Of a stretch of DNA of 64,000 nt, positions 1 through 64,000 are shown one piece after another. Made by a program: the position numbers and the translations under genes. Every line of letters starts with the position of its first letter. Position 1 is the first letter of the stretch. Below the pieces are notes generated by a model that saw only the letters and a list, made by a program, of their open reading frames with translations, searched no databases and was not told where the DNA came from. Where the stretch lies: assembly GCF_024355225.1 (NCBI RefSeq), contig NZ_VCNH01000008.1:3410001-3474000 (forward strand), given 5' to 3'. Source of the DNA: Roseovarius sp. M141 (GTDB taxonomy: Bacteria; Pseudomonadota; Alphaproteobacteria; Rhodobacterales; Rhodobacteraceae).

Positions 1-49
1 TGGCGGCGCAGGCAAAGACCGCAAGCGCGAAAGTTATCAAATATTTCAC
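1..49 (-). CDS. 5' end of a probable exported protein (cut by window edge)
   Basis: Only the first 16 codons lie in the window. A GTG start overlaps the TGA stop of the upstream small gene (GTGA arrangement). The translation is one Lys followed by a hydrophobic run ending in Ala-Cys-Ala-Ala, as in a Sec signal peptide or possibly a lipoprotein signal. The function cannot be told. The overlap suggests translational coupling with the preceding gene. Confidence 0.45.
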   Translation of the reverse strand, partial: MKYLITFALAVFACAA

Positions 50-204
50 GCGTCATCGCCTTTTTTTACCGTCGGTTGCGCATCTTTGCGCACCCGCGCC
101 TGAGCCTTGCGCCGGGCCAGATTGGCCTTTAACGCCTGCTTCAACCGATCCTCGCGCGGATTGCCCTTGGGTTTGGGCTGTTTCGGGGTGTCATCGCTGC
201 TCAT
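46..204 (-). CDS. small basic hypothetical protein, 52 aa
   Basis: A complete short reading frame from ATG to TGA. The product is highly charged and rich in Lys, Arg, Gln and Ala, with no membrane segment. The middle (about residues 17-42) could form an amphipathic basic helix, and a Pro-Lys-rich stretch lies near the N-terminus. I do not recognise a domain. Its stop overlaps the GTG of the next gene, which together with normal amino-acid composition supports it being real. Small Lys/Arg-rich proteins of this kind are common in Rhodobacterales. The role is unknown; nucleic-acid or ribosome binding would be a guess from charge alone. Confidence 0.6.
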   Translation of the reverse strand: MSSDDTPKQPKPKGNPREDRLKQALKANLARRKAQARVRKDAQPTVKKGDDA

Positions 205-286
205 TGCGCTTCTCTACATGAGGCGCGCCGACGGGTCCAGATAAGGGTTGCACGAGACGTCAGAAGCGTCTAATCAGCGCCCGATT

Positions 287-361
287 GCTGTGGTAGCTCA
301 GTGGCAGAGCACACCCTTGGTAAGGGTGAGGTCGAGAGTTCAATCCTCTCTCACAGCACCA
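287..361 (+). tRNA. tRNA-Thr (anticodon GGT)
   Basis: The cloverleaf can be read directly. The acceptor stem GCTGTGG pairs with TCACAGC (last pair G-U), and the D arm is TAGCTCAGTGGCAGAGCA. The anticodon stem CACCC/GGGTG encloses the loop TTGGTAA with anticodon GGT. The T arm carries the TTCAATC loop. Discriminator A is followed by an encoded CCA. It reads ACC threonine codons. Confidence 0.96.
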
Positions 362-500
362 GAAAACACCCACAATACAATCGCTTACGCGCAAGCCTTT
401 CGGGGCGACACGTGCGCTGTACGTGAACAAACGGTGCAGATCCCGCGGCAATCCGTAGAAAATCTTTCCTTACGTCCCGGCATTGCTCGCAATCAGGCAA

Positions 501-537
501 AGAAAAACCCCGGTGCGCTGGCGGGCGCGTCCGGGGT
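501..537 (-). terminator. rho-independent terminator after davB
   Basis: On the minus strand a stem of ACCCCGG/CCGGGGT with a nested GCGC/GCGC pairing is followed by TTTTTC. It lies 64 bases past the davB stop, so it most likely ends the lysR-davA-davB transcription unit. The 362-500 stretch between the tRNA and this hairpin holds no convincing gene. Confidence 0.8.
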
Positions 538-600
538 GTATTCAGTGGAAAAAGCGTCTCTGCTTTCGTAACACCCTATCCTGCCCTTTGGAGAAACCGA

Positions 601-2247
601 CTAGTCCGGCAGTTTGACTGGCCCCCATTCGGCATAGGCGTCACAGGGCGATGGGTTTTCGGCATGAAATCCGCCACCCAGATGGCGGATGATCCCGGCC
701 ACTGCGTTGAGGGAGGTTTGGACCGCCCCTTCGACCCAGGCAGGTGTCCAGCTGACACCATCGCCCGCCATGAAGATCCCGCGCTCCTGCGGTGGCAGGT
801 CGTCTTGCATGAAGTGGCCGAACATCCGGTGGTTATAGCGGTAATGCCCCGGCAGCGCACCTTTGAACGCGCCCAGGAAATTGGGGTCATTTTCCCAGCT
901 GACCGTGATCGGGTCGCCCAGGATATGCGACCGGATGTCAACGTCAGGGTAGATATTCGCCAGCGAGGACAGCGCCAGCTCCACGCGCTTTTCCACCGAC
1001 AGGGGCAGCACCTTGAGCGCATCGGTCATCCACGAATAGCTGAGGCAGATCACCGAGGGTTTGTCCGGCCCGTTGTCGAAAAGATAGGTGCCGCGCGTCA
1101 TGCGGTCGGTCAGCGTCATCGACATGACATCGCGGCCGGTTTTCGGGTCCTTGTCCTTCCAGAACGGGCGGTCGACCATCACGAATGTCTTGGCCGATTG
1201 CATGTAGCGGGTCCGGTCCAGCGCCATCCACAGATCGTGGGCAAATAGGGTTTCTTCGGTGTCGATCACAGTGGACAGCAGGTGGCTTTGGCAGGTGGCA
1301 AGCACGGCGTCGAATGTCTCGACCCGCTTCCATTGATCGGTGATTTCAAATTTGTCGCCCTGCCGCCGGATCCGGGTGGCTCCGGCGCGGGTGGCCCCGC
1401 CGTTCAGCTTGGACAGTGTGGTGCCCGCGGGCCAGTGGGTGATATTCTCGGCGGCATGGTCCCACAACTTGTGCGGGACCTGCGCTACCCCGCCGACCAT
1501 ATAGCGCTGATGGTCGTCACATTCGGTCACATTCACCCGCAGGATTTCCAGCATGGAGTTGGGGAAATCGGAATCCCAGCCGCCGGTGCCGAACCCGACC
1601 TGACCAAAGACTTCGCGGTGATGAAAGGACAGCGCCTGAAAGGCGTCCGATGAGGCGACGAAATCATAGAAGGTCCGCTCGTCCCATTGCTCGACGATGG
1701 GGTTCCAGATTTCCTTGATCCGGGCGTTGTCCCGGTCGCGGATCGCCTGTTTCAGCGCAGTGAAATTCGCGCCGTCCTCCAGCGCCTTGTCATAAGCCTG
1801 GGCGACTTCGTGGAACAGCGGCGGCAGGTCGGCCAGCGTTTCGGCGTAGTGGGTCTTGCCCAGCAGGTCGATTACGGTCGATCCTGCCGCCGGGGTCAGC
1901 GGATTGGGGAAAGGTTTGCTTTGGATGCCCAGCTTGTCGACATAGGTGTAAAACCCGGTGGAGGAGACGGGAAACCGCATACCGCCCAACTCCGCGATGA
2001 CGCCATCGGCCCCCTCAAAGGGTTGCGAGCGCAGGCGTCCGCCGAACTGACCGGCCTCGAACACGACCGGCCGGGCGCCAAGCTTCATAAGTTCATAGCC
2101 CGCGATGATCCCCGCCGCGCCCGAGCCGATGATCGCCACCTTGGCGCCATGGGCTGTGTCCGGCAAATGGCCCAGCCCCTTGGGGTGGGTGATCCAATCA
2201 TCGTAGGCAAAGGGAAAATCTGGCCCGAAGACAGAGACTTTATTCAT
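601..2247 (-). CDS. davB: L-lysine 2-monooxygenase (DavB-type flavin amine oxidase)
   Basis: A FAD-dependent amine oxidase family protein of 548 aa. The close pattern match (remembered, not searched) is Pseudomonas lysine 2-monooxygenase, which oxidatively decarboxylates L-lysine to 5-aminovaleramide. The N-terminal Rossmann motif GSGAAG lies near residue 41, followed by the flavin-family GGRLRSQPF segment and the C-terminal FAD/substrate block with MAGDGVSWTPAWVEGA. The length fits DavB (about 560 aa). I chose the ATG at 2247 because AAAGG lies 8 bases upstream and the start overlaps the davA stop (ATGAATAA); an ATG 30 bases further upstream is in frame but lies inside davA. Tryptophan 2-monooxygenase is the nearest alternative family. 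The adjacent nitrilase-type amidase fits the DavB-DavA sequence of reactions. Confidence 0.86.
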   Translation of the reverse strand: MNKVSVFGPDFPFAYDDWITHPKGLGHLPDTAHGAKVAIIGSGAAGIIAGYELMKLGARPVVFEAGQFGGRLRSQPFEGADGVIAELGGMRFPVSSTGFYTYVDKLGIQSKPFPNPLTPAAGSTVIDLLGKTHYAETLADLPPLFHEVAQAYDKALEDGANFTALKQAIRDRDNARIKEIWNPIVEQWDERTFYDFVASSDAFQALSFHHREVFGQVGFGTGGWDSDFPNSMLEILRVNVTECDDHQRYMVGGVAQVPHKLWDHAAENITHWPAGTTLSKLNGGATRAGATRIRRQGDKFEITDQWKRVETFDAVLATCQSHLLSTVIDTEETLFAHDLWMALDRTRYMQSAKTFVMVDRPFWKDKDPKTGRDVMSMTLTDRMTRGTYLFDNGPDKPSVICLSYSWMTDALKVLPLSVEKRVELALSSLANIYPDVDIRSHILGDPITVSWENDPNFLGAFKGALPGHYRYNHRMFGHFMQDDLPPQERGIFMAGDGVSWTPAWVEGAVQTSLNAVAGIIRHLGGGFHAENPSPCDAYAEWGPVKLPD

Positions 2248-3073
2248 GTGATGAACCTTTGGCATTGGGGCGTCCATACAGATCTGGACGGCGGTCAGTG
2301 AGGTGGTTTTGAAGCTGGCGACGGGTCGCGAGATCGGCGTGGCTTAGGTCTGCGAACAGCAGATCAGGGGCATCCTGGGGCGCGCGGGCAAGGTCGCCGC
2401 CGTCCGGGCCGCAGATACAGGACAGGCCGCCATAGGTAAAATCCGCTTCGCTGCCGACGTAGTTGGCATAGGCTAGGTAGATCGCGTTCTCTTCGGCGCG
2501 GGCCGGGACCAGCCGGGTGGCGACGCTGTCAAACGGTATCATGTTTGCGGTTGGCACAAGGATCAGATCGGCCCCTTGCAGGGCGAGGCCGCGGGCAACT
2601 TCGGGAAATTCGATATCATAGCAGATCGCAAGGCCGACGGACCAGCCGTTCAGCTCGAACACGCCGGACAGCGCCCCGCCTGCGGCGAACTGGATTCGAT
2701 CAACACCCCCATACAGATGGGTCTTGTGATAGCGATGCCGCTCAACCCCTGCCGAGTCCAGCACGATAACGCCATTGTAGGGTTCGCCTGCCCCCGGCAA
2801 GGCAAGGCCAACGACCAGCGCGATGTCATGTTTTATGGCGATGGATTTAAGCGCGTCAGTCAGGGTGTCGGCCAAAGCCGCCAGTGTTTTGCACTGGTCA
2901 GGACCGACGTTGTACCCCCCCAGTGTCATCTCGGGCGTCAGGATCAGATCTGCACCCTCGGCCCGCGCATGCTGCGCCGCTTGGTCCAGCGCGGCCAAGG
3001 CCTGCTGTGGGTCATGTAGGGGCATGGTTTGCCAAAGCGCGATCTTCAACGGTGCGTCCTTTTCGACTACCAT
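2240..3073 (-). CDS. davA: 5-aminovaleramidase (nitrilase superfamily, DavA)
   Basis: A carbon-nitrogen hydrolase of 277 aa. The catalytic triad can be read as Glu48 (TPEMTLGGYN), Lys117 (YHKTHLYG) and Cys151 (AICYDIEFPE). The expected reaction is 5-aminovaleramide + water to 5-aminovalerate + ammonia, the step after DavB. The gene overlaps davB by 8 bases, so the two are translationally coupled. The start is uncertain: the ATG at 3073 has only a weak ribosome site, whereas an in-frame TTG at codon 9 sits 7 bases after AAAAGGA and would begin the protein exactly where the family usually starts (Lys-Ile-Ala-Leu). Another amidase of the nitrilase family, such as a polyamine amidase, cannot be excluded from sequence alone. 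Confidence 0.84.
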   Translation of the reverse strand: MVVEKDAPLKIALWQTMPLHDPQQALAALDQAAQHARAEGADLILTPEMTLGGYNVGPDQCKTLAALADTLTDALKSIAIKHDIALVVGLALPGAGEPYNGVIVLDSAGVERHRYHKTHLYGGVDRIQFAAGGALSGVFELNGWSVGLAICYDIEFPEVARGLALQGADLILVPTANMIPFDSVATRLVPARAEENAIYLAYANYVGSEADFTYGGLSCICGPDGGDLARAPQDAPDLLFADLSHADLATRRQLQNHLTDRRPDLYGRPNAKGSSHE

Positions 3074-3187
3074 GCGCCGGATTTACCTGCGTTTGCAATG
3101 ACAGCCAAGGCCGCTCCGGAAAATGCCGCTATTCTTATCATCTCGAAGGCCCCGTCAGAAGAGGCGCCCGCTCGTCGCAAGAAATAT

Positions 3188-4102
3188 CTAATTCCCGTTC
3201 ACAAGACACGTCGCAAAGCGGTCTTCGACAAGCTCCAGAAACCGGCTGGCAACGCGAGAGGGCTGGCGCAAGGCGGGCAGCAGCAAATCATAGCGAAACG
3301 GCTGCTCCGGCAACAGCGGGCGTGCAGCGACGCGTCCTGCACGCGCGAAATACGTCGCCGTAACCGGCTCGATGATCGAGACGCCCGCGCCCGCCGCGAC
3401 CAACTCGCAGATTGAGGCCGACAGCTGGGCTTCGGCGACGATCCGAGGGCGGGCACCGCCTGCGGACAGGAACAGGTCGGTTTCGGATCGCGTGCCGATC
3501 TCGGCCCCGAGCGCGATGAACGGTTGCTGATCAAAATCAGCGGGTTCCAGAACGTCCTTCTGCTCCAGATCATGGCCAATCGGCAGGACCGCCAGCATAG
3601 GGGCGGTAAAGATCGGTCTGCGGATGACAGCGGGATGGTCGCTGTCCAGCGCGGCAAAGCCGAGGTCGAACTGCTGCGAACTGAGGTGCTGCAAGACGGC
3701 CTGCGAACTGCGTGTGCGCAGCGACACGGTGATGCCGGGTTCCTGAGCGATGAACTGCGCAATGACGTCCGGTAGCAGTTTCAACGCCAGCGCAGGCATT
3801 CCGGCGACCGACAGGCTGCCTTTGCGGAAATCGCGGATATCCTCAATGACGCGGGAAATTTCGGACATGCCGACGAAGGACCGTTCGACCTCTTCATATA
3901 GGGCCAGCGCCTCGGGGGTCGGCACGACCTGCCGGCCGCGCCGCTCGAACAGGTCGAACCCGGCAGCGTGCTGTAGATCGGCGATCAGCTTGCTGATCGA
4001 AGGCTGGGTCGTGCCCAGCACACCGGCTGCCGCCGTGATCTTGCCGGTTTCGATCACGGCGCGGAAGGCCTCGATCTGGCGATGGGTGAGACGCGCGAGC
4101 AT
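3188..4102 (-). CDS. LysR-type regulator, OccR/NocR-like
   Basis: A 304-aa LysR regulator. The N-terminal winged helix-turn-helix (about residues 1-62) has the typical TQPSISKLIADLQ recognition region, followed by the periplasmic-binding-like effector domain (about 90-290). The opening resembles OccR/NocR, the activators of octopine and nopaline catabolism. It is divergent from the opine-type dehydrogenase/transporter operon and lies 114 bases upstream of davA in the same direction, so it could control both arms. The start at 4102 aligns with the family N-terminus; an upstream in-frame ATG at 4144 would add 14 hydrophobic residues. The effector is unknown, but an imported opine or basic amino acid is the natural guess. 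Confidence 0.85.
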   Translation of the reverse strand: MLARLTHRQIEAFRAVIETGKITAAAGVLGTTQPSISKLIADLQHAAGFDLFERRGRQVVPTPEALALYEEVERSFVGMSEISRVIEDIRDFRKGSLSVAGMPALALKLLPDVIAQFIAQEPGITVSLRTRSSQAVLQHLSSQQFDLGFAALDSDHPAVIRRPIFTAPMLAVLPIGHDLEQKDVLEPADFDQQPFIALGAEIGTRSETDLFLSAGGARPRIVAEAQLSASICELVAAGAGVSIIEPVTATYFARAGRVAARPLLPEQPFRYDLLLPALRQPSRVASRFLELVEDRFATCLVNGN

Positions 4103-4193
4103 GGTCAATACATATCCAAAAGGAATGATTTTAATAAATATCACGATTATTCATATAAAAGAAAAGCTGCGACTTTGCCCAAGGAGGAATCGC
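4103..4193 (+). promoter_or_regulatory. divergent control region between LysR gene and dehydrogenase operon
   Basis: This 91-base stretch is strikingly AT-rich against a GC-rich background, as expected for a LysR-controlled divergent promoter. Several TA-rich blocks (around 4125-4160) could carry T-N11-A half-sites, but I cannot fix one. It ends with a near-perfect ribosome site AAGGAGGA at 4181-4188. Confidence 0.6.
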
Positions 4194-5318
4194 ATGGATC
4201 GCACGGACCCTGAAATCACCATTGTCGGCGGCGGCGTCGTCGGCCTGTCCGTGGCGCTGGGGCTGCTGTTGGCGGGCCGCAGGGTGCATGTGCTGGATGG
4301 CGCAGACAGTGACGCACGTGCGTCGCAGGGCAATTTCGGTCTTGTCTGGGGACAGGGCAAGGGGTGGAATTTCGCGCCCTACGCCAGTTGGACCAATGAC
4401 GCGCTGGCCGCGTGGCCCGATTTTGCGCGCAAGCTGGCCGATCTGTCCGGCATGGATGTGGCGCTGGATCAGTCCGGCGGTTTCGAATTCTTCACCGACG
4501 CTGCCGAGATGGATGAATTCGCAGGAATGCTGACGCAACAGCAGCGGCATCTGGGCAATCGGTTCAGCCATGAGATGCTGAGCGGCGATGATCTGCGGGG
4601 GCAGATGCCGGGTATCGGACCAGAGGTCGTCGGAGCCAGTTTCTCGCGGCTTGACGGTCATGTGAATCCGCTGCGCGTCCTGCGCGCGTTGCGGGGCGCC
4701 GTAACGGCCGCCGGCGGGCGCGTGACGATGAGTGCGCCGGTCGCAAGGATCACACCGGTGGCGGGTGGTGGATTCGACCTGTTGATGGCGGGCGGTCAAA
4801 AACACAGTGCGGACAAGGTCATCCTTTGCGCCGGACTGGGCGCGGCAAAACTGGCCGCCGAGCTTGGCTTTGCCACGCAGATACGGCCCCAGCGCGGCGA
4901 GCTGCTGATCACCGAGAAGCTGGGCGACCGGCTGCCGTTCCTGTCCAGCACGATCCGGCAGGTGGACGAAGGCGGCGTGCAGATCGGCGGAACCAAGGCC
5001 GATGCAGGTCTGGACGACAGCGAAACGCTGGACGTGATGGCCGGGCTTGCACGCCACGCGATCACCGTCTTTCCGGCTTTGGCGGACGTGCGCGTCGTGC
5101 GAGCCTGGGGCGCGCTGCGCGTCATGTCGCCTGACGGATATCCGGTCTACGCGTGCTCGGCGCGCCACCCCGGCGCCTACCTCGTCACCTGCCACAGCGG
5201 TGTCACGCTTGCCCCGCTGCATGCCTCCGTCCTCGCGGATTGGATAGAAGACACATCCGCAGCACCTGATCTGGAGGGCTTCGATGAAAATCGCTTCTCG
5301 CTTTCTGACGCCGCCTGA
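4194..5318 (+). CDS. FAD-dependent oxidoreductase (DAO family), subunit B of opine/amino-acid dehydrogenase
   Basis: A 374-aa DAO-fold flavoprotein with GGGVVG at residues 12-17. It is the catalytic-type (beta/OoxB/HcnC/LhpB-like) subunit of heterotrimeric amine dehydrogenases, which oxidise a secondary or primary amine and pass electrons through the [2Fe-2S] subunit. The ATG at 4194 was chosen because AAGGAGGA sits 5 bases upstream; the frame is open much further upstream but overlaps the lysR gene. The next gene starts 35 bases before this stop. Known members act on octopine, nopaline, hydroxyproline, glycine or D-amino acids. The transporter type and the davBA neighbour point to a basic amino-acid derivative. 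The exact substrate is inferred, not shown. Confidence 0.83.
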   Translation: MDRTDPEITIVGGGVVGLSVALGLLLAGRRVHVLDGADSDARASQGNFGLVWGQGKGWNFAPYASWTNDALAAWPDFARKLADLSGMDVALDQSGGFEFFTDAAEMDEFAGMLTQQQRHLGNRFSHEMLSGDDLRGQMPGIGPEVVGASFSRLDGHVNPLRVLRALRGAVTAAGGRVTMSAPVARITPVAGGGFDLLMAGGQKHSADKVILCAGLGAAKLAAELGFATQIRPQRGELLITEKLGDRLPFLSSTIRQVDEGGVQIGGTKADAGLDDSETLDVMAGLARHAITVFPALADVRVVRAWGALRVMSPDGYPVYACSARHPGAYLVTCHSGVTLAPLHASVLADWIEDTSAAPDLEGFDENRFSLSDAA

Positions 5319-5601
5319 GACGGGCGAGGTCGTGCAGTTTCACTATGAAGGCGAGGCGATCACGGCGCCTGCGGGACTATCGCTTGCGGCGGCTCTTTTG
5401 GCCCATTCCGGCGCATTCACGAGGCAAACGGTCAACGGGGCGCCGCGCACGGCGTTTTGCATGATGGGCGTCTGTTTCGATTGCCTGGTCGAGGTTGATG
5501 GCATGCCCAATACACAGGCCTGCATGATTCGGGTGCGCAGCGGCATGGTGGTCAAACGCCAGATGGGGCTGCGTGGACTGAGCGGGGGCAATGATGTCTG
5601 A
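5284..5601 (+). CDS. [2Fe-2S]-binding small subunit of the dehydrogenase
   Basis: A 105-aa ferredoxin-like protein of the HcnA/LhpE type. Four cysteines form the plant-type cluster site: Cys59, Cys64, Cys67 (CMMGVCFDC) and Cys80. It should carry electrons between the two flavin subunits encoded on either side. It overlaps the previous gene by 35 bases and the next by 11, so the three subunits are likely made at a fixed ratio. Confidence 0.86.
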   Translation: MKIASRFLTPPETGEVVQFHYEGEAITAPAGLSLAAALLAHSGAFTRQTVNGAPRTAFCMMGVCFDCLVEVDGMPNTQACMIRVRSGMVVKRQMGLRGLSGGNDV

Positions 5602-6985
5602 GTTTGATCTGATCATCATCGGTGCCGGTCCTGCCGGTATGTCGGCGGCTGCGACGGCGGCCAATGGCGGCCTGCATGTCTTGCTGTTGGACGAACAGCA
5701 GCAGCCCGGCGGGCAGATCTATCGCAATGTCGGCCAGAACCGGGCCTCGCGCGGGTGGCTGGGCGCGGAGTATGCGTCCGGCGCGCGACTGGTCGATGCG
5801 CTGGACCATCCCGGCGTGACGGTGCAGTCCGGCGCGACGGTCTGGCGTCTGGGCTCTGGGCCACGCGTGGTCTGGTCGCAGAATGGAGTCAGCCATATCA
5901 CGTCAGCGCCGCATGTCCTGCTGGCGGGCGGCGCACAGGAGCGGCCCGTGCCGTTTCCCGGCTGGACGCTGCCCGGTGTGATGACGGCAGGCGCCGCGCA
6001 GATCTTGATGAAGACCGCAGGGATGCTGCCGCAGGGCGCGGTGCTGGCCGGATCGGGGCCACTGCTCTATCTGGTCGCGGCGCAGATGATAGACGCCGGA
6101 TGCCCGCCCAAGGCGCTGGTCGAGACCCAGACACCGCGCATGATGCTCGCCGCCCTGCCCTATCTGCCGAAAGCCGCGTTTGCGGCAAGGGTGCTGTTGA
6201 AGGGGCTTGGCCTGATCCGAAAAATCCGCAAGGCCGGTGTGCGGCGTTACACAGCCGCCTCAGGTTTCGAAGCCACCAGCGACGCAAGCGGCGTGATCCA
6301 TTTCTCTTTCCGCTCCAAGGGCCAGCAGCAAGATCTGACCTGCGCCCTGCTGTTGACCCATCAGGGGGTGATCCCGTCAACGCATATCAGCCGTGCCGCG
6401 GGCATCACGCATGAATGGAACGCGGCGCAGGTTGCGTTTCAGCCGGTCCGCGATGTCTGGGGTGCCACCGATCAGCCCGGCCTGCACGTTGCCGGTGACG
6501 GGGCGGGCATCGGCGGCGCCGAGGCGGCCACCGCGTCCGGGGACCTCGCGGCGCTCGATATTCTGCACGCCAGCGGGCGGATCAGCGCCGATACCCGAAA
6601 CCAGCGCGCGGCAACTGCCCGCGCAATGCTGTTTCGCAGCCGCGCCATCCGCCCCTTTCTGGATGCCGCCTACCGGCCCCCGGCCGAGACCCTGTCACCG
6701 CCGGACGATACCATCATCTGCCGCTGCGAAGAGGTAACCGCCGGCGCAATCCGCCAAGGCATGCGCGAGGGCCCGCAAGGGCACCGTCAGATCAAAACAT
6801 CGTTGCGCGTTGGCATGGGGCCGTGCCAAGGTCGCATGTGTGACGCCACCGTGCGTGGAATCTTGAGCGCTGGCAAAGCATCTCGCATGGGACTGATCGC
6901 CCCGCCAAGGGCACGCTCGCCCATCAAGCCGACTAAGCTGGGCGAGATGGCAACACTGACCAACGATCAGGAGGAAACAGCATGA
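5591..6985 (+). CDS. NAD(P)/FAD-dependent oxidoreductase, subunit A (OoxA/HcnB-like)
   Basis: A 464-aa pyridine-nucleotide-disulfide-type flavoprotein. The N-terminal FAD motif GAGPAG is near residue 11 and a second nucleotide fold covers about 150-290. The C-terminal BFD-like [2Fe-2S] domain has Cys377, Cys379, Cys412 and Cys417 (CRC ... CQGRMC). This layout is that of octopine/nopaline oxidase subunit A, HcnB and hydroxyproline dehydrogenase LhpF. The start codon pair ATGATG leaves the first residue uncertain. The stop overlaps the transporter ATPase start (ATGA), tying the enzyme to import. HCN synthase has the same architecture but is not usually fused to an Occ-type transporter operon. 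Confidence 0.85.
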   Translation: MMSEFDLIIIGAGPAGMSAAATAANGGLHVLLLDEQQQPGGQIYRNVGQNRASRGWLGAEYASGARLVDALDHPGVTVQSGATVWRLGSGPRVVWSQNGVSHITSAPHVLLAGGAQERPVPFPGWTLPGVMTAGAAQILMKTAGMLPQGAVLAGSGPLLYLVAAQMIDAGCPPKALVETQTPRMMLAALPYLPKAAFAARVLLKGLGLIRKIRKAGVRRYTAASGFEATSDASGVIHFSFRSKGQQQDLTCALLLTHQGVIPSTHISRAAGITHEWNAAQVAFQPVRDVWGATDQPGLHVAGDGAGIGGAEAATASGDLAALDILHASGRISADTRNQRAATARAMLFRSRAIRPFLDAAYRPPAETLSPPDDTIICRCEEVTAGAIRQGMREGPQGHRQIKTSLRVGMGPCQGRMCDATVRGILSAGKASRMGLIAPPRARSPIKPTKLGEMATLTNDQEETA

Positions 6986-7752
6986 GCGACCCCGCAGCAC
7001 TGAAGATCGAGGACCTGCACAAGAGTTTCGGTAGCCATGAAGTCATCAAGGGCGTTTCCATGGAAGCGCAGAAAGGCGAAGTCATCGCCATCCTCGGCGC
7101 CTCGGGTTCTGGCAAAAGCACCTTCCTGCGCTGCATCAACCTGCTGGAAACGCCGAATTCCGGTGACATCTGGCTGGCCGGGGAAAAGATGCGCATGACG
7201 CAGAACCGCCATGGCGATACCGTCCCCGAGGACATCCGGCAGGTCGAGCGGATGCGTGCGCGCCTTGCCATGGTGTTCCAGGGCTTTAACCTTTGGTCCC
7301 ACATGACGGTGATGGAAAATGTGTTGGAAGGGCCGCTATACGTGCAAAAAACGCCCAAGGCCGAAGCGCGCGAAAAGGCCAAGGCCCTCTTGGCCAAGGT
7401 CGGGCTGTCGGACCGCGCCGATTACTATCCCGCGCATCTGTCCGGCGGTCAGCAACAGCGCGTCGCCATTGCGCGGGCATTGGCGATGGACCCCGATGTG
7501 ATGCTCTTTGACGAGCCGACCTCGGCGCTCGATCCCGAACTGGTGGGCGAGGTGCTGGGCGTGATGCGCGATCTGGCCGACGAGGGGCGCACGATGCTGG
7601 TCGTCACGCATGAGATGGGCTTTGCCCGTGACGTATCGACCAAGACCGTTTTCCTGCACAAGGGCGAGGTCTGCGAAGAAGGCCCGCCGTCGCAGCTGTT
7701 TTCCAACCCGCAAACCACGGAATTTCAGACGTTTCTATCGCGCATGAATTAA
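6982..7752 (+). CDS. polar amino-acid/opine ABC transporter ATPase (OccP/HisP-like)
   Basis: A 256-aa ABC ATPase. Walker A GASGSGKST is at 39-47, the signature LSGGQQQR near 153, Walker B VMLFDEPTSALD near 173, and the switch His lies in VVTHEM. A short insertion after the Q-loop side (QNRHGDTVPED) matches the HisP/OccP/ArtP subgroup for basic amino acids and opines. It overlaps the preceding oxidase gene by 4 bases and is followed by its binding protein and two permeases, making a complete importer. Confidence 0.9.
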   Translation: MSDPAALKIEDLHKSFGSHEVIKGVSMEAQKGEVIAILGASGSGKSTFLRCINLLETPNSGDIWLAGEKMRMTQNRHGDTVPEDIRQVERMRARLAMVFQGFNLWSHMTVMENVLEGPLYVQKTPKAEAREKAKALLAKVGLSDRADYYPAHLSGGQQQRVAIARALAMDPDVMLFDEPTSALDPELVGEVLGVMRDLADEGRTMLVVTHEMGFARDVSTKTVFLHKGEVCEEGPPSQLFSNPQTTEFQTFLSRMN

Positions 7753-7780
7753 CGAACCACCAACAGGAGAGAACCAAAAA

Positions 7781-8572
7781 ATGATCCGTAGAACTGTTTT
7801 GACCACTGTCGCTGCCGCCGCACTGGCCGCGATTGCCCTCCCCGCTGCCGCGCAGGACACGCTGCGCATCGCCGTCGAGGGCGCCTACCCTCCGTTTTCA
7901 GCCACGTCATCGGACGGCACGCTTGTCGGGTTCGACATTGACATCGCCAAGGCGCTTTGCGCTGAAATGCAGCGCGAATGCGAGCTGGTCCAGCAGGAGT
8001 GGGACGGCATGATCCCCGCGCTCAAGGCGCAAAAGTTCGACGCCATCGTCGCCTCCATGTCGATCACCGAAGAGCGCAAGCGCCAGATCGATTTCTCGGA
8101 CAAGTATTATCAGACACCGGCCCGTGTGGTGGCCCGCAAGGACGCCGATTTTGAGGGCACGCCCGAAGGTCTGGCGGGCAAACGCATCGGCGTTCAGCGC
8201 GGCGCGACGCACCAGTGCTATGCGGAAAAGACGTTCCCCGATGCGGAAATCATTCTTTATGGCTCGCAGGACGAAGTGTTCCGTGACCTCGCGCTGGGCC
8301 GTGTGGATGCGCAACTGTCCGACAGCCTGATCGCCAAGGAGGGTTTTCTCGATACCGATGCAGGCGTTGACTACGCCTTCCTCGGCGAAGATCATCTGGA
8401 CATCGAATGCTATGGCGAAGGCGTCGGCATCGCGGTGCGCCAGGGCGACGAGGCGCTGCGCGACGAACTGAGCGCGGCAATCCTCGCCATCCGCGAAAGC
8501 GGCGTCTACGGCGAAATCAACGACAAATATTTCGAGTTTGACATCTATGGCGGGCGTCCTGCGTCCGAATGA
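7781..8572 (+). CDS. periplasmic substrate-binding protein (OccT/ArgT-like)
   Basis: A 263-aa solute-binding protein. The signal peptide covers residues 1-24 with an Ala-Ala-Ala-Gln cleavage region, and the mature protein starts with DTLRIAVEGAYPPFS, the hallmark opening of the family 3 (polar amino acid) binding proteins. Two cysteines in the central part (QRECELVQQ and THQCYAEKT) could form a disulfide in the periplasm. The ribosome site AGGAGAG is 13 bases upstream. Ligand: most likely a basic amino acid or its opine, inferred from OccT/ArgT similarity and the neighbours. Confidence 0.9.
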   Translation: MIRRTVLTTVAAAALAAIALPAAAQDTLRIAVEGAYPPFSATSSDGTLVGFDIDIAKALCAEMQRECELVQQEWDGMIPALKAQKFDAIVASMSITEERKRQIDFSDKYYQTPARVVARKDADFEGTPEGLAGKRIGVQRGATHQCYAEKTFPDAEIILYGSQDEVFRDLALGRVDAQLSDSLIAKEGFLDTDAGVDYAFLGEDHLDIECYGEGVGIAVRQGDEALRDELSAAILAIRESGVYGEINDKYFEFDIYGGRPASE

Positions 8573-8593
8573 TCTGACTGGCATCGAACAACC

Positions 8594-8620
8594 GTCAGGG
8601 CGGCACCCCGTCGCCCTGAC
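8594..8620 (+). promoter_or_regulatory. intercistronic hairpin between binding protein and permeases
   Basis: A perfect 9-bp inverted repeat GTCAGGGCG/CGCCCTGAC with a 9-base loop lies in the only sizeable gap of the operon. It has no T-run. Its place is typical of 3' hairpins that protect the abundant binding-protein mRNA and lower permease expression. Confidence 0.6.
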
Positions 8621-8640
8621 CCGCAACCGGGAGACGCCTG

Positions 8641-9333
8641 ATGGACCTGATACTGGAATACCAATCCCAGTTGATTGACGGAACGCTCATGACGATCAAG
8701 CTGGCGCTGACGTCCCTTGTCATCGCGCTGTTGTTCGGGCTGCTGGGCGCCTGGGCGAAACTGTCCTCCAGCCGTCTGGCGCGGCGTCTGGCCGGGCTGT
8801 ACACGACCATCGTGCGCGGCGTGCCCGACCTCGTGCTGATCCTGCTGGTTTTTTACGGCGGTCAGGTGACGCTGAACAATATCGGCGTGATGACCGGCCT
8901 GTGGGGCTATATCGAGGTCAGCCAGTTTGCTGCCGGTGCCTGCACCATTGGCGTGATTTTCGGCGCCTATTTCACCGAAACGTTCCGGGGGTCGATCATG
9001 GCCATCCCGCGCGGCCAAATCGAAGCAGGGATCAGCTGCGGCATGTCCAGAACGCTGATTTTCCGCCACATCATCTGGCCCCAGATGGTGCGCTATGCGT
9101 TGCCGGGTTTTACCAACAACTGGCTGGTGCAACTCAAGACGACGGCGCTGGTTTCGGTCATCGGCCTTCAGGATCTGGTCTATAACGCGTTCACCGCAGG
9201 CCGCTCCACGGGCCAGCTGTTCACCTTCATGGCGGCGGCTTTTGTCATCTATCTGATGCTGACCGCCGTTTCGGATGTTTTGCTGCGCGCGCTTGAGCGG
9301 CACTACAGCCGCGGCGTGGTGAGGGCTGGATGA
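8641..9333 (+). CDS. ABC transporter permease (HisQ/OccQ-like)
   Basis: A 230-aa inner-membrane permease with about five hydrophobic segments. The cytoplasmic EAA loop reads IEAGISCGMSRTLIFRHIIWP, matching the ATPase-contact motif of the HisMQ family. The second permease gene starts within its stop codon (ATGATGG), so the two subunits form the membrane heterodimer of the importer. Confidence 0.89.
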   Translation: MDLILEYQSQLIDGTLMTIKLALTSLVIALLFGLLGAWAKLSSSRLARRLAGLYTTIVRGVPDLVLILLVFYGGQVTLNNIGVMTGLWGYIEVSQFAAGACTIGVIFGAYFTETFRGSIMAIPRGQIEAGISCGMSRTLIFRHIIWPQMVRYALPGFTNNWLVQLKTTALVSVIGLQDLVYNAFTAGRSTGQLFTFMAAAFVIYLMLTAVSDVLLRALERHYSRGVVRAG

Positions 9334-10091
9334 TGGAAAATATACTGTCCTATATCCCGCTCGATATCGCGCTGATCGCCGAGAATTTTGACCGTTTCCT
9401 ATATGGTGTGTGGATCACGCTGAACCTGACGTTTCTGGCGCTGCTGCTGGGTGGGCTGATCGCGATTCCCATGGCGATCGCGCGCGCATCCAGGCACCCT
9501 GTCTTCAACCCGCTGGTACAGGGCTACACCTATGTCTTTCGCGGCACGCCGCTGCTGGTCCAGACCTATCTGATCTATTACGGCGTCGGGCAGTTCGATG
9601 TCATCCGCAACAGCTTTCTGTGGGATCCGATCCTGTCTTCGGCATGGTGGTGCGCGTTGATCGCGTTCACCCTCAATACGGCGGCCTACACGACCGAGCT
9701 GCTGCGCGGTTCCATCGCCGACACCCCAACCGGCGAGGTCGAGGCAGCCATCGCCACCGGCCATTCCTACCGCAGCCGCATGCGCCGGATCATCCTGCCC
9801 TCGGCCTTCCGACGGGCGATCCCGGCCTATTCCAATGAGGTCATCTTCATGCTGCACGGGTCGGTCATCGCCAGCACGATCACGCTTCAGGATATCCTTG
9901 GGGTCGGGCGCTGGCTGAACGGGCGCTACTATCTGGCCTATGAGGGGTTCATCACGGCGGCGGTGCTCTATTTCCTGATCGTTCTGTGCATCACATGGGC
10001 CTTCCGCTGGTTCGAGCGCCGCTATCTGCGCCATCTGGTCCGCCGCACCGAGGAGGTGAAGCCTGATATCGCCCCCACCCCCGTCACCTGA
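9330..10091 (+). CDS. ABC transporter permease (HisM/OccM-like)
   Basis: A 253-aa permease, the partner of the preceding one. Hydrophobic segments are near residues 25-50, 55-80, 90-115 and 195-225. The EAA loop reads VEAAIATGHSYRSRMRRIILP. The start is either of two adjacent ATG codons. It is the last gene of the operon that begins with the DAO-family oxidoreductase. Confidence 0.89.
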   Translation: MMENILSYIPLDIALIAENFDRFLYGVWITLNLTFLALLLGGLIAIPMAIARASRHPVFNPLVQGYTYVFRGTPLLVQTYLIYYGVGQFDVIRNSFLWDPILSSAWWCALIAFTLNTAAYTTELLRGSIADTPTGEVEAAIATGHSYRSRMRRIILPSAFRRAIPAYSNEVIFMLHGSVIASTITLQDILGVGRWLNGRYYLAYEGFITAAVLYFLIVLCITWAFRWFERRYLRHLVRRTEEVKPDIAPTPVT

Positions 10092-10149
10092 AGCGAGATT
10101 CAGATAGCGCATTTTTGCTCAGCTACAGGGTCCGTCTGAAGCGTTGCGA

Positions 10150-10656
10150 ATGGATGCCCTCGTGTTTTGGAGAATGACAAAAACCTTGCTGATCCTTCCG
10201 GGGACCGCGCTGATCTACGTCCCGCTTGTGATCCACTGGCTTGGCGACCGTTGGCCGTTTGGCCCCATGGACGGGACGGGTATTCAATGGGTCTTGGCCG
10301 TAATACTGGCCATACCCGCACTTGTTCTGGCCGTCAGGACGATGGTCCTGTTCACGCGCGAAGGCCAAGGGACCCCGGCGCCATGGGACCCACCCCGGAA
10401 ATTTGTCGTGACTGGACCCTACCGATACATGCGCAACCCGATGCTTTTGTCCGTCATTCTCATGATCCTCGCAGAAGCTTTGGCGCTGGGTAGCCTTCTG
10501 CTCCTTGGCTGGGCGGTGGCCTTCTTTCTTCTCAACACAGTCTATTTCGCTGTCAAAGAAGAACCGGATCTGGAGCGGCGCTTTGGCGAGGATTACCTGC
10601 GTTACAAGGCGAACGTGCCGCGATGGGTTCCTCTTTTGCAGCCCTACGACTCCTAG
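10150..10656 (+). CDS. isoprenylcysteine carboxyl-methyltransferase-family membrane protein
   Basis: A 168-aa integral membrane protein with four predicted helices (about 8-28, 42-62, 98-120 and 122-140). The segment GTPAPWDPPRKFVVTGPYRYMRNPM, followed by EEPDLERRFGEDYLRY, is the SAM-binding signature of the ICMT/PEMT-like family. The substrate is unknown; bacterial members methylate lipids or prenyl compounds, or are uncharacterised. The start is uncertain: an ATG at 10174 follows GGAGA too closely, and a TTG at 10144 is also in frame. It is not obviously linked to the transporter operon 58 bases upstream. Confidence 0.75.
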   Translation: MDALVFWRMTKTLLILPGTALIYVPLVIHWLGDRWPFGPMDGTGIQWVLAVILAIPALVLAVRTMVLFTREGQGTPAPWDPPRKFVVTGPYRYMRNPMLLSVILMILAEALALGSLLLLGWAVAFFLLNTVYFAVKEEPDLERRFGEDYLRYKANVPRWVPLLQPYDS

Positions 10657-10788
10657 AGCAGCGACAGATGGCTACTTGCGATGGCTCAAATGTTGCGCGG
10701 CTTGTGAATGACGGCAGGGCGGACACAGCGCCGCGTCATCGGATATCAGAAATACGGTCGTCGTGATTTAGTCCTACGACGCCCTCAA

Positions 10789-10811
10789 GGCGGGGCATCC
10801 TGTGCCCCGCC
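10789..10811 (-). terminator. stem-loop between convergent genes
   Basis: The 9-bp perfect inverted repeat GGCGGGGCA/TGCCCCGCC has a 5-base loop. It lies 34 bases after the EF-hand gene stop. There is no T-run, so it may act as a processing or rho-associated end rather than an intrinsic terminator. The 10657-10788 stretch holds nothing else I can name. Confidence 0.5.
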
Positions 10812-10844
10812 CCCAGCGTCGAATCAGCTGCGGTCGCCACCTTT

Positions 10845-11396
10845 TCAGTCTTTGCGTGAGCCGCCCTTGTGACCATGCCCGCGGCCGTGGTCCTCCATCG
10901 ATAGCGCGCCATCGCCGTTGCGATCCATCCGCTCGACCAACCCGCCAAAGCGGTTGTCCATCTCCTCGTCGCTGATCGTGCCGTCGCCATCCGCGTCAAG
11001 GCGCTGGAACGCACGGACCATCTTCGTGCGGGTCAGATCGCGGTAGACCGTGTCGAACTCCTCGATGCTGAGCCCGCCATCGCCGTCGGCATCCGCCGCC
11101 GTGACCTGTGCTGCGCGGAAGGTGTCGACCTCATCCTGGGTAACTTTGCCGTCCCCATTGCCGTCCATCCGCTGGAACATCTGCTGCATCATCTCAGACT
11201 TGCCACGTCCGCCATAGCCGTGTCCGCGACCATGTGAGCGATGCCCGTTGGATGCAGCTTTGGTCACTTGGGCGGAAGCCGCCGGGGTGCCACTTGCGTC
11301 CTGTGCGGGCGCGGTCTGCGCAGTCGCAATCGCGGTTCCCGCTGTCAGGGCAATGGCGGCGGCGAAAAGAACGGGGAGGGAGTTTGTCGGTTTCAT
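10845..11396 (-). CDS. secreted EF-hand calcium-binding protein
   Basis: A 183-aa exported protein. The signal peptide ends around residue 27 (ATAQTAP), a low-complexity Ala/Gln/Thr linker follows, then four EF-hand loops of DxDxDG type: MDGNGDGKVTQDE, ADADGDGGLSIEE, LDADGDGTISDEE and MDRNGDGALSMED. The tail is Gly/His/Lys-rich. It should bind Ca2+ in the periplasm or outside. I chose ATG 11396 because AAAGGT lies upstream at good spacing; an upstream in-frame start would spoil the signal peptide. It is downstream of, and in the same direction as, the histidine kinase gene, so it may be its output or its ligand sensor. Confidence 0.82.
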   Translation of the reverse strand: MKPTNSLPVLFAAAIALTAGTAIATAQTAPAQDASGTPAASAQVTKAASNGHRSHGRGHGYGGRGKSEMMQQMFQRMDGNGDGKVTQDEVDTFRAAQVTAADADGDGGLSIEEFDTVYRDLTRTKMVRAFQRLDADGDGTISDEEMDNRFGGLVERMDRNGDGALSMEDHGRGHGHKGGSRKD

Positions 11397-11423
11397 TTCA
11401 AGACCTTTCTTTGTGTTCCTCAA

Positions 11424-11441
11424 AAGGGGCCAGCGCCCCTT
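11424..11441 (-). promoter_or_regulatory. hairpin in the EF-hand gene leader
   Basis: AAGGGGC/GCCCCTT with a 4-base loop, followed on the minus strand by TTTTGAGG, lies 28 bases upstream of the EF-hand ATG. It could be a weak terminator for the histidine kinase transcript, an attenuator, or an operator. Confidence 0.45.
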
Positions 11442-11506
11442 GACCTCAACTTAGGTGCTAATCGCACATTATGTGTGTCAGCGGGCCAGTCGATTTGTCG
11501 TCAGTC

Positions 11507-11539
11507 GTCGCAAGCCTTCATTCTGATACAGCTTGCGAC
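11507..11539. promoter_or_regulatory. 9-bp inverted repeat between kinase and EF-hand gene
   Basis: GTCGCAAGC and GCTTGCGAC form a perfect inverted repeat separated by 15 bases. It lies between the kinase stop and the EF-hand leader. As DNA it could be a regulator site (half-sites about 24 bases centre to centre); as RNA it is a hairpin. The sequence does not decide. Confidence 0.45.
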
Positions 11540-11617
11540 AAACTCGGCATCGGATGGCCGGTCCGGGCACCGAACATGCCCGCGCAGGGCCACCCTACAG
11601 CCGTTGCCATGCCCAAT

Positions 11618-12982
11618 TCAGGCCGATCTCTGCAACGGCAGAGTTACTGTCGCGCGCAGTCCACCTTCAACGCGATTTTCAAGCATGATCTGGCCACCGT
11701 GCGCGATAATGGTCGTGCGCGCGATCGAAAGGCCCAGGCCCGCACCGCCGGTGTCCAGGTTACGGCTGTCATCGCCCCGGGTAAACGGCTGGAACATGGC
11801 ATCCAGATGATCTGTCGGGATGCCGGGACCAGTGTCCTCGATCGTGACGATGGCATGTCGCGCGTCCTGCGATAGCGTAACCGTCGCTTCGCCGCCGTAG
11901 CGTATGGCGTTGTCGATGAGGTTGCCGATAGCCCGGCCAAGGGCTACGGGGCGGCCCGTCACTTGGACTTTTGCATCGGCACTGAATGTCACGGCGCGAT
12001 CATCGCAAAGATGTCTAATCAACGCGCCCAGTTCGACCGGCTTCACCTCCTCTGCGTCCCGTCCCTCTTTTGCATATCTGACAAGGCCATCGGCCATCAC
12101 GGTCATCGCGTCCAGTGTGCGTACCATCGCGTCGCGCAGGTCCGAATCGTCGACCATTTCGGCACGGATGCGCAGGCTGGTCATCGGCGTGCGCAGATCA
12201 TGGCCCACAGCGGCAAACATGCGCATCCGCTCGGCGTCAAACTGCGATATCTCGGCCTGCATCGCGTTAAAGGCGCGCGCCGCGTCGCGCATTTCCCGCG
12301 GACCTTCTTCGGGTACCCGCGCGGTGCGGTCGCCGCGCCCGGCTGCCTCGGCGGCGTGGGACAGCCGGCCCAGTGGTTTCGTCAACAGGCGGGCAACGGC
12401 GATGGCAACGCCAAGCACGCAGAGCAGCGACAGGGCAAGAACGATCAGAATCGACTTGCCGTCGACATGGCGGGGGCGGGGTGGCGCGCCGCTGATCACA
12501 ACGTTGAGCCATTGGGCCTGTCCGCCCTGCGCGACAAGCGGCGCGGTGATGCCGATGAACCCGCCCGTTCGCCCCCCATGCCGCCGGTCAGAGGCACCCG
12601 CCCGATGCGGACGCTCGATAGTGCCCACTGTCACATCGTCACGTTTCAGCGTTTCGGCAAGCCGCGCCGCGATGTATTGGGACCGGGTGTCCGTGCCGAT
12701 TTCGCGCAGCAACGGGGTCTTTCCCACCCTCACCCGCGCAAAACGAGACGACGCCTCCCGCGCAATCACCCGCCGGGCCCGTGCATCGACAGCCTCCATC
12801 GCGGAAATAAGGTCCACGACACGCTCAATCACGCGGTCTTCGGTGGCTTGCCGACCAAAGCGCCGCTGTTCAAAATTGAGGACAACCAGTGCAATCGCGT
12901 TGGCGACGAGCAAAGCGATCGCCAGCAGCAGGACAATGCGCCCTGCCAGCGCATCGGGAAGAAGACGTCTGAGCCGATTCAT
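11618..12982 (-). CDS. sensor histidine kinase (EnvZ-type)
   Basis: A 454-aa inner-membrane kinase. TM1 is about 15-37, a periplasmic sensor region 38-176, TM2 about 177-200, then HAMP. The dimerisation domain has phospho-acceptor His261 (GHDLRTPMTSL), and the ATPase domain shows NLIDNAIRYG, DTGPGIP and GAGLGLSIA. The start ATG overlaps the response-regulator stop (TGATG), so the pair is co-translated. The periplasmic part is Arg-rich with an RRHGGRTGG stretch; the signal is unknown. The downstream calcium-binding gene makes a divalent-cation signal conceivable but unproven. Confidence 0.88.
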   Translation of the reverse strand: MNRLRRLLPDALAGRIVLLLAIALLVANAIALVVLNFEQRRFGRQATEDRVIERVVDLISAMEAVDARARRVIAREASSRFARVRVGKTPLLREIGTDTRSQYIAARLAETLKRDDVTVGTIERPHRAGASDRRHGGRTGGFIGITAPLVAQGGQAQWLNVVISGAPPRPRHVDGKSILIVLALSLLCVLGVAIAVARLLTKPLGRLSHAAEAAGRGDRTARVPEEGPREMRDAARAFNAMQAEISQFDAERMRMFAAVGHDLRTPMTSLRIRAEMVDDSDLRDAMVRTLDAMTVMADGLVRYAKEGRDAEEVKPVELGALIRHLCDDRAVTFSADAKVQVTGRPVALGRAIGNLIDNAIRYGGEATVTLSQDARHAIVTIEDTGPGIPTDHLDAMFQPFTRGDDSRNLDTGGAGLGLSIARTTIIAHGGQIMLENRVEGGLRATVTLPLQRSA

Positions 12983-13701
12983 CAGCCGGCCTCCGTCACG
13001 TCCGCCACCAGCCTGTAGCCGCCACCCCATTCGGTAATCAGGATCTGAGGGTCTTTGGGATTGACCTCGATCTTGCGGCGCAGGCGGCTGATCTGGTTGT
13101 CGATGGCACGGTCATATGCCTTTGCCTCTCGCCCGGCGGTCAGATCCAGCAAGGTCGCGCGGCTCAACACACTGCGCGGCTGATCAAGGAAAATACCTAA
13201 CAGGCGATTTTCAGCGGTGGTCAGCGTAACAACCTGGCCATCATCGCCGATCAGTTTCAGGGCATCCGGGGCATGCACCCAGCCGGCAAAGGCGCGCCGC
13301 TCGCTGGGCGGGGCGGCCACCTCGGGCGGGGTGCGCCGCAGGATCGCGCGGATGCGCGCCAACAGCTCGCGCGGGTTGAACGGCTTGACCAGATAATCAT
13401 CAGCCCCGATCTCAAGCCCGACGATGCGGTCCGTTTCATCCGCCATCGCGGTCAACAGCAGCACAGGCGGGCCGTCATGGGCAACCAGCCATCGGCACAG
13501 GCTCAGCCCGTCCTCGCCCGGCATCATGATGTCGAGGACGACGAGGTGAATGGCCGCCTCCTCCAAGATCTCGCGCGCTTGGGCGGCATCCGCGGCCAGC
13601 CGTGTTCGCAGCCCCTGCTTGCGCAGATATTGGCTGAGCGGCTCGCGAATATCGCGGGCATCGTCAACGATCAGGATCTGCGGTGCGATCGGGTCTGTCA
13701 T
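12982..13701 (-). CDS. OmpR-family response regulator
   Basis: A 239-aa two-domain regulator. The receiver has the acidic pair DD near 13-14, phospho-acceptor Asp57 (VVLDIMMPGEDG), the conserved Thr-Ala, and Lys in LVKPFNPRELL. The C-terminal winged helix (about 140-235) has LTTAENRLL and QISRLRRKI as in OmpR. ATG 13701 is preceded by a strong GGAGGAG site; the frame is open further upstream but nothing supports an earlier start. Confidence 0.9.
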   Translation of the reverse strand: MTDPIAPQILIVDDARDIREPLSQYLRKQGLRTRLAADAAQAREILEEAAIHLVVLDIMMPGEDGLSLCRWLVAHDGPPVLLLTAMADETDRIVGLEIGADDYLVKPFNPRELLARIRAILRRTPPEVAAPPSERRAFAGWVHAPDALKLIGDDGQVVTLTTAENRLLGIFLDQPRSVLSRATLLDLTAGREAKAYDRAIDNQISRLRRKIEVNPKDPQILITEWGGGYRLVADVTEAG

Positions 13702-14027
13702 GATTGTTCTCCTCCGGCGATGTCCGGTTTTCGCTATCCTGAATAGCGTCGTTTTCCGCAGAAATAATAGCAACAGGCGGGCCATTCGGGGAAAGATAAG
13801 TGTCGCAAAATGTATCAAGCGGCCGCGGCGATGCGCACCGTGATAGTCCGGCGTCGGTGCTGAAAAAACCCTCCCGCAGTTGGCCCCGAAAGTGGCATGC
13901 AGGGCAGTGAACGCCTCAGGGAAAGCCTGCCGAATCCGAAAAAATCGCAACTGTCTTGGAACCGATCTGCACCGCGTCAGTTGTGTGCCCAGAGCGAAGA
14001 ACAGTAATGCAAACAAGGAGTACCAAG
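13702..14027. promoter_or_regulatory. divergent intergenic region (response regulator / PRC-barrel gene)
   Basis: This stretch has no gene that I can support. It contains a 6-bp hairpin CGCTAT/ATAGCG at 13732-13748 in the regulator leader and must contain both divergent promoters. AAGGAG at 14015-14020 is the ribosome site for the plus-strand gene. No operator of a known family is recognisable. Confidence 0.5.
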
Positions 14028-14876
14028 ATGAAGACCCTTCTGAGCACAACCGCACTCGTGATCGCAATGACCGGCGCCGTCAGTGCCGAAACCAGCGCCA
14101 CTGGCTTTGGTCAGGTCGAAATGCAGCAGAGCGATTTCTACGCCTCCAAACTGATCGGCATGCGTATCTACAACGCCGAAAATGCCGTTGAAGCAGACGC
14201 GACAATCGCAGACGGCGGTGAAGTCGAGTGGGACGATATCGGTGAGATCAACGATATCATCGTGACCCAAGATGGCACTGTCAGTGCAGTGATCCTGGGC
14301 GTCGGCGGCTTCCTCGGGATTGGCGAGCGCGACGTCGCAGTACCGATGGACGAGATCACGGTCGTGCGCGAGGAAGGCGACAGCGACGACCGCTTCCTCG
14401 TGGTGTCGACGACCAAAGAGGCGCTGGAGCAGATGCCCGCATTCGAGCGTGGCGATGATATGGCCGAAGCCGAAATGGTCGCAGACGATGATGTCGCCGT
14501 CAATGATACGGCGCAGATGACCAATGAGGGCGCCCAGCGCGAATTGCTGCCCCGTCCGGCAGTCGAGCGTGAAGGTTACGCCGAAGTTGAAATGAGCCAA
14601 GTCACCGAGATGACATCCGAGCAACTGGAAGGTGCTGTCGTATACGGCGCGAATGACGAAAGCGTCGGCGAGGTCGACAGTCTGGTTCTGGGCGACGACG
14701 GCAAAGTGTCCCACGTGGTCATCAATGTCGGCGGCTTCCTGGGCCTCGGCGAGAAGCCTGTCGCAGTGACGTTTGACGAACTCCAGATCCTGCAACAGCA
14801 GGACGGTGACGACGTGCGTATCTATATCGACAGTACCCAAGAACTTCTGGAAGCGCAGCCCGAATACGAAATGTAA
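14028..14876 (+). CDS. exported protein with two PRC-barrel domains
   Basis: A 282-aa protein with a cleavable signal peptide (residues 1-20, VSA-ET). It has two similar PRC-barrel repeats at about 34-115 and 195-275. Each contains a D-x-I/V-G-E-I/V-D element and a GGFLG(I/L)GE(R/K)xVAV block. A long acidic Glu/Asp/Met linker separates them. Overall it is very acidic. PRC-barrel proteins of this exported type are common in Rhodobacteraceae, are often stress-related, and lack a defined reaction. The start is set by AAGGAG 7 bases upstream. Confidence 0.82.
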   Translation: MKTLLSTTALVIAMTGAVSAETSATGFGQVEMQQSDFYASKLIGMRIYNAENAVEADATIADGGEVEWDDIGEINDIIVTQDGTVSAVILGVGGFLGIGERDVAVPMDEITVVREEGDSDDRFLVVSTTKEALEQMPAFERGDDMAEAEMVADDDVAVNDTAQMTNEGAQRELLPRPAVEREGYAEVEMSQVTEMTSEQLEGAVVYGANDESVGEVDSLVLGDDGKVSHVVINVGGFLGLGEKPVAVTFDELQILQQQDGDDVRIYIDSTQELLEAQPEYEM

Positions 14877-14898
14877 CCCGGGTGATCTGACACACGAC

Positions 14899-14929
14899 AA
14901 GGCCCGTCCTTAACAGGATGGGCCTTTTT
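14899..14929 (+). terminator. rho-independent terminator of the PRC-barrel gene
   Basis: The stem AAGGCCCGTCCT/AGGATGGGCCTT is 12 bp with one G-T pair, has a TAAC loop, and runs straight into a T-run. It is the clearest intrinsic terminator in the window. Confidence 0.93.
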
Positions 14930-14998
14930 CATGCGCCTATGGCCGACGCGTCTGCGCTTACAAGGGGCAGTCAGATGCAATCACAGGGTGCTGGTCAG

Positions 14999-15541
14999 TC
15001 AGGCCCGCGACAGCACCGCGCGGGGCCGCGCCCGGTACAGCGCGGACGTCACGAGTCCCGCCAGCACCGCCTTGATCACATCGCCGGGTATAAAGGCCGT
15101 GACCAGCATGGTCGCCTCGCCCAGTGTCTTGCCCAGCACCTGCGCCATGCCCACGATGCCAAAAACATAGAGGACCACACCGCCAACAGCAGCCGCAACC
15201 CCAGCCGCGACAGCCAGCGGCGCGCTGCGCCAGCTTTGGGTGATGAGACCCGCGACGAACGCGGCAATCGGGAAGGCGAGAAAGAAACCGCCGGTGGGGC
15301 CGACGATCACACCCAGCCCGCCTTTGCCGCCAGACAATAGCGGCATACCAAGGCACACCAGCAGCATGAACAACAGAACCGCCATTGCTCCGCGTTTAGC
15401 GCCCAGAACGGTGCCGCACAGCATGACGCCAAGGCTCTGCGCGGTGATCGGCACGCCGAAGGGCAGCATGATTGCCGGGATGATCCCCAGCGCGGCGATA
15501 AGCGCGGCAAAGAGCGCAATGAGCGCGATATTACGTTCCAT
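14999..15541 (-). CDS. bioY: biotin transporter substrate-binding S component BioY
   Basis: A 180-aa membrane protein with about six helices, matching the BioY length (about 190). The family block GVMLCGTVLGAKRGAMAVLLFMLLVCLGMPLLSGG carries the glycine-rich loop, and GPTGGFFLAFPIAAFVAGL follows. It binds biotin in the membrane and works with BioM/BioN encoded just upstream. ATG 15541 was chosen because the family starts immediately before the first helix. It is separated from bioN by a hairpin-rich 157-base gap, so it may have its own promoter or be attenuated. Confidence 0.88.
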   Translation of the reverse strand: MERNIALIALFAALIAALGIIPAIMLPFGVPITAQSLGVMLCGTVLGAKRGAMAVLLFMLLVCLGMPLLSGGKGGLGVIVGPTGGFFLAFPIAAFVAGLITQSWRSAPLAVAAGVAAAVGGVVLYVFGIVGMAQVLGKTLGEATMLVTAFIPGDVIKAVLAGLVTSALYRARPRAVLSRA

Positions 15542-15603
15542 GGGCGGACGGCTCCTGTCTGGGGTCGGGGGACGTTGCGCCGGAATTCGCGCCCAACGCA
15601 ACC

Positions 15604-15633
15604 AAAAATTCGCGTCGGGCAATCTGCCGACGC
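15604..15633 (-). terminator. terminator-like hairpin between bioN and bioY
   Basis: GCGTCGG/CCGACGC with an 8-base loop is followed on the minus strand by GAATTTTTGG and on the plus strand by AAGTTTTT, so it could work in both directions. On the minus strand it would limit read-through from bioMN into bioY. Confidence 0.55.
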
Positions 15634-15651
15634 AAGTTTTTGAGAATCCCC

Positions 15652-15701
15652 TAAAGCGTTTCGCAAAAAACCTGAATCACAGCTTTTCGCGAAACGCTTT
15701 A
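15652..15701. repeat. inverted repeat TAAAGCGTTTCGC / GCGAAACGCTTTA
   Basis: Two perfect 13-bp arms are separated by 24 bases immediately after the bioN stop. The same palindrome with the arms fused (GCGTTTCGCGAAACGCTTTA) occurs at 23062-23081, which makes it a repeated intergenic element rather than chance. Confidence 0.7.
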
Positions 15702-16295
15702 AACCCCACCGCGCGCCTTCAGCGCGTCGGCCACATGCTCGGCGTCGTCTATCGCGATCAGGGTAAACGGCAGCACGATCCGCCAGCCCGGACGGCGGGG
15801 CGACCGCGCGCGCCACGCGCGTGACATCGCCATGCCCTTGTCCGCCAGCATCGGCGTGAACCGAATGACCAGCGCGATCCCCAACTCCAGCGCGCGCGTG
15901 TCCATTCCGAAACGGCGCAAGGGGGACGCCAGCCAGCGCACAACCCGGATCATGTCCGACAGCCGTGTCGTCATGGTGACAAGGTTGGCCAGCCCCACCG
16001 CCGTCACCAGCCGCAGCGCGATCACCGCGCCCTGCGCCGGTGTCGCCGTGACCAGATGCCAAAGGCAAATCACCGCCAGAAATGGCCACAGCATCCGTAT
16101 CCGCGTCATGCCGCTGCGGAAAAACACCGCTCCGGGCGCGACATAAAGCGCCAGCATCACGACAAATGCCGCCCCCTGCCCCGCCGCGCTGTCCAGCGCG
16201 AACAGCCCCATCGTGGCAATGCACAGCGCGCCCAGTTTGGCCCCCGCAGGCCAGCCATGCGCCCATGTCTCAACCGGCGAGGTCAGAGATATCAT
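15699..16295 (-). CDS. bioN: biotin ECF transporter transmembrane protein BioN
   Basis: A 198-aa T-component membrane protein with four to five helices. The cytoplasmic coupling region contains the paired Ala-Arg-x-like motifs of the CbiQ/BioN family (FRRFGMDTRALELGIALVIRF and AMSRAWRARSPRRPGW region). It overlaps bioM by 26 bases; GGGAGG lies 5 bases before the chosen ATG. It links the BioM ATPase to BioY. Confidence 0.86.
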   Translation of the reverse strand: MISLTSPVETWAHGWPAGAKLGALCIATMGLFALDSAAGQGAAFVVMLALYVAPGAVFFRSGMTRIRMLWPFLAVICLWHLVTATPAQGAVIALRLVTAVGLANLVTMTTRLSDMIRVVRWLASPLRRFGMDTRALELGIALVIRFTPMLADKGMAMSRAWRARSPRRPGWRIVLPFTLIAIDDAEHVADALKARGGV

Positions 16296-17022
16296 CCATC
16301 CCTCCCTGCCGTTCCATATCGGCGGCAAACTCTGCCAGAACATCGCCCGCCAGCCCGTCGCCGGCGATGCGGCCCTCGGCGATCCAGATCACGCGGTCAT
16401 ATCCGGCCAGAGTGGCGGGATCGTGGCTGATATGCAGCAGATGCGCGTCGACCCCGTCCAGATAGCGCGTCAGCTGCATCCGCGTGGGAATGTCGAGGCC
16501 CGATAGCGGTTCGTCCAGCACGATCAGACGCGGGCGCATCGCAAGAATCGACATCAGGCACAGCAGTTGTTTTTGCCCCTGACTCAGCGGGTGAACCGCC
16601 GCGCCCGCCCAATGGGCCTTGCCGAACTGCTCCAGAATGGCGCGCACGCCTGCTGCCGCCTCGGGTTTGGACTGGCCCAGCTGCGTCAGGCCAAAGGCGA
16701 TTTCCTCGTCCACGGTGGGGAAAATGATCTGGTGATCGGGGTTCTGGAACAGGATGCCGACCGTGCGGATCGCGGCCTTGCGGTCCTTGGCCACATCGAC
16801 GCCGAACAGCCGCACCGCGCCGCTATCGGGCGCCTGTAGCCCGGCAATCACCCGCGCGAGCGTGCTTTTGCCTGATCCGTTGCGCCCGACGACGCCGATG
16901 CGCCGCTGATCGCCGTGCAGGGTGATCCCATGCAAAATCGCCCGCCCCTCAAGGGCGAGCGATATGTTGTCGAGTGCCAGTGGCTGCGCCAATGTCCATC
17001 CGTCCCGTGTTACCGCCCGCAA
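16270..17022 (-). CDS. bioM: biotin ECF transporter ATPase BioM
   Basis: An ABC ATPase of up to 250 aa. It has Walker A GRNGSGKST, Q-loop LFQNPDHQIIFPTVDEEIAFG (the typical ECF-type FQNPDxQ motif), signature PLSQGQKQ, Walker B LIVLDEPLSGLD and the switch His HISHD. No ATG exists near the N-terminus; TTG at 17022 or an in-frame TTG ten codons later (closer to the family start) are the candidates. It begins only 33 bases after the upstream aldehyde dehydrogenase gene on the same strand, so read-through is possible. Confidence 0.86.
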   Translation of the reverse strand: MRAVTRDGWTLAQPLALDNISLALEGRAILHGITLHGDQRRIGVVGRNGSGKSTLARVIAGLQAPDSGAVRLFGVDVAKDRKAAIRTVGILFQNPDHQIIFPTVDEEIAFGLTQLGQSKPEAAAGVRAILEQFGKAHWAGAAVHPLSQGQKQLLCLMSILAMRPRLIVLDEPLSGLDIPTRMQLTRYLDGVDAHLLHISHDPATLAGYDRVIWIAEGRIAGDGLAGDVLAEFAADMERQGGMDDISDLAG

Positions 17023-17055
17023 CGTGTAGCCGCGCGGGCGGCATCAAAACAAGGC

Positions 17056-18573
17056 TCAGATGTCGAATTTGACCCCTTGGGCCAGCGGCAGCTCGTCCGA
17101 GTAGTTGATCGTGTTGGTCTGGCGCCGCATGTAGCCCTTCCACGCATCCGATCCCGACTCGCGCCCGCCGCCGGTTTCCTTTTCGCCGCCAAACGCGCCA
17201 CCGATCTCGGCGCCCGAGGGGCCGATGTTGACGTTGGCAATGCCGCAATCGCTGCCGGTGTCGGACACGAACCGCTCGGCCTCGCGCACGTTGAGGGTGA
17301 ATATGCAGCTGGACAGGCCCTGCGGCACGTCGTTCTGCATCTCGATCGCCTCGTCCAGCGTGTCATATTCCATGACGTAAAGGATCGGCGCGAAGGTCTC
17401 GTGCTTCACGATGTCGGTCTGGCCCGGCATGACCGCAATCGCCGGTTTGACATAAACGCCGCCCTCGGGCGCACCGTCTGCCGCGCCGCCGCCGATGATG
17501 GTGCCGCCCTGGGCCTTGGCTGCCTCCAGCGCCTTGTCCATGCCCTGGCCTGCGGCCTTGTCGATCAGCGGGCCGATCAGCGTGGCAGATTCCAACGGGC
17601 TGCCGATGGGCAGGCCGCCGTAAGCCTTCTCCAACTTGGCCACCAGATCATCCTTGATGGATTTATGCACGATCAGGCGGCGCAGCGAGGTGCAGCGCTG
17701 GCCAGCCGTGCCGACAGCGGAAAAGGTGATCGCGCGCACGGCCATATCGAGGTCTGCGGACGGCGCGACGATCATCGCGTTGTTGCCGCCCAGTTCAAGG
17801 ATGCAGCGGCCGAAACGCTCGGCCACTTTTGGTCCGACAGCCCCGCCCATGCGGGTCGAACCGGTGGCCGAGATGATCGGCACGTGCTTGGATTTCGCCA
17901 GCGCCTCGCCCAGATCGGCGCGGCCGATGACGACCTGCAGCAGGTTCTCGGGCGCATCATCGCCAAACCGCGCCACAGCGCGCGCCATGATGTTGGCCGA
18001 GGCCAGCGCGGTCAGCGGCGTCTTCTCGGACGGCTTCCAGATCACCGGATCGCCGCACACGAATGCCAGCGCCGAATTCCACGCCCACGGCGCGACCGGG
18101 AAGTTGAAGGCGGTGATGACGCCCGCAGGCCCCATCGGGTGCCATGTTTCCATCATGCGGTGGCCCGGACGTTCGGATGCGATGGTCAGGCCATATAGCT
18201 GGCGCGACAGGCCGACGGCGAAATCGCAGATGTCGATCATCTCCTGCACCTCGCCCAGACCCTCGGAGACGATCTTGCCCGCCTCCCAGCTGACCAGCGC
18301 GCCGAGGTCGTCCTTGGCGTTGCGCAGCTCTTCGCCCAGCAGGCGCACCAGCTCGCCCCGGCGGGGGGCCGGCACCTGGCGCCATGCCTTGAAGGCGGTG
18401 TTCGCGTTCGCGATCACGGCGTCCATGTCGGCACTCTTGGTTTCGGTCAGGTCGGCCATCAGGCTACCATCGACGGGCGAATGGACGGCCAGGGTACCAC
18501 CTGTCAGGTCGCCCTCTTTCAGGCCCAGATTGGCAAGGACGGTTTTCAGGGATGTGTCATTCGAGGTGCTCAT
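17056..18573 (-). CDS. alpha-aminoadipate semialdehyde dehydrogenase (ALDH7/antiquitin family)
   Basis: A 505-aa aldehyde dehydrogenase. Catalytic Cys294 lies in GTAGQRCTSLRRL and Glu260 in LELGGNNA. The C-terminal ending (SGSDAWKGYMRRQTNTINYS then LPLAQGVKFDI) is the signature of antiquitin, the lysine-pathway enzyme that oxidises alpha-aminoadipate semialdehyde to alpha-aminoadipate with NAD. AGGAG precedes the ATG. It follows the saccharopine-dehydrogenase-fold gene by 9 bases. This pairing in marine Rhodobacteraceae is known for the lysine dehydrogenase/saccharopine-type route. Confidence 0.9.
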   Translation of the reverse strand: MSTSNDTSLKTVLANLGLKEGDLTGGTLAVHSPVDGSLMADLTETKSADMDAVIANANTAFKAWRQVPAPRRGELVRLLGEELRNAKDDLGALVSWEAGKIVSEGLGEVQEMIDICDFAVGLSRQLYGLTIASERPGHRMMETWHPMGPAGVITAFNFPVAPWAWNSALAFVCGDPVIWKPSEKTPLTALASANIMARAVARFGDDAPENLLQVVIGRADLGEALAKSKHVPIISATGSTRMGGAVGPKVAERFGRCILELGGNNAMIVAPSADLDMAVRAITFSAVGTAGQRCTSLRRLIVHKSIKDDLVAKLEKAYGGLPIGSPLESATLIGPLIDKAAGQGMDKALEAAKAQGGTIIGGGAADGAPEGGVYVKPAIAVMPGQTDIVKHETFAPILYVMEYDTLDEAIEMQNDVPQGLSSCIFTLNVREAERFVSDTGSDCGIANVNIGPSGAEIGGAFGGEKETGGGRESGSDAWKGYMRRQTNTINYSDELPLAQGVKFDI

Positions 18574-18582
18574 GGCATGCTC

Positions 18583-19677
18583 CTATTCTGTAATGCTACC
18601 CGGTGCGTAAAGCGCGCCGGACTCGGTGGCAAGGAAGTCGGCCAATTTCACCTGCTCCTGCCCGACAAATCCTGCCTGCGGCAGTTTGCCCATGCGCATC
18701 AGATCGACGACCGCCAGAATGCCGGCAGCCGTGGTGATCTGGATCGCGCTCCAATGCCTGCCGTCTATCTTGCGCGCGACCGTCTTGTTGATGAAACTGC
18801 GTTCGCGCAACGCGCCGTCCTTCATACCAGTTGCCGTGCAATAGACCAGTACCACATCCTGATCGGTGCGCGGCAGGGCCGTCTCGAAGATATCCTTGAG
18901 CAGATCGCGCCGCCGCTCCAGCCCCAGATCGTGCAGCAGCATTTTCAGAATCGCGCAATGGCCGGGATAGCGCATGGTGCGGTAAGACACCCGGCGCGCG
19001 CGACCCTTCAGCGTTTCGGCCAGCGTGCCAAGGCCGCCGGAGGTGCTGAAACACTCGTAGTCCACACCATCAAGGGCCAGCTCCTCCAGATCCTCCAGCG
19101 GAGCCAGCTGGCGCAGATCTCCGTCCACCAGCGCGGTGCAGGGGTTGCAGTATTCGTTGATCAGCCCATCCGTCGACCATGTCAGATTGTATTTCAGCGC
19201 GTTCGTCGGATAGAGCGGCAGCGCGCCCACGCGCAGCGACAGTGTATCCAATTCATCGAACTGCGCCGCCAGATCTGCGCCCGCGATCCCGACGAAACCG
19301 GGCGCAAGGCCGCATTGCGGCATGAAGGCCGTCTGCGCGCCTTCGGCCAGCTTTTGCACGGCGCGGGTCGCCTCCACATCTTCGGTCAGGTCAAAATAAT
19401 GCGCGCCTGCGGCCTTGGCCGCTCCGGCGATCTGCGGCGTCAGGAAAAAGGGCGCGGCGCTGATGACACCGTGGTGCCCGTTGAGCGCCGATGTCAGCGC
19501 GGCGGTATCGGTCACATCGACCTCTGCGATCCTAATCCCCGCATCGCCCAGCGCCTTTAGCCCCGCCGCGTCGCGGTCGATCACTGTCACCTCGTAATGC
19601 GGCGAGCGGTGCAAAAGCGCGGCAATCATCTGTCCGATATTGCCCGCGCCGACGATTGCGATGTTCCAGACATCCAT
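18583..19677 (-). CDS. saccharopine-dehydrogenase-fold enzyme, probable L-lysine 6-dehydrogenase
   Basis: A 364-aa NAD(P)-dependent enzyme with an N-terminal Rossmann fold ([10 protein letters not shown] near residue 10) and the saccharopine reductase/lysine dehydrogenase C-terminal domain ([12 protein letters not shown] ... [24 protein letters not shown]). The length fits single-domain lysine epsilon-dehydrogenases (about 370-390 aa) rather than bifunctional LKR/SDH. The likely reaction is L-lysine to alpha-aminoadipate semialdehyde, feeding the adjacent dehydrogenase. AAGGAGG lies 8 bases before the ATG. Saccharopine dehydrogenase or another carboxynorspermidine-type activity remains possible. 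Confidence 0.82.
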
Positions 19678-19854
19678 ATCTGCGCCCTCCTTATTACCCT
19701 ACTGTCAGGAATGCAGGCGTCGCTCTGCCCGGTGATTGGCCAGATCATCGCGCCGCCCGGCGCGATGTGTCAAGCGACGGCGCCATTGCCTGCTTGCACC
19801 GCCGCCGGGTGGCGGGCAATGTGCGCGGCAAATCTCAGATGACCGGAGGGTTTG
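19678..19854. promoter_or_regulatory. divergent promoter region with perfect palindrome
   Basis: This region lies between the lysine dehydrogenase operon and the E1-fusion operon. It contains the 20-base palindrome ATCGCGCCG-CC-CGGCGCGAT at 19747-19766. The position midway between divergent operons suggests a shared operator or a strong RNA hairpin. No regulator gene is adjacent. Confidence 0.5.
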
Positions 19855-22035
19855 ATGGACCGCGCAGAGATCGTGCATGAAAACTTTGTCGCCCGCGTAT
19901 CGTCCGGCGATCTGCCGCAGGGTGCTGCGCCGTCGGATGCGCTGAGCGATACCGAGGCCGTGACGCTCTACCGCGCGCAATGCGTCAGCCGCGCGCTGGA
20001 TCGCACCAGCCGCGCGATGCAAAAGGCGGGCCAGGGGTTCTACACCATCGGATCGTCGGGGCACGAGGGGATGGCGGCGGTCGCGCACGCACTGCGCCCC
20101 GATGACATCGCGTTCCTGCATTACCGCGATGCTGCGTTCCAGATCGCCCGCGCAGGGCAGGTGCCGGGCCAGTCGATCACATGGGACATGCTGCTGAGTT
20201 TCGCCTGTTCGTCCGAGGATCCGATTTCCGGCGGGCGCCACAAGGTGCTGGGGTCACGCGCGCTGATGATTCCGCCGCAGACCTCGACCATCGCCAGCCA
20301 CCTGCCCAAGGCGGTCGGCGCGGCCTATGGTCTGGGACTGGCGCGCCGCCGCCCGCCCGAACATCGTGCCCTGCCCCATGACGGCATCGCGATGGCGTCA
20401 TTCGGCGATGCCTCGGCCAACCATTCCACCGCGCAGGGCGCGATCAACACCGCGGGCTGGACATCCGTGCAATCGGTGCCCATGCCCCTGCTTCTGGTGT
20501 GCGAGGATAACGGCATCGGCATTTCCACCCAAACGCCCAAGGGTTGGATCGCCGCCAGCATGCAGCACCGCCCCGGCATCCGGTATTTCCACGCCGACGG
20601 GCTGGACATCTACGACACCGCAAAGGTCGCCGCCGAGGCCGCGCACTATGCGCGCACCCAGCGCAAGCCGGCGTTTCTGCACCTGACCATGGTACGCCTT
20701 TATGGTCACGCGGGCGCCGATCTGCCCACCACCTACCTGCCAAAGGCGCATGTCGAGGCGGAGGAGGCAAACGATCCGCTGCTGCATACGGTCCGCCTGC
20801 TGGAGGCGGCGGGCGCGCTTGAGCGAGCCGAGGCGCTGAGCATCTACGAGGAAACAAATGCCCGCGTCGCCCGCGTGGCAGACGAGGCCGTCACCCGCCC
20901 CCGCCTGAAAACCGCCGCCGATGTGATGGCCAGCATCATCCCGCCCAAGCGCGACTGCGCCCCCACCAACGGCCCCAGCGCCGAGCAGCGCGAGGCAGCC
21001 TTCGGTAGCGATATCAAGCAGATGGACCAGCCCCAGCCGATGAGCCGTCTGATCAACTGGGCGCTCACCGACCTCATGCTGACCCATGGCGAAATCGTGG
21101 TGATGGGCGAGGATGTCGGCCGCAAGGGCGGCGTCTACGGCGTCACCCAGCGCCTTCACCAACGCTTTGGCACCGACCGGGTGATCGACACGCTGCTGGA
21201 CGAACAAAGCATCCTCGGCCTTGCCATCGGCATGGCGCATAACGGCTTTATCCCGTTGCCGGAAATCCAGTTCCTCGCCTATCTGCACAATGCCGAGGAC
21301 CAGCTGCGCGGCGAGGCGGCGACGCTGCCGTTTTTCAGCCAAGGGCAATTTACCAACCCGATGGTGCTGCGCATCGCGGGGCTGGGGTATCAAAAGGGCT
21401 TTGGCGGGCATTTCCACAACGACAACAGCCTCGCCGTGCTGCGCGACATTCCGGGGCTGGTGGTCGCCTGCCCCTCGAACGGGCCGGATGCCGCGATGAT
21501 GCTGCGCGAATGCGTGCGGCTGGCCCGCGAGGAACAGCGCGTCGTGGTGTTCGTGGAGCCTATCGCGCTTTATCCGATGCGCGATCTGCACGAGGCCGGT
21601 GATAGCGGCTGGATGGGCACTTACCCCGCCCCGGACGAGCGTATCCCGCTGGATAGTGTCGGCGTGCATGGGCAAGGCAAGGATCTGGCCATCGTCAGCT
21701 ATGGCAACGGATATTACCTGTCCCGGCAGGCGCAGGAGGTGCTGCACAGCGAAGGGATCGACGCGCGCGTCATCGACATGCGCTGGATCGCGCCCCTGCC
21801 TGCGCAGGCGCTGCTGGACGCCACGCGCGGCTGCAAATCCGTGCTGATCGTCGATGAATGCCGCCACACCGGCGGCCAGGCCGAAGGGCTGATGGCGCTG
21901 TTTGTCGAGCGGGCCGAACTGCCGGTCAGCCGCATCACCGCGCAGGACAGTTTCATCGCCACCGGCCCGGCCTACGCGGCCACCATGCCATCGCGCGACA
22001 GCATCGTCGCCGCTGCCAAGGAGGCCTGCGAATGA
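19855..22035 (+). CDS. fused alpha-beta E1 component of a 2-oxoacid dehydrogenase
   Basis: A 726-aa TPP-dependent enzyme. Residues 1-340 are an E1-alpha unit with the TPP motif GDA at 184-186 ending at Asn219 (CEDNGIGIST). Residues about 395-726 are an E1-beta (transketolase-like pyrimidine) unit with VVMGEDVGRKGGVYGVT and VDECRHTGGQAEGL. It resembles branched-chain or acetoin-type E1 fused in one chain. GGAGGG precedes the ATG. No E2 or E3 gene is nearby; instead a FabD-like acyltransferase overlaps its stop. Because the divergent operon makes alpha-aminoadipate, 2-oxoadipate is a candidate substrate; branched-chain oxoacids are the conservative alternative. Confidence 0.83.
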   Translation: MDRAEIVHENFVARVSSGDLPQGAAPSDALSDTEAVTLYRAQCVSRALDRTSRAMQKAGQGFYTIGSSGHEGMAAVAHALRPDDIAFLHYRDAAFQIARAGQVPGQSITWDMLLSFACSSEDPISGGRHKVLGSRALMIPPQTSTIASHLPKAVGAAYGLGLARRRPPEHRALPHDGIAMASFGDASANHSTAQGAINTAGWTSVQSVPMPLLLVCEDNGIGISTQTPKGWIAASMQHRPGIRYFHADGLDIYDTAKVAAEAAHYARTQRKPAFLHLTMVRLYGHAGADLPTTYLPKAHVEAEEANDPLLHTVRLLEAAGALERAEALSIYEETNARVARVADEAVTRPRLKTAADVMASIIPPKRDCAPTNGPSAEQREAAFGSDIKQMDQPQPMSRLINWALTDLMLTHGEIVVMGEDVGRKGGVYGVTQRLHQRFGTDRVIDTLLDEQSILGLAIGMAHNGFIPLPEIQFLAYLHNAEDQLRGEAATLPFFSQGQFTNPMVLRIAGLGYQKGFGGHFHNDNSLAVLRDIPGLVVACPSNGPDAAMMLRECVRLAREEQRVVVFVEPIALYPMRDLHEAGDSGWMGTYPAPDERIPLDSVGVHGQGKDLAIVSYGNGYYLSRQAQEVLHSEGIDARVIDMRWIAPLPAQALLDATRGCKSVLIVDECRHTGGQAEGLMALFVERAELPVSRITAQDSFIATGPAYAATMPSRDSIVAAAKEACE

Positions 22036-23060
22036 CCTGCCGCGCCGTTCTGATCTGCCCCGGCCGGGGCACCTATAACAAGCCCGAGCTGGGCTATCTG
22101 CACCGCCATCACAGCGGCGCCCCGCTGCTGGACACATTCGACGATCTGCGCCGCGCTGAGGGCCAGACGCCTGTAACCGAACTGGACGGCGCCGAGCGGT
22201 TTTCCAATGCCACCCACACCGTGGGCGATGCGGCCTCGCCGCTAATCTACGCCGCCTCCTATCTGGACCGGCAGGCGCTGGCCGAGGATATCGAGCTTGT
22301 CGCCGTCACCGGCAATTCGATGGGCTGGTACATCGCGCTGGCCGCTGCCGGGGCGCTGGATGCGGCGGGCGGTTTCACCGTGGTCAACACGATGGGTCGG
22401 CTGATGCAGGAAGCCTCCATCGGCGGGCAGTTGGTCTATCCCTGCACCGGCCCCGACTGGCGCCCCGACCCTGCCCGCCGGGCCGGGCTGCTGGACACGG
22501 TCCGGCAGATCGATGCCGGGGATGCCGTCCTGCGCCTGTCCATCGATCTGGGCGGCATGCTGGTGCTGGCGGGCGACGAGGCGGGGCTAACCGAATTCGA
22601 GGCCTCCGTGCCGCGTCTGGACGGCAGGTTTCCCATGCGCCTGCCGCATCACGCCGCGTTCCATACGGACCTGCAAGAGCCCGTGGCCGAGCGGGGCCGC
22701 GCGGCCCTGCCACAATCCCTTTTCAGCCAGCCAAAGCTACCGCTGATCGATGGGCGCGGCGCGATCTGGTGGCCCGGCGCGACCGATCCGGACGCCTTGC
22801 GCGATTACACGCTGGGCCATCAGGTGACGCAAACCTACGATTTCACCCGCGCCATTCAGATCGCCGCCCGCGAATTCGCGCCCGACATGTTCATCGTCAC
22901 CGGGCCGGGCAACACGCTGGGCGGCGGCGTCGCGCAGTCGCTGGTCGCCTGCGGCTGGCATGGTATGCATAGCAAAGCGGGCTTCACCGCGCGCCAGTCA
23001 GAAGCGCCGCTGCTGGTGTCGATGGGGCTGGACGATCAGCGCGCCATCGTCACGGACTGA
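22032..23060 (+). CDS. FabD-like acyltransferase (malonyl-CoA:ACP transacylase family)
   Basis: A 342-aa acyltransferase-fold protein. The nucleophile elbow is GNSMG with Ser96 (FabD has GHSLG), and a His-rich segment RLPHHAAFHTDL near 203-214 supplies the candidate catalytic His. It starts inside the E1-fusion stop codon (ATGA), so translation is coupled. It does not sit with fatty-acid genes and is unlikely to be the housekeeping FabD. It may move the acyl group made by the E1 protein to CoA or a carrier; this is inference. Confidence 0.75.
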   Translation: MTCRAVLICPGRGTYNKPELGYLHRHHSGAPLLDTFDDLRRAEGQTPVTELDGAERFSNATHTVGDAASPLIYAASYLDRQALAEDIELVAVTGNSMGWYIALAAAGALDAAGGFTVVNTMGRLMQEASIGGQLVYPCTGPDWRPDPARRAGLLDTVRQIDAGDAVLRLSIDLGGMLVLAGDEAGLTEFEASVPRLDGRFPMRLPHHAAFHTDLQEPVAERGRAALPQSLFSQPKLPLIDGRGAIWWPGATDPDALRDYTLGHQVTQTYDFTRAIQIAAREFAPDMFIVTGPGNTLGGGVAQSLVACGWHGMHSKAGFTARQSEAPLLVSMGLDDQRAIVTD

Positions 23061-23061
23061 T

Positions 23062-23081
23062 GCGTTTCGCGAAACGCTTTA
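23062..23081. repeat. palindrome GCGTTTCGCGAAACGCTTTA
   Basis: A perfect 16-bp palindrome immediately after the acyltransferase stop. It matches the arms of the inverted repeat at 15652-15701, which also sits just after a stop codon. Confidence 0.7.
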
Positions 23082-23106
23082 GGCCTGCGGCCCCCGCAAA
23101 CCGCGG

Positions 23107-24150
23107 TCAAACGCGCGGCATGTTGAATGTGAACACAGTGCTATCCGCATCAGACTTCACGGTCAGATCGCCGCCATGCGCGCGGGCAATCTCGCGCGCG
23201 ATGAACAGGCCCAGCCCCAGCCCCTGCTGCGTGTCGCGTGCATTTGATCGCGCGAACGGCTCGAACAGCATCTTGCGCACGTTTGCGGGAATAGGCTCGC
23301 CGAGGTTCGTCACCCACAGATAGAACGATCCATCGCGATCCTGCGCGCTGACGGTGACAGCCGCACCTTTTTCGCCATGCACGACGGCATTGGCCAGCAG
23401 GTTCGAAATCAGCTGCGCGATACGCTCTGAATCGCAGCGGATAGGATCGCAGAAATCATACTCGGTGATGATTTCGGCCTCGGGATGGGCCAGGCTGATC
23501 TCGCGCACGGTCTGCTCCAGGATCGGCTTGACGTCGTGATCGACATGCTCCTCGATGCGAATCCCGCCGCCCAGACGTGCGCGGGCGAAATCCATCACAT
23601 CGTCGATCAGCCGCGCGATGCGGTCGGTCGATCCCTGAATAGACGCGATCATCTCACCAATCTGCGGATCCTCGGTGTTGCGTGCGATCACGCGCGACGC
23701 GGCGTTGATCGCGGCCAGCGGATTGCGCACGTCATGCCCCAGCACGGCAATGAACTGCTCTCGCAGGCTGGCCTCTTGTTCACGTGTCCTGAGTGCGGCC
23801 TCGTTTTCCTTTTCCGCAGTGATGCAGCGCCCGGTGCAGAAGAACAACCCACCCTCAGGCACCCCATGCCACGAGATCCACTCATATCCGCCATCCTTGC
23901 GACGGAAACGGTTGACGAAGTTCAGGACAGGCTGGCCGCCGCTCATCTGATCAAATGCGGCCTGCATCCTGTTGATGTCATCAGGATGGATCAGATCGGT
24001 GAAATGCTGATCGTCGATTTCTGCGCCCGTATACCCGAGGATCTTGAACCATGCCGGGTTCGTTTCGACAAACCTGCCCTCATTGTTCATGAACCCCAGA
24101 AGGTCGGGCGTCACCAACCATGTCAGGCCACTACCATCTTTGTGTTTCAC
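23107..24150 (-). CDS. cytoplasmic PAS-domain histidine kinase
   Basis: A 347-aa kinase without membrane segments. An N-terminal PAS domain (about 8-125, with ETNPAWFKILGYT and the PAC-like FRRKDGGYEWISW) is followed by a HisKA domain with phospho-acceptor His in VLGHDVRNPLAAI (near residue 154). The HATPase domain has NLLANAVVHG and the G-box GLGLGLFIARE. No response regulator is adjacent, so it is an orphan kinase. The PAS ligand is unknown. Confidence 0.87.
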   Translation of the reverse strand: MKHKDGSGLTWLVTPDLLGFMNNEGRFVETNPAWFKILGYTGAEIDDQHFTDLIHPDDINRMQAAFDQMSGGQPVLNFVNRFRRKDGGYEWISWHGVPEGGLFFCTGRCITAEKENEAALRTREQEASLREQFIAVLGHDVRNPLAAINAASRVIARNTEDPQIGEMIASIQGSTDRIARLIDDVMDFARARLGGGIRIEEHVDHDVKPILEQTVREISLAHPEAEIITEYDFCDPIRCDSERIAQLISNLLANAVVHGEKGAAVTVSAQDRDGSFYLWVTNLGEPIPANVRKMLFEPFARSNARDTQQGLGLGLFIAREIARAHGGDLTVKSDADSTVFTFNMPRV

Positions 24151-24275
24151 GTCTACTAGTCGCCCTTGATCTGTACAGCATCTTAGTATCCTGCCCGGAC
24201 CCTGCCATCAAGCCTGCTGCAATATGCCCCCTTCGGGCTGCGCACCGCCAGTCTGCACAGCCCCGGACCGCAGTG

Positions 24276-25061
24276 TCAGCGGCCCTTCCAGACCGGATCG
24301 CGCTTTTCCGCGAAGGCGCGCGCGCCTTCCATCTGATCCTCGGAGGAATAGAGCCGCGCGACGGTTTCATACTGGCTGCGTGCGATCTTGTTCATCACGG
24401 TCTGAAAATCGCTGCCTTCGGCGTCGCGCACGATTTCCTTGAGCGCGGCATAGACCAGCGGCGGACCGCCCGCCAACTCATCGGCCAGCGCGCGCGCCTG
24501 CGTCATCAGATCGGCGGCGGGGACGATCCGGTTGATCATCCCCCAGCGCGCAGCCTCCTCGGCGTCGATCCAGCGACCGGTCAGCAGCATCTCCATCGCG
24601 ATATGGTAGGGGATACGCTTGGGGAGCTTGACGCTGGCCGCATCCGCGACCGTGCCCGAGCGGATTTCAGGCAGCGCAAAGCTGGCATGATCGGCGGCGA
24701 GGATGATGTCCGCGCCCAGCGCCAGTTCCAGCCCCCCGCCGCAGCAGATACCGTTGACGGCGGCGATGACCGGCTTGTTCAGCCCGCGCAACTCCTGCAG
24801 GCCGCCAAAGCCGCCGACGCCGTAATCGCCGTCGACCGCATCGCCATCCGCCGCCGCCTTCAGATCCCAGCCGGGGCAGAAGAATTTGTCGCCCGCGCCG
24901 GTGATCAACGCAACGCGCAGATTGTCGTCGTCCCGGAAGTCCGCGAACACTTCGCCCATGATCCGGCTGGTTTTCAGATCAATCGCGTTGGCCTTGGGCC
25001 GGTCGAGCGTAACCTCCAGCACATGGCCGCGCTTGTCGGTCTTGATGAGGCTGTCTGTCAT
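24276..25061 (-). CDS. caiD: enoyl-CoA hydratase, carnitinyl-CoA dehydratase type
   Basis: A 261-aa crotonase-fold enzyme. The oxyanion-hole region VNGICCGGGLELALGAD and the LPEIRSGTV segment with the candidate catalytic Glu match CaiD-like carnitinyl-CoA dehydratases. The C-terminal EKRDPVWKGR is also typical. The likely role is reversible hydration of crotonobetainyl-CoA to L-carnitinyl-CoA. It overlaps the CoA-ligase stop by 4 bases. The assignment rests on family look and on the carnitine genes upstream; a general enoyl-CoA hydratase is the alternative. Confidence 0.78.
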   Translation of the reverse strand: MTDSLIKTDKRGHVLEVTLDRPKANAIDLKTSRIMGEVFADFRDDDNLRVALITGAGDKFFCPGWDLKAAADGDAVDGDYGVGGFGGLQELRGLNKPVIAAVNGICCGGGLELALGADIILAADHASFALPEIRSGTVADAASVKLPKRIPYHIAMEMLLTGRWIDAEEAARWGMINRIVPAADLMTQARALADELAGGPPLVYAALKEIVRDAEGSDFQTVMNKIARSQYETVARLYSSEDQMEGARAFAEKRDPVWKGR

Positions 25062-27097
25062 GTCTTTTCTCCTGTTCTGATGAGCGCGTCGGCAGCGACA
25101 GCGCGGGTGGCGGTGCAGATCAGCGGATTGATCTCGGCCTCTTGCAAATGGGCGGCGTTTTGCACCGCATATTCCTGCACCGCCATGATGGCGGCGACAA
25201 TCGATGCACGGTCCGCACCCGGCTGGCCGCGATATCCGGCCAACATGGGGGCAATGCGCAGACTGTCCAGCGCCTCGGTGATATCTCGTGCCAAGACAGG
25301 CAGGATCAGCGATGCGCTATCTTTGAGCATCTCTGTCAGCACACCGCCCGCCGCGATGGTCAGAACAAAGCCATGCGCCGGGTCGCGTACAACACCGATC
25401 AGCAGCTCGGCCACGGTGCCGGTGATCATTTCCTCCAGCAGATAGGCGGGTGCGTTCATGCGCGCGGCGGCCTCCATCACGGCGCCCGGTGTGGCAAGGC
25501 CGAGGGCGACCGCCCCCGCCTCGGTTTTGTGGGCGAAACCTTCGCCCTTCAGCACCAGCGGCAGGGGCATCGCCTCGGCTGCGGCGCGCAGATCCGCGGC
25601 CTCCACCCGGCACGATTGCGGCACCGTCACCCCATGCGCCGCCAGCGCCGCCTTGCTGGCTGCCTCGCTCAGCACATCAGAAGGGCAGTCGGCGCCCGGC
25701 AAGAGCACAGGCGCATCGGCCGCGCGGTGACGCCCCAGCGTGGCCGCTGTTTCGATCGCGGTCATTGCCTCTTCGATGCCGAGCAGCGGGATGAGGCCGA
25801 CATCGGTGATGCGTTGCGCCACCTCCTCGCTCAGGTTCTCCGGCAGGCTGGCAACGAAGGCCAGAGGCGTGCCGCTTGCCTTGGCCGCCGCCGCACCTGC
25901 GGCAAGGGTGCAGTCCCATGCGGCATCGCTGCACCTGTCGGTACGTGGAAAATCGACGACAAGGCAACCCAACGCCACGTCACCCGACAACGCGGCGGTA
26001 AACGCCTGCGTCATCGCAGGAACATCATCCCAGATGAACGTGTGGTAATCCAGCGGGTTGGCCAGCGCCACCATCGGCCCCAGCGCGGCGCGCAGTGCAG
26101 TATGCTGCGCGGTGTCCAGCAGCGGAAAGGTAACGCCGCGCCCGACGGCAGCATCGGCCATCAGGCTCGCCTCGCCGCCCGAGCAGGACATTGATATGAT
26201 GCGCTCCGATCGCAGCGGCCCGGCCAGATGCAGCAGCTTGAGCGTCTCCAGCAGCTTTGACAGACTTTCAACCTGCGCAATCCCCAGCCGCCTCAACAAC
26301 GCCCGCGCACCTGCATCGCTGCCCGCCAGCGAGGCCGTGTGCGACACGGCGGCAGCCCGCGCCTGCACCGATTTCCCCGCCTTGAGCGCGACGACAGGCT
26401 TGCCCAAGGCGCGCGCGCGCCTTGCCAGCGCCTCAAAGGCGGCCAGATCTCCAACGCCTTCGATATGTAACCCCAGCGCGGTCACGCGGGGGTCCTCCAG
26501 CAGCGCCTGCCCGATGTCCGCCAGCCCGGTCTGCGCCTGATTGCCAGCGGTCGCCACATAGGCCAGCGGCAACCCGCGCGCCTGCATGGTCAGGTTGATC
26601 GCGATATTCGAGCTTTGGGTAATGAGTGCGACGCCCTTATCGCACCGCGTGCCGCCATGCTGATCAGGCCATAGCAGCGCGCCGTCGAGGTAATTGATGA
26701 ACCCATAGCAATTTGGCCCGATGATGGGCATGTCGCCCGCCGCATCCAGCAGCCGGTCCTGCAAGGCATCGCCATCGCCCATCTCTGCCTGCGCCTCACG
26801 GAACCCGCTGGCAAAACAAACAGCGCCGCCCCCGCCCATGGCGGCAAGGTCGCGCACCGTGTCGATGGTGGCGTTGCGGTTCACTCCGATGAAGGTTGCA
26901 TCCGGCGCCCCCGGCAGGTCGCCAAGCGAAGCGTAGGTGGGCAGGCCACCCATCTCGGCACGCTTGGGGTGAACCGGCCAAACCGCGCCGTCATACCCCA
27001 TGCGGCGGCACTGCTCGGTCACCGAAGCGCACCAGACGCCGCCACCAATGACAGCAATTGAGCGGGGCCGGAACAGACGGCTCAGATCGCGAGTCAT
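25058..27097 (-). CDS. NDP-forming acyl-CoA synthetase (acetate-CoA ligase family)
   Basis: A 679-aa fused alpha-beta acyl-CoA ligase. It has an N-terminal CoA-binding Rossmann domain (SIAVIGGGVWCASVTEQ), a ligase domain with GPNCYGFINY, the phosphohistidine-type motif AVSHTASLAGSDA, and a C-terminal ATP-grasp domain (KGEGFAHKTEAGAVALGL, EINPL). It probably activates carnitine, gamma-butyrobetaine or crotonobetaine for the CaiD and acyl-CoA dehydrogenase steps. It is coupled to caiD by a 4-base overlap, but separated from the rest of the island by a 252-base gap with hairpins. Confidence 0.82.
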   Translation of the reverse strand: MTRDLSRLFRPRSIAVIGGGVWCASVTEQCRRMGYDGAVWPVHPKRAEMGGLPTYASLGDLPGAPDATFIGVNRNATIDTVRDLAAMGGGGAVCFASGFREAQAEMGDGDALQDRLLDAAGDMPIIGPNCYGFINYLDGALLWPDQHGGTRCDKGVALITQSSNIAINLTMQARGLPLAYVATAGNQAQTGLADIGQALLEDPRVTALGLHIEGVGDLAAFEALARRARALGKPVVALKAGKSVQARAAAVSHTASLAGSDAGARALLRRLGIAQVESLSKLLETLKLLHLAGPLRSERIISMSCSGGEASLMADAAVGRGVTFPLLDTAQHTALRAALGPMVALANPLDYHTFIWDDVPAMTQAFTAALSGDVALGCLVVDFPRTDRCSDAAWDCTLAAGAAAAKASGTPLAFVASLPENLSEEVAQRITDVGLIPLLGIEEAMTAIETAATLGRHRAADAPVLLPGADCPSDVLSEAASKAALAAHGVTVPQSCRVEAADLRAAAEAMPLPLVLKGEGFAHKTEAGAVALGLATPGAVMEAAARMNAPAYLLEEMITGTVAELLIGVVRDPAHGFVLTIAAGGVLTEMLKDSASLILPVLARDITEALDSLRIAPMLAGYRGQPGADRASIVAAIMAVQEYAVQNAAHLQEAEINPLICTATRAVAADALIRTGEKT

Positions 27098-27127
27098 GGC
27101 AGGCGGCCCTCCAAAACAGATTCCATG

Positions 27128-27160
27128 CCTCCGGCGGGGATATTTTTAGCAAGAAAAAGG
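27128..27160 (+). repeat. intergenic repeat, copy 1 (GGCGGGGATATTT core)
   Basis: The core CCTCCGGCGGGGATATTT continues as an AG-rich tail. A second copy lies inverted at 27288-27320 and a third, more diverged one at 58706-58740. This type of CGGCGGG-A-TATTT-A-rich sequence is common between genes in Rhodobacteraceae. Confidence 0.6.
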
Positions 27161-27260
27161 GGGCGGTAACGCATAATTAACCACTCTTGGCCAGTATGAA
27201 ATCACGGTACAGGCGGGGACGCCGATGACCGTGCAAGGAGAAAGGGTTTCACCTTTCCGA

Positions 27261-27299
27261 GGGGGGACGCCGAGCAGGCTCCCCCCGTTTTCTTTTTGC
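27261..27299 (+). terminator. strong hairpin with T-run in the carnitine island gap
   Basis: GGGGGGA-C-GCC / GGC-TCCCCCC is followed on the plus strand by GTTTTCTTTTTG. No plus-strand gene ends nearby, so it may end antisense or stray transcription. On the minus strand the same hairpin lies between the acyl-CoA dehydrogenase and the CoA ligase and could reduce read-through. A smaller hairpin GAAAGG/CCTTTC is at 27240-27257. Confidence 0.55.
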
Positions 27300-27320
27300 T
27301 CCAAATATCCTCGCCGAAGG
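27288..27320 (-). repeat. intergenic repeat, copy 2 (GGCGAGGATATTT core)
   Basis: Read on the minus strand this is CCTTCGGCGAGGATATTT plus an A-rich tail, matching copy 1 at 27128-27160 in inverted orientation. The two copies face each other across the terminator-like hairpin. Confidence 0.6.
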
Positions 27321-27349
27321 CAAAAAGTCCTTCTGGAGCCACCTGTGCC

Positions 27350-28510
27350 TCAGGCGCCCAGGGGCCGCAGCAGATCGCGGCTGATGATGTGGCGCTGAAT
27401 CTCGGATGTGCCGTCCCAGATCCGCTCGACCCGCGCATCGCGCCAGAACCGCTCGATCGGGAAATCGTCCATCAGCCCCATGCCACCGTAGATTTGCAGC
27501 GTGGCGTCGGTGACGCGCGCCAGCATCTCCGAGGCGTAGAGTTTGGCCGAGGCGATTTCGCGGTTCGCGGGCAGGCCCTGATCCAGCCGCCAGGCGGAGG
27601 CAAGGGTCAGCCAGTCGGCCGCATCGATTTCGGTGATCATGTCGGCAATCTGGAAGCTGACCCCCTGGTTCTTGCCGATTGGCTGGCCAAACTGCTGGCG
27701 CTCGGCCGCATAGCTCAGCGCCAGATCAAAGCAGCGGCGCGCGCGCCCCACAGACATGGTGGCAACGGTGATGCGCGTGGCGTAGAGCCATTCGTTCATC
27801 ACGGCAAAGCCGCCATCCACCTCGCCCAGCACCTGCGCGTCCGGCAGGCGGCAATTGTCGAAATCCAGGATCATGTTCTTGTAGCCGCGATGGCTGACCG
27901 ATTTATACCCGTCGCGGATGGTAAAGCCCAGCGTGCCCCGGTCGACGAGGAAGGTCGTGATGCGTTTCTTTGGTCCCCTCGGTGTCTGATCCTCGCCTGT
28001 GGCGACGAATACGATGATGAAATCGGCGTGGTCGGCGCCCGAGATGAAATGCTTGGTCCCGTTCAGAACCCAATCGCCGCCGTCACGTTTGGCGTTGCAT
28101 TTCATGCCGCGCACGTCCGATCCGGCGCCGGGTTCGGTCATGGCCAACGCGTCCATCCGCTCGCCGCGCACGGCGGGAAGCAGGTAGCGTTCGCGTTGCT
28201 CCCCCTCGCAGGCCATCAGGATGTTCTGCGGGCGGCCAAAGAAGTGCGACAGCGCCATGGAGCCGCGGCCCAGTTCGCGCTCGACCAGTGCGAATTCCAG
28301 ATGGCTCAGGCCGGCGCCGCCGACCTCTTCGGGAAAGTTGCAAGCGTAGAACCCCAGATCCAACGTCTTTTGTTTGATCTTTTCGGCCACGTCGGCAGGC
28401 ACCTCGCCCGTGCGTTCGACCTCGGCCTCATGGGGGTAGATCTCGTTTTCGACAAAGCTGCGCACGGTCGAGACGATCATCTCTTGTTCGTCAGTCAATC
28501 CGAAATTCAT
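27350..28510 (-). CDS. acyl-CoA dehydrogenase, probable gamma-butyrobetainyl/crotonobetainyl-CoA enzyme
   Basis: A 386-aa acyl-CoA dehydrogenase with the full fold: AMTEPGAGSDVRGM signature, FAD/substrate block FGQPIGKNQGV, and QIYGGMGLMDD. The segment that usually carries the catalytic Glu (Y-E-G-T) reads IWDGTSEIQ with Asp366. The start overlaps the carnitine dehydrogenase stop (ATGA), so it belongs to that operon. Oxidation of gamma-butyrobetainyl-CoA to crotonobetainyl-CoA is inferred from the neighbours. Confidence 0.84.
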   Translation of the reverse strand: MNFGLTDEQEMIVSTVRSFVENEIYPHEAEVERTGEVPADVAEKIKQKTLDLGFYACNFPEEVGGAGLSHLEFALVERELGRGSMALSHFFGRPQNILMACEGEQRERYLLPAVRGERMDALAMTEPGAGSDVRGMKCNAKRDGGDWVLNGTKHFISGADHADFIIVFVATGEDQTPRGPKKRITTFLVDRGTLGFTIRDGYKSVSHRGYKNMILDFDNCRLPDAQVLGEVDGGFAVMNEWLYATRITVATMSVGRARRCFDLALSYAAERQQFGQPIGKNQGVSFQIADMITEIDAADWLTLASAWRLDQGLPANREIASAKLYASEMLARVTDATLQIYGGMGLMDDFPIERFWRDARVERIWDGTSEIQRHIISRDLLRPLGA

Positions 28511-29946
28511 GGTTTTGCTCCTTCATGGGCGGCAGCCAACGCGGCAATACGGGCAGCGACATCGGGACCGGGCGCGCAGGTGCGGCGCGTCTCAAGGCTG
28601 ACATGCAGCATGAACTGGTCGCAGGTCGCCAGAACCTCGCCATCGCTGGCGCGCTTCATCTCATGCAGGCAGCGCAGCTTCTTGCCCTGCCCTTCGGTCA
28701 CGCGAGTGTGGACCTCGACGGCGTCGCCCGCGTGGGTTTCGGCCAGATATTTCGTCGTCGTCTCGACGGTGAAATAGCTGAGTCCGCTTGCGATGTAGGC
28801 GTCATCGGCGCCGACGAACGCCATCACCTCTTCGGCGGCATCCGAGAATATCTGGCCGTAGCGCCCCTCGTTCATGTGGCCGTTCACATCCGTCCAGTCG
28901 ACGGGGATCGTGCGGCGCAGGCTGATCATGGGGCTACCGCCCTCCAGCACCGGACGCAGAGTTTTCTCATGCTCGTTCAGCAGACGGCCCGACGCGTTGC
29001 CCTGCTGTTTCAACGCGCGCATCATGGCAATGAGGTTGCCGTCGCGCTTGCGCTCCAGCTGGCGGATGGTGAGGTGGCCGGACTGGTCGTCGGACTGGTC
29101 CGCGATCATCTGGGCCAGCTCGTCGGTCAGCTCGGGCACGTCCATCAGCTTGGTCCACGGCCATTTGAGGCAGGGGCCGAACTGGTCGATGAAGTGCTTC
29201 ATCCCGGCCTCGCCGCCGGCAACGCGGTAGGTCTCGAACAGGCCCATCTGCGCCCAGCGGATGCCAAAGCCATAGCGGATCGCGTTGTCGATTTCTTCGG
29301 TCGTGGCGATGCCGTCCTTGACCAGCCACAGCGCCTCGCGCCAGACGGCCTCGAGGAAGCGGTCGGCGATATGGGCGTCGATCTCCTTGCGCACGCGCAA
29401 GGGATAAAGGCCGACGGAGGTCAGGATTTCGGCGGCGCGGTCGACGATAGCAGGGTCAGACGAGGGCGTCGCGACGACCTCGATCAGCGGCAGCAGATAA
29501 ACCGGGTTGAACGGATGGCAGACCATGATCTGACCGGGTCGCGCGGCGCCCTCTTGCAGCTCAGTGGGTTTATAGCCGCTGGTGGACGAGCCGATGACGG
29601 CCTCCTCAAGGCAGGCGCCTTGGATCTCGGCGTAGACCTTGTGCTTCATCGCCAACCGCTCGGGCACGCTTTCCTGAATCCAGCCGGCGCCGGTGACGGC
29701 CTCGGTCACGGTGTCGTGGAAGGTCAGCGCGCCCTCCGCAGGCATGGCGTAGTCATACAGCATCGGCAGCGCGTGGCGCGCGTTGTCCAGCACTTCGCCG
29801 ATCTTGCGTTTCGCCTGCGGATCGGGGTCGAAGATGCGCACATCCCAGCCATTCAACAAGAACCGCGCGGCCCATCCGCCGCCGATCACGCCGCCGCCGA
29901 TGATGGCGGCTGTCATTTTCTTGGTCATAAAACTGTCCGTTGTCAT
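28507..29946 (-). CDS. L-carnitine dehydrogenase fused to a hotdog thioesterase
   Basis: A 479-aa two-domain protein. Residues 1-325 are a 3-hydroxyacyl-CoA-dehydrogenase-type NAD enzyme (GGGVIGGGWAARF, CHPFNPVYLLPLIEV), the L-carnitine dehydrogenase (CdhA) group that makes 3-dehydrocarnitine. Residues about 335-479 are a hotdog thioesterase (DWTDVNGHMNEGRY), the counterpart of CdhB, expected to release glycine betaine from betainyl-CoA. In Pseudomonas the two are separate genes. The start may be the ATG used here or one six codons later, which has slightly better spacing to a CGGA site. Confidence 0.9.
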   Translation of the reverse strand: MTTDSFMTKKMTAAIIGGGVIGGGWAARFLLNGWDVRIFDPDPQAKRKIGEVLDNARHALPMLYDYAMPAEGALTFHDTVTEAVTGAGWIQESVPERLAMKHKVYAEIQGACLEEAVIGSSTSGYKPTELQEGAARPGQIMVCHPFNPVYLLPLIEVVATPSSDPAIVDRAAEILTSVGLYPLRVRKEIDAHIADRFLEAVWREALWLVKDGIATTEEIDNAIRYGFGIRWAQMGLFETYRVAGGEAGMKHFIDQFGPCLKWPWTKLMDVPELTDELAQMIADQSDDQSGHLTIRQLERKRDGNLIAMMRALKQQGNASGRLLNEHEKTLRPVLEGGSPMISLRRTIPVDWTDVNGHMNEGRYGQIFSDAAEEVMAFVGADDAYIASGLSYFTVETTTKYLAETHAGDAVEVHTRVTEGQGKKLRCLHEMKRASDGEVLATCDQFMLHVSLETRRTCAPGPDVAARIAALAAAHEGAKP

Positions 29947-29952
29947 GCGCCC

Positions 29953-30717
29953 TCAGGGCGCGTTGGTTTCGGTGTGGCCGTCGATCGCGATGATCTGGCC
30001 GGACATCTTGGAGGCGGCAGGCGAAGCGAGGAACAGGACAGTGTCGGCCAGATCGTCGACCGTGACCCAGGTGCGCATCGACACGCCTCGCACATACTGA
30101 TCGCGCACATCCTGCTCGGGGCGGTTGGATGCCTTCGCCTCCATCGCCACGACGCGGTCCATGCGGTCACCCGTCACGGCGCCGGGGCAGATGGCATTGA
30201 CGCGCACGCCCGCCTCGCCCAGCTCCATCGCCAGCGTTTTGGTGAGACCGACAAGGCCCCATTTCGCCGCCGCATAGGGCGAGCGGTAGGGATGGCCCCA
30301 TTGGCCCGACGTGGAGGACGTAATGATAATGCAGCCCGATTTCTGCGCCCGCATGATCCGCGCGGCCCAGCGGCACGTCAGGAACGCGCCGTTCAGATTG
30401 ACCGCAAGGCAGGCCTGCCAATCGTCATAATCCAGATCCTCGATCCGCCCCGCAGGGCCGCCGGTGCCTGCGTTGGCGCAAACAACGTCGATGCCGCCCC
30501 ATGCCTGCTCGACTTGGCCAAGGAAGCTGTCCATCTGGGCCGCGTCCGCCACGTCAGCCTGCCGCACGATAGCGCCCGGCATTTCAGCGGCGACACGCAC
30601 CGCCGCATCGCCATCCGCATCGCACAGCGCAACGCGGTCGCCCTGCGCCGTGAACCGCCGCGCAAGGCCCAGACCGATGCCCGAGGCACCCCCTGTAATT
30701 AGGACGCGGGCGGCCAT
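29953..30717 (-). CDS. short-chain dehydrogenase/reductase in the carnitine operon
   Basis: A 254-aa classical SDR. The cofactor motif TGGASGIG is near residue 8, NAG follows near 84, and the catalytic Ser-Tyr-Lys appears as SSTSGQWGHPYRSPYAAAK. An acidic residue at the end of beta-2 (CDADGD) suggests NAD rather than NADP. It lies between the dehydrocarnitine cleavage gene (directly abutting) and the carnitine dehydrogenase (6-base gap). D-carnitine dehydrogenase or 3-hydroxybutyrate dehydrogenase are reasonable guesses; the sequence does not choose. Confidence 0.8.
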   Translation of the reverse strand: MAARVLITGGASGIGLGLARRFTAQGDRVALCDADGDAAVRVAAEMPGAIVRQADVADAAQMDSFLGQVEQAWGGIDVVCANAGTGGPAGRIEDLDYDDWQACLAVNLNGAFLTCRWAARIMRAQKSGCIIITSSTSGQWGHPYRSPYAAAKWGLVGLTKTLAMELGEAGVRVNAICPGAVTGDRMDRVVAMEAKASNRPEQDVRDQYVRGVSMRTWVTVDDLADTVLFLASPAASKMSGQIIAIDGHTETNAP

Positions 30718-31629
30718 TTACTGAGGCGCGCGCTTGGTCAGGCGCAGCTTGTCGCGCACGTCGGCAGGGGTCATTATCCTGGCACCCATACGTTCGATGA
30801 TCTCGCGGGCGCGGGTGACCAGCTGGTAATTCTCGGCCAGCACGCCGCGATCCAGCATCAAGTTGTCCTCCAGCCCGACACGCACGTTGCCACCCGCCAG
30901 AACGGCGGCCGCGACATACGGCATCTGGTCGCGGCCCAGCGAAAACGCGGACCAGTTCCAATCGTCCGGCACGTTGTTGACCATCGCCATGAAGGTATTC
31001 AGGTCATTCGGCGCGCCCCACGGCACGCCCATGCACAGCTGCACCAGCGCGTCCTTTTCCAGAACGCCGTCCTTGACCAGCTGCTTGGCATACCAAAGAT
31101 GGCCGGTGTCGAACGCCTCGATCTCGGGCTTGGTGCCCGCTTCCGTCATCATGCGCCCCATCGCGGTCAGCATGCCGGGGGTGTTGGTCATGACGTAATC
31201 GGCTTCGGCAAAGTTCATCGTGCCGCAATCGAGCGTGCAGATCTCGGGCTGGCATTCCAGCACATGGGCCACGCGTTCGCTGGCGCCGACCATGTCCGAT
31301 GCGTCGTCGTTCAGCGGCAGTGGGTTTTCCGGGTCACCGAATATCATGTCGCCGCCCATGCCGGCCGTCAGGTTCAGCACGACGTCGGTATCGGCCGCGC
31401 GGACGCGATCGGTCAGTTCGCGGTACAGCTTCAGATCCCGGCTGGCCTTGCCGGTTTCGGGATCACGCACGTGGCAATGCACGATGGCCGCGCCCGCCTT
31501 GGCCGCCGCGATGGCACTGTTCGCGATCTGCTCGGGGCTGCGGGGCACATGCGGGCTGCGGTCCTGCGTGCCACCGCCCCCGGTCACGGCGCAGGTGATG
31601 AAGACATCGCGATTCATGGTCAGGGGCAT
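30718..31629 (-). CDS. cdhC: 3-dehydrocarnitine cleavage enzyme (BKACE/DUF849 family)
   Basis: A 303-aa beta-keto acid cleavage enzyme. The zinc-binding His-x-His is seen in AAIVHCHVRDPETGKASRD, and the TIM-barrel family blocks LNLTAGMGGDM, FDTGHLW and GGNVRVGLEDNL follow. In the CdhC role it condenses 3-dehydrocarnitine with acetyl-CoA to give acetoacetate and betainyl-CoA. ATG 31629 is preceded by AAAGGA and matches the family start. It is the first gene of the minus-strand carnitine operon. Confidence 0.9.
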   Translation of the reverse strand: MPLTMNRDVFITCAVTGGGGTQDRSPHVPRSPEQIANSAIAAAKAGAAIVHCHVRDPETGKASRDLKLYRELTDRVRAADTDVVLNLTAGMGGDMIFGDPENPLPLNDDASDMVGASERVAHVLECQPEICTLDCGTMNFAEADYVMTNTPGMLTAMGRMMTEAGTKPEIEAFDTGHLWYAKQLVKDGVLEKDALVQLCMGVPWGAPNDLNTFMAMVNNVPDDWNWSAFSLGRDQMPYVAAAVLAGGNVRVGLEDNLMLDRGVLAENYQLVTRAREIIERMGARIMTPADVRDKLRLTKRAPQ

Positions 31630-31714
31630 GGGCCATCCTTTCGAAAGGTTGCGTCTGTGGTTACCGCATATGGTAACGCTGGCGCCCCGGTCCATCGTGC
31701 AGTATCAGACATAA
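31630..31714. promoter_or_regulatory. cdhC/cdhR divergent promoter with palindromic operator candidate
   Basis: The region contains GTTACC-GCATAT-GGTAAC at 31660-31677, a perfect 6+6 inverted repeat with a 6-base spacer. It lies midway between the divergent carnitine operon and its regulator gene, which makes it the best candidate binding site for CdhR. Confidence 0.6.
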
Positions 31715-32659
31715 ATGATGCAGAAATGGACAAAACTCCAAGGCCTGCCGACGCGCATCGCCTTTGTGCTTTTCGACCGGTTTTCCAACCTGTGCCTTGC
31801 CAACTGTCTGGAGCCGCTGCGCGCCGCCAATATGGTCAGCCGGGCGAGTGTGTTCGACTGGCATATCTACACCATGACGGGCGGCGCCGCGTGCAGTTCC
31901 AGCGGGATGCAGGTCCTTCCACATGACGCGCTGGCCGGGCTGGAGCGGTGTGATTATCTCTTTGTTCTGGCCAGTTACGACCACGAGCGCCACGATATGC
32001 CCCGCACGCGGCAGGCGCTGCGCACTGCGGCCAAGAAGGCGCGGACGTTGGTCGGCATGGATACCGGGCCGTGGCTGATGGCGTCGGCAGGGCTGCTGGC
32101 GGGACGGCGCGCGACGCTGCACTGGGATTTGCAGGACGCCTTTGCCGAGCGGTTTCTGGACGTCGAGACCGAGCGCACCCGCCTGACCCGTGACGGGCCG
32201 GTCATCACCTGCGCCGGCGCGATGAGCGCACTGGATCTGATGATGGAGCTGATCGCCCAGCATGCGGGTATGGCGGCGCGTCTGGATGTCGAGGATCAGT
32301 TCATGCATGGCAGCGATACCGCGCCAAACGCGCCCCAGCCCGATGCGCTGGTGCGCGGCGCGCTGGCGCAGATGCGCGCGCATGTCGAACGCCCCCTGCC
32401 CCTGGGCGCTATCGCGCGGCGGATGGGGTGTCAGCCCCGCACGCTGGACCGGCATTTCCGCCGGGCACTGGGCGCGCCGCCCGGCACCGTCTACCGCCAT
32501 ATGCGCCTGTCCGAGGCGCGCAAACTGCTGGACAGCACGCAGTTGGGAATTGCCGAGATCGCAGTGCGCTGCGGCTATGAATCCCCCGCCGCGCTGGCCC
32601 GCGCGATGCGCGTGCGCTATGGTGCGGCGCCCACGTCTCTGCGCTCAACCGGCCGATAG
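31715..32659 (+). CDS. cdhR: GATase1-like AraC-family regulator of carnitine catabolism (CdhR type)
   Basis: A 314-aa regulator. A DJ-1/PfpI-type sensor domain (about 10-190) is followed by an AraC double helix-turn-helix (about 215-310; LGAIARRMGCQPRTLDRHFRRALG and IAEIAVRCGYESPAALARAMR). CdhR, GbdR and ArgR of Pseudomonas share this layout. It is divergent from the cdhC-led operon, as expected for its activator. Two adjacent ATG codons make the first residue uncertain, and no strong ribosome site is seen. Confidence 0.87.
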   Translation: MMQKWTKLQGLPTRIAFVLFDRFSNLCLANCLEPLRAANMVSRASVFDWHIYTMTGGAACSSSGMQVLPHDALAGLERCDYLFVLASYDHERHDMPRTRQALRTAAKKARTLVGMDTGPWLMASAGLLAGRRATLHWDLQDAFAERFLDVETERTRLTRDGPVITCAGAMSALDLMMELIAQHAGMAARLDVEDQFMHGSDTAPNAPQPDALVRGALAQMRAHVERPLPLGAIARRMGCQPRTLDRHFRRALGAPPGTVYRHMRLSEARKLLDSTQLGIAEIAVRCGYESPAALARAMRVRYGAAPTSLRSTGR

Positions 32660-32726
32660 CGCGGGAACTTGCGCAGCACGGCCGCGTTGATGCACCGTAG
32701 CCGTCATAGCGCGAAAAGGACATAAT

Positions 32727-32990
32727 ATGGACCGCCTCGCCCTCTACGTCACGTGGCTCGGCGCAACAGCCATCGCCGGCGCATTGATTATCGTCAGCTT
32801 CACCCTGGGCTATTATTCGGTTTGGGCCATCGCCATATGCATCATCGCAGCGGTGATCATCGCCTACCCCAGCGGCAAGCTGGTATCGAACATGATCAAG
32901 CGTTGGGACCCCGCGTGGGACAACCGAAGGAATGCACCCAAACCGGATCTGGATCGAAAACGCAGGGCAGACTCCGACCGGATCGACTAA
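32727..32990 (+). CDS. small membrane protein, 87 aa, unknown function
   Basis: Two hydrophobic helices (about 7-29 and 31-49) are followed by a basic, Asp/Arg-rich cytoplasmic tail. AAGGA lies 6 bases before the ATG. No family is recognised. It is downstream of cdhR but 67 bases away with its own ribosome site, so linkage to carnitine use is not implied. Confidence 0.65.
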   Translation: MDRLALYVTWLGATAIAGALIIVSFTLGYYSVWAIAICIIAAVIIAYPSGKLVSNMIKRWDPAWDNRRNAPKPDLDRKRRADSDRID

Positions 32991-33042
32991 TTTGCGGCAC
33001 GTCCCGGCAGTTCCTGCCTAAACTCGTCAGGTCGCGCTGCCG

Positions 33043-33216
33043 CTAACTAACCGCATTCGGCGGCGCTTCGCCCTTGAAAAAGGCGGTCAATTTTTGCACC
33101 GCCAGCACCCCCATCGCCTCGCGGACCTCCGGCGCGGAAATGGGGGCAGCAATGTTCGTTATTCTCAGATACCCCGGCGGCAATACAGCCGCCCAACGTC
33201 GGAAGCACCCCATCAT
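33043..33216 (-). pseudogene. possible remnant of a D-2-hydroxyacid dehydrogenase C-terminus
   Basis: The last 30 codons read ISAPEVREAMGVLAVQKL then TAFFKGEAPPNAV, strongly like the end of NAD-dependent 2-hydroxyacid dehydrogenases. Just upstream the expected Leu-Pro-His motif appears only in another frame (CTGCCCCCAT), as if a base had been gained. Nothing before it resembles the rest of such an enzyme. I read it as a decayed fragment; a short unrelated gene is the alternative. Confidence 0.4.
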
Positions 33217-33247
33217 ATAGGCGAGGGCGGCGTCAGGAAAACGCGGC

Positions 33248-33586
33248 TCAATGCATGCGCCCGCCGATGGGCACATCGCTGTCGGGCGAAAGCAGCACGA
33301 TCTCGCCATCTGCGTCCGCCACCCCCAGCACCAGCACCTCGGACATGAAGGGACCGATCTGGCGGGGCGGGAAATTGACGACACCCATCACCATGCGGCC
33401 TGTCAGCGCCTCGGGCGTGTAATGTGCCGTGATCTGCGCCGACGTCTTGCGCTCGCCGATCTCGGGGCCGAAATCGATCCACATCTTGATCGCGGGCTTG
33501 CGCGCCTCGGGGAATGGTTCGGCCCGCGTCACGCGACCGACGCGGATATCAACAGCCATGAAGTCATCAAAGGTGATCTCAGCCAT
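33248..33586 (-). CDS. csaA: tRNA-binding protein, CsaA family
   Basis: A 112-aa OB-fold protein. DIRVGRVTRAEPFPEARKPAIKMWIDFGPEIG and the later MVMGVVNFPPRQIGPFMSEVLVLG are the tRNA-binding-domain blocks of CsaA (homologous to the EMAP-II/MetG C-terminus). The length equals the family norm. It overlaps the proC stop by 8 bases. It is proposed to act as a chaperone or tRNA-binding factor. Confidence 0.88.
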   Translation of the reverse strand: MAEITFDDFMAVDIRVGRVTRAEPFPEARKPAIKMWIDFGPEIGERKTSAQITAHYTPEALTGRMVMGVVNFPPRQIGPFMSEVLVLGVADADGEIVLLSPDSDVPIGGRMH

Positions 33587-34397
33587 TGCGCAATTCCCGC
33601 GACCGGTCTGCGGCGGCGCCGACGGTGCGGCGGATCAAACCCGGCAGGCCGTTTTCGTCGTCCATCAGGACCTCCAGCCCCGCCTGCGTGGTGCCGTTGG
33701 GACTGGTGACGTTGACGCGCAGTTGGCTGGGCGTCTCGTCCGCCGCCTCGGCCAGCGCGCCCGCACCCGCGACAGTGGCCTGCGCCAATTGCATCGCCAA
33801 CTCGGGGCTCAGCCCCTCGGCTTCGCCGGCCTTGGCCATACAGTCGATCATATGGAATACATAGGCCGGGCCAGAGCCCGAGACGCCCGTGACGGCATCC
33901 ATCTGATCCTCATTTTCCAACCGGACGACCTGCCCCACGGCGCGCAGCAGCATTTCGGCCAGATCCATCTGGCCACTGCTGGCATGTGCGTTGCCGATGA
34001 TCGCCGTGATGCCCCGGCCCACGGCGGCGGGGGTATTGGGCATGGCGCGGATGATCGGGCTTTGGCCGCCCAGCGCCGCCTCGAACGCGGAAATCGGCGT
34101 GCCGGCGGCGACCGAGATGAACAGCGTCGTGCCATTTCCCATCGCCTTGAGGGTTGGCAACGCCTGACCCATCATTTGCGGTTTGACGGCGATCAGAACG
34201 ATACCGGGCGCGGTCGGCAGATCATCTGAGTTGATGTGAACGCCCGCGCCCTTCAGCCAATCGGACGGCTGCGGGTCGATCACCCAGACGGAACTGGCGG
34301 GCAGCCCGCCCGACAGCCACCCTTGCAGCATCGCGCTGCCCATCTTGCCACAACCCAGCAGCAGCAGGCCCTTTTCGGCCACGTAATCCATATCCAT
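33579..34397 (-). CDS. proC: pyrroline-5-carboxylate reductase
   Basis: A 272-aa NAD(P)-binding enzyme, last step of proline synthesis. The N-terminal Rossmann motif is LLLGCGKMGSAML, and the C-terminal signature spans VTGVSGSGPAYVFHMIDCM then VTSPNGTTQAGLE. AAGGGGGA lies 7 bases before the chosen ATG; the frame is open further upstream into the ybjN-like gene but without family resemblance. Confidence 0.93.
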   Translation of the reverse strand: MDMDYVAEKGLLLLGCGKMGSAMLQGWLSGGLPASSVWVIDPQPSDWLKGAGVHINSDDLPTAPGIVLIAVKPQMMGQALPTLKAMGNGTTLFISVAAGTPISAFEAALGGQSPIIRAMPNTPAAVGRGITAIIGNAHASSGQMDLAEMLLRAVGQVVRLENEDQMDAVTGVSGSGPAYVFHMIDCMAKAGEAEGLSPELAMQLAQATVAGAGALAEAADETPSQLRVNVTSPNGTTQAGLEVLMDDENGLPGLIRRTVGAAADRSRELRNG

Positions 34398-34440
34398 AAC
34401 GCTGTCCCCCTTGCCCGTTCTCAGGTCTGCGGGGGCGAGG

Positions 34441-34941
34441 TTACGCGCGGCCATACGCCTCTGCAATGGCGACCTGCATCGCATCGCGCGGGGTGCGGTC
34501 GCCCCACAGGACCAGCTGGAACGCGGGGTAATACCGCTCGGTGGCCAGAACGGCGGCGGTGATGAGTGCGTTGACCTGCTCGGGCGAGGCGCCCTGCCCG
34601 CCGGACATCAGCAAACCATAGCGATAGACCATCAGCTTTTGCTCGGGCCAGTAGTTGAAGGCTCCGGTCCAGCACTGATCGTTGATGTCGTTCAGGATCT
34701 CGTACAGCACCGGCAGCTTTTCGCCGGGCGGGTCCATTTCGAACGTGCAGACCATGCGCAGCGTCTCGTCATAGGCGGACCACGCCAGCGTGATCGAGTA
34801 GGTGCGCCACTGCCCCTCGACCGCCATGGCGATCTGATCGTCGCCCACGCGGTCGAACTGCCAGTCGTTATGTTCGGCCAGGTTTTCCACGATGTCGATT
34901 GGATGCAAGTCGTCTGTCAGGAACTGCTCGGACAATGCCAT
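34441..34941 (-). CDS. YbjN-domain protein
   Basis: A 166-aa cytoplasmic protein of the YbjN/type III chaperone-like fold: the central WRTYSITLAWSAYDETLRMVCTFEMDPP block and Tyr/Trp-rich middle are typical. AAAGGTGA precedes the ATG. It lies 43 bases upstream of proC, a conserved-looking arrangement in this group. Its function is unknown. Confidence 0.8.
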   Translation of the reverse strand: MALSEQFLTDDLHPIDIVENLAEHNDWQFDRVGDDQIAMAVEGQWRTYSITLAWSAYDETLRMVCTFEMDPPGEKLPVLYEILNDINDQCWTGAFNYWPEQKLMVYRYGLLMSGGQGASPEQVNALITAAVLATERYYPAFQLVLWGDRTPRDAMQVAIAEAYGRA

Positions 34942-35083
34942 GTCGTCACCTTTTAGGTTTGATCCTGAGATGGGGATCGTTGACGCCCCCAAGCACTGGA
35001 TGCCTGCGCTATGGGCTGGGGGTACTCCTCAGCCCATTACCAGATATGGTGCGGCACAGTCGTCTACCTGTAAAGCAATTTGT

Positions 35084-35112
35084 TGTGGATAACCGCAATA
35101 AGTTGTGGATGA
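35084..35112. promoter_or_regulatory. two DnaA-box-like sites, direct repeat
   Basis: TGTGGATAA at 35084-35092 is the exact complement of the DnaA box TTATCCACA; TGTGGATGA at 35104-35112 differs by one base. They lie 20 bases apart in the same orientation, upstream of the ybjN-like gene. The remaining 34942-35194 stretch has no gene that I can support. Confidence 0.45.
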
Positions 35113-35194
35113 TATCTGCGAGGGACACTATATTCGGCGTCCCCTGCGACTCGGGGCCCGATTCTGGCGGGAATCGCCGCGTGCAAATGGCGTG

Positions 35195-35440
35195 TCAGAG
35201 CGGCGGATCGTCCCGGCGCGTGTCTGCCGCGCTGAGATAGTCAATGCACGCCGCCATCACGCCCAAATCCTCCAGCACGATCAGATCCTCAACCAGAAGG
35301 TCCAGAGTGCGGGTATAGGCGATGATCGCATCGTCACGGGTCAGGCGGTCAGGCGTGTCGCGGATGATCTGCTTGAGCGCCCGCGCCTTGGCCAGCCGAT
35401 CACGTAACACCTGCACATGCGCCGCCGCCTCAGATGTCAT
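35195..35440 (-). CDS. hypothetical protein, 81 aa, helical
   Basis: A soluble, Leu/Ala/Asp/Arg-rich protein that looks all-helical (AHVQVLRDRLAKARALKQIIRD then TRTLDLLVEDLIVLEDLGVM). No membrane segment or known motif. The ATG has only a G-rich upstream run as a ribosome site. Amino-acid pattern supports coding; function unknown. Confidence 0.55.
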   Translation of the reverse strand: MTSEAAAHVQVLRDRLAKARALKQIIRDTPDRLTRDDAIIAYTRTLDLLVEDLIVLEDLGVMAACIDYLSAADTRRDDPPL

Positions 35441-35833
35441 ACAACCCCCGACCGCACATCGCGTTCCAGCCGCTTTGGGTATGCAATCCCCTCTGGCCAC
35501 ATATAGCCGCCCGCAAGCACAGCCCATGAGGTATCGCCTTGGCGTAAATGCAATTCAAGATGGTAACCTATGGAATTCGTTAAAATACTTGGTCAGCGTG
35601 TTGAAATTCAAACGGCGAGTCAATTAGATTTTTCAATGCAGCATCCACGCATGGCCGGGCTTGGCCTGTGCAAACTCCGCGATATTGGTGATGGGGGATC
35701 ACCCTGCATGGGCTATGGTGCACCGCGCGCAAGGATGTCGGCACGATGCACAGCCTGCGCGCGATCACGCCGCTGCGTCGGGTGGCGTGGGCCGGGACCG
35801 TGTTGCCCGGCCCGCCGGAGACTCCTCAGAGAG
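35441..35833. other. intergenic region without recognised gene
   Basis: About 390 bases. The part at 35540-35660 is clearly more AT-rich than its surroundings and contains TTGAAATTCAA and TCAATTAGATTTTTCAA. It may hold a promoter, be acquired DNA, or be a decayed element. A hairpin is annotated separately at 35789-35813. Short reading frames here do not look like proteins. Confidence 0.5.
35789..35813 (-). terminator. GC-rich hairpin after ubiK
   Basis: GGGCCGGG/CCCGGCCC, 8 bp with a 9-base loop, lies 21 bases past the ubiK stop. There is no T-run, so it is a probable transcript end rather than a classic intrinsic terminator. Confidence 0.5.
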
Positions 35834-36088
35834 CTAGCCCTGCTTGGTCGCGGCGGCCTCCAGCGCGTCAAGCCGGGTTTTCAGCGCTTCATTCTCTTCG
35901 CGGGCCTTTTGCGCCATGGCGCGCACGGCATCGAATTCTTCGCGCGTCACGAAGTCGCGGTCAGCCAGCCAGCGGTCGATCATCGACGACATTGCCGTCT
36001 CGGCCTCCTGCCGGGCGCCCTGGGCCACGCCCATCGCGTTGGTCATCAATTGCGAGATGTCTTCCATCACCTTGTTGCGGGTCTGCAT
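35834..36088 (-). CDS. ubiK: UbiK/BMFP-family accessory factor
   Basis: An 84-aa coiled-coil protein with the BMFP pattern: DISQLMTNAMGVAQGARQEAETAMSSMIDRWLADRDFVTREEFDAVRAMAQKAREENEALKTRLDALE. UbiK assists aerobic ubiquinone biosynthesis; the family also shows membrane-fusogenic activity in vitro. The length matches the family. It is divergent from lgt. Confidence 0.85.
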   Translation of the reverse strand: MQTRNKVMEDISQLMTNAMGVAQGARQEAETAMSSMIDRWLADRDFVTREEFDAVRAMAQKAREENEALKTRLDALEAAATKQG

Positions 36089-36211
36089 ATATCGCCTCCG
36101 GCGTTGCGGTTTCGCTGAAATTATGATCTGGCCCTAATATGGGCGCCCGACGCCCTGATCGCAAGCTGCACATGGTTGACTTCTCCCCCGATGCGCGGCC
36201 ATGTCTGCGCC

Positions 36212-37099
36212 ATGCAAGCCCTGATCCCATACCCCGATATCTCGCCCGAGATTTTTGCGATTTCCATCTTTGGAATGGAATTCGCGCTGCGCTGGTACGC
36301 GCTGGCCTATATCGCGGGGATCGTGCTGGGCTGGCGGATCGTGCTGGGGGCGGTGCGCCGCCCGAATCTGTGGCAACACAAGAAGCCAGCGATGACAGCC
36401 AAACAGGTCGAGGATCTGTTGTTCTGGGCGATACTGGCAATCATTCTGGGCGGGCGGCTGGGCTTTGTGCTGTTCTATCAGCCGGGCTATTACATGTCGC
36501 ATCCGGCACAGATCCTACAGGTCTGGCAGGGCGGCATGTCGTTTCATGGCGGTATGCTGGGCGTGTTGCTTGCCTGCGTTGTTTTCTCGCTGCGCAACAA
36601 ACTGCGCATCCTGTCCGTCGGCGATCTGCTCTGCATGGCGGCCCCGGTCGGGCTGCTGCTGGGCCGCATCGCCAATTTCGTCAATGGAGAGCTGTGGGGT
36701 CGGCCCACCGATCTGCCGTGGGGCGTGGCGTTCCCGGGCGCGGCAGCACAGGATTGCCCCGACGTGATTGGCCTGTGTGCGCGCCATCCGTCTCAGCTTT
36801 ATGAGGCGCTGCTGGAAGGGCTGATCCTGGGCGCGGTCCTGCTGTGGCTGGGTTATCGGCGCGGCGCGCTGAAGCGGCCGGGCTGGATCACCGGGTGTTT
36901 CTTTGTCGGCTATGGCGCGGCGCGGTTCATCGTTGAATTCGTGCGCGAGGCGGATATGCAGTTCATGTCGGAGGGCAATCCGCTGGGCCATGCGGTGCAG
37001 ATCGGCGCGGGGTACGGCCTGTCCATGGGGCAGCTTTTGTCCCTGCCGATGATCGCCTTCGGCCTGCTGCTTTTGCTGACCCGCCCCAAGGCACCATGA
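36212..37099 (+). CDS. lgt: prolipoprotein diacylglyceryl transferase
   Basis: A 295-aa inner-membrane enzyme with about seven helices that attaches diacylglycerol to the lipobox Cys of prolipoproteins. Diagnostic motifs are [24 protein letters not shown] and [14 protein letters not shown]. The start is uncertain: ATG 36212 gives a family-like N-terminus but no clear ribosome site, and in-frame ATG 36191 is possible. It overlaps the next gene by 4 bases. Confidence 0.93.
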
Positions 37100-38160
37100 C
37101 CCCCCTGGAGCGGCTCCTGATCGCGCAGATCCAAGAGAGCGGGCCGATAACGCTGGCCGACTATATGGCGCAGTGCCTGATGCATCCGCAGCACGGCTAC
37201 TATGCCACGCGCGATCCGCTGGGCGCGGCGGGCGATTTCACGACCGCGCCGGAGATCAGCCAGATGTTCGGCGAACTTTTGGGTCTATGCATCGCGCAGG
37301 CGTGGCTGGATCAGGGCGCGCCCAGCCCCTTTGCACTGGCCGAGCTTGGGCCGGGGCGCGGCACGCTGATGGCCGACATTTTGCGCGCCACCGGCACGGT
37401 GCCGGGATTTCGCGCCGCCGCACAGGTGCATCTGGTCGAAACATCGCCCACACTGCGCGCCGCGCAGGCCAAGGCGCTGGAGGGCGCCGGTCCCACATGG
37501 CATGACACGGTGCAGACGCTGCCCGATCTGCCGCTGTTCCTAATCGCCAATGAATTCTTCGACGCGCTGCCGATCCGGCAGGCGCAGCGTGACGGCGCCC
37601 AATGGCGCGAGCGGATGGTGGGCCGGGACGGCGACCGCCTGATCCCCGGCCTCAGCGCGCCAGCCGCCCCGCCACCGCTGGCGCACCGGCTGGAGGATAC
37701 GCAGGACGGCGACATCGTCGAATTCTCCCCCACCGCCACACATATCATGGCCCATATCGGCGCGCAGATCGCGGAACACGGCGGCGCGGCCCTGATCGTG
37801 GATTACGGCGACTGGCGCGCACTGGGCGATACGTTTCAGGCGCTGCGCGCGCATGCACCGGCGGACCCTTACGCCGTCCCCGGCACCGCCGATCTGACCG
37901 CGCATGTCGATTTCGAGGCGCTGGCGCTGGCCGCCGCCCCCGCGCGGCACAGCCGCATCACGCCGCAGGGTGTGTTTCTGGAGCGGCTGGGCATCACCCA
38001 GCGCGCGCAAAAACTGGCAGGCACGCTCAGCGGCGCGGCGCGCGAGGCGCATGTGGCGGCACATCGGCGCTTGACCCACCCGGCGGAAATGGGAACTCTG
38101 TTCAAGGTGATGGGCCTTTATCCCGAAGGCGCCGCACCGCCGCCGGGATTGTCGATGTGA
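37096..38160 (+). CDS. MidA/NDUFAF7-family SAM-dependent methyltransferase
   Basis: A 354-aa class I methyltransferase of DUF185. The SAM motif is [16 protein letters not shown], followed by [12 protein letters not shown] and [14 protein letters not shown], all diagnostic of the family whose mitochondrial member methylates an arginine of complex I subunit NDUFS2. It starts within the lgt stop and its own stop overlaps the next start, forming a tight three-gene operon. Confidence 0.87.
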
Positions 38161-38924
38161 CGCTGGAAATTCTGACCGCAGATAGCCTCGCCCCCTTGCG
38201 TCATGGGTTTTTTACCCGCCGGGGTGGCGCGTCCTCGGGTATTTTCGCAGGCCTGAATTGCGGGCTGGGGTCATCGGACCAGCAGGAAATCGTCACCATC
38301 AACCGCGCCCGCGTCGCAGACGCGCTGAAGGTCAGTCCGGACCATTTGCTGACGGTGCATCAGATCCATTCCGCCACGGCGCTGCCAGTTGACGCGCCCA
38401 TCGACGTGCCGATCGCGCAGCGCCCCCGCGCGGATGCGCTGGTGACGGCGACTCCGGGCCTTGCGCTGGCAGTGCTGACCGCCGATTGCCAGCCGGTTCT
38501 GTTTGCCGATGCGCGCGCGGGCGTGGTAGGCGCGGCCCATGCCGGGTGGCGCGGCGCCCTTGATGGCGTATTGGAGGCAACGGTGGACGCGATGGAGGCA
38601 CTGGGCGCGGCCCGCGCCAATATCGCTGCCGTCATCGGGCCGTCGATCAGCCAATCAGCCTATGAGGTCAGCATCGATTTCATGGATGCTTTTCTGGCCA
38701 ATGATCCCGAAAACGCCCGCTTTTTTGCCGAGGGCGCTCCGGGCAAGATGCTGTTCGATCTGCCGGGGTTTGGCGTGGCGCGGTTGCAGTGCGCCGGCGT
38801 CGGACGGGCCAAGTGGACGCGCCATTGCACCTATGCGGACGAGGATCGCTTTTACTCCTACCGCCGCGCGACCCACCGGGGCGAGGCTGATTACGGCCGC
38901 CAGATCGCCGCCATTCGCCTGTAG
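38157..38924 (+). CDS. pgeF: peptidoglycan editing factor PgeF (YfiH/laccase domain)
   Basis: A 255-aa Cu-oxidase_4/YfiH protein. The metal-site motifs are visible: HQIHSA, LTADCQPVLFAD, GAAHAGWRGALDG and IGPSIS. PgeF removes misplaced L-Ser-containing muropeptide precursors; some members act as adenosine phosphorylases. Start is GTG overlapping the previous TGA (ATGTGA), so translation is coupled. Confidence 0.88.
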   Translation: MTLEILTADSLAPLRHGFFTRRGGASSGIFAGLNCGLGSSDQQEIVTINRARVADALKVSPDHLLTVHQIHSATALPVDAPIDVPIAQRPRADALVTATPGLALAVLTADCQPVLFADARAGVVGAAHAGWRGALDGVLEATVDAMEALGAARANIAAVIGPSISQSAYEVSIDFMDAFLANDPENARFFAEGAPGKMLFDLPGFGVARLQCAGVGRAKWTRHCTYADEDRFYSYRRATHRGEADYGRQIAAIRL

Positions 38925-38936
38925 TCCGCACAAACC

Positions 38937-39437
38937 TCAGGCGTCGCGGGCCAGCCGTGCCTCCAGCACGTCGAATGGCACGCCGGGCTGATCCTTGGCG
39001 CCTCGAATGACCAGCGCGGTCTTGACGCTGGCGACATTGGCGGCGGCCGTCAGTTCCTCGGTCAGGAACCGCTGAAAGGTGCTGAGATCGGGCGCCACGC
39101 ATTTCAGGATGAAATCCACCTCACCGTTCAGCATGTGGCACTCGCGCACCAGCGGCCAGTCGCGGCAGCGCGCCTCGAACGCGCTCAGGTCCGCCTCGGC
39201 CTGGCTTTGCAGGCCGACATTGGCGAACACCTGCACCTCAAAGCCCAGTTCACGCGGGTCGACATCGGCGTGGTAGCCGCGGATATATCCGGCCTCTTCC
39301 AGCGTGCGCACCCGGCGCAGGCAGGGCGGCGCGGAAATACCCACGCGCTTGGCCAGTTCGACATTGGTCATGCGGCCATCTGCCTGTAGCTCGGCCAAAA
39401 TCTTGCGGTCGATCGGGTCCAGACGGGTCGTCGCCAT
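38937..39437 (-). CDS. Lrp/AsnC-family transcriptional regulator
   Basis: A 166-aa regulator. An N-terminal helix-turn-helix (DRKILAELQADGRMTNVELAKRVGIS) is followed by the RAM ligand/oligomerisation domain (about 70-150). Divergent from trxB with a 202-base gap. The effector is probably an amino acid. Confidence 0.9.
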   Translation of the reverse strand: MATTRLDPIDRKILAELQADGRMTNVELAKRVGISAPPCLRRVRTLEEAGYIRGYHADVDPRELGFEVQVFANVGLQSQAEADLSAFEARCRDWPLVRECHMLNGEVDFILKCVAPDLSTFQRFLTEELTAAANVASVKTALVIRGAKDQPGVPFDVLEARLARDA

Positions 39438-39639
39438 TGCTCACCTATCCTCGGGAATTTCGCGATTGTTATATCAGCCACGCCGGTCGACGCAATAATC
39501 TTTCGCCAAAGCGCAAGATACTTGCGCGGAGTATGCCGAAGACGCCGCGATTGCAAGGCCGAATTGCGGGGGGTTTCGCCGCTGGCCGCCCGGGTCTATA
39601 TCAGGCGCAGGAATTGCAGACCATCAAGAGGGCAGGCAC

Positions 39640-40644
39640 ATGGCCAAGACGAAAAAGACCAAGGTTCTGATCATCGGCTCCGGCCCTGCGGGCTACACCG
39701 CCGCCGTCTACGCCAGCCGCGCCATGCTGGAGCCGATCCTGGTTCAGGGGCTTGAACCCGGCGGCCAGCTGACCACCACGACCGAGGTCGAAAACTGGCC
39801 CGGCGATACCGAAGTGCAAGGCCCCGACCTGATGATCCGGATGGAGGCGCACGCCAAGGCCGTGGGCACCGAGATCATCGGCGACATCATCAGCAGCATC
39901 GATTTCACCAAACGTCCCTATGTCTGCCAGTCCGACAGCGGCACTGAATACGTGGCCGACGCGATCATCCTGTGCACCGGCGCGCGCGCAAAATGGCTGG
40001 GCCTGCCCAGCGAGGAGAAGTTCAAGGGCTTCGGCGTATCGGCCTGTGCCACCTGCGACGGGTTCTTCTATCGCGGACAGGAGATCGTCGTCGTCGGCGG
40101 CGGCAACACGGCGGTCGAAGAGGCGCTGTTCCTGACCAACTTCGCCTCGAAGGTGACGCTGATCCACCGCCGGGACGAACTGCGCGCCGAGCGTATCCTG
40201 ATCGACCGGCTGAAAAAGAACCCCAAGATCCACCCGATGTGGTTCCACGAGTTGGACGAGGTCTACGGCACCGATGCGCCCTTGGGGGTCGAAGGCGTCA
40301 AGGTGAAGCACACGAAAACCGGCGAGATCACCGACATTCCGGCCAAGGGCGTGTTCATCGCCATCGGCCATTCACCGTCGAACGAGCTGGTCAAGGACGT
40401 GCTGGAAACCCACATGGGGGGCTATGTCGTGACCAAACCGGACAGCACGGAAACGTCCCTGCCCGGCATCTTTGCCGCCGGCGATCTGACCGACTACAAA
40501 TACCGACAGGCCGTCACCAGCGCCGGCATGGGCTGCATGGCCGCGCTGGAAGCCGAGCGCTGGCTGGCCGAGCATGGCATGGCCGAAAACGAAGATGTCG
40601 TAGAAGTAGCCCCCGTCGCCGAGGACGCCGCGCATGTCTCATGA
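39640..40644 (+). CDS. trxB: thioredoxin-disulfide reductase
   Basis: A 334-aa flavoprotein that reduces thioredoxin with NADPH. The FAD motif GSGPAGYTAAVYASRA is at the N-terminus, the redox-active CATCDG near residue 145, NADPH motif VVGGGNTAVEEALFL after it, and the C-terminal FAD block GIFAAGDLTD. The C-terminus is about 15 residues longer than E. coli TrxB. The last 11 bases overlap the next gene. Confidence 0.95.
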   Translation: MAKTKKTKVLIIGSGPAGYTAAVYASRAMLEPILVQGLEPGGQLTTTTEVENWPGDTEVQGPDLMIRMEAHAKAVGTEIIGDIISSIDFTKRPYVCQSDSGTEYVADAIILCTGARAKWLGLPSEEKFKGFGVSACATCDGFFYRGQEIVVVGGGNTAVEEALFLTNFASKVTLIHRRDELRAERILIDRLKKNPKIHPMWFHELDEVYGTDAPLGVEGVKVKHTKTGEITDIPAKGVFIAIGHSPSNELVKDVLETHMGGYVVTKPDSTETSLPGIFAAGDLTDYKYRQAVTSAGMGCMAALEAERWLAEHGMAENEDVVEVAPVAEDAAHVS

Positions 40645-40960
40645 TTTGGTCGCCCAGCGCGCCGAAACCTACGCTGTCTTTGCGGATATCCAGGCCGAAT
40701 CCGACCTACCCGATACGGCCGATCTCGACTATGCTTTCGTCGCCCAAGGTGCCGCCGACTGGGAGGCCGCCGAGGCGGCGTTGGCCGAGGCCGGCTTTGA
40801 CTGCGCCCGCACCCCGGACGAGGATGGCACGGCCTATCTGGCCGTGCGCCTGCCCGATCAGCCTGTCACCGCCATGGCCATCTGGCTGGGCGAAGAGGCC
40901 GCGACGCAACTGGTACTGGCGCATGGCTTCCTGCCCGACGGATGGGGGTTTTCCGCGTGA
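40634..40960 (+). CDS. small acidic protein, RraB-like domain
   Basis: A 108-aa acidic protein. The tandem pattern of short helices and strands (VFADIQAESDLPDTADLDYAFVA ... WEAAEAALAEAGFDCARTPDED) resembles the RraB ribonuclease E inhibitor fold, but the match is by eye only. It overlaps trxB by 11 bases, so is co-translated with it. A role tied to thioredoxin reductase is not indicated. Confidence 0.6.
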   Translation: MSHDLVAQRAETYAVFADIQAESDLPDTADLDYAFVAQGAADWEAAEAALAEAGFDCARTPDEDGTAYLAVRLPDQPVTAMAIWLGEEAATQLVLAHGFLPDGWGFSA

Positions 40961-40967
40961 TGCCGCA

Positions 40968-40993
40968 CGACGGGTACAAGGTCGTACCCGTCG
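40968..40993 (+). terminator. hairpin ending the trxB transcript
   Basis: The perfect 10-bp inverted repeat CGACGGGTAC/GTACCCGTCG with a 6-base loop starts 8 bases after the stop and lies between convergent genes. It has no T-run. Confidence 0.6.
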
Positions 40994-41032
40994 GCGCCGG
41001 GTCTCTGACCTGGCAGGGCGGCTGATCCGGCG

Positions 41033-41899
41033 TCAGGCCTCGGCCAATACAGCCCTGGCCGCGCGGCCATGCAGATCGCCATATTCTGCCGCCACCTGCT
41101 GCATCGCACTCAGGGTCGGCAGCTTTGCGGCATACTCTTCTTCGCAGGCAGCCAACATCGCGGCGCGCAGATCTGCCTCGCTCTCGCAGATGACCATGGC
41201 GGAGGTGTCAAAGAAATCACCGATGTTGGGGCAGCCCCAATAGATCGGCACGGTCCGGCATAGAATGGCGTCAATCAGTTTCTCGGTGAAATAGTTCTTG
41301 TCGCGCACGTTCTCGATCACGACGGAATAGCGATACGGCGCCAGCCCCTCGGACTTGTCAACGAACGGCTTGTAGCCGCGCCCCATGACGTCCAGATCCA
41401 GACCGCTATCCGCAGCCCAGTCCACAACCGCATGACGCAGCACATGCCCCTCCTGCGACCGCTTGCTGGACGCAATCAGCGATGTCATGCGCGTCTTGGT
41501 AGTATCCAGATCGCGCCAGCCCGGCACCCATGTGCTGCCAAAAGGAAAGAAGCAGCCGTTGGGAATATCCGCCAGCAGCGCGGCATCATGGCTTAGCACG
41601 CGATAAAAACGCCGGTAGGACCGGCGCAGCGCCGCCAGATGCGCCCCGTGAATAACCGCCGGCTCCAGCACCGCAATCGAAACGCGCGCCCGCGTGCCGA
41701 AGCCCGGCCGCCAGTGCAGTGTCTTGCGGGGAAAAACGATCAGGTGATCCTGCGGCTCCAGATCCCCCAGTGTCCGGCCCGCGATATCGCCCGGCACGCC
41801 CAGCGGCCACATCAGCCGGTCCAACGGTATCGCGCCCGGCCGCAGGCCCAGCTTCATGTCATACGGCAGGATCGCCACCTTGGGCGTGGGTAGGGACAT
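41033..41899 (-). CDS. glycosyltransferase family 10 (fucosyltransferase-like)
   Basis: A 288-aa enzyme. The GT10 C-terminal nucleotide-sugar motif is clear: APYRYSVVIENVRDKNYFTEKLIDAIL followed by RTVPIYWGCPNIGDFFD, with a conserved Arg/Glu region as in alpha-1,3-fucosyltransferases. It is short and lacks a membrane anchor. It stands alone, not in a polysaccharide cluster. The donor may be GDP-fucose or a related sugar; the acceptor is unknown. Confidence 0.8.
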   Translation of the reverse strand: MSLPTPKVAILPYDMKLGLRPGAIPLDRLMWPLGVPGDIAGRTLGDLEPQDHLIVFPRKTLHWRPGFGTRARVSIAVLEPAVIHGAHLAALRRSYRRFYRVLSHDAALLADIPNGCFFPFGSTWVPGWRDLDTTKTRMTSLIASSKRSQEGHVLRHAVVDWAADSGLDLDVMGRGYKPFVDKSEGLAPYRYSVVIENVRDKNYFTEKLIDAILCRTVPIYWGCPNIGDFFDTSAMVICESEADLRAAMLAACEEEYAAKLPTLSAMQQVAAEYGDLHGRAARAVLAEA

Positions 41900-41935
41900 G
41901 GATCAACCTTTCATGAACACGCGCCTCTTACACGT

Positions 41936-41970
41936 AAAAGGCGCGCACCGGCAACAGACCAGCGCGCGCC
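41936..41970 (-). terminator. intrinsic terminator of the hsp20-DUF1150 operon
   Basis: On the minus strand GGCGCGC/GCGCGCC with a long loop is followed by TTTTACG. It lies 66 bases past the DUF1150 gene stop. Confidence 0.65.
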
Positions 41971-42035
41971 CCTTGATTTTCATCGTTCTATAAATCCTCA
42001 CCGGCATCAGCCACAACAATCGCCGACGCCCGCAG

Positions 42036-42263
42036 TCAATGTACCGTGACGGGATCCAGATCGTGCTGGCGCGCCAGCACAAAGGCCATATTGCGGTCGC
42101 TGACCAGCGCCAGACGCTCGCCCTCTTCGCTGTGCACGGCATAAAGCGTTTTCAGCCCGCCCACCTGATTCTGCACATCCTCGGGCAGATCCTCGACAGC
42201 GACGGGGCGCACATAGGCGATGCGGTTACCCGGCTCGTGCGGAAACTCGAATTCTGTATCCAT
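42036..42263 (-). CDS. DUF1150 family protein
   Basis: A 75-aa protein with the DUF1150 pattern: RIAYVRPVAVEDLPEDVQNQVGGLKTLYAVHSEEGERLALVSDRNMAFVLARQHDLDPVTVH. This small family nearly always sits with a small heat-shock gene in Rhodobacterales and Rhizobiales, as here (18-base gap). Its function is unknown; heat-shock co-regulation is likely. Confidence 0.85.
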   Translation of the reverse strand: MDTEFEFPHEPGNRIAYVRPVAVEDLPEDVQNQVGGLKTLYAVHSEEGERLALVSDRNMAFVLARQHDLDPVTVH

Positions 42264-42281
42264 GATCGTATCCTTCTGAGG

Positions 42282-42701
42282 TTACTGGCCGCGTTTGTTG
42301 ATCTTGATCGTCTGAACGACCGTTTCGGGCAGTGCGCGGGTCAGATCGACATGCAGCAAACCGTTTTCCATGATCGCTGCGCCCACCTCGACCCCATCAG
42401 CCAGCACGAAACTGCGCTGAAACTGCCGTCCCGCGATACCGCGATGCAGGAACACCCGCTCGCACAGGTCAGCCGACTGGCGCCCCCGGATCACCAGCTG
42501 TCGGTCCTCGACCGTGACCGACAGATCCTCTTCGCCAAAGCCTGCGACGGCCAGCGTAATTCGGTAGGAATTGTCTGATGTCTGTTCGATGTTGAAGGGC
42601 GGATACCCTTCGTTTCCGGATTTCGCGCTGCGTTCCAGCAGACGCTCCAACTGGTCGAACCCCAGCATGTAGGGGTGCGCCCCCAGTGTCAGTTTCGTCA
42701 T
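42282..42701 (-). CDS. Hsp20/alpha-crystallin small heat-shock protein
   Basis: A 139-aa holdase chaperone of the IbpA type. An N-terminal arm (MLGFDQLERLLER) precedes the alpha-crystallin domain (about 33-125; YRITLAVAGFGEEDLSVTVEDRQLVIRGR) and the C-terminal I-x-I anchor (IKIN). AAGGA lies 8 bases before the chosen ATG; an upstream in-frame start lacks family resemblance. Confidence 0.9.
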   Translation of the reverse strand: MTKLTLGAHPYMLGFDQLERLLERSAKSGNEGYPPFNIEQTSDNSYRITLAVAGFGEEDLSVTVEDRQLVIRGRQSADLCERVFLHRGIAGRQFQRSFVLADGVEVGAAIMENGLLHVDLTRALPETVVQTIKINKRGQ

Positions 42702-42871
42702 GTGCCACGTCCTTGCGTCAAGCGACTGGTCAGATTGTGCACCGTCCCGGTTCGGCAACGGCGCGTTGCAATGAATATGGGCCTTCACCCAATTGGGTAC
42801 AAGGGCTATGCGGGCGTGCAATTTCAGCATATCCTTCGCACAATATCAGCCGGCCAAGGAATGACACGAAA

Positions 42872-43096
42872 ATGAACGCCTACAGCGAGCTTGAGATGAA
42901 GTCGGACGATGTGCTGCGCGTCGAGCTGGAGCAGTTTCGCTGCCAGCACCGCGATCTGGATCACGCGATCGACGCGCTGGACCAGCAGCCGATACGCGAT
43001 GCGCTGACCGTCAAGCGGCTCAAGCAGCAAAAGCTGCGCCTGAAGGACCGCATCGCCTATATCGAAGACCGCCTGTTGCCCGACATCATCGCCTGA
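42872..43096 (+). CDS. YdcH/DUF465 family protein
   Basis: A 74-aa helical hairpin protein. The pattern FRCQHRDLDHAIDALD ... VKRLKQQKLRLKDRIAYIED matches DUF465. AAGGA lies upstream with a long spacer (about 11 bases). Function unknown; the fold is a two-helix coiled coil. Confidence 0.8.
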   Translation: MNAYSELEMKSDDVLRVELEQFRCQHRDLDHAIDALDQQPIRDALTVKRLKQQKLRLKDRIAYIEDRLLPDIIA

Positions 43097-43192
43097 ATGC
43101 GCGCAACGCTTCCGCGAATTTGCCGCGCATCGGTGCTAGACGCTCCTGCCCCGCGCGCTTATGGTTCGCGCCTGAATTAAGGGGGGCGCATT

Positions 43193-43681
43193 ATGCCGCA
43201 CATCGAGGTCGGGATCATCATGGGCAGTCAATCCGACTGGCCCACGATGAAGGAAGCCGCTGATATTCTGGACGCGCTGGATGTGCCCTATGAGACGCGC
43301 ATCGTCTCGGCCCACCGTACGCCGGATCGTCTGTGGACCTACGGGGCCGAGGCCGCGGCGCGCGGGCTCAAGGCGATCATCGCGGGCGCCGGGGGCGCGG
43401 CGCATCTGCCGGGCATGATGGCCTCGAAAACCCGCGTGCCGGTGATCGGCGTCCCGGTCCAGACGCGGGCCTTGTCGGGTGTCGACAGCCTGTATTCGAT
43501 CGTCCAGATGCCCAAGGGCTACCCGGTCGCGACCATGGCCATCGGCGCTGCCGGCGCCGCCAACGCGGGCCTGATGGCCGCCGCGATTCTTGCCAATGGC
43601 GATGCGGCCCTCGCGCAGCGGCTGGACGACTGGCGCGCCGCCCTGTCCGCCTCCATCCCCGAGGAGCCCAGCAATGACTGA
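43193..43681 (+). CDS. purE: N5-carboxyaminoimidazole ribonucleotide mutase
   Basis: A 162-aa class I PurE. The phosphate/CO2 loop GSQSDWPTM, the catalytic His in VSAHRTPD and the [13 protein letters not shown] loop are present. It converts N5-CAIR to CAIR in purine synthesis. A G-rich ribosome site precedes ATG. It overlaps purK by 8 bases. Confidence 0.95.
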
Positions 43682-44747
43682 ACCCCTAAAAACCGGCGCC
43701 ACCATCGGCATCCTTGGCGGCGGCCAACTGGGTCGCATGCTGTCGGTCGCGGCCTCGCGGCTGGGGTTCAAGACCTGTATCTTCGAACCGGGCGAAGGCT
43801 GCCCAGCCTCCCATGTCGCAGACCGCCACATCGCCGCGCCCTATGAGGATGCAGAGGCCCTGCGCCGCTTTGCCGAGGCATGCGACGTGATCACCTTCGA
43901 GTTCGAGAACATCCCGACCTCGGCGCTGGATATCCTGGAAAAACTGCGCCCCGTTCACCCCAACCGCATGGCGCTGCGCGTCAGTCAGGACCGGCTGGTC
44001 GAAAAGGCGTTTCTGAACGATCTGGGCCTGCAAACCGCCCCTTTTGCCGCTGTCGATGACGGTGTCGACATCACCCAGGCGATGGCCGAAATCGGCCTGC
44101 CGGCGATCCTGAAAACCCGGCGTTTCGGATATGACGGCAAGGGGCAGGCGCGTATCAGCGATCCCAACGAGGCCGAAGGCGCGCTGGCCGATATGAACGG
44201 CGCGCCCAGCATTTACGAGGGCTTTGTCGATTTCAGCCATGAGGTGTCGGTGATCGCCGCGCGCAATGCGGCGGGCGATGTGGCGGCCTTTGATCCGGGC
44301 GAAAACGTGCATGAGGGCGGCATCCTGCGCACCACGACGATCCCTGCCCGGCTGTCACCGGCGCAGCGCAGCGATGCGGTGCTGCTGGCAGCCAAGATTC
44401 TGAACCAGCTGGATTATGTCGGCGTCATGGGGGTTGAGCTGTTCGTCACTACGGATGGTCTTATCGTCAATGAAATCGCCCCGCGCGTGCATAATTCGGG
44501 CCATTGGACACAGAACGGCTGCACCGTCGACCAGTTCGAACAGCACATCCGCGCAGTGGCCGGCTGGCCCTTGGGCGATGGCAAGCGGCACTCGAACGTG
44601 GTGATGGAAAACCTGATCGGCGACGACATGGACCGCGTGCCGGATCTGGCCCGCGATGGCGCCTGCGCGCTGCATCTATACGGCAAGGCCGAGGTCAAGC
44701 AGGGCCGCAAGATGGGCCATGTCAACCGTGTGACCGGCCCCGCCTAG
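43674..44747 (+). CDS. purK: 5-(carboxyamino)imidazole ribonucleotide synthase
   Basis: A 357-aa ATP-grasp enzyme that makes N5-CAIR from AIR, ATP and bicarbonate. The N-terminal loop [12 protein letters not shown]-grasp segments [13 protein letters not shown] and [21 protein letters not shown] are clear. The ATG lies inside the purE end, so the two are translationally coupled. Its last 4 bases overlap the convergent rnr gene. Confidence 0.95.
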
Positions 44748-47008
44748 GATTTCGCGCGGCGCGTCCGCTCGACCTTTTTCTTGGTCTTGCCAGCCTTCTT
44801 TTTCGCCGCGCCCAGCTTGCGCTGGGGCGGCTTGCCACGGCCCCGTCCGCGCCCTTGGGGCATATTCTTGCCCTCGACGCTGATCAGATCCAGCGCGATC
44901 CCCCCCGTCACCGGCGCGGCCTCGGCCAGCCTGACCGTCACGCTCTGGCCCAGCGTGATGATGCGGCCTGAATCGGACCCCATCAGCGTTGCGGTTGCGG
45001 CATCGTAATGGAAATACTCGTGCCCCAGATTGCGCATCGGGATCAGGCCATCGGCGCCGGTTTCATCCAACCGCACAAAGGCGCCGAATTTGGCGATGCC
45101 GCTGATGCGCCCGCTGAACTCCTCGCCCACACGCTCGGACAGGAACGCGGCAAGATAGCGGTCATTGGTGTCCCGCTCGGCCATCATCGATCGCCGTTCG
45201 GTCTGGGAAATATGCTGCGCGGTCGCGTCCAACTGCTCTGCCTCGCCAACGCCCAGCCCGTCATCGCCCCAGCCATGCGCCGAGATCAGCGCGCGGTGCA
45301 CGATCAGGTCAGCATAGCGCCGGATGGGCGAGGTGAAATGCGCATAGGCCTTCAGCGCAAGGCCGAAATGGCTGAAATTGGCGGGCGAATAATAGGCCTG
45401 CGTCATCGCGCGCAGGGTCGACATGTTGATCTGCTCGGCGTGATCCGTGCCTGCCGCGCCGTGCAGCAGCGCATTGATATGCGACGTCTTCAGCACCTGC
45501 CCCTTGGCCAGCACCAGCCCGGCGGCCTCGGCCACCTCGCGCAGCGTGTCCAGCTTTTCCTCGGGCGGTTCTTCGTGGACGCGGTAGAGCAGCGGGGACT
45601 TCTTCGCCGCCAGCGTTTCGGCGGCAGCGACATTGGCCAGCACCATGAATTCCTCGATCAGCTTGTGCGCGTCCAGCCGGTCGGTGAAATTGACGCTCAG
45701 CACCTTGCCCTCGTCGCTGAGGACGACCTTGCGCTCGGGTAGGTCCAGATCCAGCGGCTGGCGGTTCTTGCGCGCGGTTTTAAGGGCATCGTAGGCGGCA
45801 TAAAGTGGGGCGATCACATCGTCCATCAGGGGCGCACATTTGTCATTGGGCGCGCCGTCCATCGCCGCCTGCACCTCTTGGTAATTCAGCGACGCGCCCG
45901 AGCGCATGATGGCGCGGTGAAACGTCTGGCCGATCTTTTCACCGAACTCATCAACGCGCATCCGCACGGCAAGGCAGGCGCGCGGCACGCCCTCGTGCAG
46001 CGAACATAGATCGCCCGACAGCCGGTCGGGCAGCATCGGCACGACGCGGTCCGGGAAATAGCTGGAATTGCCGCGATTGCGCGCCTCGGCGTCCAGCGCG
46101 CTGCCGGGCGTCACGTAATGCGCCACGTCCGCGATGGCGACCCAGATCACATGGCCGCCCGCGTTTTTGGGATCGTCATCGGCATGGGCATAGCAGGCGT
46201 CATCGTGATCGCGCGCATCCCAAGGGTCGATCGTGACCAGCGGCAGATCGCGCAGATCCTCGCGGCCGTTGAGACCCGCAGGTTTCATCGCGTCAGCCTC
46301 GGCGATCATCGCGTCGGGGAAGTCGTCGGGGATGCCGTGCTGGTGAATGGCGATCAGCGACACGGCGCGCGGCGCTGACGGATCGCCAAGGCGGTTCAGA
46401 ATACGGGCGCGCGGCAGGCCCATGCGGCCCTTGGGGCCGGATTGCTCGGCCTCGACCAGTTCACCATCCTGCGCGCCGCCAGTGGATTTATCGTCGACCA
46501 TCCATTCCAGCGCCTGCCCCTTGTCGATGGGCATGATGCGCCCGCCCTCGGCGCCCTTTCGAAAGATACCCAGCACTTTCAGAGGGTTGGTGCCGATACG
46601 CCGAATCAGCCGCGCCTCGTAATGATGCGCCTCGCCCTTGACCTCTTGCAGTTTGGCAAGGATGCGGTCGCCCGCGCCCAGCGCGGGATCGGAGGCGCGG
46701 GGGATCAGCAGGATGGCCGGCTCGGCACCGTCACCCTGCCACTCCAGCGGGCGGGCCATCAGATCGCCGTCAGACGTCGCGCGCATCACTTGCAGCACGC
46801 TGACAGGCGGCAGGCGGTCAGGGTCGCGGTAGGTCTTTTTGCGCTTTTCCAGATGGCCCTCTTGCTCAAGCTCCTTGAGGATACGCTTGAGGTCGATCCG
46901 TGCGGCCCCCTTGATGGCGAACGCCTTGGCGATGTCGCGCTTGGCGGCAAGGGTGGGATTGTCGGAAATCCACTGAAGGATCTCGGCTTTGCTTGGCATC
47001 TGATTCAT
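44744..47008 (-). CDS. rnr: ribonuclease R
   Basis: A 754-aa 3'-5' exoribonuclease. Order: N-terminal helix-turn-helix, cold-shock domains, the RNB catalytic domain with the metal-binding Asp cluster in TIDPWDARDHDDACY (about 267-281), an S1 domain (GEEFSGRISGIAKFGAFVRLDE) and a Lys/Arg-rich tail. Start may be this ATG or the ATG three codons later. The stop codon overlaps the end of purK on the opposite strand. Confidence 0.94.
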   Translation of the reverse strand: MNQMPSKAEILQWISDNPTLAAKRDIAKAFAIKGAARIDLKRILKELEQEGHLEKRKKTYRDPDRLPPVSVLQVMRATSDGDLMARPLEWQGDGAEPAILLIPRASDPALGAGDRILAKLQEVKGEAHHYEARLIRRIGTNPLKVLGIFRKGAEGGRIMPIDKGQALEWMVDDKSTGGAQDGELVEAEQSGPKGRMGLPRARILNRLGDPSAPRAVSLIAIHQHGIPDDFPDAMIAEADAMKPAGLNGREDLRDLPLVTIDPWDARDHDDACYAHADDDPKNAGGHVIWVAIADVAHYVTPGSALDAEARNRGNSSYFPDRVVPMLPDRLSGDLCSLHEGVPRACLAVRMRVDEFGEKIGQTFHRAIMRSGASLNYQEVQAAMDGAPNDKCAPLMDDVIAPLYAAYDALKTARKNRQPLDLDLPERKVVLSDEGKVLSVNFTDRLDAHKLIEEFMVLANVAAAETLAAKKSPLLYRVHEEPPEEKLDTLREVAEAAGLVLAKGQVLKTSHINALLHGAAGTDHAEQINMSTLRAMTQAYYSPANFSHFGLALKAYAHFTSPIRRYADLIVHRALISAHGWGDDGLGVGEAEQLDATAQHISQTERRSMMAERDTNDRYLAAFLSERVGEEFSGRISGIAKFGAFVRLDETGADGLIPMRNLGHEYFHYDAATATLMGSDSGRIITLGQSVTVRLAEAAPVTGGIALDLISVEGKNMPQGRGRGRGKPPQRKLGAAKKKAGKTKKKVERTRRAKS

Positions 47009-47047
47009 GGTGCGGTGCCTATCACGCGCGCGGCGCGGCGGGAACAG

Positions 47048-47638
47048 TTATCGCACGGCCCGAGATGGGTGCAGATCGGCAATGGTGTCGACATCGCGCA
47101 ACGTGTCGACCAGCGCGATACGCGCCCCCGGCAAGCTGTCCATGCTATCGGCCAGCGCATCGGCGCTGGACCAGCGGACAGGGCGCAGGAAACGCGGCGC
47201 AACGGCGCGGCTGCGTTTCAGCCCGATCAGCCAATAGCCGCCGTCGGGCGCGGGGCCAAAGACCGCATCATGCGCGCCCAGCGCCCTGAACGCGCGGTCG
47301 ATATGCGTGCGGCGAATGCCGGGAATGTCGCCACCGATGATACAGGCCGGGCCCGGCGGCAGGGCGCGCATGATACGCGCCATACGGGCGCCCAGATCGC
47401 CCCGCCCTTGGGCGACGCGCGGCAGATGCGCGGGCCAGACGCGGCTGGCCAGCCCCTCGCCGTCCGGCGCGACGGCCAGGATCAGCCGCCAGCGTGGATC
47501 GTCGAGTTCGCGCAGCAAGCGCGCGGTCTGATGGCGGAACCACCACGCGGCGGGCACCATGCCGATGCCCTGCCCCAGCCGGGTTTTCACCCGGCCCGGG
47601 CGAGGCTCTTTCAGCATGACGACCAGCGTGGGGCGCAT
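47048..47638 (-). CDS. TIGR04282/DUF2064-family glycosyltransferase
   Basis: A 196-aa GT-A-like protein. The opening LVVMLKEPRPGRVKTRLG, the central IIGGDIPGI and PAPDGGYWLIGL are diagnostic for the DUF2064 family linked in some bacteria to arsenosugar synthesis. No ars gene is nearby, so the substrate is open. It follows dapE after 3 bases on the same strand. Confidence 0.83.
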   Translation of the reverse strand: MRPTLVVMLKEPRPGRVKTRLGQGIGMVPAAWWFRHQTARLLRELDDPRWRLILAVAPDGEGLASRVWPAHLPRVAQGRGDLGARMARIMRALPPGPACIIGGDIPGIRRTHIDRAFRALGAHDAVFGPAPDGGYWLIGLKRSRAVAPRFLRPVRWSSADALADSMDSLPGARIALVDTLRDVDTIADLHPSRAVR

Positions 47639-47641
47639 GTG

Positions 47642-48793
47642 CTAGCTGAAATAGTCGCGCAGGATACGGGTATAGATCGCCTTGAGCTGGTGGATCTGCT
47701 GCACGCTCACCCGCTCGTCCACCTGATGCATCGTCTTGCCGACCAGCCCGCATTCCACCACCGGGCAGTGATCCTTGACAAAGCGCGCGTCGGACGTGCC
47801 GCCGGATGTGCTGAGTACCGGGGTGCGCCCCGTCTCGGCCTCGACCGCGCGCACGACCATGTCCGAAAAGGCGCCCGGCTGGGTGATGAAGCTCTCGCCG
47901 GAATTCTTCACCTTGAGCGTGCCGGTGACGCCCGTTTCGGCGCAGATCGCGTCCAGTTGCCCTTGCAACCAGTCGGTCAGCCCCGCCCCGCTATGCGCGT
48001 CGTTATAGCGGATATTGACGGTCGCGCGCACACTTGCCGGGATCACGTTGGTCGCCGGATTGCCGGTGTCGATGGTCACGACCGCAAGCGTCGAGGGGTC
48101 GAAATGCTCGGTCCCTTCGTCCAGCGTGTGAGAGCTGATCCGGTCCACCAGCCGCGCCATGGCAGGCAGCGGATTGAGGGCGCGATGCGGATAGGCAGAA
48201 TGGCCCTGCACCCCGGTGATGGTCAGCCACGCACTCAGCGAGCCGCGCCGCCCGATCTTGATCATGTCGCCCATCTCGTCAGGGCAGGTCGGCTCGCCCA
48301 CGATGCAGACATCCATGGCTTCGCCGTTTTCCTGCATCCAGTCCAGCAGCGCGGTTGTGCCGTCCAGCGCGTCGCCCTCCTCGTCGCCGGTGATCGCCAG
48401 AATAACAGCGCCATCGGGGGGCGTCTGCTGCACGAAATCCACGGCAGCGGCGGCAAAGGCGGCAACGCCCGATTTCATGTCGGTCGCGCCACGGCCCCAC
48501 ATCATGCCATCCCGGATTTCAGCGCCAAAGGGGGCCACGGTCCATGCGGCCTCATCGCCCAGCGGCACCACATCGGTATGCCCGTTGAAGCCAAAGCTGC
48601 GCGGGGCTCCCTTTTCGCCCCAACGGGCATAGAGATTGGCAATTCCCCCGCGATCGACGCGGGTGCAGGCAAATCCCGCCTTGGTCAGAAACGCCTCCAG
48701 CAGCGCCAGCGCGCCGCCCTCCTCGGGGGTGACAGAGGGGCAGCGGATCAGCGCAGCGGTCAGGTCAGCGGGGTCGGCAGGTGTGTGCGGCAT
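47642..48793 (-). CDS. dapE: succinyl-diaminopimelate desuccinylase
   Basis: A 383-aa M20 metallohydrolase of the lysine/DAP pathway. Metal ligands are visible in [12 protein letters not shown] (His) and [10 protein letters not shown] (Asp), the catalytic Glu pair in [12 protein letters not shown], and the C-terminal His in [17 protein letters not shown] 48793 follows GAGGGA; the frame extends 11 codons further upstream without support. Confidence 0.93.
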
Positions 48794-49006
48794 GGTCCCT
48801 CGGCAATTGGCAATGACATTCGCCAATGGCTAGCGCGGATATCCCGGCTTTGCAAATAATGCGGGGGGCGGGGTCGGCCGTGTTCGCCGGATCGCGGAGC
48901 TTTGGTAAAAGGCGGGGCCGTCGCAGAAATACCCATTGCCAGATGGTCCTTGCCTCGCAGGACTATCCCGAAATCGCCGCCAATCACACCCGTTCCGTCT
49001 GGCGGT

Positions 49007-49375
49007 TCAGTCCGCCTCGGGATCGTCGTCTGGCTCGTCGCCGAAAAACGGCGTCATCTGCGCGACGATCACCGCGTTCTCGTCCAGCGCGCGTTGCATC
49101 AGCGCGCGGTCCTCATCGGCGATCTCATGCCCCTCGGCCTCGCGCTCGGCCAGGGTGCCATAGCCCGAAACATCCAGCGGCGCGGTGTCGGCCTGTTTGA
49201 GGATCGCAACCGTTTCGCGCACGGCCTCGCCCTCGTCCACGCCGCTGGCATAGATCACCAGCGCGGCGCCGGTGGCGCCCTTGGGCAGGCCGTCCCCGGC
49301 CTTGCGGCCGATTTCAACCAGAAGGGTGTAGACCTCCTGCCGCTTGGGCGCCTTTGGTTTGGGCTTGCCTTCCAT
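49007..49375 (-). CDS. conserved hypothetical protein downstream of dapD, 122 aa
   Basis: A soluble protein with a basic N-terminus (KPKPKAPKRQ) and a very acidic C-terminus (DEPDDDPEAD). The middle (EVYTLLVEIGRKAGDGLPKGATGAALVIYASGVDEGEAVRETVAILKQADTAPLDV) looks like an alpha/beta domain, but no family is recognised. Its ATG overlaps the dapD stop by one base (TGATG), so it is co-translated. The 48794-49006 gap before dapE has no gene. Confidence 0.7.
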   Translation of the reverse strand: MEGKPKPKAPKRQEVYTLLVEIGRKAGDGLPKGATGAALVIYASGVDEGEAVRETVAILKQADTAPLDVSGYGTLAEREAEGHEIADEDRALMQRALDENAVIVAQMTPFFGDEPDDDPEAD

Positions 49376-50202
49376 CAGGTGCGCAGCAGCTCGTTGATCG
49401 ACGTCTTGGAGCGGGTCCGCTCGTCCACGCGCTTGACGATGACGGCGCAGTAGAGATTGATCCCGTTCTTGGAGGGCATCGACCCGGCCACGACGACCGA
49501 ACCGGAGGGAACCTCGCCATACATGACCTCGCCCGTCTCGCGATCGACGATCTTGGTCGACTGGCCGATAAAGACGCCCATGCCCAGAACGCTGCCCTCG
49601 CGCACGATGCAGCCTTCGACCACCTCGGAGCGGGCCCCGATAAAGCAGTTATCCTCGATGATCGTGGGGCCGGCCTGCATCGGTTCCAGCACGCCGCCGA
49701 TGCCGACGCCGCCCGACAGATGCACGTTCTTGCCAATCTGCGCGCAGCTGCCGACAGTCGCCCATGTGTCGACCATGGTGCCGCTATCCACATAAGCGCC
49801 CAGATTGACGAAAGACGGCATCAGCACCACGTCCGGCGCGATATAGGCCGAGCGGCGCACGATGCAGTTGGGAACGGCGCGGAAACCGGCCTTCTGCCAT
49901 TCGGCGTCGCCCCAATCCTTCCACTTGCTGTCGACCTTGTCCCACCAGGCACCGCCCTGCGCGCTGCCGGGCTGGCGCTCCATGTTCTTCAGGCGAAAGC
50001 CCAGCAGAACCGCCTTCTTGGCCCACTGGTTCACGTGCCAGGTGCCATCCTCGCCCCGCTCGGCGACGCGCAGCGTGCCACTGTCCAGCGCGTCCAGCGT
50101 CGCCTCGATGGCGTCGCGTGTCTCGCCCTTTGTTTCGGGCGTGATCTGGTCGCGCGCCTCCCAGGCGGTGTCGATGGCAATTTCAAGCTGAGCGTTGGAC
50201 AT
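49375..50202 (-). CDS. dapD: tetrahydrodipicolinate N-succinyltransferase
   Basis: A 275-aa left-handed beta-helix acyltransferase. Hexapeptide repeats run through about 100-230 ([54 protein letters not shown]). It succinylates tetrahydrodipicolinate in the DAP branch of lysine synthesis; DapE encoded nearby acts two steps later. AAAGGT precedes the chosen ATG. Confidence 0.95.
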
Positions 50203-50396
50203 GGCAGCGGACCTTTCGAAAAATCGCTTTGGGTTGGGATCGGGTATAGGCACGCTGCGCGCAACGCGCAATGCGTCGCAGGCGGTGCAAAATGCGGCAA
50301 AACCGGGCAGCGCCCGTGACCAGCCCTCCGGCGCTGGTCAATTCACTGGCAACCGGATAGTTCTGGTAACAACTTAGCAGCCAGGGAAGAGCGCGC

Positions 50397-51215
50397 ATGA
50401 AAGACAACCGTACGAGCCAGTTTCGCGACGCCGGATCAGACCGCAGTACCGCCGAGCAGGTGCCGGATACACCGCAGACGCGCGCGCCGGCCTATCGGCT
50501 GGCTTTCAATGACATGGATTTCATGTGCCGCGAGGATCTGCGCCCGGTGCGTTTGCAACTGGAATTGCTCAAGCCCGAGTTGATCCTGAACGAGCGCGGA
50601 ATCAAAAGCACCGTGGTGCTGTTCGGGGGCGCGCGCATTCCCGAACCGTCGAAAAAGGCCGAGGCACGTACCGAAACGCTGGCCGGTCTGTCAAAATATT
50701 ATGACGAGGCGCGCATTTTCGCGCGCCTGATGACCGAGCGGTCGATGGCGGCCTACGGGCGCGAATTCGTGGTGGCGACGGGCGGCGGCCCCGGCGTGAT
50801 GGAGGCCGGCAATCGCGGCGCGGCTGACGCGGGGGGCGCGTCGATCGGCCTGAACATCGTGCTGCCGCATGAACAGGCACCAAACGAGTATGTCACGCCC
50901 GGCCTTTGCTTCAACTTTCACTATTTCGCGATCCGCAAGATGCATTTCCTGATGCGCGCACGCGCCATTTGCGTGTTTCCCGGCGGGTTCGGCACCCTGG
51001 ACGAAACGTTCGAGGCGCTGACGCTGATTCAGACCGACCGGATGAAGCGCATGCCCTTCCTGCTGTTCGGCGAAGAATTCTGGCGCAAGATCATCAACTG
51101 GGAGGCGCTGGCAGATGCCGGCACGATCAGCCAAGAGGATCTGGACCTGTTCAAGTTTGTCGAAACTGCTGCCGAGGCCGTCGAGATCATCGACAACTGG
51201 CACAGCGACCTGTAG
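50397..51215 (+). CDS. LOG-family protein (TIGR00730)
   Basis: A 272-aa Rossmann-fold protein. The nucleotide/phosphoribohydrolase motifs GGGPGVMEAGNRGA and PGGFGTLDETFE are present, the signature of LOG cytokinin-riboside monophosphate phosphoribohydrolases and related nucleotide 5'-monophosphate nucleosidases. It has an N-terminal extension of about 75 residues. Divergent from dapD with a 194-base gap. Confidence 0.85.
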   Translation: MKDNRTSQFRDAGSDRSTAEQVPDTPQTRAPAYRLAFNDMDFMCREDLRPVRLQLELLKPELILNERGIKSTVVLFGGARIPEPSKKAEARTETLAGLSKYYDEARIFARLMTERSMAAYGREFVVATGGGPGVMEAGNRGAADAGGASIGLNIVLPHEQAPNEYVTPGLCFNFHYFAIRKMHFLMRARAICVFPGGFGTLDETFEALTLIQTDRMKRMPFLLFGEEFWRKIINWEALADAGTISQEDLDLFKFVETAAEAVEIIDNWHSDL

Positions 51216-51231
51216 CGGCCACACCTTCTGT

Positions 51232-51264
51232 CATGTGCCGCGGTCGGTTTGACTGCGGCACATG
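51232..51264. terminator. 10-bp hairpin between convergent genes
   Basis: CATGTGCCGC/GCGGCACATG with a 13-base loop lies 17 bases after the LOG-gene stop and 83 bases before the rlmN stop. It can fold on either strand; there is no T-run. Confidence 0.55.
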
Positions 51265-51346
51265 GCCCGAACCGGATCCGGCACGTATCGCGTGCGCGTT
51301 GCACCCCAGCGAAAAACGATCACTTGCGGGGAAAACGGGCGGTGCG

Positions 51347-52525
51347 TCAGTTCGGCCCGGTTTCAGCCTCGATCTGGCGCCGTGATTTGCGCGCACGTTC
51401 GGTTGCGGATTTCAATTGGCCGCAGGCCGCCATGATATCTTCGCCGCGCGGGGTGCGGATGGGGCTGGCATAGCCGGCCTTGTAAATGATGTCGGCAAAG
51501 GCGTGGATGCGGTTATTGGAGCTGCGCTTGTAGGGCGCGCCGGGCCATTCGTTGAAGGGAATCAGGTTGATCTTGGCCGGGATGCCTTCGATCAGCTTGA
51601 CCAGACGGCGGGCGTCTTCGTCGCTGTCGTTGACCCCGTTCAGCATGACATATTCAAACGTGATCCGCTCGGAATTGCTGACCTTCGGGTAGGCTTTGAG
51701 CGCCTCCAGCAGGGCGGCGATGTTCCATTTCTTGTTGATCGGCACCAGCCCGTCGCGCACCTCGTCCGTGGTGGCGTGGAAACTGACGGCCAGCATACAG
51801 CCGATTTCGGCCGCCGTGCGGTGGATTTCCGGCACCACGCCGGAGGTGGACAGGGTAATCCGGCGGCGGCTGAGCTGGATGCCCTCGGGATCCATCGCGA
51901 TCTTCATCGCGTCACGCACATTCTCGAAATTATACAGCGGCTCCCCCATGCCCATCAGCACGATATTGCTCAGCAGGCGGGTTTCGTCCTTGGGCGCGCC
52001 TTGTTCGGGCCACTCGCCCAAATCGTCGCGCGCGACCATGATCTGGCCGACGATTTCGCCCGCTGTCAGGTTGCGCACCAGTTTTTGCGTGCCGGTATGG
52101 CAGAACGAACAGGTCAGCGTGCAACCGACCTGCGACGAAATGCACAGCGTGCCGCGCGAATCTTCGGGGATATAGACAACCTCGACCTCGTGACCGCCAG
52201 CGATACGCACCAGATATTTGCGGGTGCCATCGCTGCTGACCTGGCGGCTGACGACCTCGGGGATGTCGAGCGTGAATTTCTCGTCCAGTTCAACGCGGTA
52301 GCCCTTGGCGAGGTTGGTCATCTGCGTGAAATCGCGGATGCCCCACTGGTACACCCACTGCCAGATCTGGCCGGCGCGCATCTTGGCCTGCTTTTCGGGC
52401 GTGCCATGATCGATCAGGATCTGGCGCAGCGCATCGCGCGTCAGACCGATCAGGTTCGGCTTGCCCTCCGGCACCTTGCGCGGGAGGGTCACGAGGTCCT
52501 GGGTGATCGGGGCGGTATGGGTCAT
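51347..52525 (-). CDS. rlmN: dual-specificity 23S rRNA A2503/tRNA A37 methyltransferase
   Basis: A 392-aa radical SAM enzyme. The cluster motif is CTLTCSFC (C-x3-C-x2-C), preceded by [13 protein letters not shown]-binding blocks [20 protein letters not shown] and [20 protein letters not shown] follow, and the second catalytic Cys lies in IMAACGQL near the end. ATG 52525 was preferred as the family N-terminus; a longer frame exists upstream. Confidence 0.95.
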
Positions 52526-52603
52526 CTGGGCGGGCCTTTCAGCATCGGATATTGCCCTATATAGGATTCGCCGCGTAATGCCAAAGGGTCTGGCAGGCAA
52601 ATG

Positions 52604-52631
52604 AAAAGGAGCGGCCCAACCGGACCGCCCC
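52604..52631 (-). terminator. intrinsic terminator after the IalB-like gene
   Basis: A 10-bp stem (two wobble pairs) with a 4-base loop followed by TTTTC on the minus strand, 25 bases past the stop and upstream of rlmN. Confidence 0.7.
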
Positions 52632-52655
52632 GCAATTCCCGTTCAGACTGCCGCC

Positions 52656-53204
52656 TTACTGGCAGCGCTTCTGCGCCTCTTCCATCGCGGCAGTATAGCC
52701 GATCAGCGAAAACGTGTCCTTGGTCTGGGTGCCGCGACCGGACCGTGCCGTCAGCACCGCGTCCGAGCCACGCTTCATCGCGGCGATGATCTTGGCGTCG
52801 TCATCGGCACTGGCGGGCCAGGCCCAATCCTTTTCGGTATAAAGCTGGAACTTCTCGCCGCTGATGCTCACATCCACGGTCGAGCCGTCGGCAAAGGGGT
52901 ACCCGCCGGTAAAGGCCACCTGACCGCGCACCCCCGCATCGGGGCGAAAGAACGTCATGAACAGGATTTCGCCACGGCGCACGGCCACGACCTTGCCGCC
53001 CTTGGTGTTGACGGTTTCGGTGGGCGCGGACACGGTCCAGCATTCACGCGGGGTTTTTTCGGTGAAAACGCTCCAGGCCGTTTTTGCGGCGACCTGATTT
53101 GTGCTTTCGGATTGGGCCGATGCGGGGGTTGCCGCACCGAAACCGGTTAGTGCAAATGCGGAAATTGCCGCGCACAGCGCGCCGCGCGTCACAGGTGATG
53201 CCAT
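52656..53204 (-). CDS. invasion-associated locus B (IalB) family exported protein
   Basis: A 182-aa periplasmic protein. The signal peptide ends near residue 31 (ASAQS). The mature part has WSVFTEKTPRECWTVSAP, a central MTFFRPDAGVRGQVAFTGGYPF block and a C-terminal Cys, typical of IalB-like proteins, which are widespread in free-living alphaproteobacteria and have no proven biochemical role. GGAGG lies 11 bases upstream of the ATG. Confidence 0.78.
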   Translation of the reverse strand: MASPVTRGALCAAISAFALTGFGAATPASAQSESTNQVAAKTAWSVFTEKTPRECWTVSAPTETVNTKGGKVVAVRRGEILFMTFFRPDAGVRGQVAFTGGYPFADGSTVDVSISGEKFQLYTEKDWAWPASADDDAKIIAAMKRGSDAVLTARSGRGTQTKDTFSLIGYTAAMEEAQKRCQ

Positions 53205-53393
53205 ATCTTGTGCAGCCTCCAAGCTGTCATGAGCCTCAATTCAGTCGCGCCCGCAGGCCGCCCCTGTTACCGGGGTTTTGCTCTTGGCAAGCGCGCGGTT
53301 CTTCTCGACAGTGCATCAATAGCCCAAATCGTGCCAGAAACGAAAGAATGAATTGGCGGAAACCCGCACATTGCCTCGCCAAGGAGCCAGACC

Positions 53394-54404
53394 ATGACAC
53401 TTGCCGCCCTGCCCCCCGTTCCCATGACCGAAATCTGGCGCGGCCCGATAGCCGAAAGCCTGCATCTGGGGCATGCCGTGATCTGCGGGCCGGGCGGCGA
53501 GATCGTTCAGGCGTGGGGCGATCCGGACGTGCAGGTTTATCCGCGCTCGTCGTGCAAGATGCTTCAGGCGCTGCCGCTGGTGGAAAGCGGCGCGGCGGAT
53601 GCCGCCGGGCTGGGGCCCGAACATCTGGCGCTGGCCTGCGCGTCGCATAACGGCGCGGCCATCCACACTGCGCGCGTGGCGAAATGGGTCGAAGGGCTGG
53701 GCCTGCGCGAGCCGGATTTCCGTTGCGGCAGCCACATGCCCAAGGACGAAGAGGCCGCGCATGCCCTGATTCGCGCCTATGAGGCGCCCTGCCAGCTGCA
53801 CAACAACTGCTCGGGCAAGCATGCAGGGTTTCTAACGCTGAACCAGCATTTGGGCGCCGAACCCGACTATATCGAGGTCGATCACCCCGTGCAGCAGGCC
53901 TGCCTGCGCGCGTTCGAGGAGGTAACTCAGCACTCCAGCCCCGGCTACGGCATCGATGGCTGTTCAGCCCCGAATTTTCTGACCACCCTGCACGGTATGG
54001 GCCGCGCGATGGCATTCTTTGCCAATGCGCGCGAGGGCGCGGATGCGCGGCAGACCGCCGCCGCGCGCCTGCGCGACGCGATGATCGCCCACCCCGATCT
54101 GGTCGCCGGCGAAGGGCGCGCCTGCACCGAACTGATGCGCGCCTGCAATCAACCCGTGGCGCTGAAAACCGGGGCCGAGGCATTTTTCATCGCAATCATT
54201 CCGGGCCTCGGCCTGGGCATCGCGCTGAAGGTCGCGGATGGAGCTGACCGCGCGTCCGAATGCGCCATTGCCGCGCTTTTGGTGCGGCTGGGCGTGCTGG
54301 ACCCCGAGCATCCTGCGACCCGCAAATTCATGAACAAGACGATACGCAGCTGGCGCGGGATCGAGGCGGGCATGATCAAACCAGCAGCCGGGCTGCTGGC
54401 ATAG
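53394..54404 (+). CDS. L-asparaginase (AnsA/Rhizobium etli type II family)
   Basis: A 336-aa asparaginase of the family distinct from E. coli AnsB, with the diagnostic motifs YPRSSCKMLQALP (Ser-Ser-x-Lys nucleophile region), CASHNG and NNCSGKHAGFLTL (Cys/Lys zinc-associated). It hydrolyses L-asparagine to aspartate and ammonia. AAGGAG lies 7 bases before the ATG; a nearby in-frame ATG at codon 11 is less likely. Confidence 0.88.
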   Translation: MTLAALPPVPMTEIWRGPIAESLHLGHAVICGPGGEIVQAWGDPDVQVYPRSSCKMLQALPLVESGAADAAGLGPEHLALACASHNGAAIHTARVAKWVEGLGLREPDFRCGSHMPKDEEAAHALIRAYEAPCQLHNNCSGKHAGFLTLNQHLGAEPDYIEVDHPVQQACLRAFEEVTQHSSPGYGIDGCSAPNFLTTLHGMGRAMAFFANAREGADARQTAAARLRDAMIAHPDLVAGEGRACTELMRACNQPVALKTGAEAFFIAIIPGLGLGIALKVADGADRASECAIAALLVRLGVLDPEHPATRKFMNKTIRSWRGIEAGMIKPAAGLLA

Positions 54405-54431
54405 GACGCCCGCCGCCAGTGGGCCGCAACA

Positions 54432-54749
54432 TCACATCTGAATGATCTCGGCCACCTCGATCGTACCCTTGCCGCCCTCCAGAATCGGGCACCCCTTGGC
54501 GATTTCACACGCTGCGTCGATGCCGTCGGCACGCACGATGGTATAGCCCGAGGTCGGGTTTGCCCCGCCATTGTCGGTCACACCGTCGACGCCGACGGTC
54601 TTGGACATTCCCACCGGATTGCCGCTGTCGACCATGGCATCGCCGACCCCGTCCATCCAGGCCTGCCATGCGGCCATGGCCCGCTCGCCCTCTTCGGGCG
54701 TCTCGGGCATACCGCCACCGTGATAGACAAAAAGAAAAGTGCTGGACAT
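54432..54749 (-). CDS. YCII/DGPF-domain protein
   Basis: A 105-aa ferredoxin-like-fold protein (MSSTFLFVYHGGG ... AAWQAWMDGVGDAMVDSGNPVG ... TSGYTIVRADGIDAACEIAKGCP). The YciI family binds small molecules; some members are tied to sigma factors or tailoring enzymes, but none is nearby. Function unknown. Confidence 0.82.
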   Translation of the reverse strand: MSSTFLFVYHGGGMPETPEEGERAMAAWQAWMDGVGDAMVDSGNPVGMSKTVGVDGVTDNGGANPTSGYTIVRADGIDAACEIAKGCPILEGGKGTIEVAEIIQM

Positions 54750-54839
54750 GGTATACGCTCCCTTGCGTTTTGCCTGCCCTCATCAGGCCAGATCAGCCGG
54801 GGCAGGCTGGCACAATGATAGCGGCGCAACCCCGCCCTG

Positions 54840-55712
54840 TCAGCCGGTCAGAAACTCGGACCGCGCATAGCCCTGCAAATACAGCAGCGCCGTCAGATCG
54901 CCGTGGTTGATCCGCAGATCGCACTGGGCCGCCACGGACGGCTTGGCATGCAGCGCGACGCCGGCGCCGGCGCGCCCGAGCATGCCCAGATCATTGGCCC
55001 CGTCGCCCACGGCCATCACGTCCGCCGCGCCGATACCCAACCGCGCCGTGATCTCATCCAGCGCGTCGATCTTGGCCTGCCGTCCCAGAATGGGCCGGGC
55101 GACATCGCCGGTCAGCACGCCATCGGCGATTCCCAGCACATTCGCACGATCCTCGTCAAAGCCCAGCGCAGCGGCGACCGGCCCGGTAAAGGCGGTGAAC
55201 CCACCCGATACCAGCGCCGTATGCGCGCCATTGCCGCGCATCGTCGCAACCAATATGCGCCCCCCCGGCGCATGGGTGATGCGGCTCCGCAGCACGTCGG
55301 AAATCACCGCCTCGGGCAACCCCTTGAGCAGGGCCATACGCTCCAGCAATGCGCCCTCGAAATCCAGCTCGCCATTCATCGCGCGGGCGGTGATCGCGCG
55401 CACTTGATCGCCGACGCCCGCGACCTCGGCCAGTTCGTCGATGCATTCCTGCTGAATCATCGTGCTGTCCATATCGGCCAGCAACATCCGCTTGCGCCGC
55501 CCCTCCGTGGCCTGCACCGCCAGATCGACGCCCAACCCCTGAACATCCTGCCAGACATCCCACAGGTTGCCGGGCCGCTGCGCCAGGGTAAATTCCGCCG
55601 CCTCGTCAGGGGACAACCACTGCACATCGCCGCCGCCCCACGCGTTGCGCAGGCTTTCGGTCAGGCTTGGCTCCAACCCGCCGGGGCGGGCGATCAGGGT
55701 GGCTGTGAACAT
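54840..55712 (-). CDS. serB: phosphoserine phosphatase
   Basis: A 290-aa HAD hydrolase. Motif I is LLADMDSTMI (DxDST), motif II ALVSGGFTAF, motif III with Lys in GRQAKIDAL, and motif IV VGDGANDLGML. It makes serine from phosphoserine, the last step after SerA and SerC encoded divergently. An N-terminal ACT-like extension of about 80 residues is present, as in other SerB proteins. Confidence 0.93.
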   Translation of the reverse strand: MFTATLIARPGGLEPSLTESLRNAWGGGDVQWLSPDEAAEFTLAQRPGNLWDVWQDVQGLGVDLAVQATEGRRKRMLLADMDSTMIQQECIDELAEVAGVGDQVRAITARAMNGELDFEGALLERMALLKGLPEAVISDVLRSRITHAPGGRILVATMRGNGAHTALVSGGFTAFTGPVAAALGFDEDRANVLGIADGVLTGDVARPILGRQAKIDALDEITARLGIGAADVMAVGDGANDLGMLGRAGAGVALHAKPSVAAQCDLRINHGDLTALLYLQGYARSEFLTG

Positions 55713-55754
55713 GGGTGAATGGCTCCGGCCTTGATGCGCAGGTCGCACAATTAT

Positions 55755-55846
55755 CCCGCCGCGACGCTATAGCCCGAAATAACGGCTTGCGAAAGGGCCG
55801 GACGGCGCATAGCGTTTGCGGCGGGACACCCTTCCCCAACGAAGGG
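55755..55846 (+). ncRNA. structured serC leader, probable serC RNA motif
   Basis: Two consecutive structures lie in the 5' leader of serC. The first is a long stem CCCGCCGC-g-ACGCTAT / ATAGCGT-tt-GCGGCGGG (55755-55825) enclosing a structured 38-base interior. The second is a hairpin CCCTTC/GAAGGG at 55829-55846, ending 9 bases before the GGAAGGA ribosome site. A conserved 'serC' RNA motif upstream of serC-serA in alphaproteobacteria is known; position and layout fit it. I judged this from pairing by eye, not from a covariance model. Confidence 0.72.
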
Positions 55847-55869
55847 CGCTTATCTGGAAGGATAGCTAA

Positions 55870-57042
55870 ATGGCTATTGACGACCCGGCGCGCACTGACG
55901 TGCGCAAGCCCGAATTGCGGCCTGCAAACCCGCGTTTCTCCTCTGGCCCCTGTGCCAAACCCCCTGCATTCGCACTCGAAAAACTGGCTGGCGCACCCTT
56001 GGGCCGCAGTCACCGCGCATCTGTGGGCAAGGAGCGGCTGAAGGCCGCGATCGACGGCACCCGCGCCGTTCTGGGCATCCCCGATAGCTACCGCATCGGC
56101 ATCGTGCCCGCCTCCGACACCGGCGCTGTCGAGATGGCGATGTGGTCACTGCTGGGCCCGCGCAAGGTGGAAATGCTGGCGTGGGAATCCTTTGGCGCGG
56201 GCTGGATCACCGACGCGGTCAAACAGTTGAAACTGGATGCCGAGGTCAAGACCGCCGAGTATGGCGAAATCGTCGATCTCGGCGGCATCGACAGCCATAA
56301 TGACGTGGTTTTCACCTGGAATGGCACCACATCCGGCGTGCGCGTGATAAACGGAGACTGGATTGACGCCAATCGCAAGGGCCTGACCATCTGCGATGCC
56401 ACCTCTGCCGCCTTTGCGCAGGATCTGCCGTGGGACAAGCTGGATGTGACCACCTTCAGCTGGCAAAAGGTGCTGGGCGGCGAGGCTGCGCATGGCATGA
56501 TCGTGCTATCCCCGCGCGCCGTAGAGCGGCTGGAATCGTACACCCCCCCATGGCCGATGCCCAAGATTTTCCGCCTGACTAAGAGTGGCAAGCTGATCGA
56601 GGGGATTTTCAAGGGCGAGACGATTAACACCCCCTCCATGCTGGCGGTCGAGGATTATCTGCTGGCGCTGGATTGGGCGCAATCCGTCGGCGGCCTGTCC
56701 GGCCTGATCGAACGCGCCGATGCCAATGCAGGCGTCGTTGCGGATTTCTGCAGCGATCACGACTGGATCGCGAATCTGGCTCAGGATCCTGCGACACGCT
56801 CGAACACGTCCGTCTGCCTGCGCTTCACCGATCCGCAGATCAGCGATGGTGCGGCATTCGCCAAGGCGGTCGCGAAACGGCTGGAGGCCGAGGGCGCCGC
56901 CTATGACATCGGCGCCTATCGCGACGCACCGCCGGGCCTGCGCATCTGGTGCGGTGGCACGGTCGAGACGTCCGACATTCAGGCGCTGATGCCTTGGATC
57001 GAATGGGCCTACCACGCCGAACTGGCCGCGCAGGCCGCATGA
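55870..57042 (+). CDS. serC: phosphoserine aminotransferase
   Basis: A 390-aa PLP aminotransferase of the alphaproteobacterial SerC type. The family opening [13 protein letters not shown] and the PLP-lysine segment [17 protein letters not shown] are present. It converts 3-phosphohydroxypyruvate and glutamate to phosphoserine. AAGGA lies 7 bases before the ATG, directly downstream of the structured leader. It is followed by serA after 54 bases. Confidence 0.94.
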
Positions 57043-57047
57043 TATTC

Positions 57048-57066
57048 GGCGGGCCTGTGGCCCGCC
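57048..57066 (+). promoter_or_regulatory. hairpin between serC and serA
   Basis: GGCGGGCC-TGT-GGCCCGCC, a perfect 8-bp stem with a 3-base loop, sits in the 54-base intercistronic gap. It lacks a T-run and probably affects mRNA processing or the serC:serA ratio. Confidence 0.5.
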
Positions 57067-57096
57067 CCCTCCCCATATTCCATAAGGACGCTAAAA

Positions 57097-58692
57097 ATGG
57101 CTCCCAAAGTTCTCGTATCCGACAAGCTGTCTGAAACCGCCGTGCAGATTTTTCGCGATCGCGGCATCGACGTGGATTTTCAGCCCGATCTGGGCAAGGA
57201 CAAGGACCGTCTGGCCGACGTCATCGGCGACTATGACGGCCTCGCCATCCGGTCTGCCACCAAGGTCACCGAAAAAATCCTCGCCAATGCGCACAAGCTG
57301 AAAGTGATCGCCCGCGCCGGGATCGGCACCGACAATATCGACAAGGTCGCGGCCAGCAAAAAGGGCGTGATCGTGATGAACACGCCCTTTGGCAACATGA
57401 TCACGACAGCCGAACATGCCATCGCGCTGATGTTCGCCGTCGCGCGCCAGATCCCGGATGCCAATGCCTCGACCCATGCGGGCAAGTGGGAGAAATCGCG
57501 CTTCATGGGAACCGAACTGACGGCCAAGACGCTGGGCGTCATCGGCGCGGGCAATATCGGCGGAATCGTCTGTGATCGCGCGCGGGGCCTCAAGATGAAG
57601 GTGATCGCCTATGATCCCTTCCTCAGCGAGGCGAAGGCCGACAAGATGGGCGTCGAAAAGGTCGAATTGGACGACGTGCTGGCGCGCGCCGATTTCATCA
57701 CCCTGCACGTGCCGCTGACGGACCAGACGCGCAACATCCTCAGCCGCGAAAATCTGGAGAAAACCAAGAAAGGCGTGCGCATCATCAACTGCGCCCGCGG
57801 CGGTCTGGTGGACGAGGCGGCGGTCGCCGATCTGCTGGAATCGGGCCACATCGCCGGCGCGGCCTTTGACGTGTTCGAGGTCGAGCCTGCGACCGACAGC
57901 CCGCTCTTCGGCCTGCCAAACGTCGTCTGCACGCCCCATCTGGGCGCAGCGACAACCGAGGCGCAGGAAAACGTCGCCCTGCAAGTGGCCGAACAGATGT
58001 CGGACTATCTGTTGACCGGCGCGGTGACCAATGCGCTGAACATGCCGTCCGTTTCCGCCGAGGAAGCCAAGGTGATGGGCCCCTGGATCAAACTGGCCGC
58101 CCATCTGGGCGCCTTCATCGGCCAGATGACGGACGAGCCGGTCAAGGCGATCAACATCCTCTATGACGGCGCAGTCAGCCAGATGAACCTGCCCGCCCTG
58201 ACCTCGGCCAGCGTCGCGGGCATCATGAAAGCGGTGAACCCCGAGATAAACATGGTCAGCGCGCCCGTCGTGGCCAAGGAACGCGGCATCAAGATCAGCA
58301 CCACACATCAGGACAAATCCGGCGTTTTCGAGGGCTATATCAAGCTGACGGTCGTCACCGACAAGCGTGAGCGGTCGATCGGCGGCACTATTTTCTCGGA
58401 CGGCAAGCCGCGCTTCATCCAGATCAAGGGCATCAACATCGACGCCGAAATTGGCGCGCATATGCTCTACGTCACCAACAACGACCAGCCGGGCATCATC
58501 GGTGCACTGGGCCAGACGATGGGCGAAAATGGCGTGAACATCGCCAACTTTACCCTCGGCCGGTCCAGTGCGGGCGGCGAGGCGATCGCGCTGCTTTATG
58601 TCGATGCTCCGGTCCCGCAAAAGGCGATAGATGCGCTGCAAAGCACGGATCTTTTCCGGCAGATCAAACCGCTACAGTTCGACATCGGATAA
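57097..58692 (+). CDS. serA: D-3-phosphoglycerate dehydrogenase
   Basis: A 531-aa SerA of the long type: substrate/NAD domains (GVIGAGNIGGIVCDRARGL near 148; catalytic His in CTPHLGAAT), an intervening domain (about 320-450) and a C-terminal ACT domain (DQPGIIGALGQTMGENGVNIANF) for serine feedback. First enzyme of serine synthesis; same operon as serC. Confidence 0.95.
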   Translation: MAPKVLVSDKLSETAVQIFRDRGIDVDFQPDLGKDKDRLADVIGDYDGLAIRSATKVTEKILANAHKLKVIARAGIGTDNIDKVAASKKGVIVMNTPFGNMITTAEHAIALMFAVARQIPDANASTHAGKWEKSRFMGTELTAKTLGVIGAGNIGGIVCDRARGLKMKVIAYDPFLSEAKADKMGVEKVELDDVLARADFITLHVPLTDQTRNILSRENLEKTKKGVRIINCARGGLVDEAAVADLLESGHIAGAAFDVFEVEPATDSPLFGLPNVVCTPHLGAATTEAQENVALQVAEQMSDYLLTGAVTNALNMPSVSAEEAKVMGPWIKLAAHLGAFIGQMTDEPVKAINILYDGAVSQMNLPALTSASVAGIMKAVNPEINMVSAPVVAKERGIKISTTHQDKSGVFEGYIKLTVVTDKRERSIGGTIFSDGKPRFIQIKGINIDAEIGAHMLYVTNNDQPGIIGALGQTMGENGVNIANFTLGRSSAGGEAIALLYVDAPVPQKAIDALQSTDLFRQIKPLQFDIG

Positions 58693-58705
58693 CCCTGCCC
58701 CGGGG

Positions 58706-58740
58706 CCTTCAGTTTTCCCCAAATACTCCCTGCGCAGAAC
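58706..58740 (-). repeat. intergenic repeat, copy 3 (GGGAGTATTTGGGG core)
   Basis: On the minus strand the sequence reads GCAGGGAGTATTTGGGGAAAA, a diverged form of the elements at 27128-27160 and 27288-27320. A CCCTGC/GCAGGG hairpin at 58728-58750 overlaps it and may serve as the end of the serC-serA transcript. Confidence 0.5.
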
Positions 58741-58816
58741 CGGTGCAGGGAGGTGGGTGAACTGAAAGAACGCTTTAATCAATGAATCCCCATTGTTTCA
58801 GGAAGGGACTCAGATT

Positions 58817-59704
58817 TCAAATCCTGCGGTGCGGGATCGTGTTGGCGTAGGTTTTGAGCATTTGCAGATGCCGGTCCGCCCGCTGTAGCGCGTCCAGCGC
58901 CGCGTGCCGGTCGTTGTCCGCAATCAGCCCGCACAATACTTCCGAGATCGCAAGGGCGGGGGTCAGCGTGTGGAAAAACGTCTGGCTCTCGATCGAGAAC
59001 AGGATGGACACTTCGGAAATGGCGATGAGGGGGGAAACTTCGCTGTCGGTGATGGAGACGACAGTCATGCCCTTTGCGCGCGCCAGATCGGCCAGTTCAA
59101 GCGTCTGGACGCAATAGGGACTGACCGAGATCGCAAGTAGAACATCCTGCGCATCTGACCGCAAAAGCCCATCCGCACCGGTGCCGGCAGGGCCGTCAAG
59201 ATGAACGGTCTTTTCGCCCAAAAGCGTCATGACATAGTGGAAATGCCACGCCACCGAGTGACAGGAGCGCAGCCCAAGCACATAGATCTTGTCGGCGCGG
59301 ATCAGGTGGTCAGCCACCGCTTGCAGCCGGGCAAGCGATTGCGGCTCGCTTAACCGCGCGACCTGAGACGCGAGGCCTTGGAGCATCTGCTGGGCCAGCC
59401 CGCCCTGAGCGCCGGGCGCAGCAGTATCGCGCTCCCTCGCCCGCGCGGCAAAGCCATCGGCGCGAAGCCGGATTGCCTCGGAATAATGGGCGCGGATGTC
59501 CTCATACCCTGTCAGCCCAAGGAATTGAGCCAGGCGCGTCATCGTGGCAGGTTGCACCCCGGCACTGCGCGCCAGCCGCCTCATCGAGACCAGGGCCACC
59601 TCCTGCGGGTTTTCCAGCACATGCCGCGCTGCCAGTTGCAGTTGCGGCGACATGGCGTCGAATCGGGCAATGATCCTGTCGCTCAGGGACTCGCTTTGCA
59701 ACAT
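58817..59704 (-). CDS. MurR/RpiR-family transcriptional regulator
   Basis: A 295-aa regulator. An N-terminal RpiR helix-turn-helix (about 1-75, VSMRRLARSAGVQPATMTRLAQFLGL) precedes a SIS sugar-phosphate-type domain (about 120-250, YVLGLRSCHSVAWHF). AGAGG lies 8 bases before ATG 59704; a GTG three codons upstream is the alternative. It is divergent from the aminotransferase gene, which it probably controls. The ligand is unknown. Confidence 0.86.
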   Translation of the reverse strand: MLQSESLSDRIIARFDAMSPQLQLAARHVLENPQEVALVSMRRLARSAGVQPATMTRLAQFLGLTGYEDIRAHYSEAIRLRADGFAARARERDTAAPGAQGGLAQQMLQGLASQVARLSEPQSLARLQAVADHLIRADKIYVLGLRSCHSVAWHFHYVMTLLGEKTVHLDGPAGTGADGLLRSDAQDVLLAISVSPYCVQTLELADLARAKGMTVVSITDSEVSPLIAISEVSILFSIESQTFFHTLTPALAISEVLCGLIADNDRHAALDALQRADRHLQMLKTYANTIPHRRI

Positions 59705-59951
59705 TCGATTCACCTCTTTGCCTTTGATGCTTCCGCAGCTTTGTCATGCAAGGAGGGGATCACAAGGTTTTTCAGTGAAGCCTGCCATGTCTCCAAGCTG
59801 GCGAAAGATCTGAATGTATCAGATTCTCATTCGCACACCAATCGCTTCATCCGAAGGTGAGTGAAACACTTGTTGCAACCTCGGAGTTTGGTAGCATGAT
59901 GGGCATGACGCGGGTATGATTCTCCGCAGGGCAGACGAACTGGAACCCAGA
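59705..59951. promoter_or_regulatory. RpiR/aminotransferase divergent region
   Basis: About 250 bases, less GC-rich than its flanks. It must hold both promoters. TTGCAAC-type words near 59697-59702 and 59872-59878 (GTTGCAAC) might be operator half-sites, but I cannot define a palindrome with confidence. Confidence 0.4.
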
Positions 59952-61280
59952 ATGACCGCACTTCTCCACCGCTCCATCGGCGCAGACCTCCCCCGTGCTG
60001 TTTCAGGCAAGGGCATCACGATCACCGATAGCGAAGGGCGCGTTTATATCGACGGCTCAGGTGGCGCGGCTGTGAGTTGCCTTGGCCACAACCACCCCGA
60101 GGTGCTGGAGGCAATGCAAACGCAGATGACTGCACTTTCCTATGCCCATACCTCGTTTTTCACCACCGATGTGGCCGAGGATCTGGCAGATCGGCTGACC
60201 GCCCGCGCCCCGGATACACTGGACCATGTTTACCTTGTCTCCGGCGGGTCAGAAGCGGTCGAGGCGGCGCTAAAGATGGCGCGGCAGTATTTCGTTGAAA
60301 TTGGCCAGCCACAGCGCCGCCATATCATTGCCCGTCGGCAAAGCTATCACGGCAACACCATCGGCGCGCTGGCGACCGGCGGAAACGCGATGCGGCGGGC
60401 GCAGTTTCAGCCGATCCTGCCCGAAACGCATCATGTCTCGCCCTGCTACGCCTATCGTGACCAGCACGCGGGCGAAAGCGACGCGCATTACGCAACGCGG
60501 CTGGCGGATGAGCTGGAGGCGAAGATCCGCAAACTGGGCGAAGATCAGGTAATGGCATTCGTGGCCGAACCTGTCGTCGGGGCCACGCTGGGAGCGGTGC
60601 CCGCCGTCGAGGGCTATTTCACCCGGATACGCGAAATCTGCGACCGATACGGCGTCTTGTTGATCCTGGACGAGGTGATGTGCGGCATGGGTCGGACAGG
60701 GACGATTTTTGCCTTTGAGCAAGAAGGGATCGTGCCAGATATCGTGACAATCGCCAAGGGTCTGGGCGGCGGGTTCCAACCTATCGGGGCGGTCCTGCTG
60801 GCGCGCAAGATATTTGAGGCGTTTCGCGATGGGTCAGGCCTGTTCCAGCACGGACACACCTATATCGGCCACCCGATCGCTGCGGCGGCAGCCGGCAAGG
60901 TGCTGGAAATCCTGACGCGTGACGGGATGATGCAGCATGTGCTTGCCATGGGCGAGCGGTTGCAAACCGGCCTCGAGGTGGCATTGGGACAATCGCCCCA
61001 TGTGGGCGATATCCGTGGCCGCGGCCTGTTCCGCGGGATTGAGATTGTAGCAGATAAAGGCAGCAAGGCACCCTTTGACCCAACGCTGAAAATTCATGCG
61101 AAGATCAAGAAGGCCGCCATGGCGCGTGGCCTGCTGACCTATCCGATGGGCGGGACGGTTGACGGGATTAACGGCGATCACGTTCTGCTTGCCCCGCCCT
61201 ATATTTGCACGCCCGAGGATATCGACCAGATCGTTGACCGCGTCGCGACGGCAATCCACGAGGTCACGGCGGCGCGATGA
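59952..61280 (+). CDS. class III (omega) aminotransferase
   Basis: A 442-aa PLP enzyme. The active-site Lys269 lies in IVTIAKGLGGGFQP, the cofactor-contacting Asp in LILDEVMCGMGRTG, and LVSGGSEAVEAALKMARQY and RRQSYHGNTIGAL are family blocks. Candidate substrates are omega-amino acids, amines or diamines; GABA or 5-aminovalerate transaminase activity is possible but not indicated by context. An ATG 12 codons upstream is an alternative start. It is probably regulated by the divergent RpiR protein. Confidence 0.85.
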   Translation: MTALLHRSIGADLPRAVSGKGITITDSEGRVYIDGSGGAAVSCLGHNHPEVLEAMQTQMTALSYAHTSFFTTDVAEDLADRLTARAPDTLDHVYLVSGGSEAVEAALKMARQYFVEIGQPQRRHIIARRQSYHGNTIGALATGGNAMRRAQFQPILPETHHVSPCYAYRDQHAGESDAHYATRLADELEAKIRKLGEDQVMAFVAEPVVGATLGAVPAVEGYFTRIREICDRYGVLLILDEVMCGMGRTGTIFAFEQEGIVPDIVTIAKGLGGGFQPIGAVLLARKIFEAFRDGSGLFQHGHTYIGHPIAAAAAGKVLEILTRDGMMQHVLAMGERLQTGLEVALGQSPHVGDIRGRGLFRGIEIVADKGSKAPFDPTLKIHAKIKKAAMARGLLTYPMGGTVDGINGDHVLLAPPYICTPEDIDQIVDRVATAIHEVTAAR

Positions 61281-61396
61281 GCTATCTGATCGCCCGTGCC
61301 AGATTCACCCCAACAGTTGCAGGCGACCCTGCGACCACACTTCAAGCGCAGGATGATCGCGCCAAGCGCTTGGTGCATAAGGCGCTGATATGGTGA
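61277..61396 (+). CDS. possible short coding frame, 39 aa
   Basis: ATG overlaps the aminotransferase stop (ATGA). The product begins MSYLIARARFTPTVAGDP and ends in ALIW. No motif is recognised. The coupling favours translation, but the frame is so short that chance is a serious alternative. Confidence 0.3.
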   Translation: MSYLIARARFTPTVAGDPATTLQAQDDRAKRLVHKALIW

Positions 61397-61475
61397 GATA
61401 TATGTTCCATCACCCCCACATGGGCAGATTGACGGCTGTCGTTTCACGCCCGTTTTGCCTGGCAACTGGAAGGCT

Positions 61476-62024
61476 ATGCTCGTGACTCAATCCCCTTGCC
61501 CTCCGTTGACCGACGCTGAGTGGCCCACGCAGATTTCCGATCTGCGCGATGGCTTTGCGGGCGCGCTCAACGTGTACCGCACGATGGCACACCACCCCGC
61601 GCTGCTGCGAGCCTGGGCGCCGCTGCGCCAACATATCGTAAAAGACAGCCGCCTTGGCCCCGTGCGCGCAGAAGTGGTCATTCTGCGCACCGCCGCCCGT
61701 CTGGGATCGGACTATGAATGGGCGCATCACGTAAGCCGGGCCCGGGCCATTGGCATGGACGATGCCCGCATAGCGGCGATCCGCGAAATGCCCGATGGCG
61801 AAGACGGCCTGATCGTGCGCGCCGTCGATGCACTGATCGACAACAATCGTTTAACACTGGAACAGGAGGCGGAACTGGCAGCCGTCATCGGCCGCGCGGC
61901 CGTGATAGACCTGATCGCCACCGTCGGGTTCTATTCTGTCCTGGGATACCTTCTATTGACATATCAGACGCCAATCGACGCTCATGTTGATGCCGAAATG
62001 GCCGACAACCCACTGGGCGGTTGA
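61476..62024 (+). CDS. carboxymuconolactone decarboxylase-family (AhpD-like) protein
   Basis: A 182-aa all-helical protein. The block LGPVRAEVVILRTAARLGSDYEWAHHVSRARAIGMDDARIAAI is the family signature; it has Glu-x3-His-type residues rather than the Cys pair of peroxidase members. The N-terminus may instead start at a GTG at 61482, better spaced from GGAAGG. The role is unknown, possibly gamma-carboxymuconolactone-like or peroxide chemistry. Confidence 0.8.
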   Translation: MLVTQSPCPPLTDAEWPTQISDLRDGFAGALNVYRTMAHHPALLRAWAPLRQHIVKDSRLGPVRAEVVILRTAARLGSDYEWAHHVSRARAIGMDDARIAAIREMPDGEDGLIVRAVDALIDNNRLTLEQEAELAAVIGRAAVIDLIATVGFYSVLGYLLLTYQTPIDAHVDAEMADNPLGG

Positions 62025-62078
62025 CCCAAAGGGGTGATGCTGTCGCCTTTTCTCGGGAATGAGAGGAGGGGCTATGTC

Positions 62079-62210
62079 ATGTCCACATCTCATAACCACA
62101 GCATCGCAATTGCGATGACAGCGACGGCTTTGGAGCAATTGCCGAGCACGGCAAGAAAGACCGCGCCCACGCTGGGGCTGCTTCGCTTTACCTGCGGCGG
62201 CGATCCTTAG
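62079..62210 (+). CDS. possible small protein, 43 aa
   Basis: AGGAGGGG lies about 8 bases before the ATG. The product is MSTSHNHSIAIAMTATALEQ followed by a short Thr/Pro/Leu stretch ending CGGDP. No domain is recognised and the size is marginal, but the ribosome site is good. Confidence 0.35.
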   Translation: MSTSHNHSIAIAMTATALEQLPSTARKTAPTLGLLRFTCGGDP

Positions 62211-62236
62211 AGCAGAAAGACGCCGGGCGGATCGCG

Positions 62237-63085
62237 CTATCCTTGGATGGCGATATTGTCGATCAGGCGCACCCCGGCCAGCCACGCCGCAGCAAACAGG
62301 CGCGCGGGCTGGGTGGCGGCGGTCAGAAGCGCCAGATCGTCATTCGCGCGCATCTCGAAATAATCGACCCCGGTAAAGCCTGCCCGCATTAGCGCGGCAA
62401 TTGCGCCTTCCTGCGCAGCGGCGAAATCCTGACCGGCTGTGATGGCTTCGGACATTTCTTCCATCTGCTCGATCAAAACCGGCGCGATGGTGCGGGCGCG
62501 GTCCGACAGCAGCAGATTGCGCGAGGACATGGCAAGCCCGTCGATCTCGCGGATTGTAGGGCAGCCATGGACGGTGATCGGGATATCCAGATCGCGCGCC
62601 ATGCGGCGGACAACCTGAAGCTGCTGATAGTCCTTTTCCCCGAAAAATGCGTCCGTGGCCGAAGTCTGGGCGAACAGCTTGGCCACCACGGTTGCCACGC
62701 CTTGAAAATGGCCGGGGCGGTGGATGCCATCCATGACCTCGGTCAGGCCCGAGACGGTGACAGTGGTGGCAAAGCCGCCGGGATACATCTGATCGCCGTC
62801 GGGCACATAGATCGCGTCGACATCAAAGCGGGCCAGTTTTGCCGCGTCGGCATGTTCGGTGCGCGGATAGCCGGCCAGATCCTCGGGCGAGCTGAACTGG
62901 CGCGGGTTGACGAAGATCGTCACGATCACGCGCTCGCATGTCTGCTTGGCGGCGGCGATCAGCGACAAATGGCCATCATGCAGCGCGCCCATCGTCGGCA
63001 CGATGCCGATACGCTGCCCTGCCCGTTGCCAGGGCGCAGTCGCGGCGCGCAGATCGACCAGGCTGCGCAGAATCGGCGCGGTCAT
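62237..63085 (-). CDS. panC: pantothenate synthetase
   Basis: A 282-aa ATP-dependent ligase joining pantoate and beta-alanine. The nucleotidyl-transferase motif [14 protein letters not shown] (HxGH), [13 protein letters not shown] and the KMSKS-like MSSRNLLLS are present. It starts within the panB stop (ATGA), so the two are coupled. Confidence 0.95.
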
Positions 63086-63933
63086 GCGCCGCTTGCCTTG
63101 CCCGAAGCCGATGTCGGCGCCTCGTCGGCGAAGGTGTGTTCAGTCGCAGGGAACGCGCGCGCGCGCACCTCGGCGGCATAGGCGGCAATCGCCGCCTCGC
63201 CGTCTGTGCCCAACTGCGCATAGCGCTTGACGAATTTCGGCTTGAACGCCGTGAACAGTCCCAGCATGTCATCCACGACCAACACCTGCCCGTCGCAGCC
63301 TGCCGACGCGCCGATGCCGATGGTGGGAATGGCGATCTCCGCCGTGATCCGGTCGGCAAGGCCTGCGGGCACCTTTTCCAGCACCACGGCAAAGGCGCCC
63401 GCATCGGCCACCGCCTGCGCGTCCTCGCTGAGATGTTTGGCGCCCGCGCCCCTGCCCTGCACCTTGTAGCCGCCCAGCGTGTTGACCGCCTGTGGCGTCA
63501 GGCCGATATGGGCCATCACCGGCACCCCGCGCGCCGTGAGGAATGCAATGGTTTCAGCCATATGCGCGCCCCCCTCCAGCTTGACCGCCGCGGCGCCCGT
63601 CTCGCGCATGATGCGCGACGCGCTCTGCATGGCCTGGCGCGGATCCTCTTCGTAACTGCCGAAAGGCATATCGATGACCAGCATCGCGGTGTCCAGTCCG
63701 CGCGCGACGGCCTGCCCGTGCATCACCATCATGTCCATGGTCACGCCCAGCGTCGAGGGCATGCCGTGCAGCACCATGCCGACGCTGTCGCCAACCAGCA
63801 CGAAATCGCAATGCGCATCCATCATGCGCGCCATCGGCGTGGTATAGGCCGTCAGGCTGACGATGGGCGCGCCGCCCTTCATCGCGCGGATATCGGCAGG
63901 AAGCGGGGCGGTCTGTCGGGCTGTGGCGCTCAT
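63082..63933 (-). CDS. panB: 3-methyl-2-oxobutanoate hydroxymethyltransferase
   Basis: A 283-aa TIM-barrel enzyme adding a hydroxymethyl group to 2-oxoisovalerate (from methylene-THF) in pantothenate synthesis. Blocks [33 protein letters not shown] and [14 protein letters not shown] match the family; the catalytic Glu is in [14 protein letters not shown] 63933 is the family-like start; a longer frame upstream has no support. The last 67 bases of the window hold nothing recognised. Confidence 0.94.
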
Positions 63934-64000
63934 CTGGCGGGCCTCGAAATTGCTGCGTTGCCGCGATGGGTAGCAAGGTTTCGGCCCAAGTTCCACTGTT

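What the first reader, a model, noticed from the sequence alone, without database searches (positions are those of the whole stretch)
601..10091. Two-armed island: opine-type oxidase and importer next to lysine monooxygenase/amidase
Seen: a LysR gene with davA-davB behind it, divergent from a DAO flavoprotein, [2Fe-2S] protein, BFD-type flavoprotein and a complete OccP/T/Q/M-like importer in one tight operon. Known: OccR-type regulators, Occ importers and OoxAB-type oxidases handle octopine-like opines, and DavB/DavA turn lysine into 5-aminovalerate. Inference: the island imports a lysine conjugate (lysopine-type opine, carboxymethyl-lysine, or D-/N-substituted lysine), cleaves it to lysine plus an oxoacid, and degrades the lysine through DavBA. 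I do not know this complete combination as a described system. Marine animals make opines as fermentation products, so such substrates exist in the habitat.
Basis: partly seen in the sequence, partly recalled or inferred. Interest (0 to 1): 0.78.

Follow-up and report, generated by a model that had tools for sequence, protein, structure and literature searches.

The report
Opine-uptake operon joined to lysine breakdown
A few Roseovarius-type marine bacteria carry a ten-gene unit in which an importer and flavin dehydrogenase of the kind used to eat opines (amino acids linked to a keto acid) stand next to lysine-degrading genes, where relatives have arginine-degrading genes; it is a new arrangement of known parts, and its exact food is not yet shown.

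Summary
The right arm (dao, [2Fe-2S], BFD flavoprotein, ABC P-T-Q-M, divergent LysR) has the gene order of flavin opine dehydrogenase (OdhB-C-A) plus an Occ-like importer. Of 15 such arms examined, five run on into RidA and arginase (four with an unbroken OCD), the content of an annotated Agrobacterium occ operon. Four, all in the window's genus, carry davA-davB behind LysR instead; none has both. The four davBA copies share no predicted flanking protein, so the ten genes look like a unit. The binding-pocket residues hardly change, so importer and dehydrogenase probably act first, on an N-substituted basic L-amino acid, and the freed amino acid is the branch point. DavB keeps all ten contacts of a Lys/Orn/Arg enzyme; one 91%-identical davB elsewhere lies among glutarate-type genes, which mildly favours lysine. 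Outside the genus davB occurred without the arm in every locus examined. New variant of a known kind.

The parts
601..2277 (-). davB-like L-lysine (Lys/Orn/Arg) 2-monooxygenase / oxidase
   Evidence: 890 bits to 3we0; ten contact and control residues of L-AAO/MOG conserved
2240..3073 (-). davA-like omega-amidase (CN_hydrolase), overlaps davB
   Evidence: PF00795 136 bits; no NCBIfam model over cut-off; a davA homolog lies beside davB on the same strand in 24 of 38 davB loci
3188..4102 (-). LysR-type regulator, co-directional with davA-davB (114 bp gap), divergent from the operon
   Evidence: PF00126 + PF03466; ATG at 4102; 74-91% homologs in 11 other arms, 61-63% in two Paracoccus arms (annotated as only 201 bp in L153), none found in L135
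4103..4193 (.). divergent control region with blocks conserved in dav-linked and arginase-linked arms (putative LysR operator)
   Evidence: alignment of 13 of 15 intergenic regions, L135 and L153 left out; operator not proven
4194..5318 (+). OdhB-like catalytic beta subunit (DAO family, GGGVVG and RAW motifs)
   Evidence: PF01266 185 bits; 39-40% to OoxB/NoxB; motifs
5284..5601 (+). OdhC-like [2Fe-2S] gamma subunit (C-x4-C-x2-C-x12-C)
   Evidence: PF13510 93 bits; overlaps dao; motif
5591..6985 (+). OdhA-like alpha subunit (FAD domain + BFD [2Fe-2S] domain)
   Evidence: PF07992, PF04324; 39% to NoxA and 43% to OoxA
6982..7752 (+). ABC importer ATPase (OccP/HisP type)
   Evidence: NF007908 360 bits, below cut-off 466; 60% to the OccP homolog of L195
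7781..8572 (+). periplasmic binding protein, LAO/OccT family
8641..9333 (+). importer permease Q
   Evidence: PF00528
9330..10091 (+). importer permease M
   Evidence: PF00528
287..361 (+). tRNA-Thr flanking the block on the davB side (not part of it; none found in the compared flanks of the other three copies)

Best explanation
A LysR-controlled catabolic cassette for octopine-family opines (Nalpha-substituted basic L-amino acids). The ABC importer brings the opine in; the OdhB-C-A flavin dehydrogenase oxidises the secondary amine, and the imine hydrolyses to a keto acid and a free basic L-amino acid. In this Roseovarius-type lineage DavB then oxidatively decarboxylates that amino acid to the omega-amino amide and DavA hydrolyses the amide. 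Lysine (to 5-aminovalerate) is the most likely main amino acid, with ornithine and arginine as possible extra ones. Shown: gene content, order, families, unit behaviour, exchange of end modules, conserved DavB contacts. Inferred: substrate, regulation, flux.
For: Subunit order of OpnDH and most of its motifs (PMC4575208). Orthologous arms followed by RidA-arginase in 5 of 15 arms, with OCD unbroken in 4 (L141, L142, L153, L154) and in two frames in 1 (L152): the gene content of an annotated occ operon with OoxB, OoxA, OccT, OccP, OccM (L195). davBA in 4 of 15, none with both. No shared predicted flanking protein. Binding-protein signature the same at 14 of 16 positions in all 15 arms. DavB residues kept, 10 of 10. 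A davBA with davB 91% and davA 65% identical (L013) lies beside a transaminase over the TIGR00700 cut-off, a succinate-glutarate CoA-transferase homolog and an acyl-CoA dehydrogenase; a homolog of at least one of the three lies in 7 of 38 davB loci, L013 included.
Against: The binding protein is nearest free cationic-amino-acid binders and keeps Ser72 and Asp161, which hold the amino group in LAO. It meets neither the OccJ nor the NocT keto-acid signature. OpnDH homologs of similar divergence may act on other amines: the 43-50% TRAP-linked group has no arginase (0 of 9). Of the five closest no-arm davB loci (L010-L014, 89-93%), only L013 has all three glutarate-type genes, L011 has a CoA-transferase piece at its edge, and L010, L012 and L014 have none of the three; neighbours scanned in L010 and L014 were other genes. 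In L013 the CoA-transferase and acyl-CoA dehydrogenase are below their curated cut-offs. No CsiD in the own genome; glutaryl-CoA dehydrogenase and davT/davD were not sought genome-wide. No biochemistry.
Confidence: 0.6

Rival explanations
1. The substrate is an arginine or ornithine opine, as in the arginase-linked relatives, and DavBA here works as an arginine/ornithine 2-monooxygenase plus 4-guanidinobutanamide (or 4-aminobutanamide) amidase; lysine is not the point.
For: Importer pocket almost unchanged from arginase-linked arms; L-AAO/MOG as monooxygenase takes Orn (kcat/Km 200) and Arg (24) as well as Lys (74; at another pH) (PMC5832979 passages); the own genome has five ureohydrolases over the agmatinase cut-off TIGR01230, some of which might take 4-guanidinobutyrate (inference); three of the five closest no-arm davB loci show no glutarate-type gene.
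Against: One close davBA without the arm (L013) sits in a glutarate-type neighbourhood; the own genome already has an unlinked arginase and OCD, so arginine needs no new route.
Confidence: 0.22
2. The importer takes up free or D-form basic amino acids (D-Lys, D-Arg) or a side-chain-modified lysine such as carboxymethyl-lysine, and the flavin enzyme deaminates or deconjugates it.
For: Binding protein nearest LAO-type proteins, with Ser72 and Asp161 kept; RidA, an imine-handling family, follows 8 of 15 arms.
Against: D-Arg oxidation gives the keto acid, which arginase and OCD (both over cut-off in L141) cannot use; none of the ten genes is a racemase or transaminase by family. Nothing in the calls tests side-chain conjugates.
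Confidence: 0.1
3. The trimer is a heteromeric L-proline or D-hydroxyproline dehydrogenase; in arginase/OCD arms it oxidises the proline made by OCD.
For: Same superfamily (PMC4575208); OCD makes proline.
Against: The dao subunit stays at 83-90% in arms that have davBA and no OCD, so it acts before the branch; the second OdhB copies of L196 and L149 (24-28% to the window; that they are the type-2/ProDH-like kind is my inference) fall far outside the arm in the tree. No proline dehydrogenase reference was in the tree.
Confidence: 0.04
4. davBA and the arm are neighbours by chance and work on unrelated substrates.
For: davB without the arm in 36 of 38 loci and the arm without davBA in 11 of 15.
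Against: Same ten-gene order in four genomes with no shared predicted flanking protein; davBA stands where others have a basic-amino-acid module (arginase/OCD) in the unit; lysR-davA-davB co-directional with a 114 bp gap.
Confidence: 0.04

Closest known systems
octopine catabolic (occ) operon, e.g. Agrobacterium leguminum pAtCFBP4996a (L195)
   Same: Divergent LysR, ABC importer, OoxB-[2Fe-2S]-OoxA trimer; orthologous Rhodobacterales arms also have RidA, arginase, OCD
   Different: Importer genes lie after the trimer in order P-T-Q-M (there Q-M-P-T before it); OdhB 39% and OdhA 43% identical; RidA-arginase-OCD missing here and davA-davB present
flavin-containing opine dehydrogenase OdhBCA (Watanabe 2015, PMC4575208)
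   Same: B-C-A gene order, overlapping genes, nucleotide-binding, R-x-W and gamma [2Fe-2S] motifs
   Different: A separate clade, about as far from OoxB and NoxB as these are from each other; substrate untested; P. putida and Bradyrhizobium proteins themselves were not compared
lysine 2-monooxygenase/5-aminovaleramidase (DavBA), with L-AAO/MOG 3we0
   Same: 890-bit match, ten of ten contact and control residues; davA overlaps davB
   Different: Linked to an opine arm; elsewhere davB lies among other genes, in some loci glutarate-type genes or ABC peptide importers
nopaline (nox) region, pAtK84b (L194)
   Same: noxB, a [2Fe-2S] homolog (36%), noxA, arginase, OCD
   Different: NAD-type opine dehydrogenase gene in the cluster, no davBA, dao 40% and bfd 39-42% identity

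Membership tests
flavin opine dehydrogenase (OdhBCA) | Tandem overlapping genes in order beta-gamma-alpha | tested here: met
   4194-5318, 5284-5601, 5591-6985 overlap
flavin opine dehydrogenase (OdhBCA) | GxGxxG in beta and alpha, R-x-W in beta, C-x4-C-x2-C-x11/12-C in gamma | tested here: met
   read from translations
flavin opine dehydrogenase (OdhBCA) | C-x-C-x15-20-C-x4-C in alpha, as the paper prints it | tested here: inconclusive
   here C-x-C-x32-C-x4-C; Fer2_BFD domain found; the printed spacing was not checked against sequences
flavin opine dehydrogenase (OdhBCA) | Clusters with OoxB/NoxB (type 1) | tested here: inconclusive
   39-40% to both, which are 38% to each other; own clade; branch supports not printed; PpOdhB, BjOdhB and ProDH not in the tree
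flavin opine dehydrogenase (OdhBCA) | Dehydrogenase activity on octopine or nopaline | not testable with these tools
   needs enzyme
Occ/Noc opine importer | ATPase + family-3 binding protein + two permeases with the trimer | tested here: met
Occ/Noc opine importer | OccJ keto-acid signature S91-N111-T163-A164-N202 | tested here: not met
   here S-A-T-H-D, 2 of 5; the paper found N202 not critical
Occ/Noc opine importer | NocT signature G97-M117-H170-S207 | tested here: not met
   here S-A-H-D, 1 of 4
Occ/Noc opine importer | E, W, A, Q at LAO positions 11, 52, 69, 117 in place of LAO D, F, S, L | tested here: inconclusive
   all four in window, but own paralog L186 and L012 have the same four and L185 three of four, so not specific
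Lysine 2-monooxygenase (L-AAO/MOG type) | R102 W235 D238 C254 Q258 Y416 W418 F473 A515 W516 | tested here: met
   10 of 10 (numbering = chain minus 20)
5-aminovaleramidase DavA | A curated model naming DavA | tested here: inconclusive
   CN_hydrolase only; no NCBIfam model over cut-off
occ-type operon | Arginase and OCD in the unit | tested here: not met
   no hit in window 1-14000; unlinked copies at C8:2054670-2057487
occ-type operon | OccR-like LysR that senses the opine | not tested
   LysR present (40% to that of L195) and control region conserved; ligand untested

The most novel reading that the evidence does not exclude
A dedicated lysopine-type pathway: a bacterial operon, not described in the papers I searched, that imports a lysine opine, frees lysine with an OdhBCA dehydrogenase and sends it to 5-aminovalerate, arisen by exchange of the arginase-OCD end of an octopine operon for DavBA, in marine bacteria that may feed on animal-derived opines.
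Probability: 0.33. Interest if true: 0.6.

Novelty: new variant of a known kind. Interest (0 to 1): 0.46.

Why it matters
The characterised cases that I read about are Agrobacterium, Pseudomonas putida and Bradyrhizobium. Here an occ-type operon appears in several Rhodobacterales genera, with a natural exchange of its end module, which makes substrate use directly testable: nearly the same importer and dehydrogenase, two different ends. If lysopine-type compounds prove to be the food, it points to an overlooked nitrogen-rich substrate in the sea. If not, the exchange still tells which part of the operon sets the branch point.

Tried and rejected
Binding-pocket argument: the window protein first looked opine-like at positions 11, 52, 69, 117 and 122, but own-genome paralogs and the L012 protein share most of these, so I do not use it as proof.

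A wide davBA-arm link across the family: rejected. The arm is beside davB in 2 of 38 loci, and in family samples of 394 genomes (with only 3 and 5 first-look candidates scored in most genomes) the window's genome alone is in both the davB list (18) and the dao list (48).

CsiD in own genome: none. A five-protein tblastn of L013 neighbours against the fetched own-genome stretches (window and ten loci, not the genome) found only the CoA-transferase and weak matches of 33% and 24%.

Literature (open-licence PMC only; listings unless said): (opine + aminovalerate) 1 paper, on N-methylanthranilate production, 10 of 32 listed, none of the ten holds lysopine or opine oxidase, 0 papers; others (5 of 5; 15 of 147; 15 of 22; 15 of 10,369, too broad; 15 of 176; 10 of 10) listed nothing that I recognised as this system. 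The text of PMC10745273 has 0 occurrences of lysopine, arginase, RidA and lysine. No structure prediction was run, since it would not settle Lys versus Arg.

Rows and duplicates: L133 and L009, L136 and L021, L013 and G203, L030 and G376 are taken as the same contigs from equal contig lengths; each was counted once within a count. Left out before counting arms: L143 (no importer match) and L144 (6.4 kb contig), both 58-60% dao. L140 ends about 3 kb past the arm; L016 has about 5 kb on the davA side. The neighbourhoods of the five 70-73% davB genes of the genus (L163-L167) were not fetched in full; the dao search of the same 84 genomes shows no arm ortholog there (best 40%, in G474).
Full report
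Observation. The ten genes are present at 601-10091 as described, and the family assignments hold. DavB matches the solved L-amino acid oxidase/monooxygenase 3we0 at 890 bits over 546 residues. The dao, [2Fe-2S] and BFD genes overlap in the order of OdhB-C-A. The likely starts are LysR 4102 and dao 4194. The binding protein is nearest cationic-amino-acid binding proteins by sequence. The genus is called Roseovarius here because two same-genus contigs carry that name (L009, L021); the window's genome itself is unnamed.

What the arm is. PMC4575208 (parts 1, 3, 4 and 5 of 6 read) describes OdhB-C-A as an alpha4beta4gamma4 dehydrogenase with 2 FAD, FMN and [2Fe-2S], acting on nopaline or octopine; it says that freed arginine may go through arginase and OCD. 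The window trimer has the gene order and three of the four motif sets; the alpha cysteine spacing is 32, where the paper prints 15-20. In a tree (midpoint root, supports not printed) its OdhB and OdhA fall in a clade of their own with other Rhodobacterales arms; the window OdhB is 40% identical to NoxB (L194) and 39% to OoxB (L195), which are 38% identical to each other.

The arm elsewhere. I searched the window's genus (84 genomes) and a family sample (394 genomes) for dao, and plasmid records by tblastn (308 records, three of at least 60%), and fetched the listed matches of at least 58% and those three plasmid loci. Fifteen loci carry the full dao-[2Fe-2S]-BFD-P-T-Q-M arm: window, L132-L142, L152-L154. 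Of these, 5 continue into RidA and arginase, with OCD unbroken in 4 and in two frames in L152; 3 have RidA only (L137-L139); 3 have none of these (L134, L135, L140); and 4 have davBA behind LysR and none of these (window, L132, L133, L136). None has both davBA and arginase. In L141 arginase (298 bits, cut-off 228) and OCD (585, cut-off 350) pass their curated cut-offs. An annotated Agrobacterium occ operon (L195) has the same content: LysR, four importer genes, OoxB, [2Fe-2S], OoxA, RidA, arginase, OCD.

Linkage of davBA and arm. In the genus davB occurs in 9 of 84 genomes: the four of at least 92% identity are all in the ten-gene block; the other five (70-73%) are in genomes without an arm ortholog. 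Over 38 davB loci with neighbourhoods (22 named; 16 fetched), the arm is next to davB in 2, L009 and L021. In the four block genomes no predicted protein of 100 aa or more is shared in the compared flanks (3.8-6.6 kb a side in the three relatives, 9.9 and 14.6 kb for the window). So the block is a real but lineage-limited unit. In the trees it nests among arms with RidA or arginase, with the Paracoccus arginase-OCD arms outside, so the davBA form is probably derived. In the dao tree two arms without davBA (L134, L135) fall inside the davBA group, while in the BFD-subunit tree they are its sister; loss or independent gain is possible.

Which amino acid. For lysine: DavB keeps the ten contact and control residues named in PMC5832979 (passages; alignment). 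L013 (davB 91%, davA 65%) lies with a transaminase over the TIGR00700 cut-off (549 against 507), a succinate-glutarate CoA-transferase homolog (509 bits, below its cut-off 750) and an acyl-CoA dehydrogenase (no model over cut-off). One or more homologs of these three lie in 7 of 38 davB loci, L013 included, some of them weak (37-47%) or partial; the own genome has a 60% CoA-transferase homolog elsewhere. Against: L010, L012 and L014, as close as L013 or nearly so, have none of the three. Against a lysine-only reading: the same residues accept ornithine and arginine, and the importer signature is the same at 14 of 16 positions in all 15 arms whatever the end module; position 69 differs in L153 and position 120 in four arms. 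Opine systems can be broad: OccJ binds lysopine at 0.14 uM and octopinic acid at 0.017 uM (PMC5740067, passages), and PpOpnDH and BjOpnDH2 were inhibited by Arg, Orn and Lys. A broad octopine-family arm whose end module was exchanged fits all of this.

Limits of the pocket evidence. The window binding protein has E, W, A and Q at LAO positions 11, 52, 69 and 117, as in OccJ and NocT, but so do the own-genome paralog L186 and L012, and L185 has three of four. It fails both published keto-acid signatures (2 of 5, 1 of 4). It also keeps Asp161 and Ser72, which hold the free amino group in LAO; the paper reports that OccJ-N202D still binds octopine and that LAO-Q122A gains weak octopine binding. 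This is inconclusive.

Why not D-amino acids or proline. Arginase and OCD use L-arginine and L-ornithine, so the dehydrogenase of those arms should free an L-amino acid (inference from pathway knowledge). The dehydrogenase persists in davBA arms without OCD, so it most likely acts before the branch and not on proline.

Regulation. Thirteen of 15 lysR-dao intergenic regions were aligned and show conserved blocks in dav-linked and arginase-linked arms, suggesting one operator; davA starts 114 bp behind lysR. That davBA is under the same control is inference.

Novelty. My paper searches (open-licence PMC only, mostly capped listings) showed no description of davBA joined to an opine operon. The parts are known; the combination is a new variant.

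Noticed in passing
L145 (own genome C8:406000-425900), L146, L147, L148, L151, L155, L156, L158, L159: A second group of OdhBCA-like trimers (OdhB 43-50% to the arm) sits behind a TRAP importer, with LysR; RidA follows in 7 of 9 and arginase in 0 of 9. Sixteen Leisingera plasmid records match the dao query, two of them opened. Substrate unknown; perhaps non-basic opines such as those of marine animals.
   Followed up: partly
L135 (G447): No LysR match; the arm is preceded by five co-directional reading frames including an ABC-type ATPase (34%); that it is a polyamine-type importer is a guess.
   Followed up: no
L152 13134-14185 (Leisingera caerulea plasmid): OCD homology in two overlapping pieces in different frames (86% and 92%), no listed CDS: probably a frameshifted gene behind arginase.
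   Followed up: partly
L153 8605-8805 (Paracoccus aminovorans plasmid): The LysR gene beside the arm is annotated as only 201 bp and lies next to an IS21 element, so it may be cut short.
   Followed up: no
L012 (Rhodobacterales MAG): davBA in the same locus as a different LAO-type ABC importer (ATPase 64%, binding protein 51%), without the dehydrogenase trimer.
   Followed up: partly
L196 (Azospirillum brasilense p3): B1-C-A-B2 arrangement with two OdhB-like genes and two RidA genes, like the B1-C-A-B2 cluster described for Bradyrhizobium.
   Followed up: no
window 287-361: tRNA-Thr directly beside the davB end of the block; none found in the compared flanks of the other three copies.
   Followed up: partly
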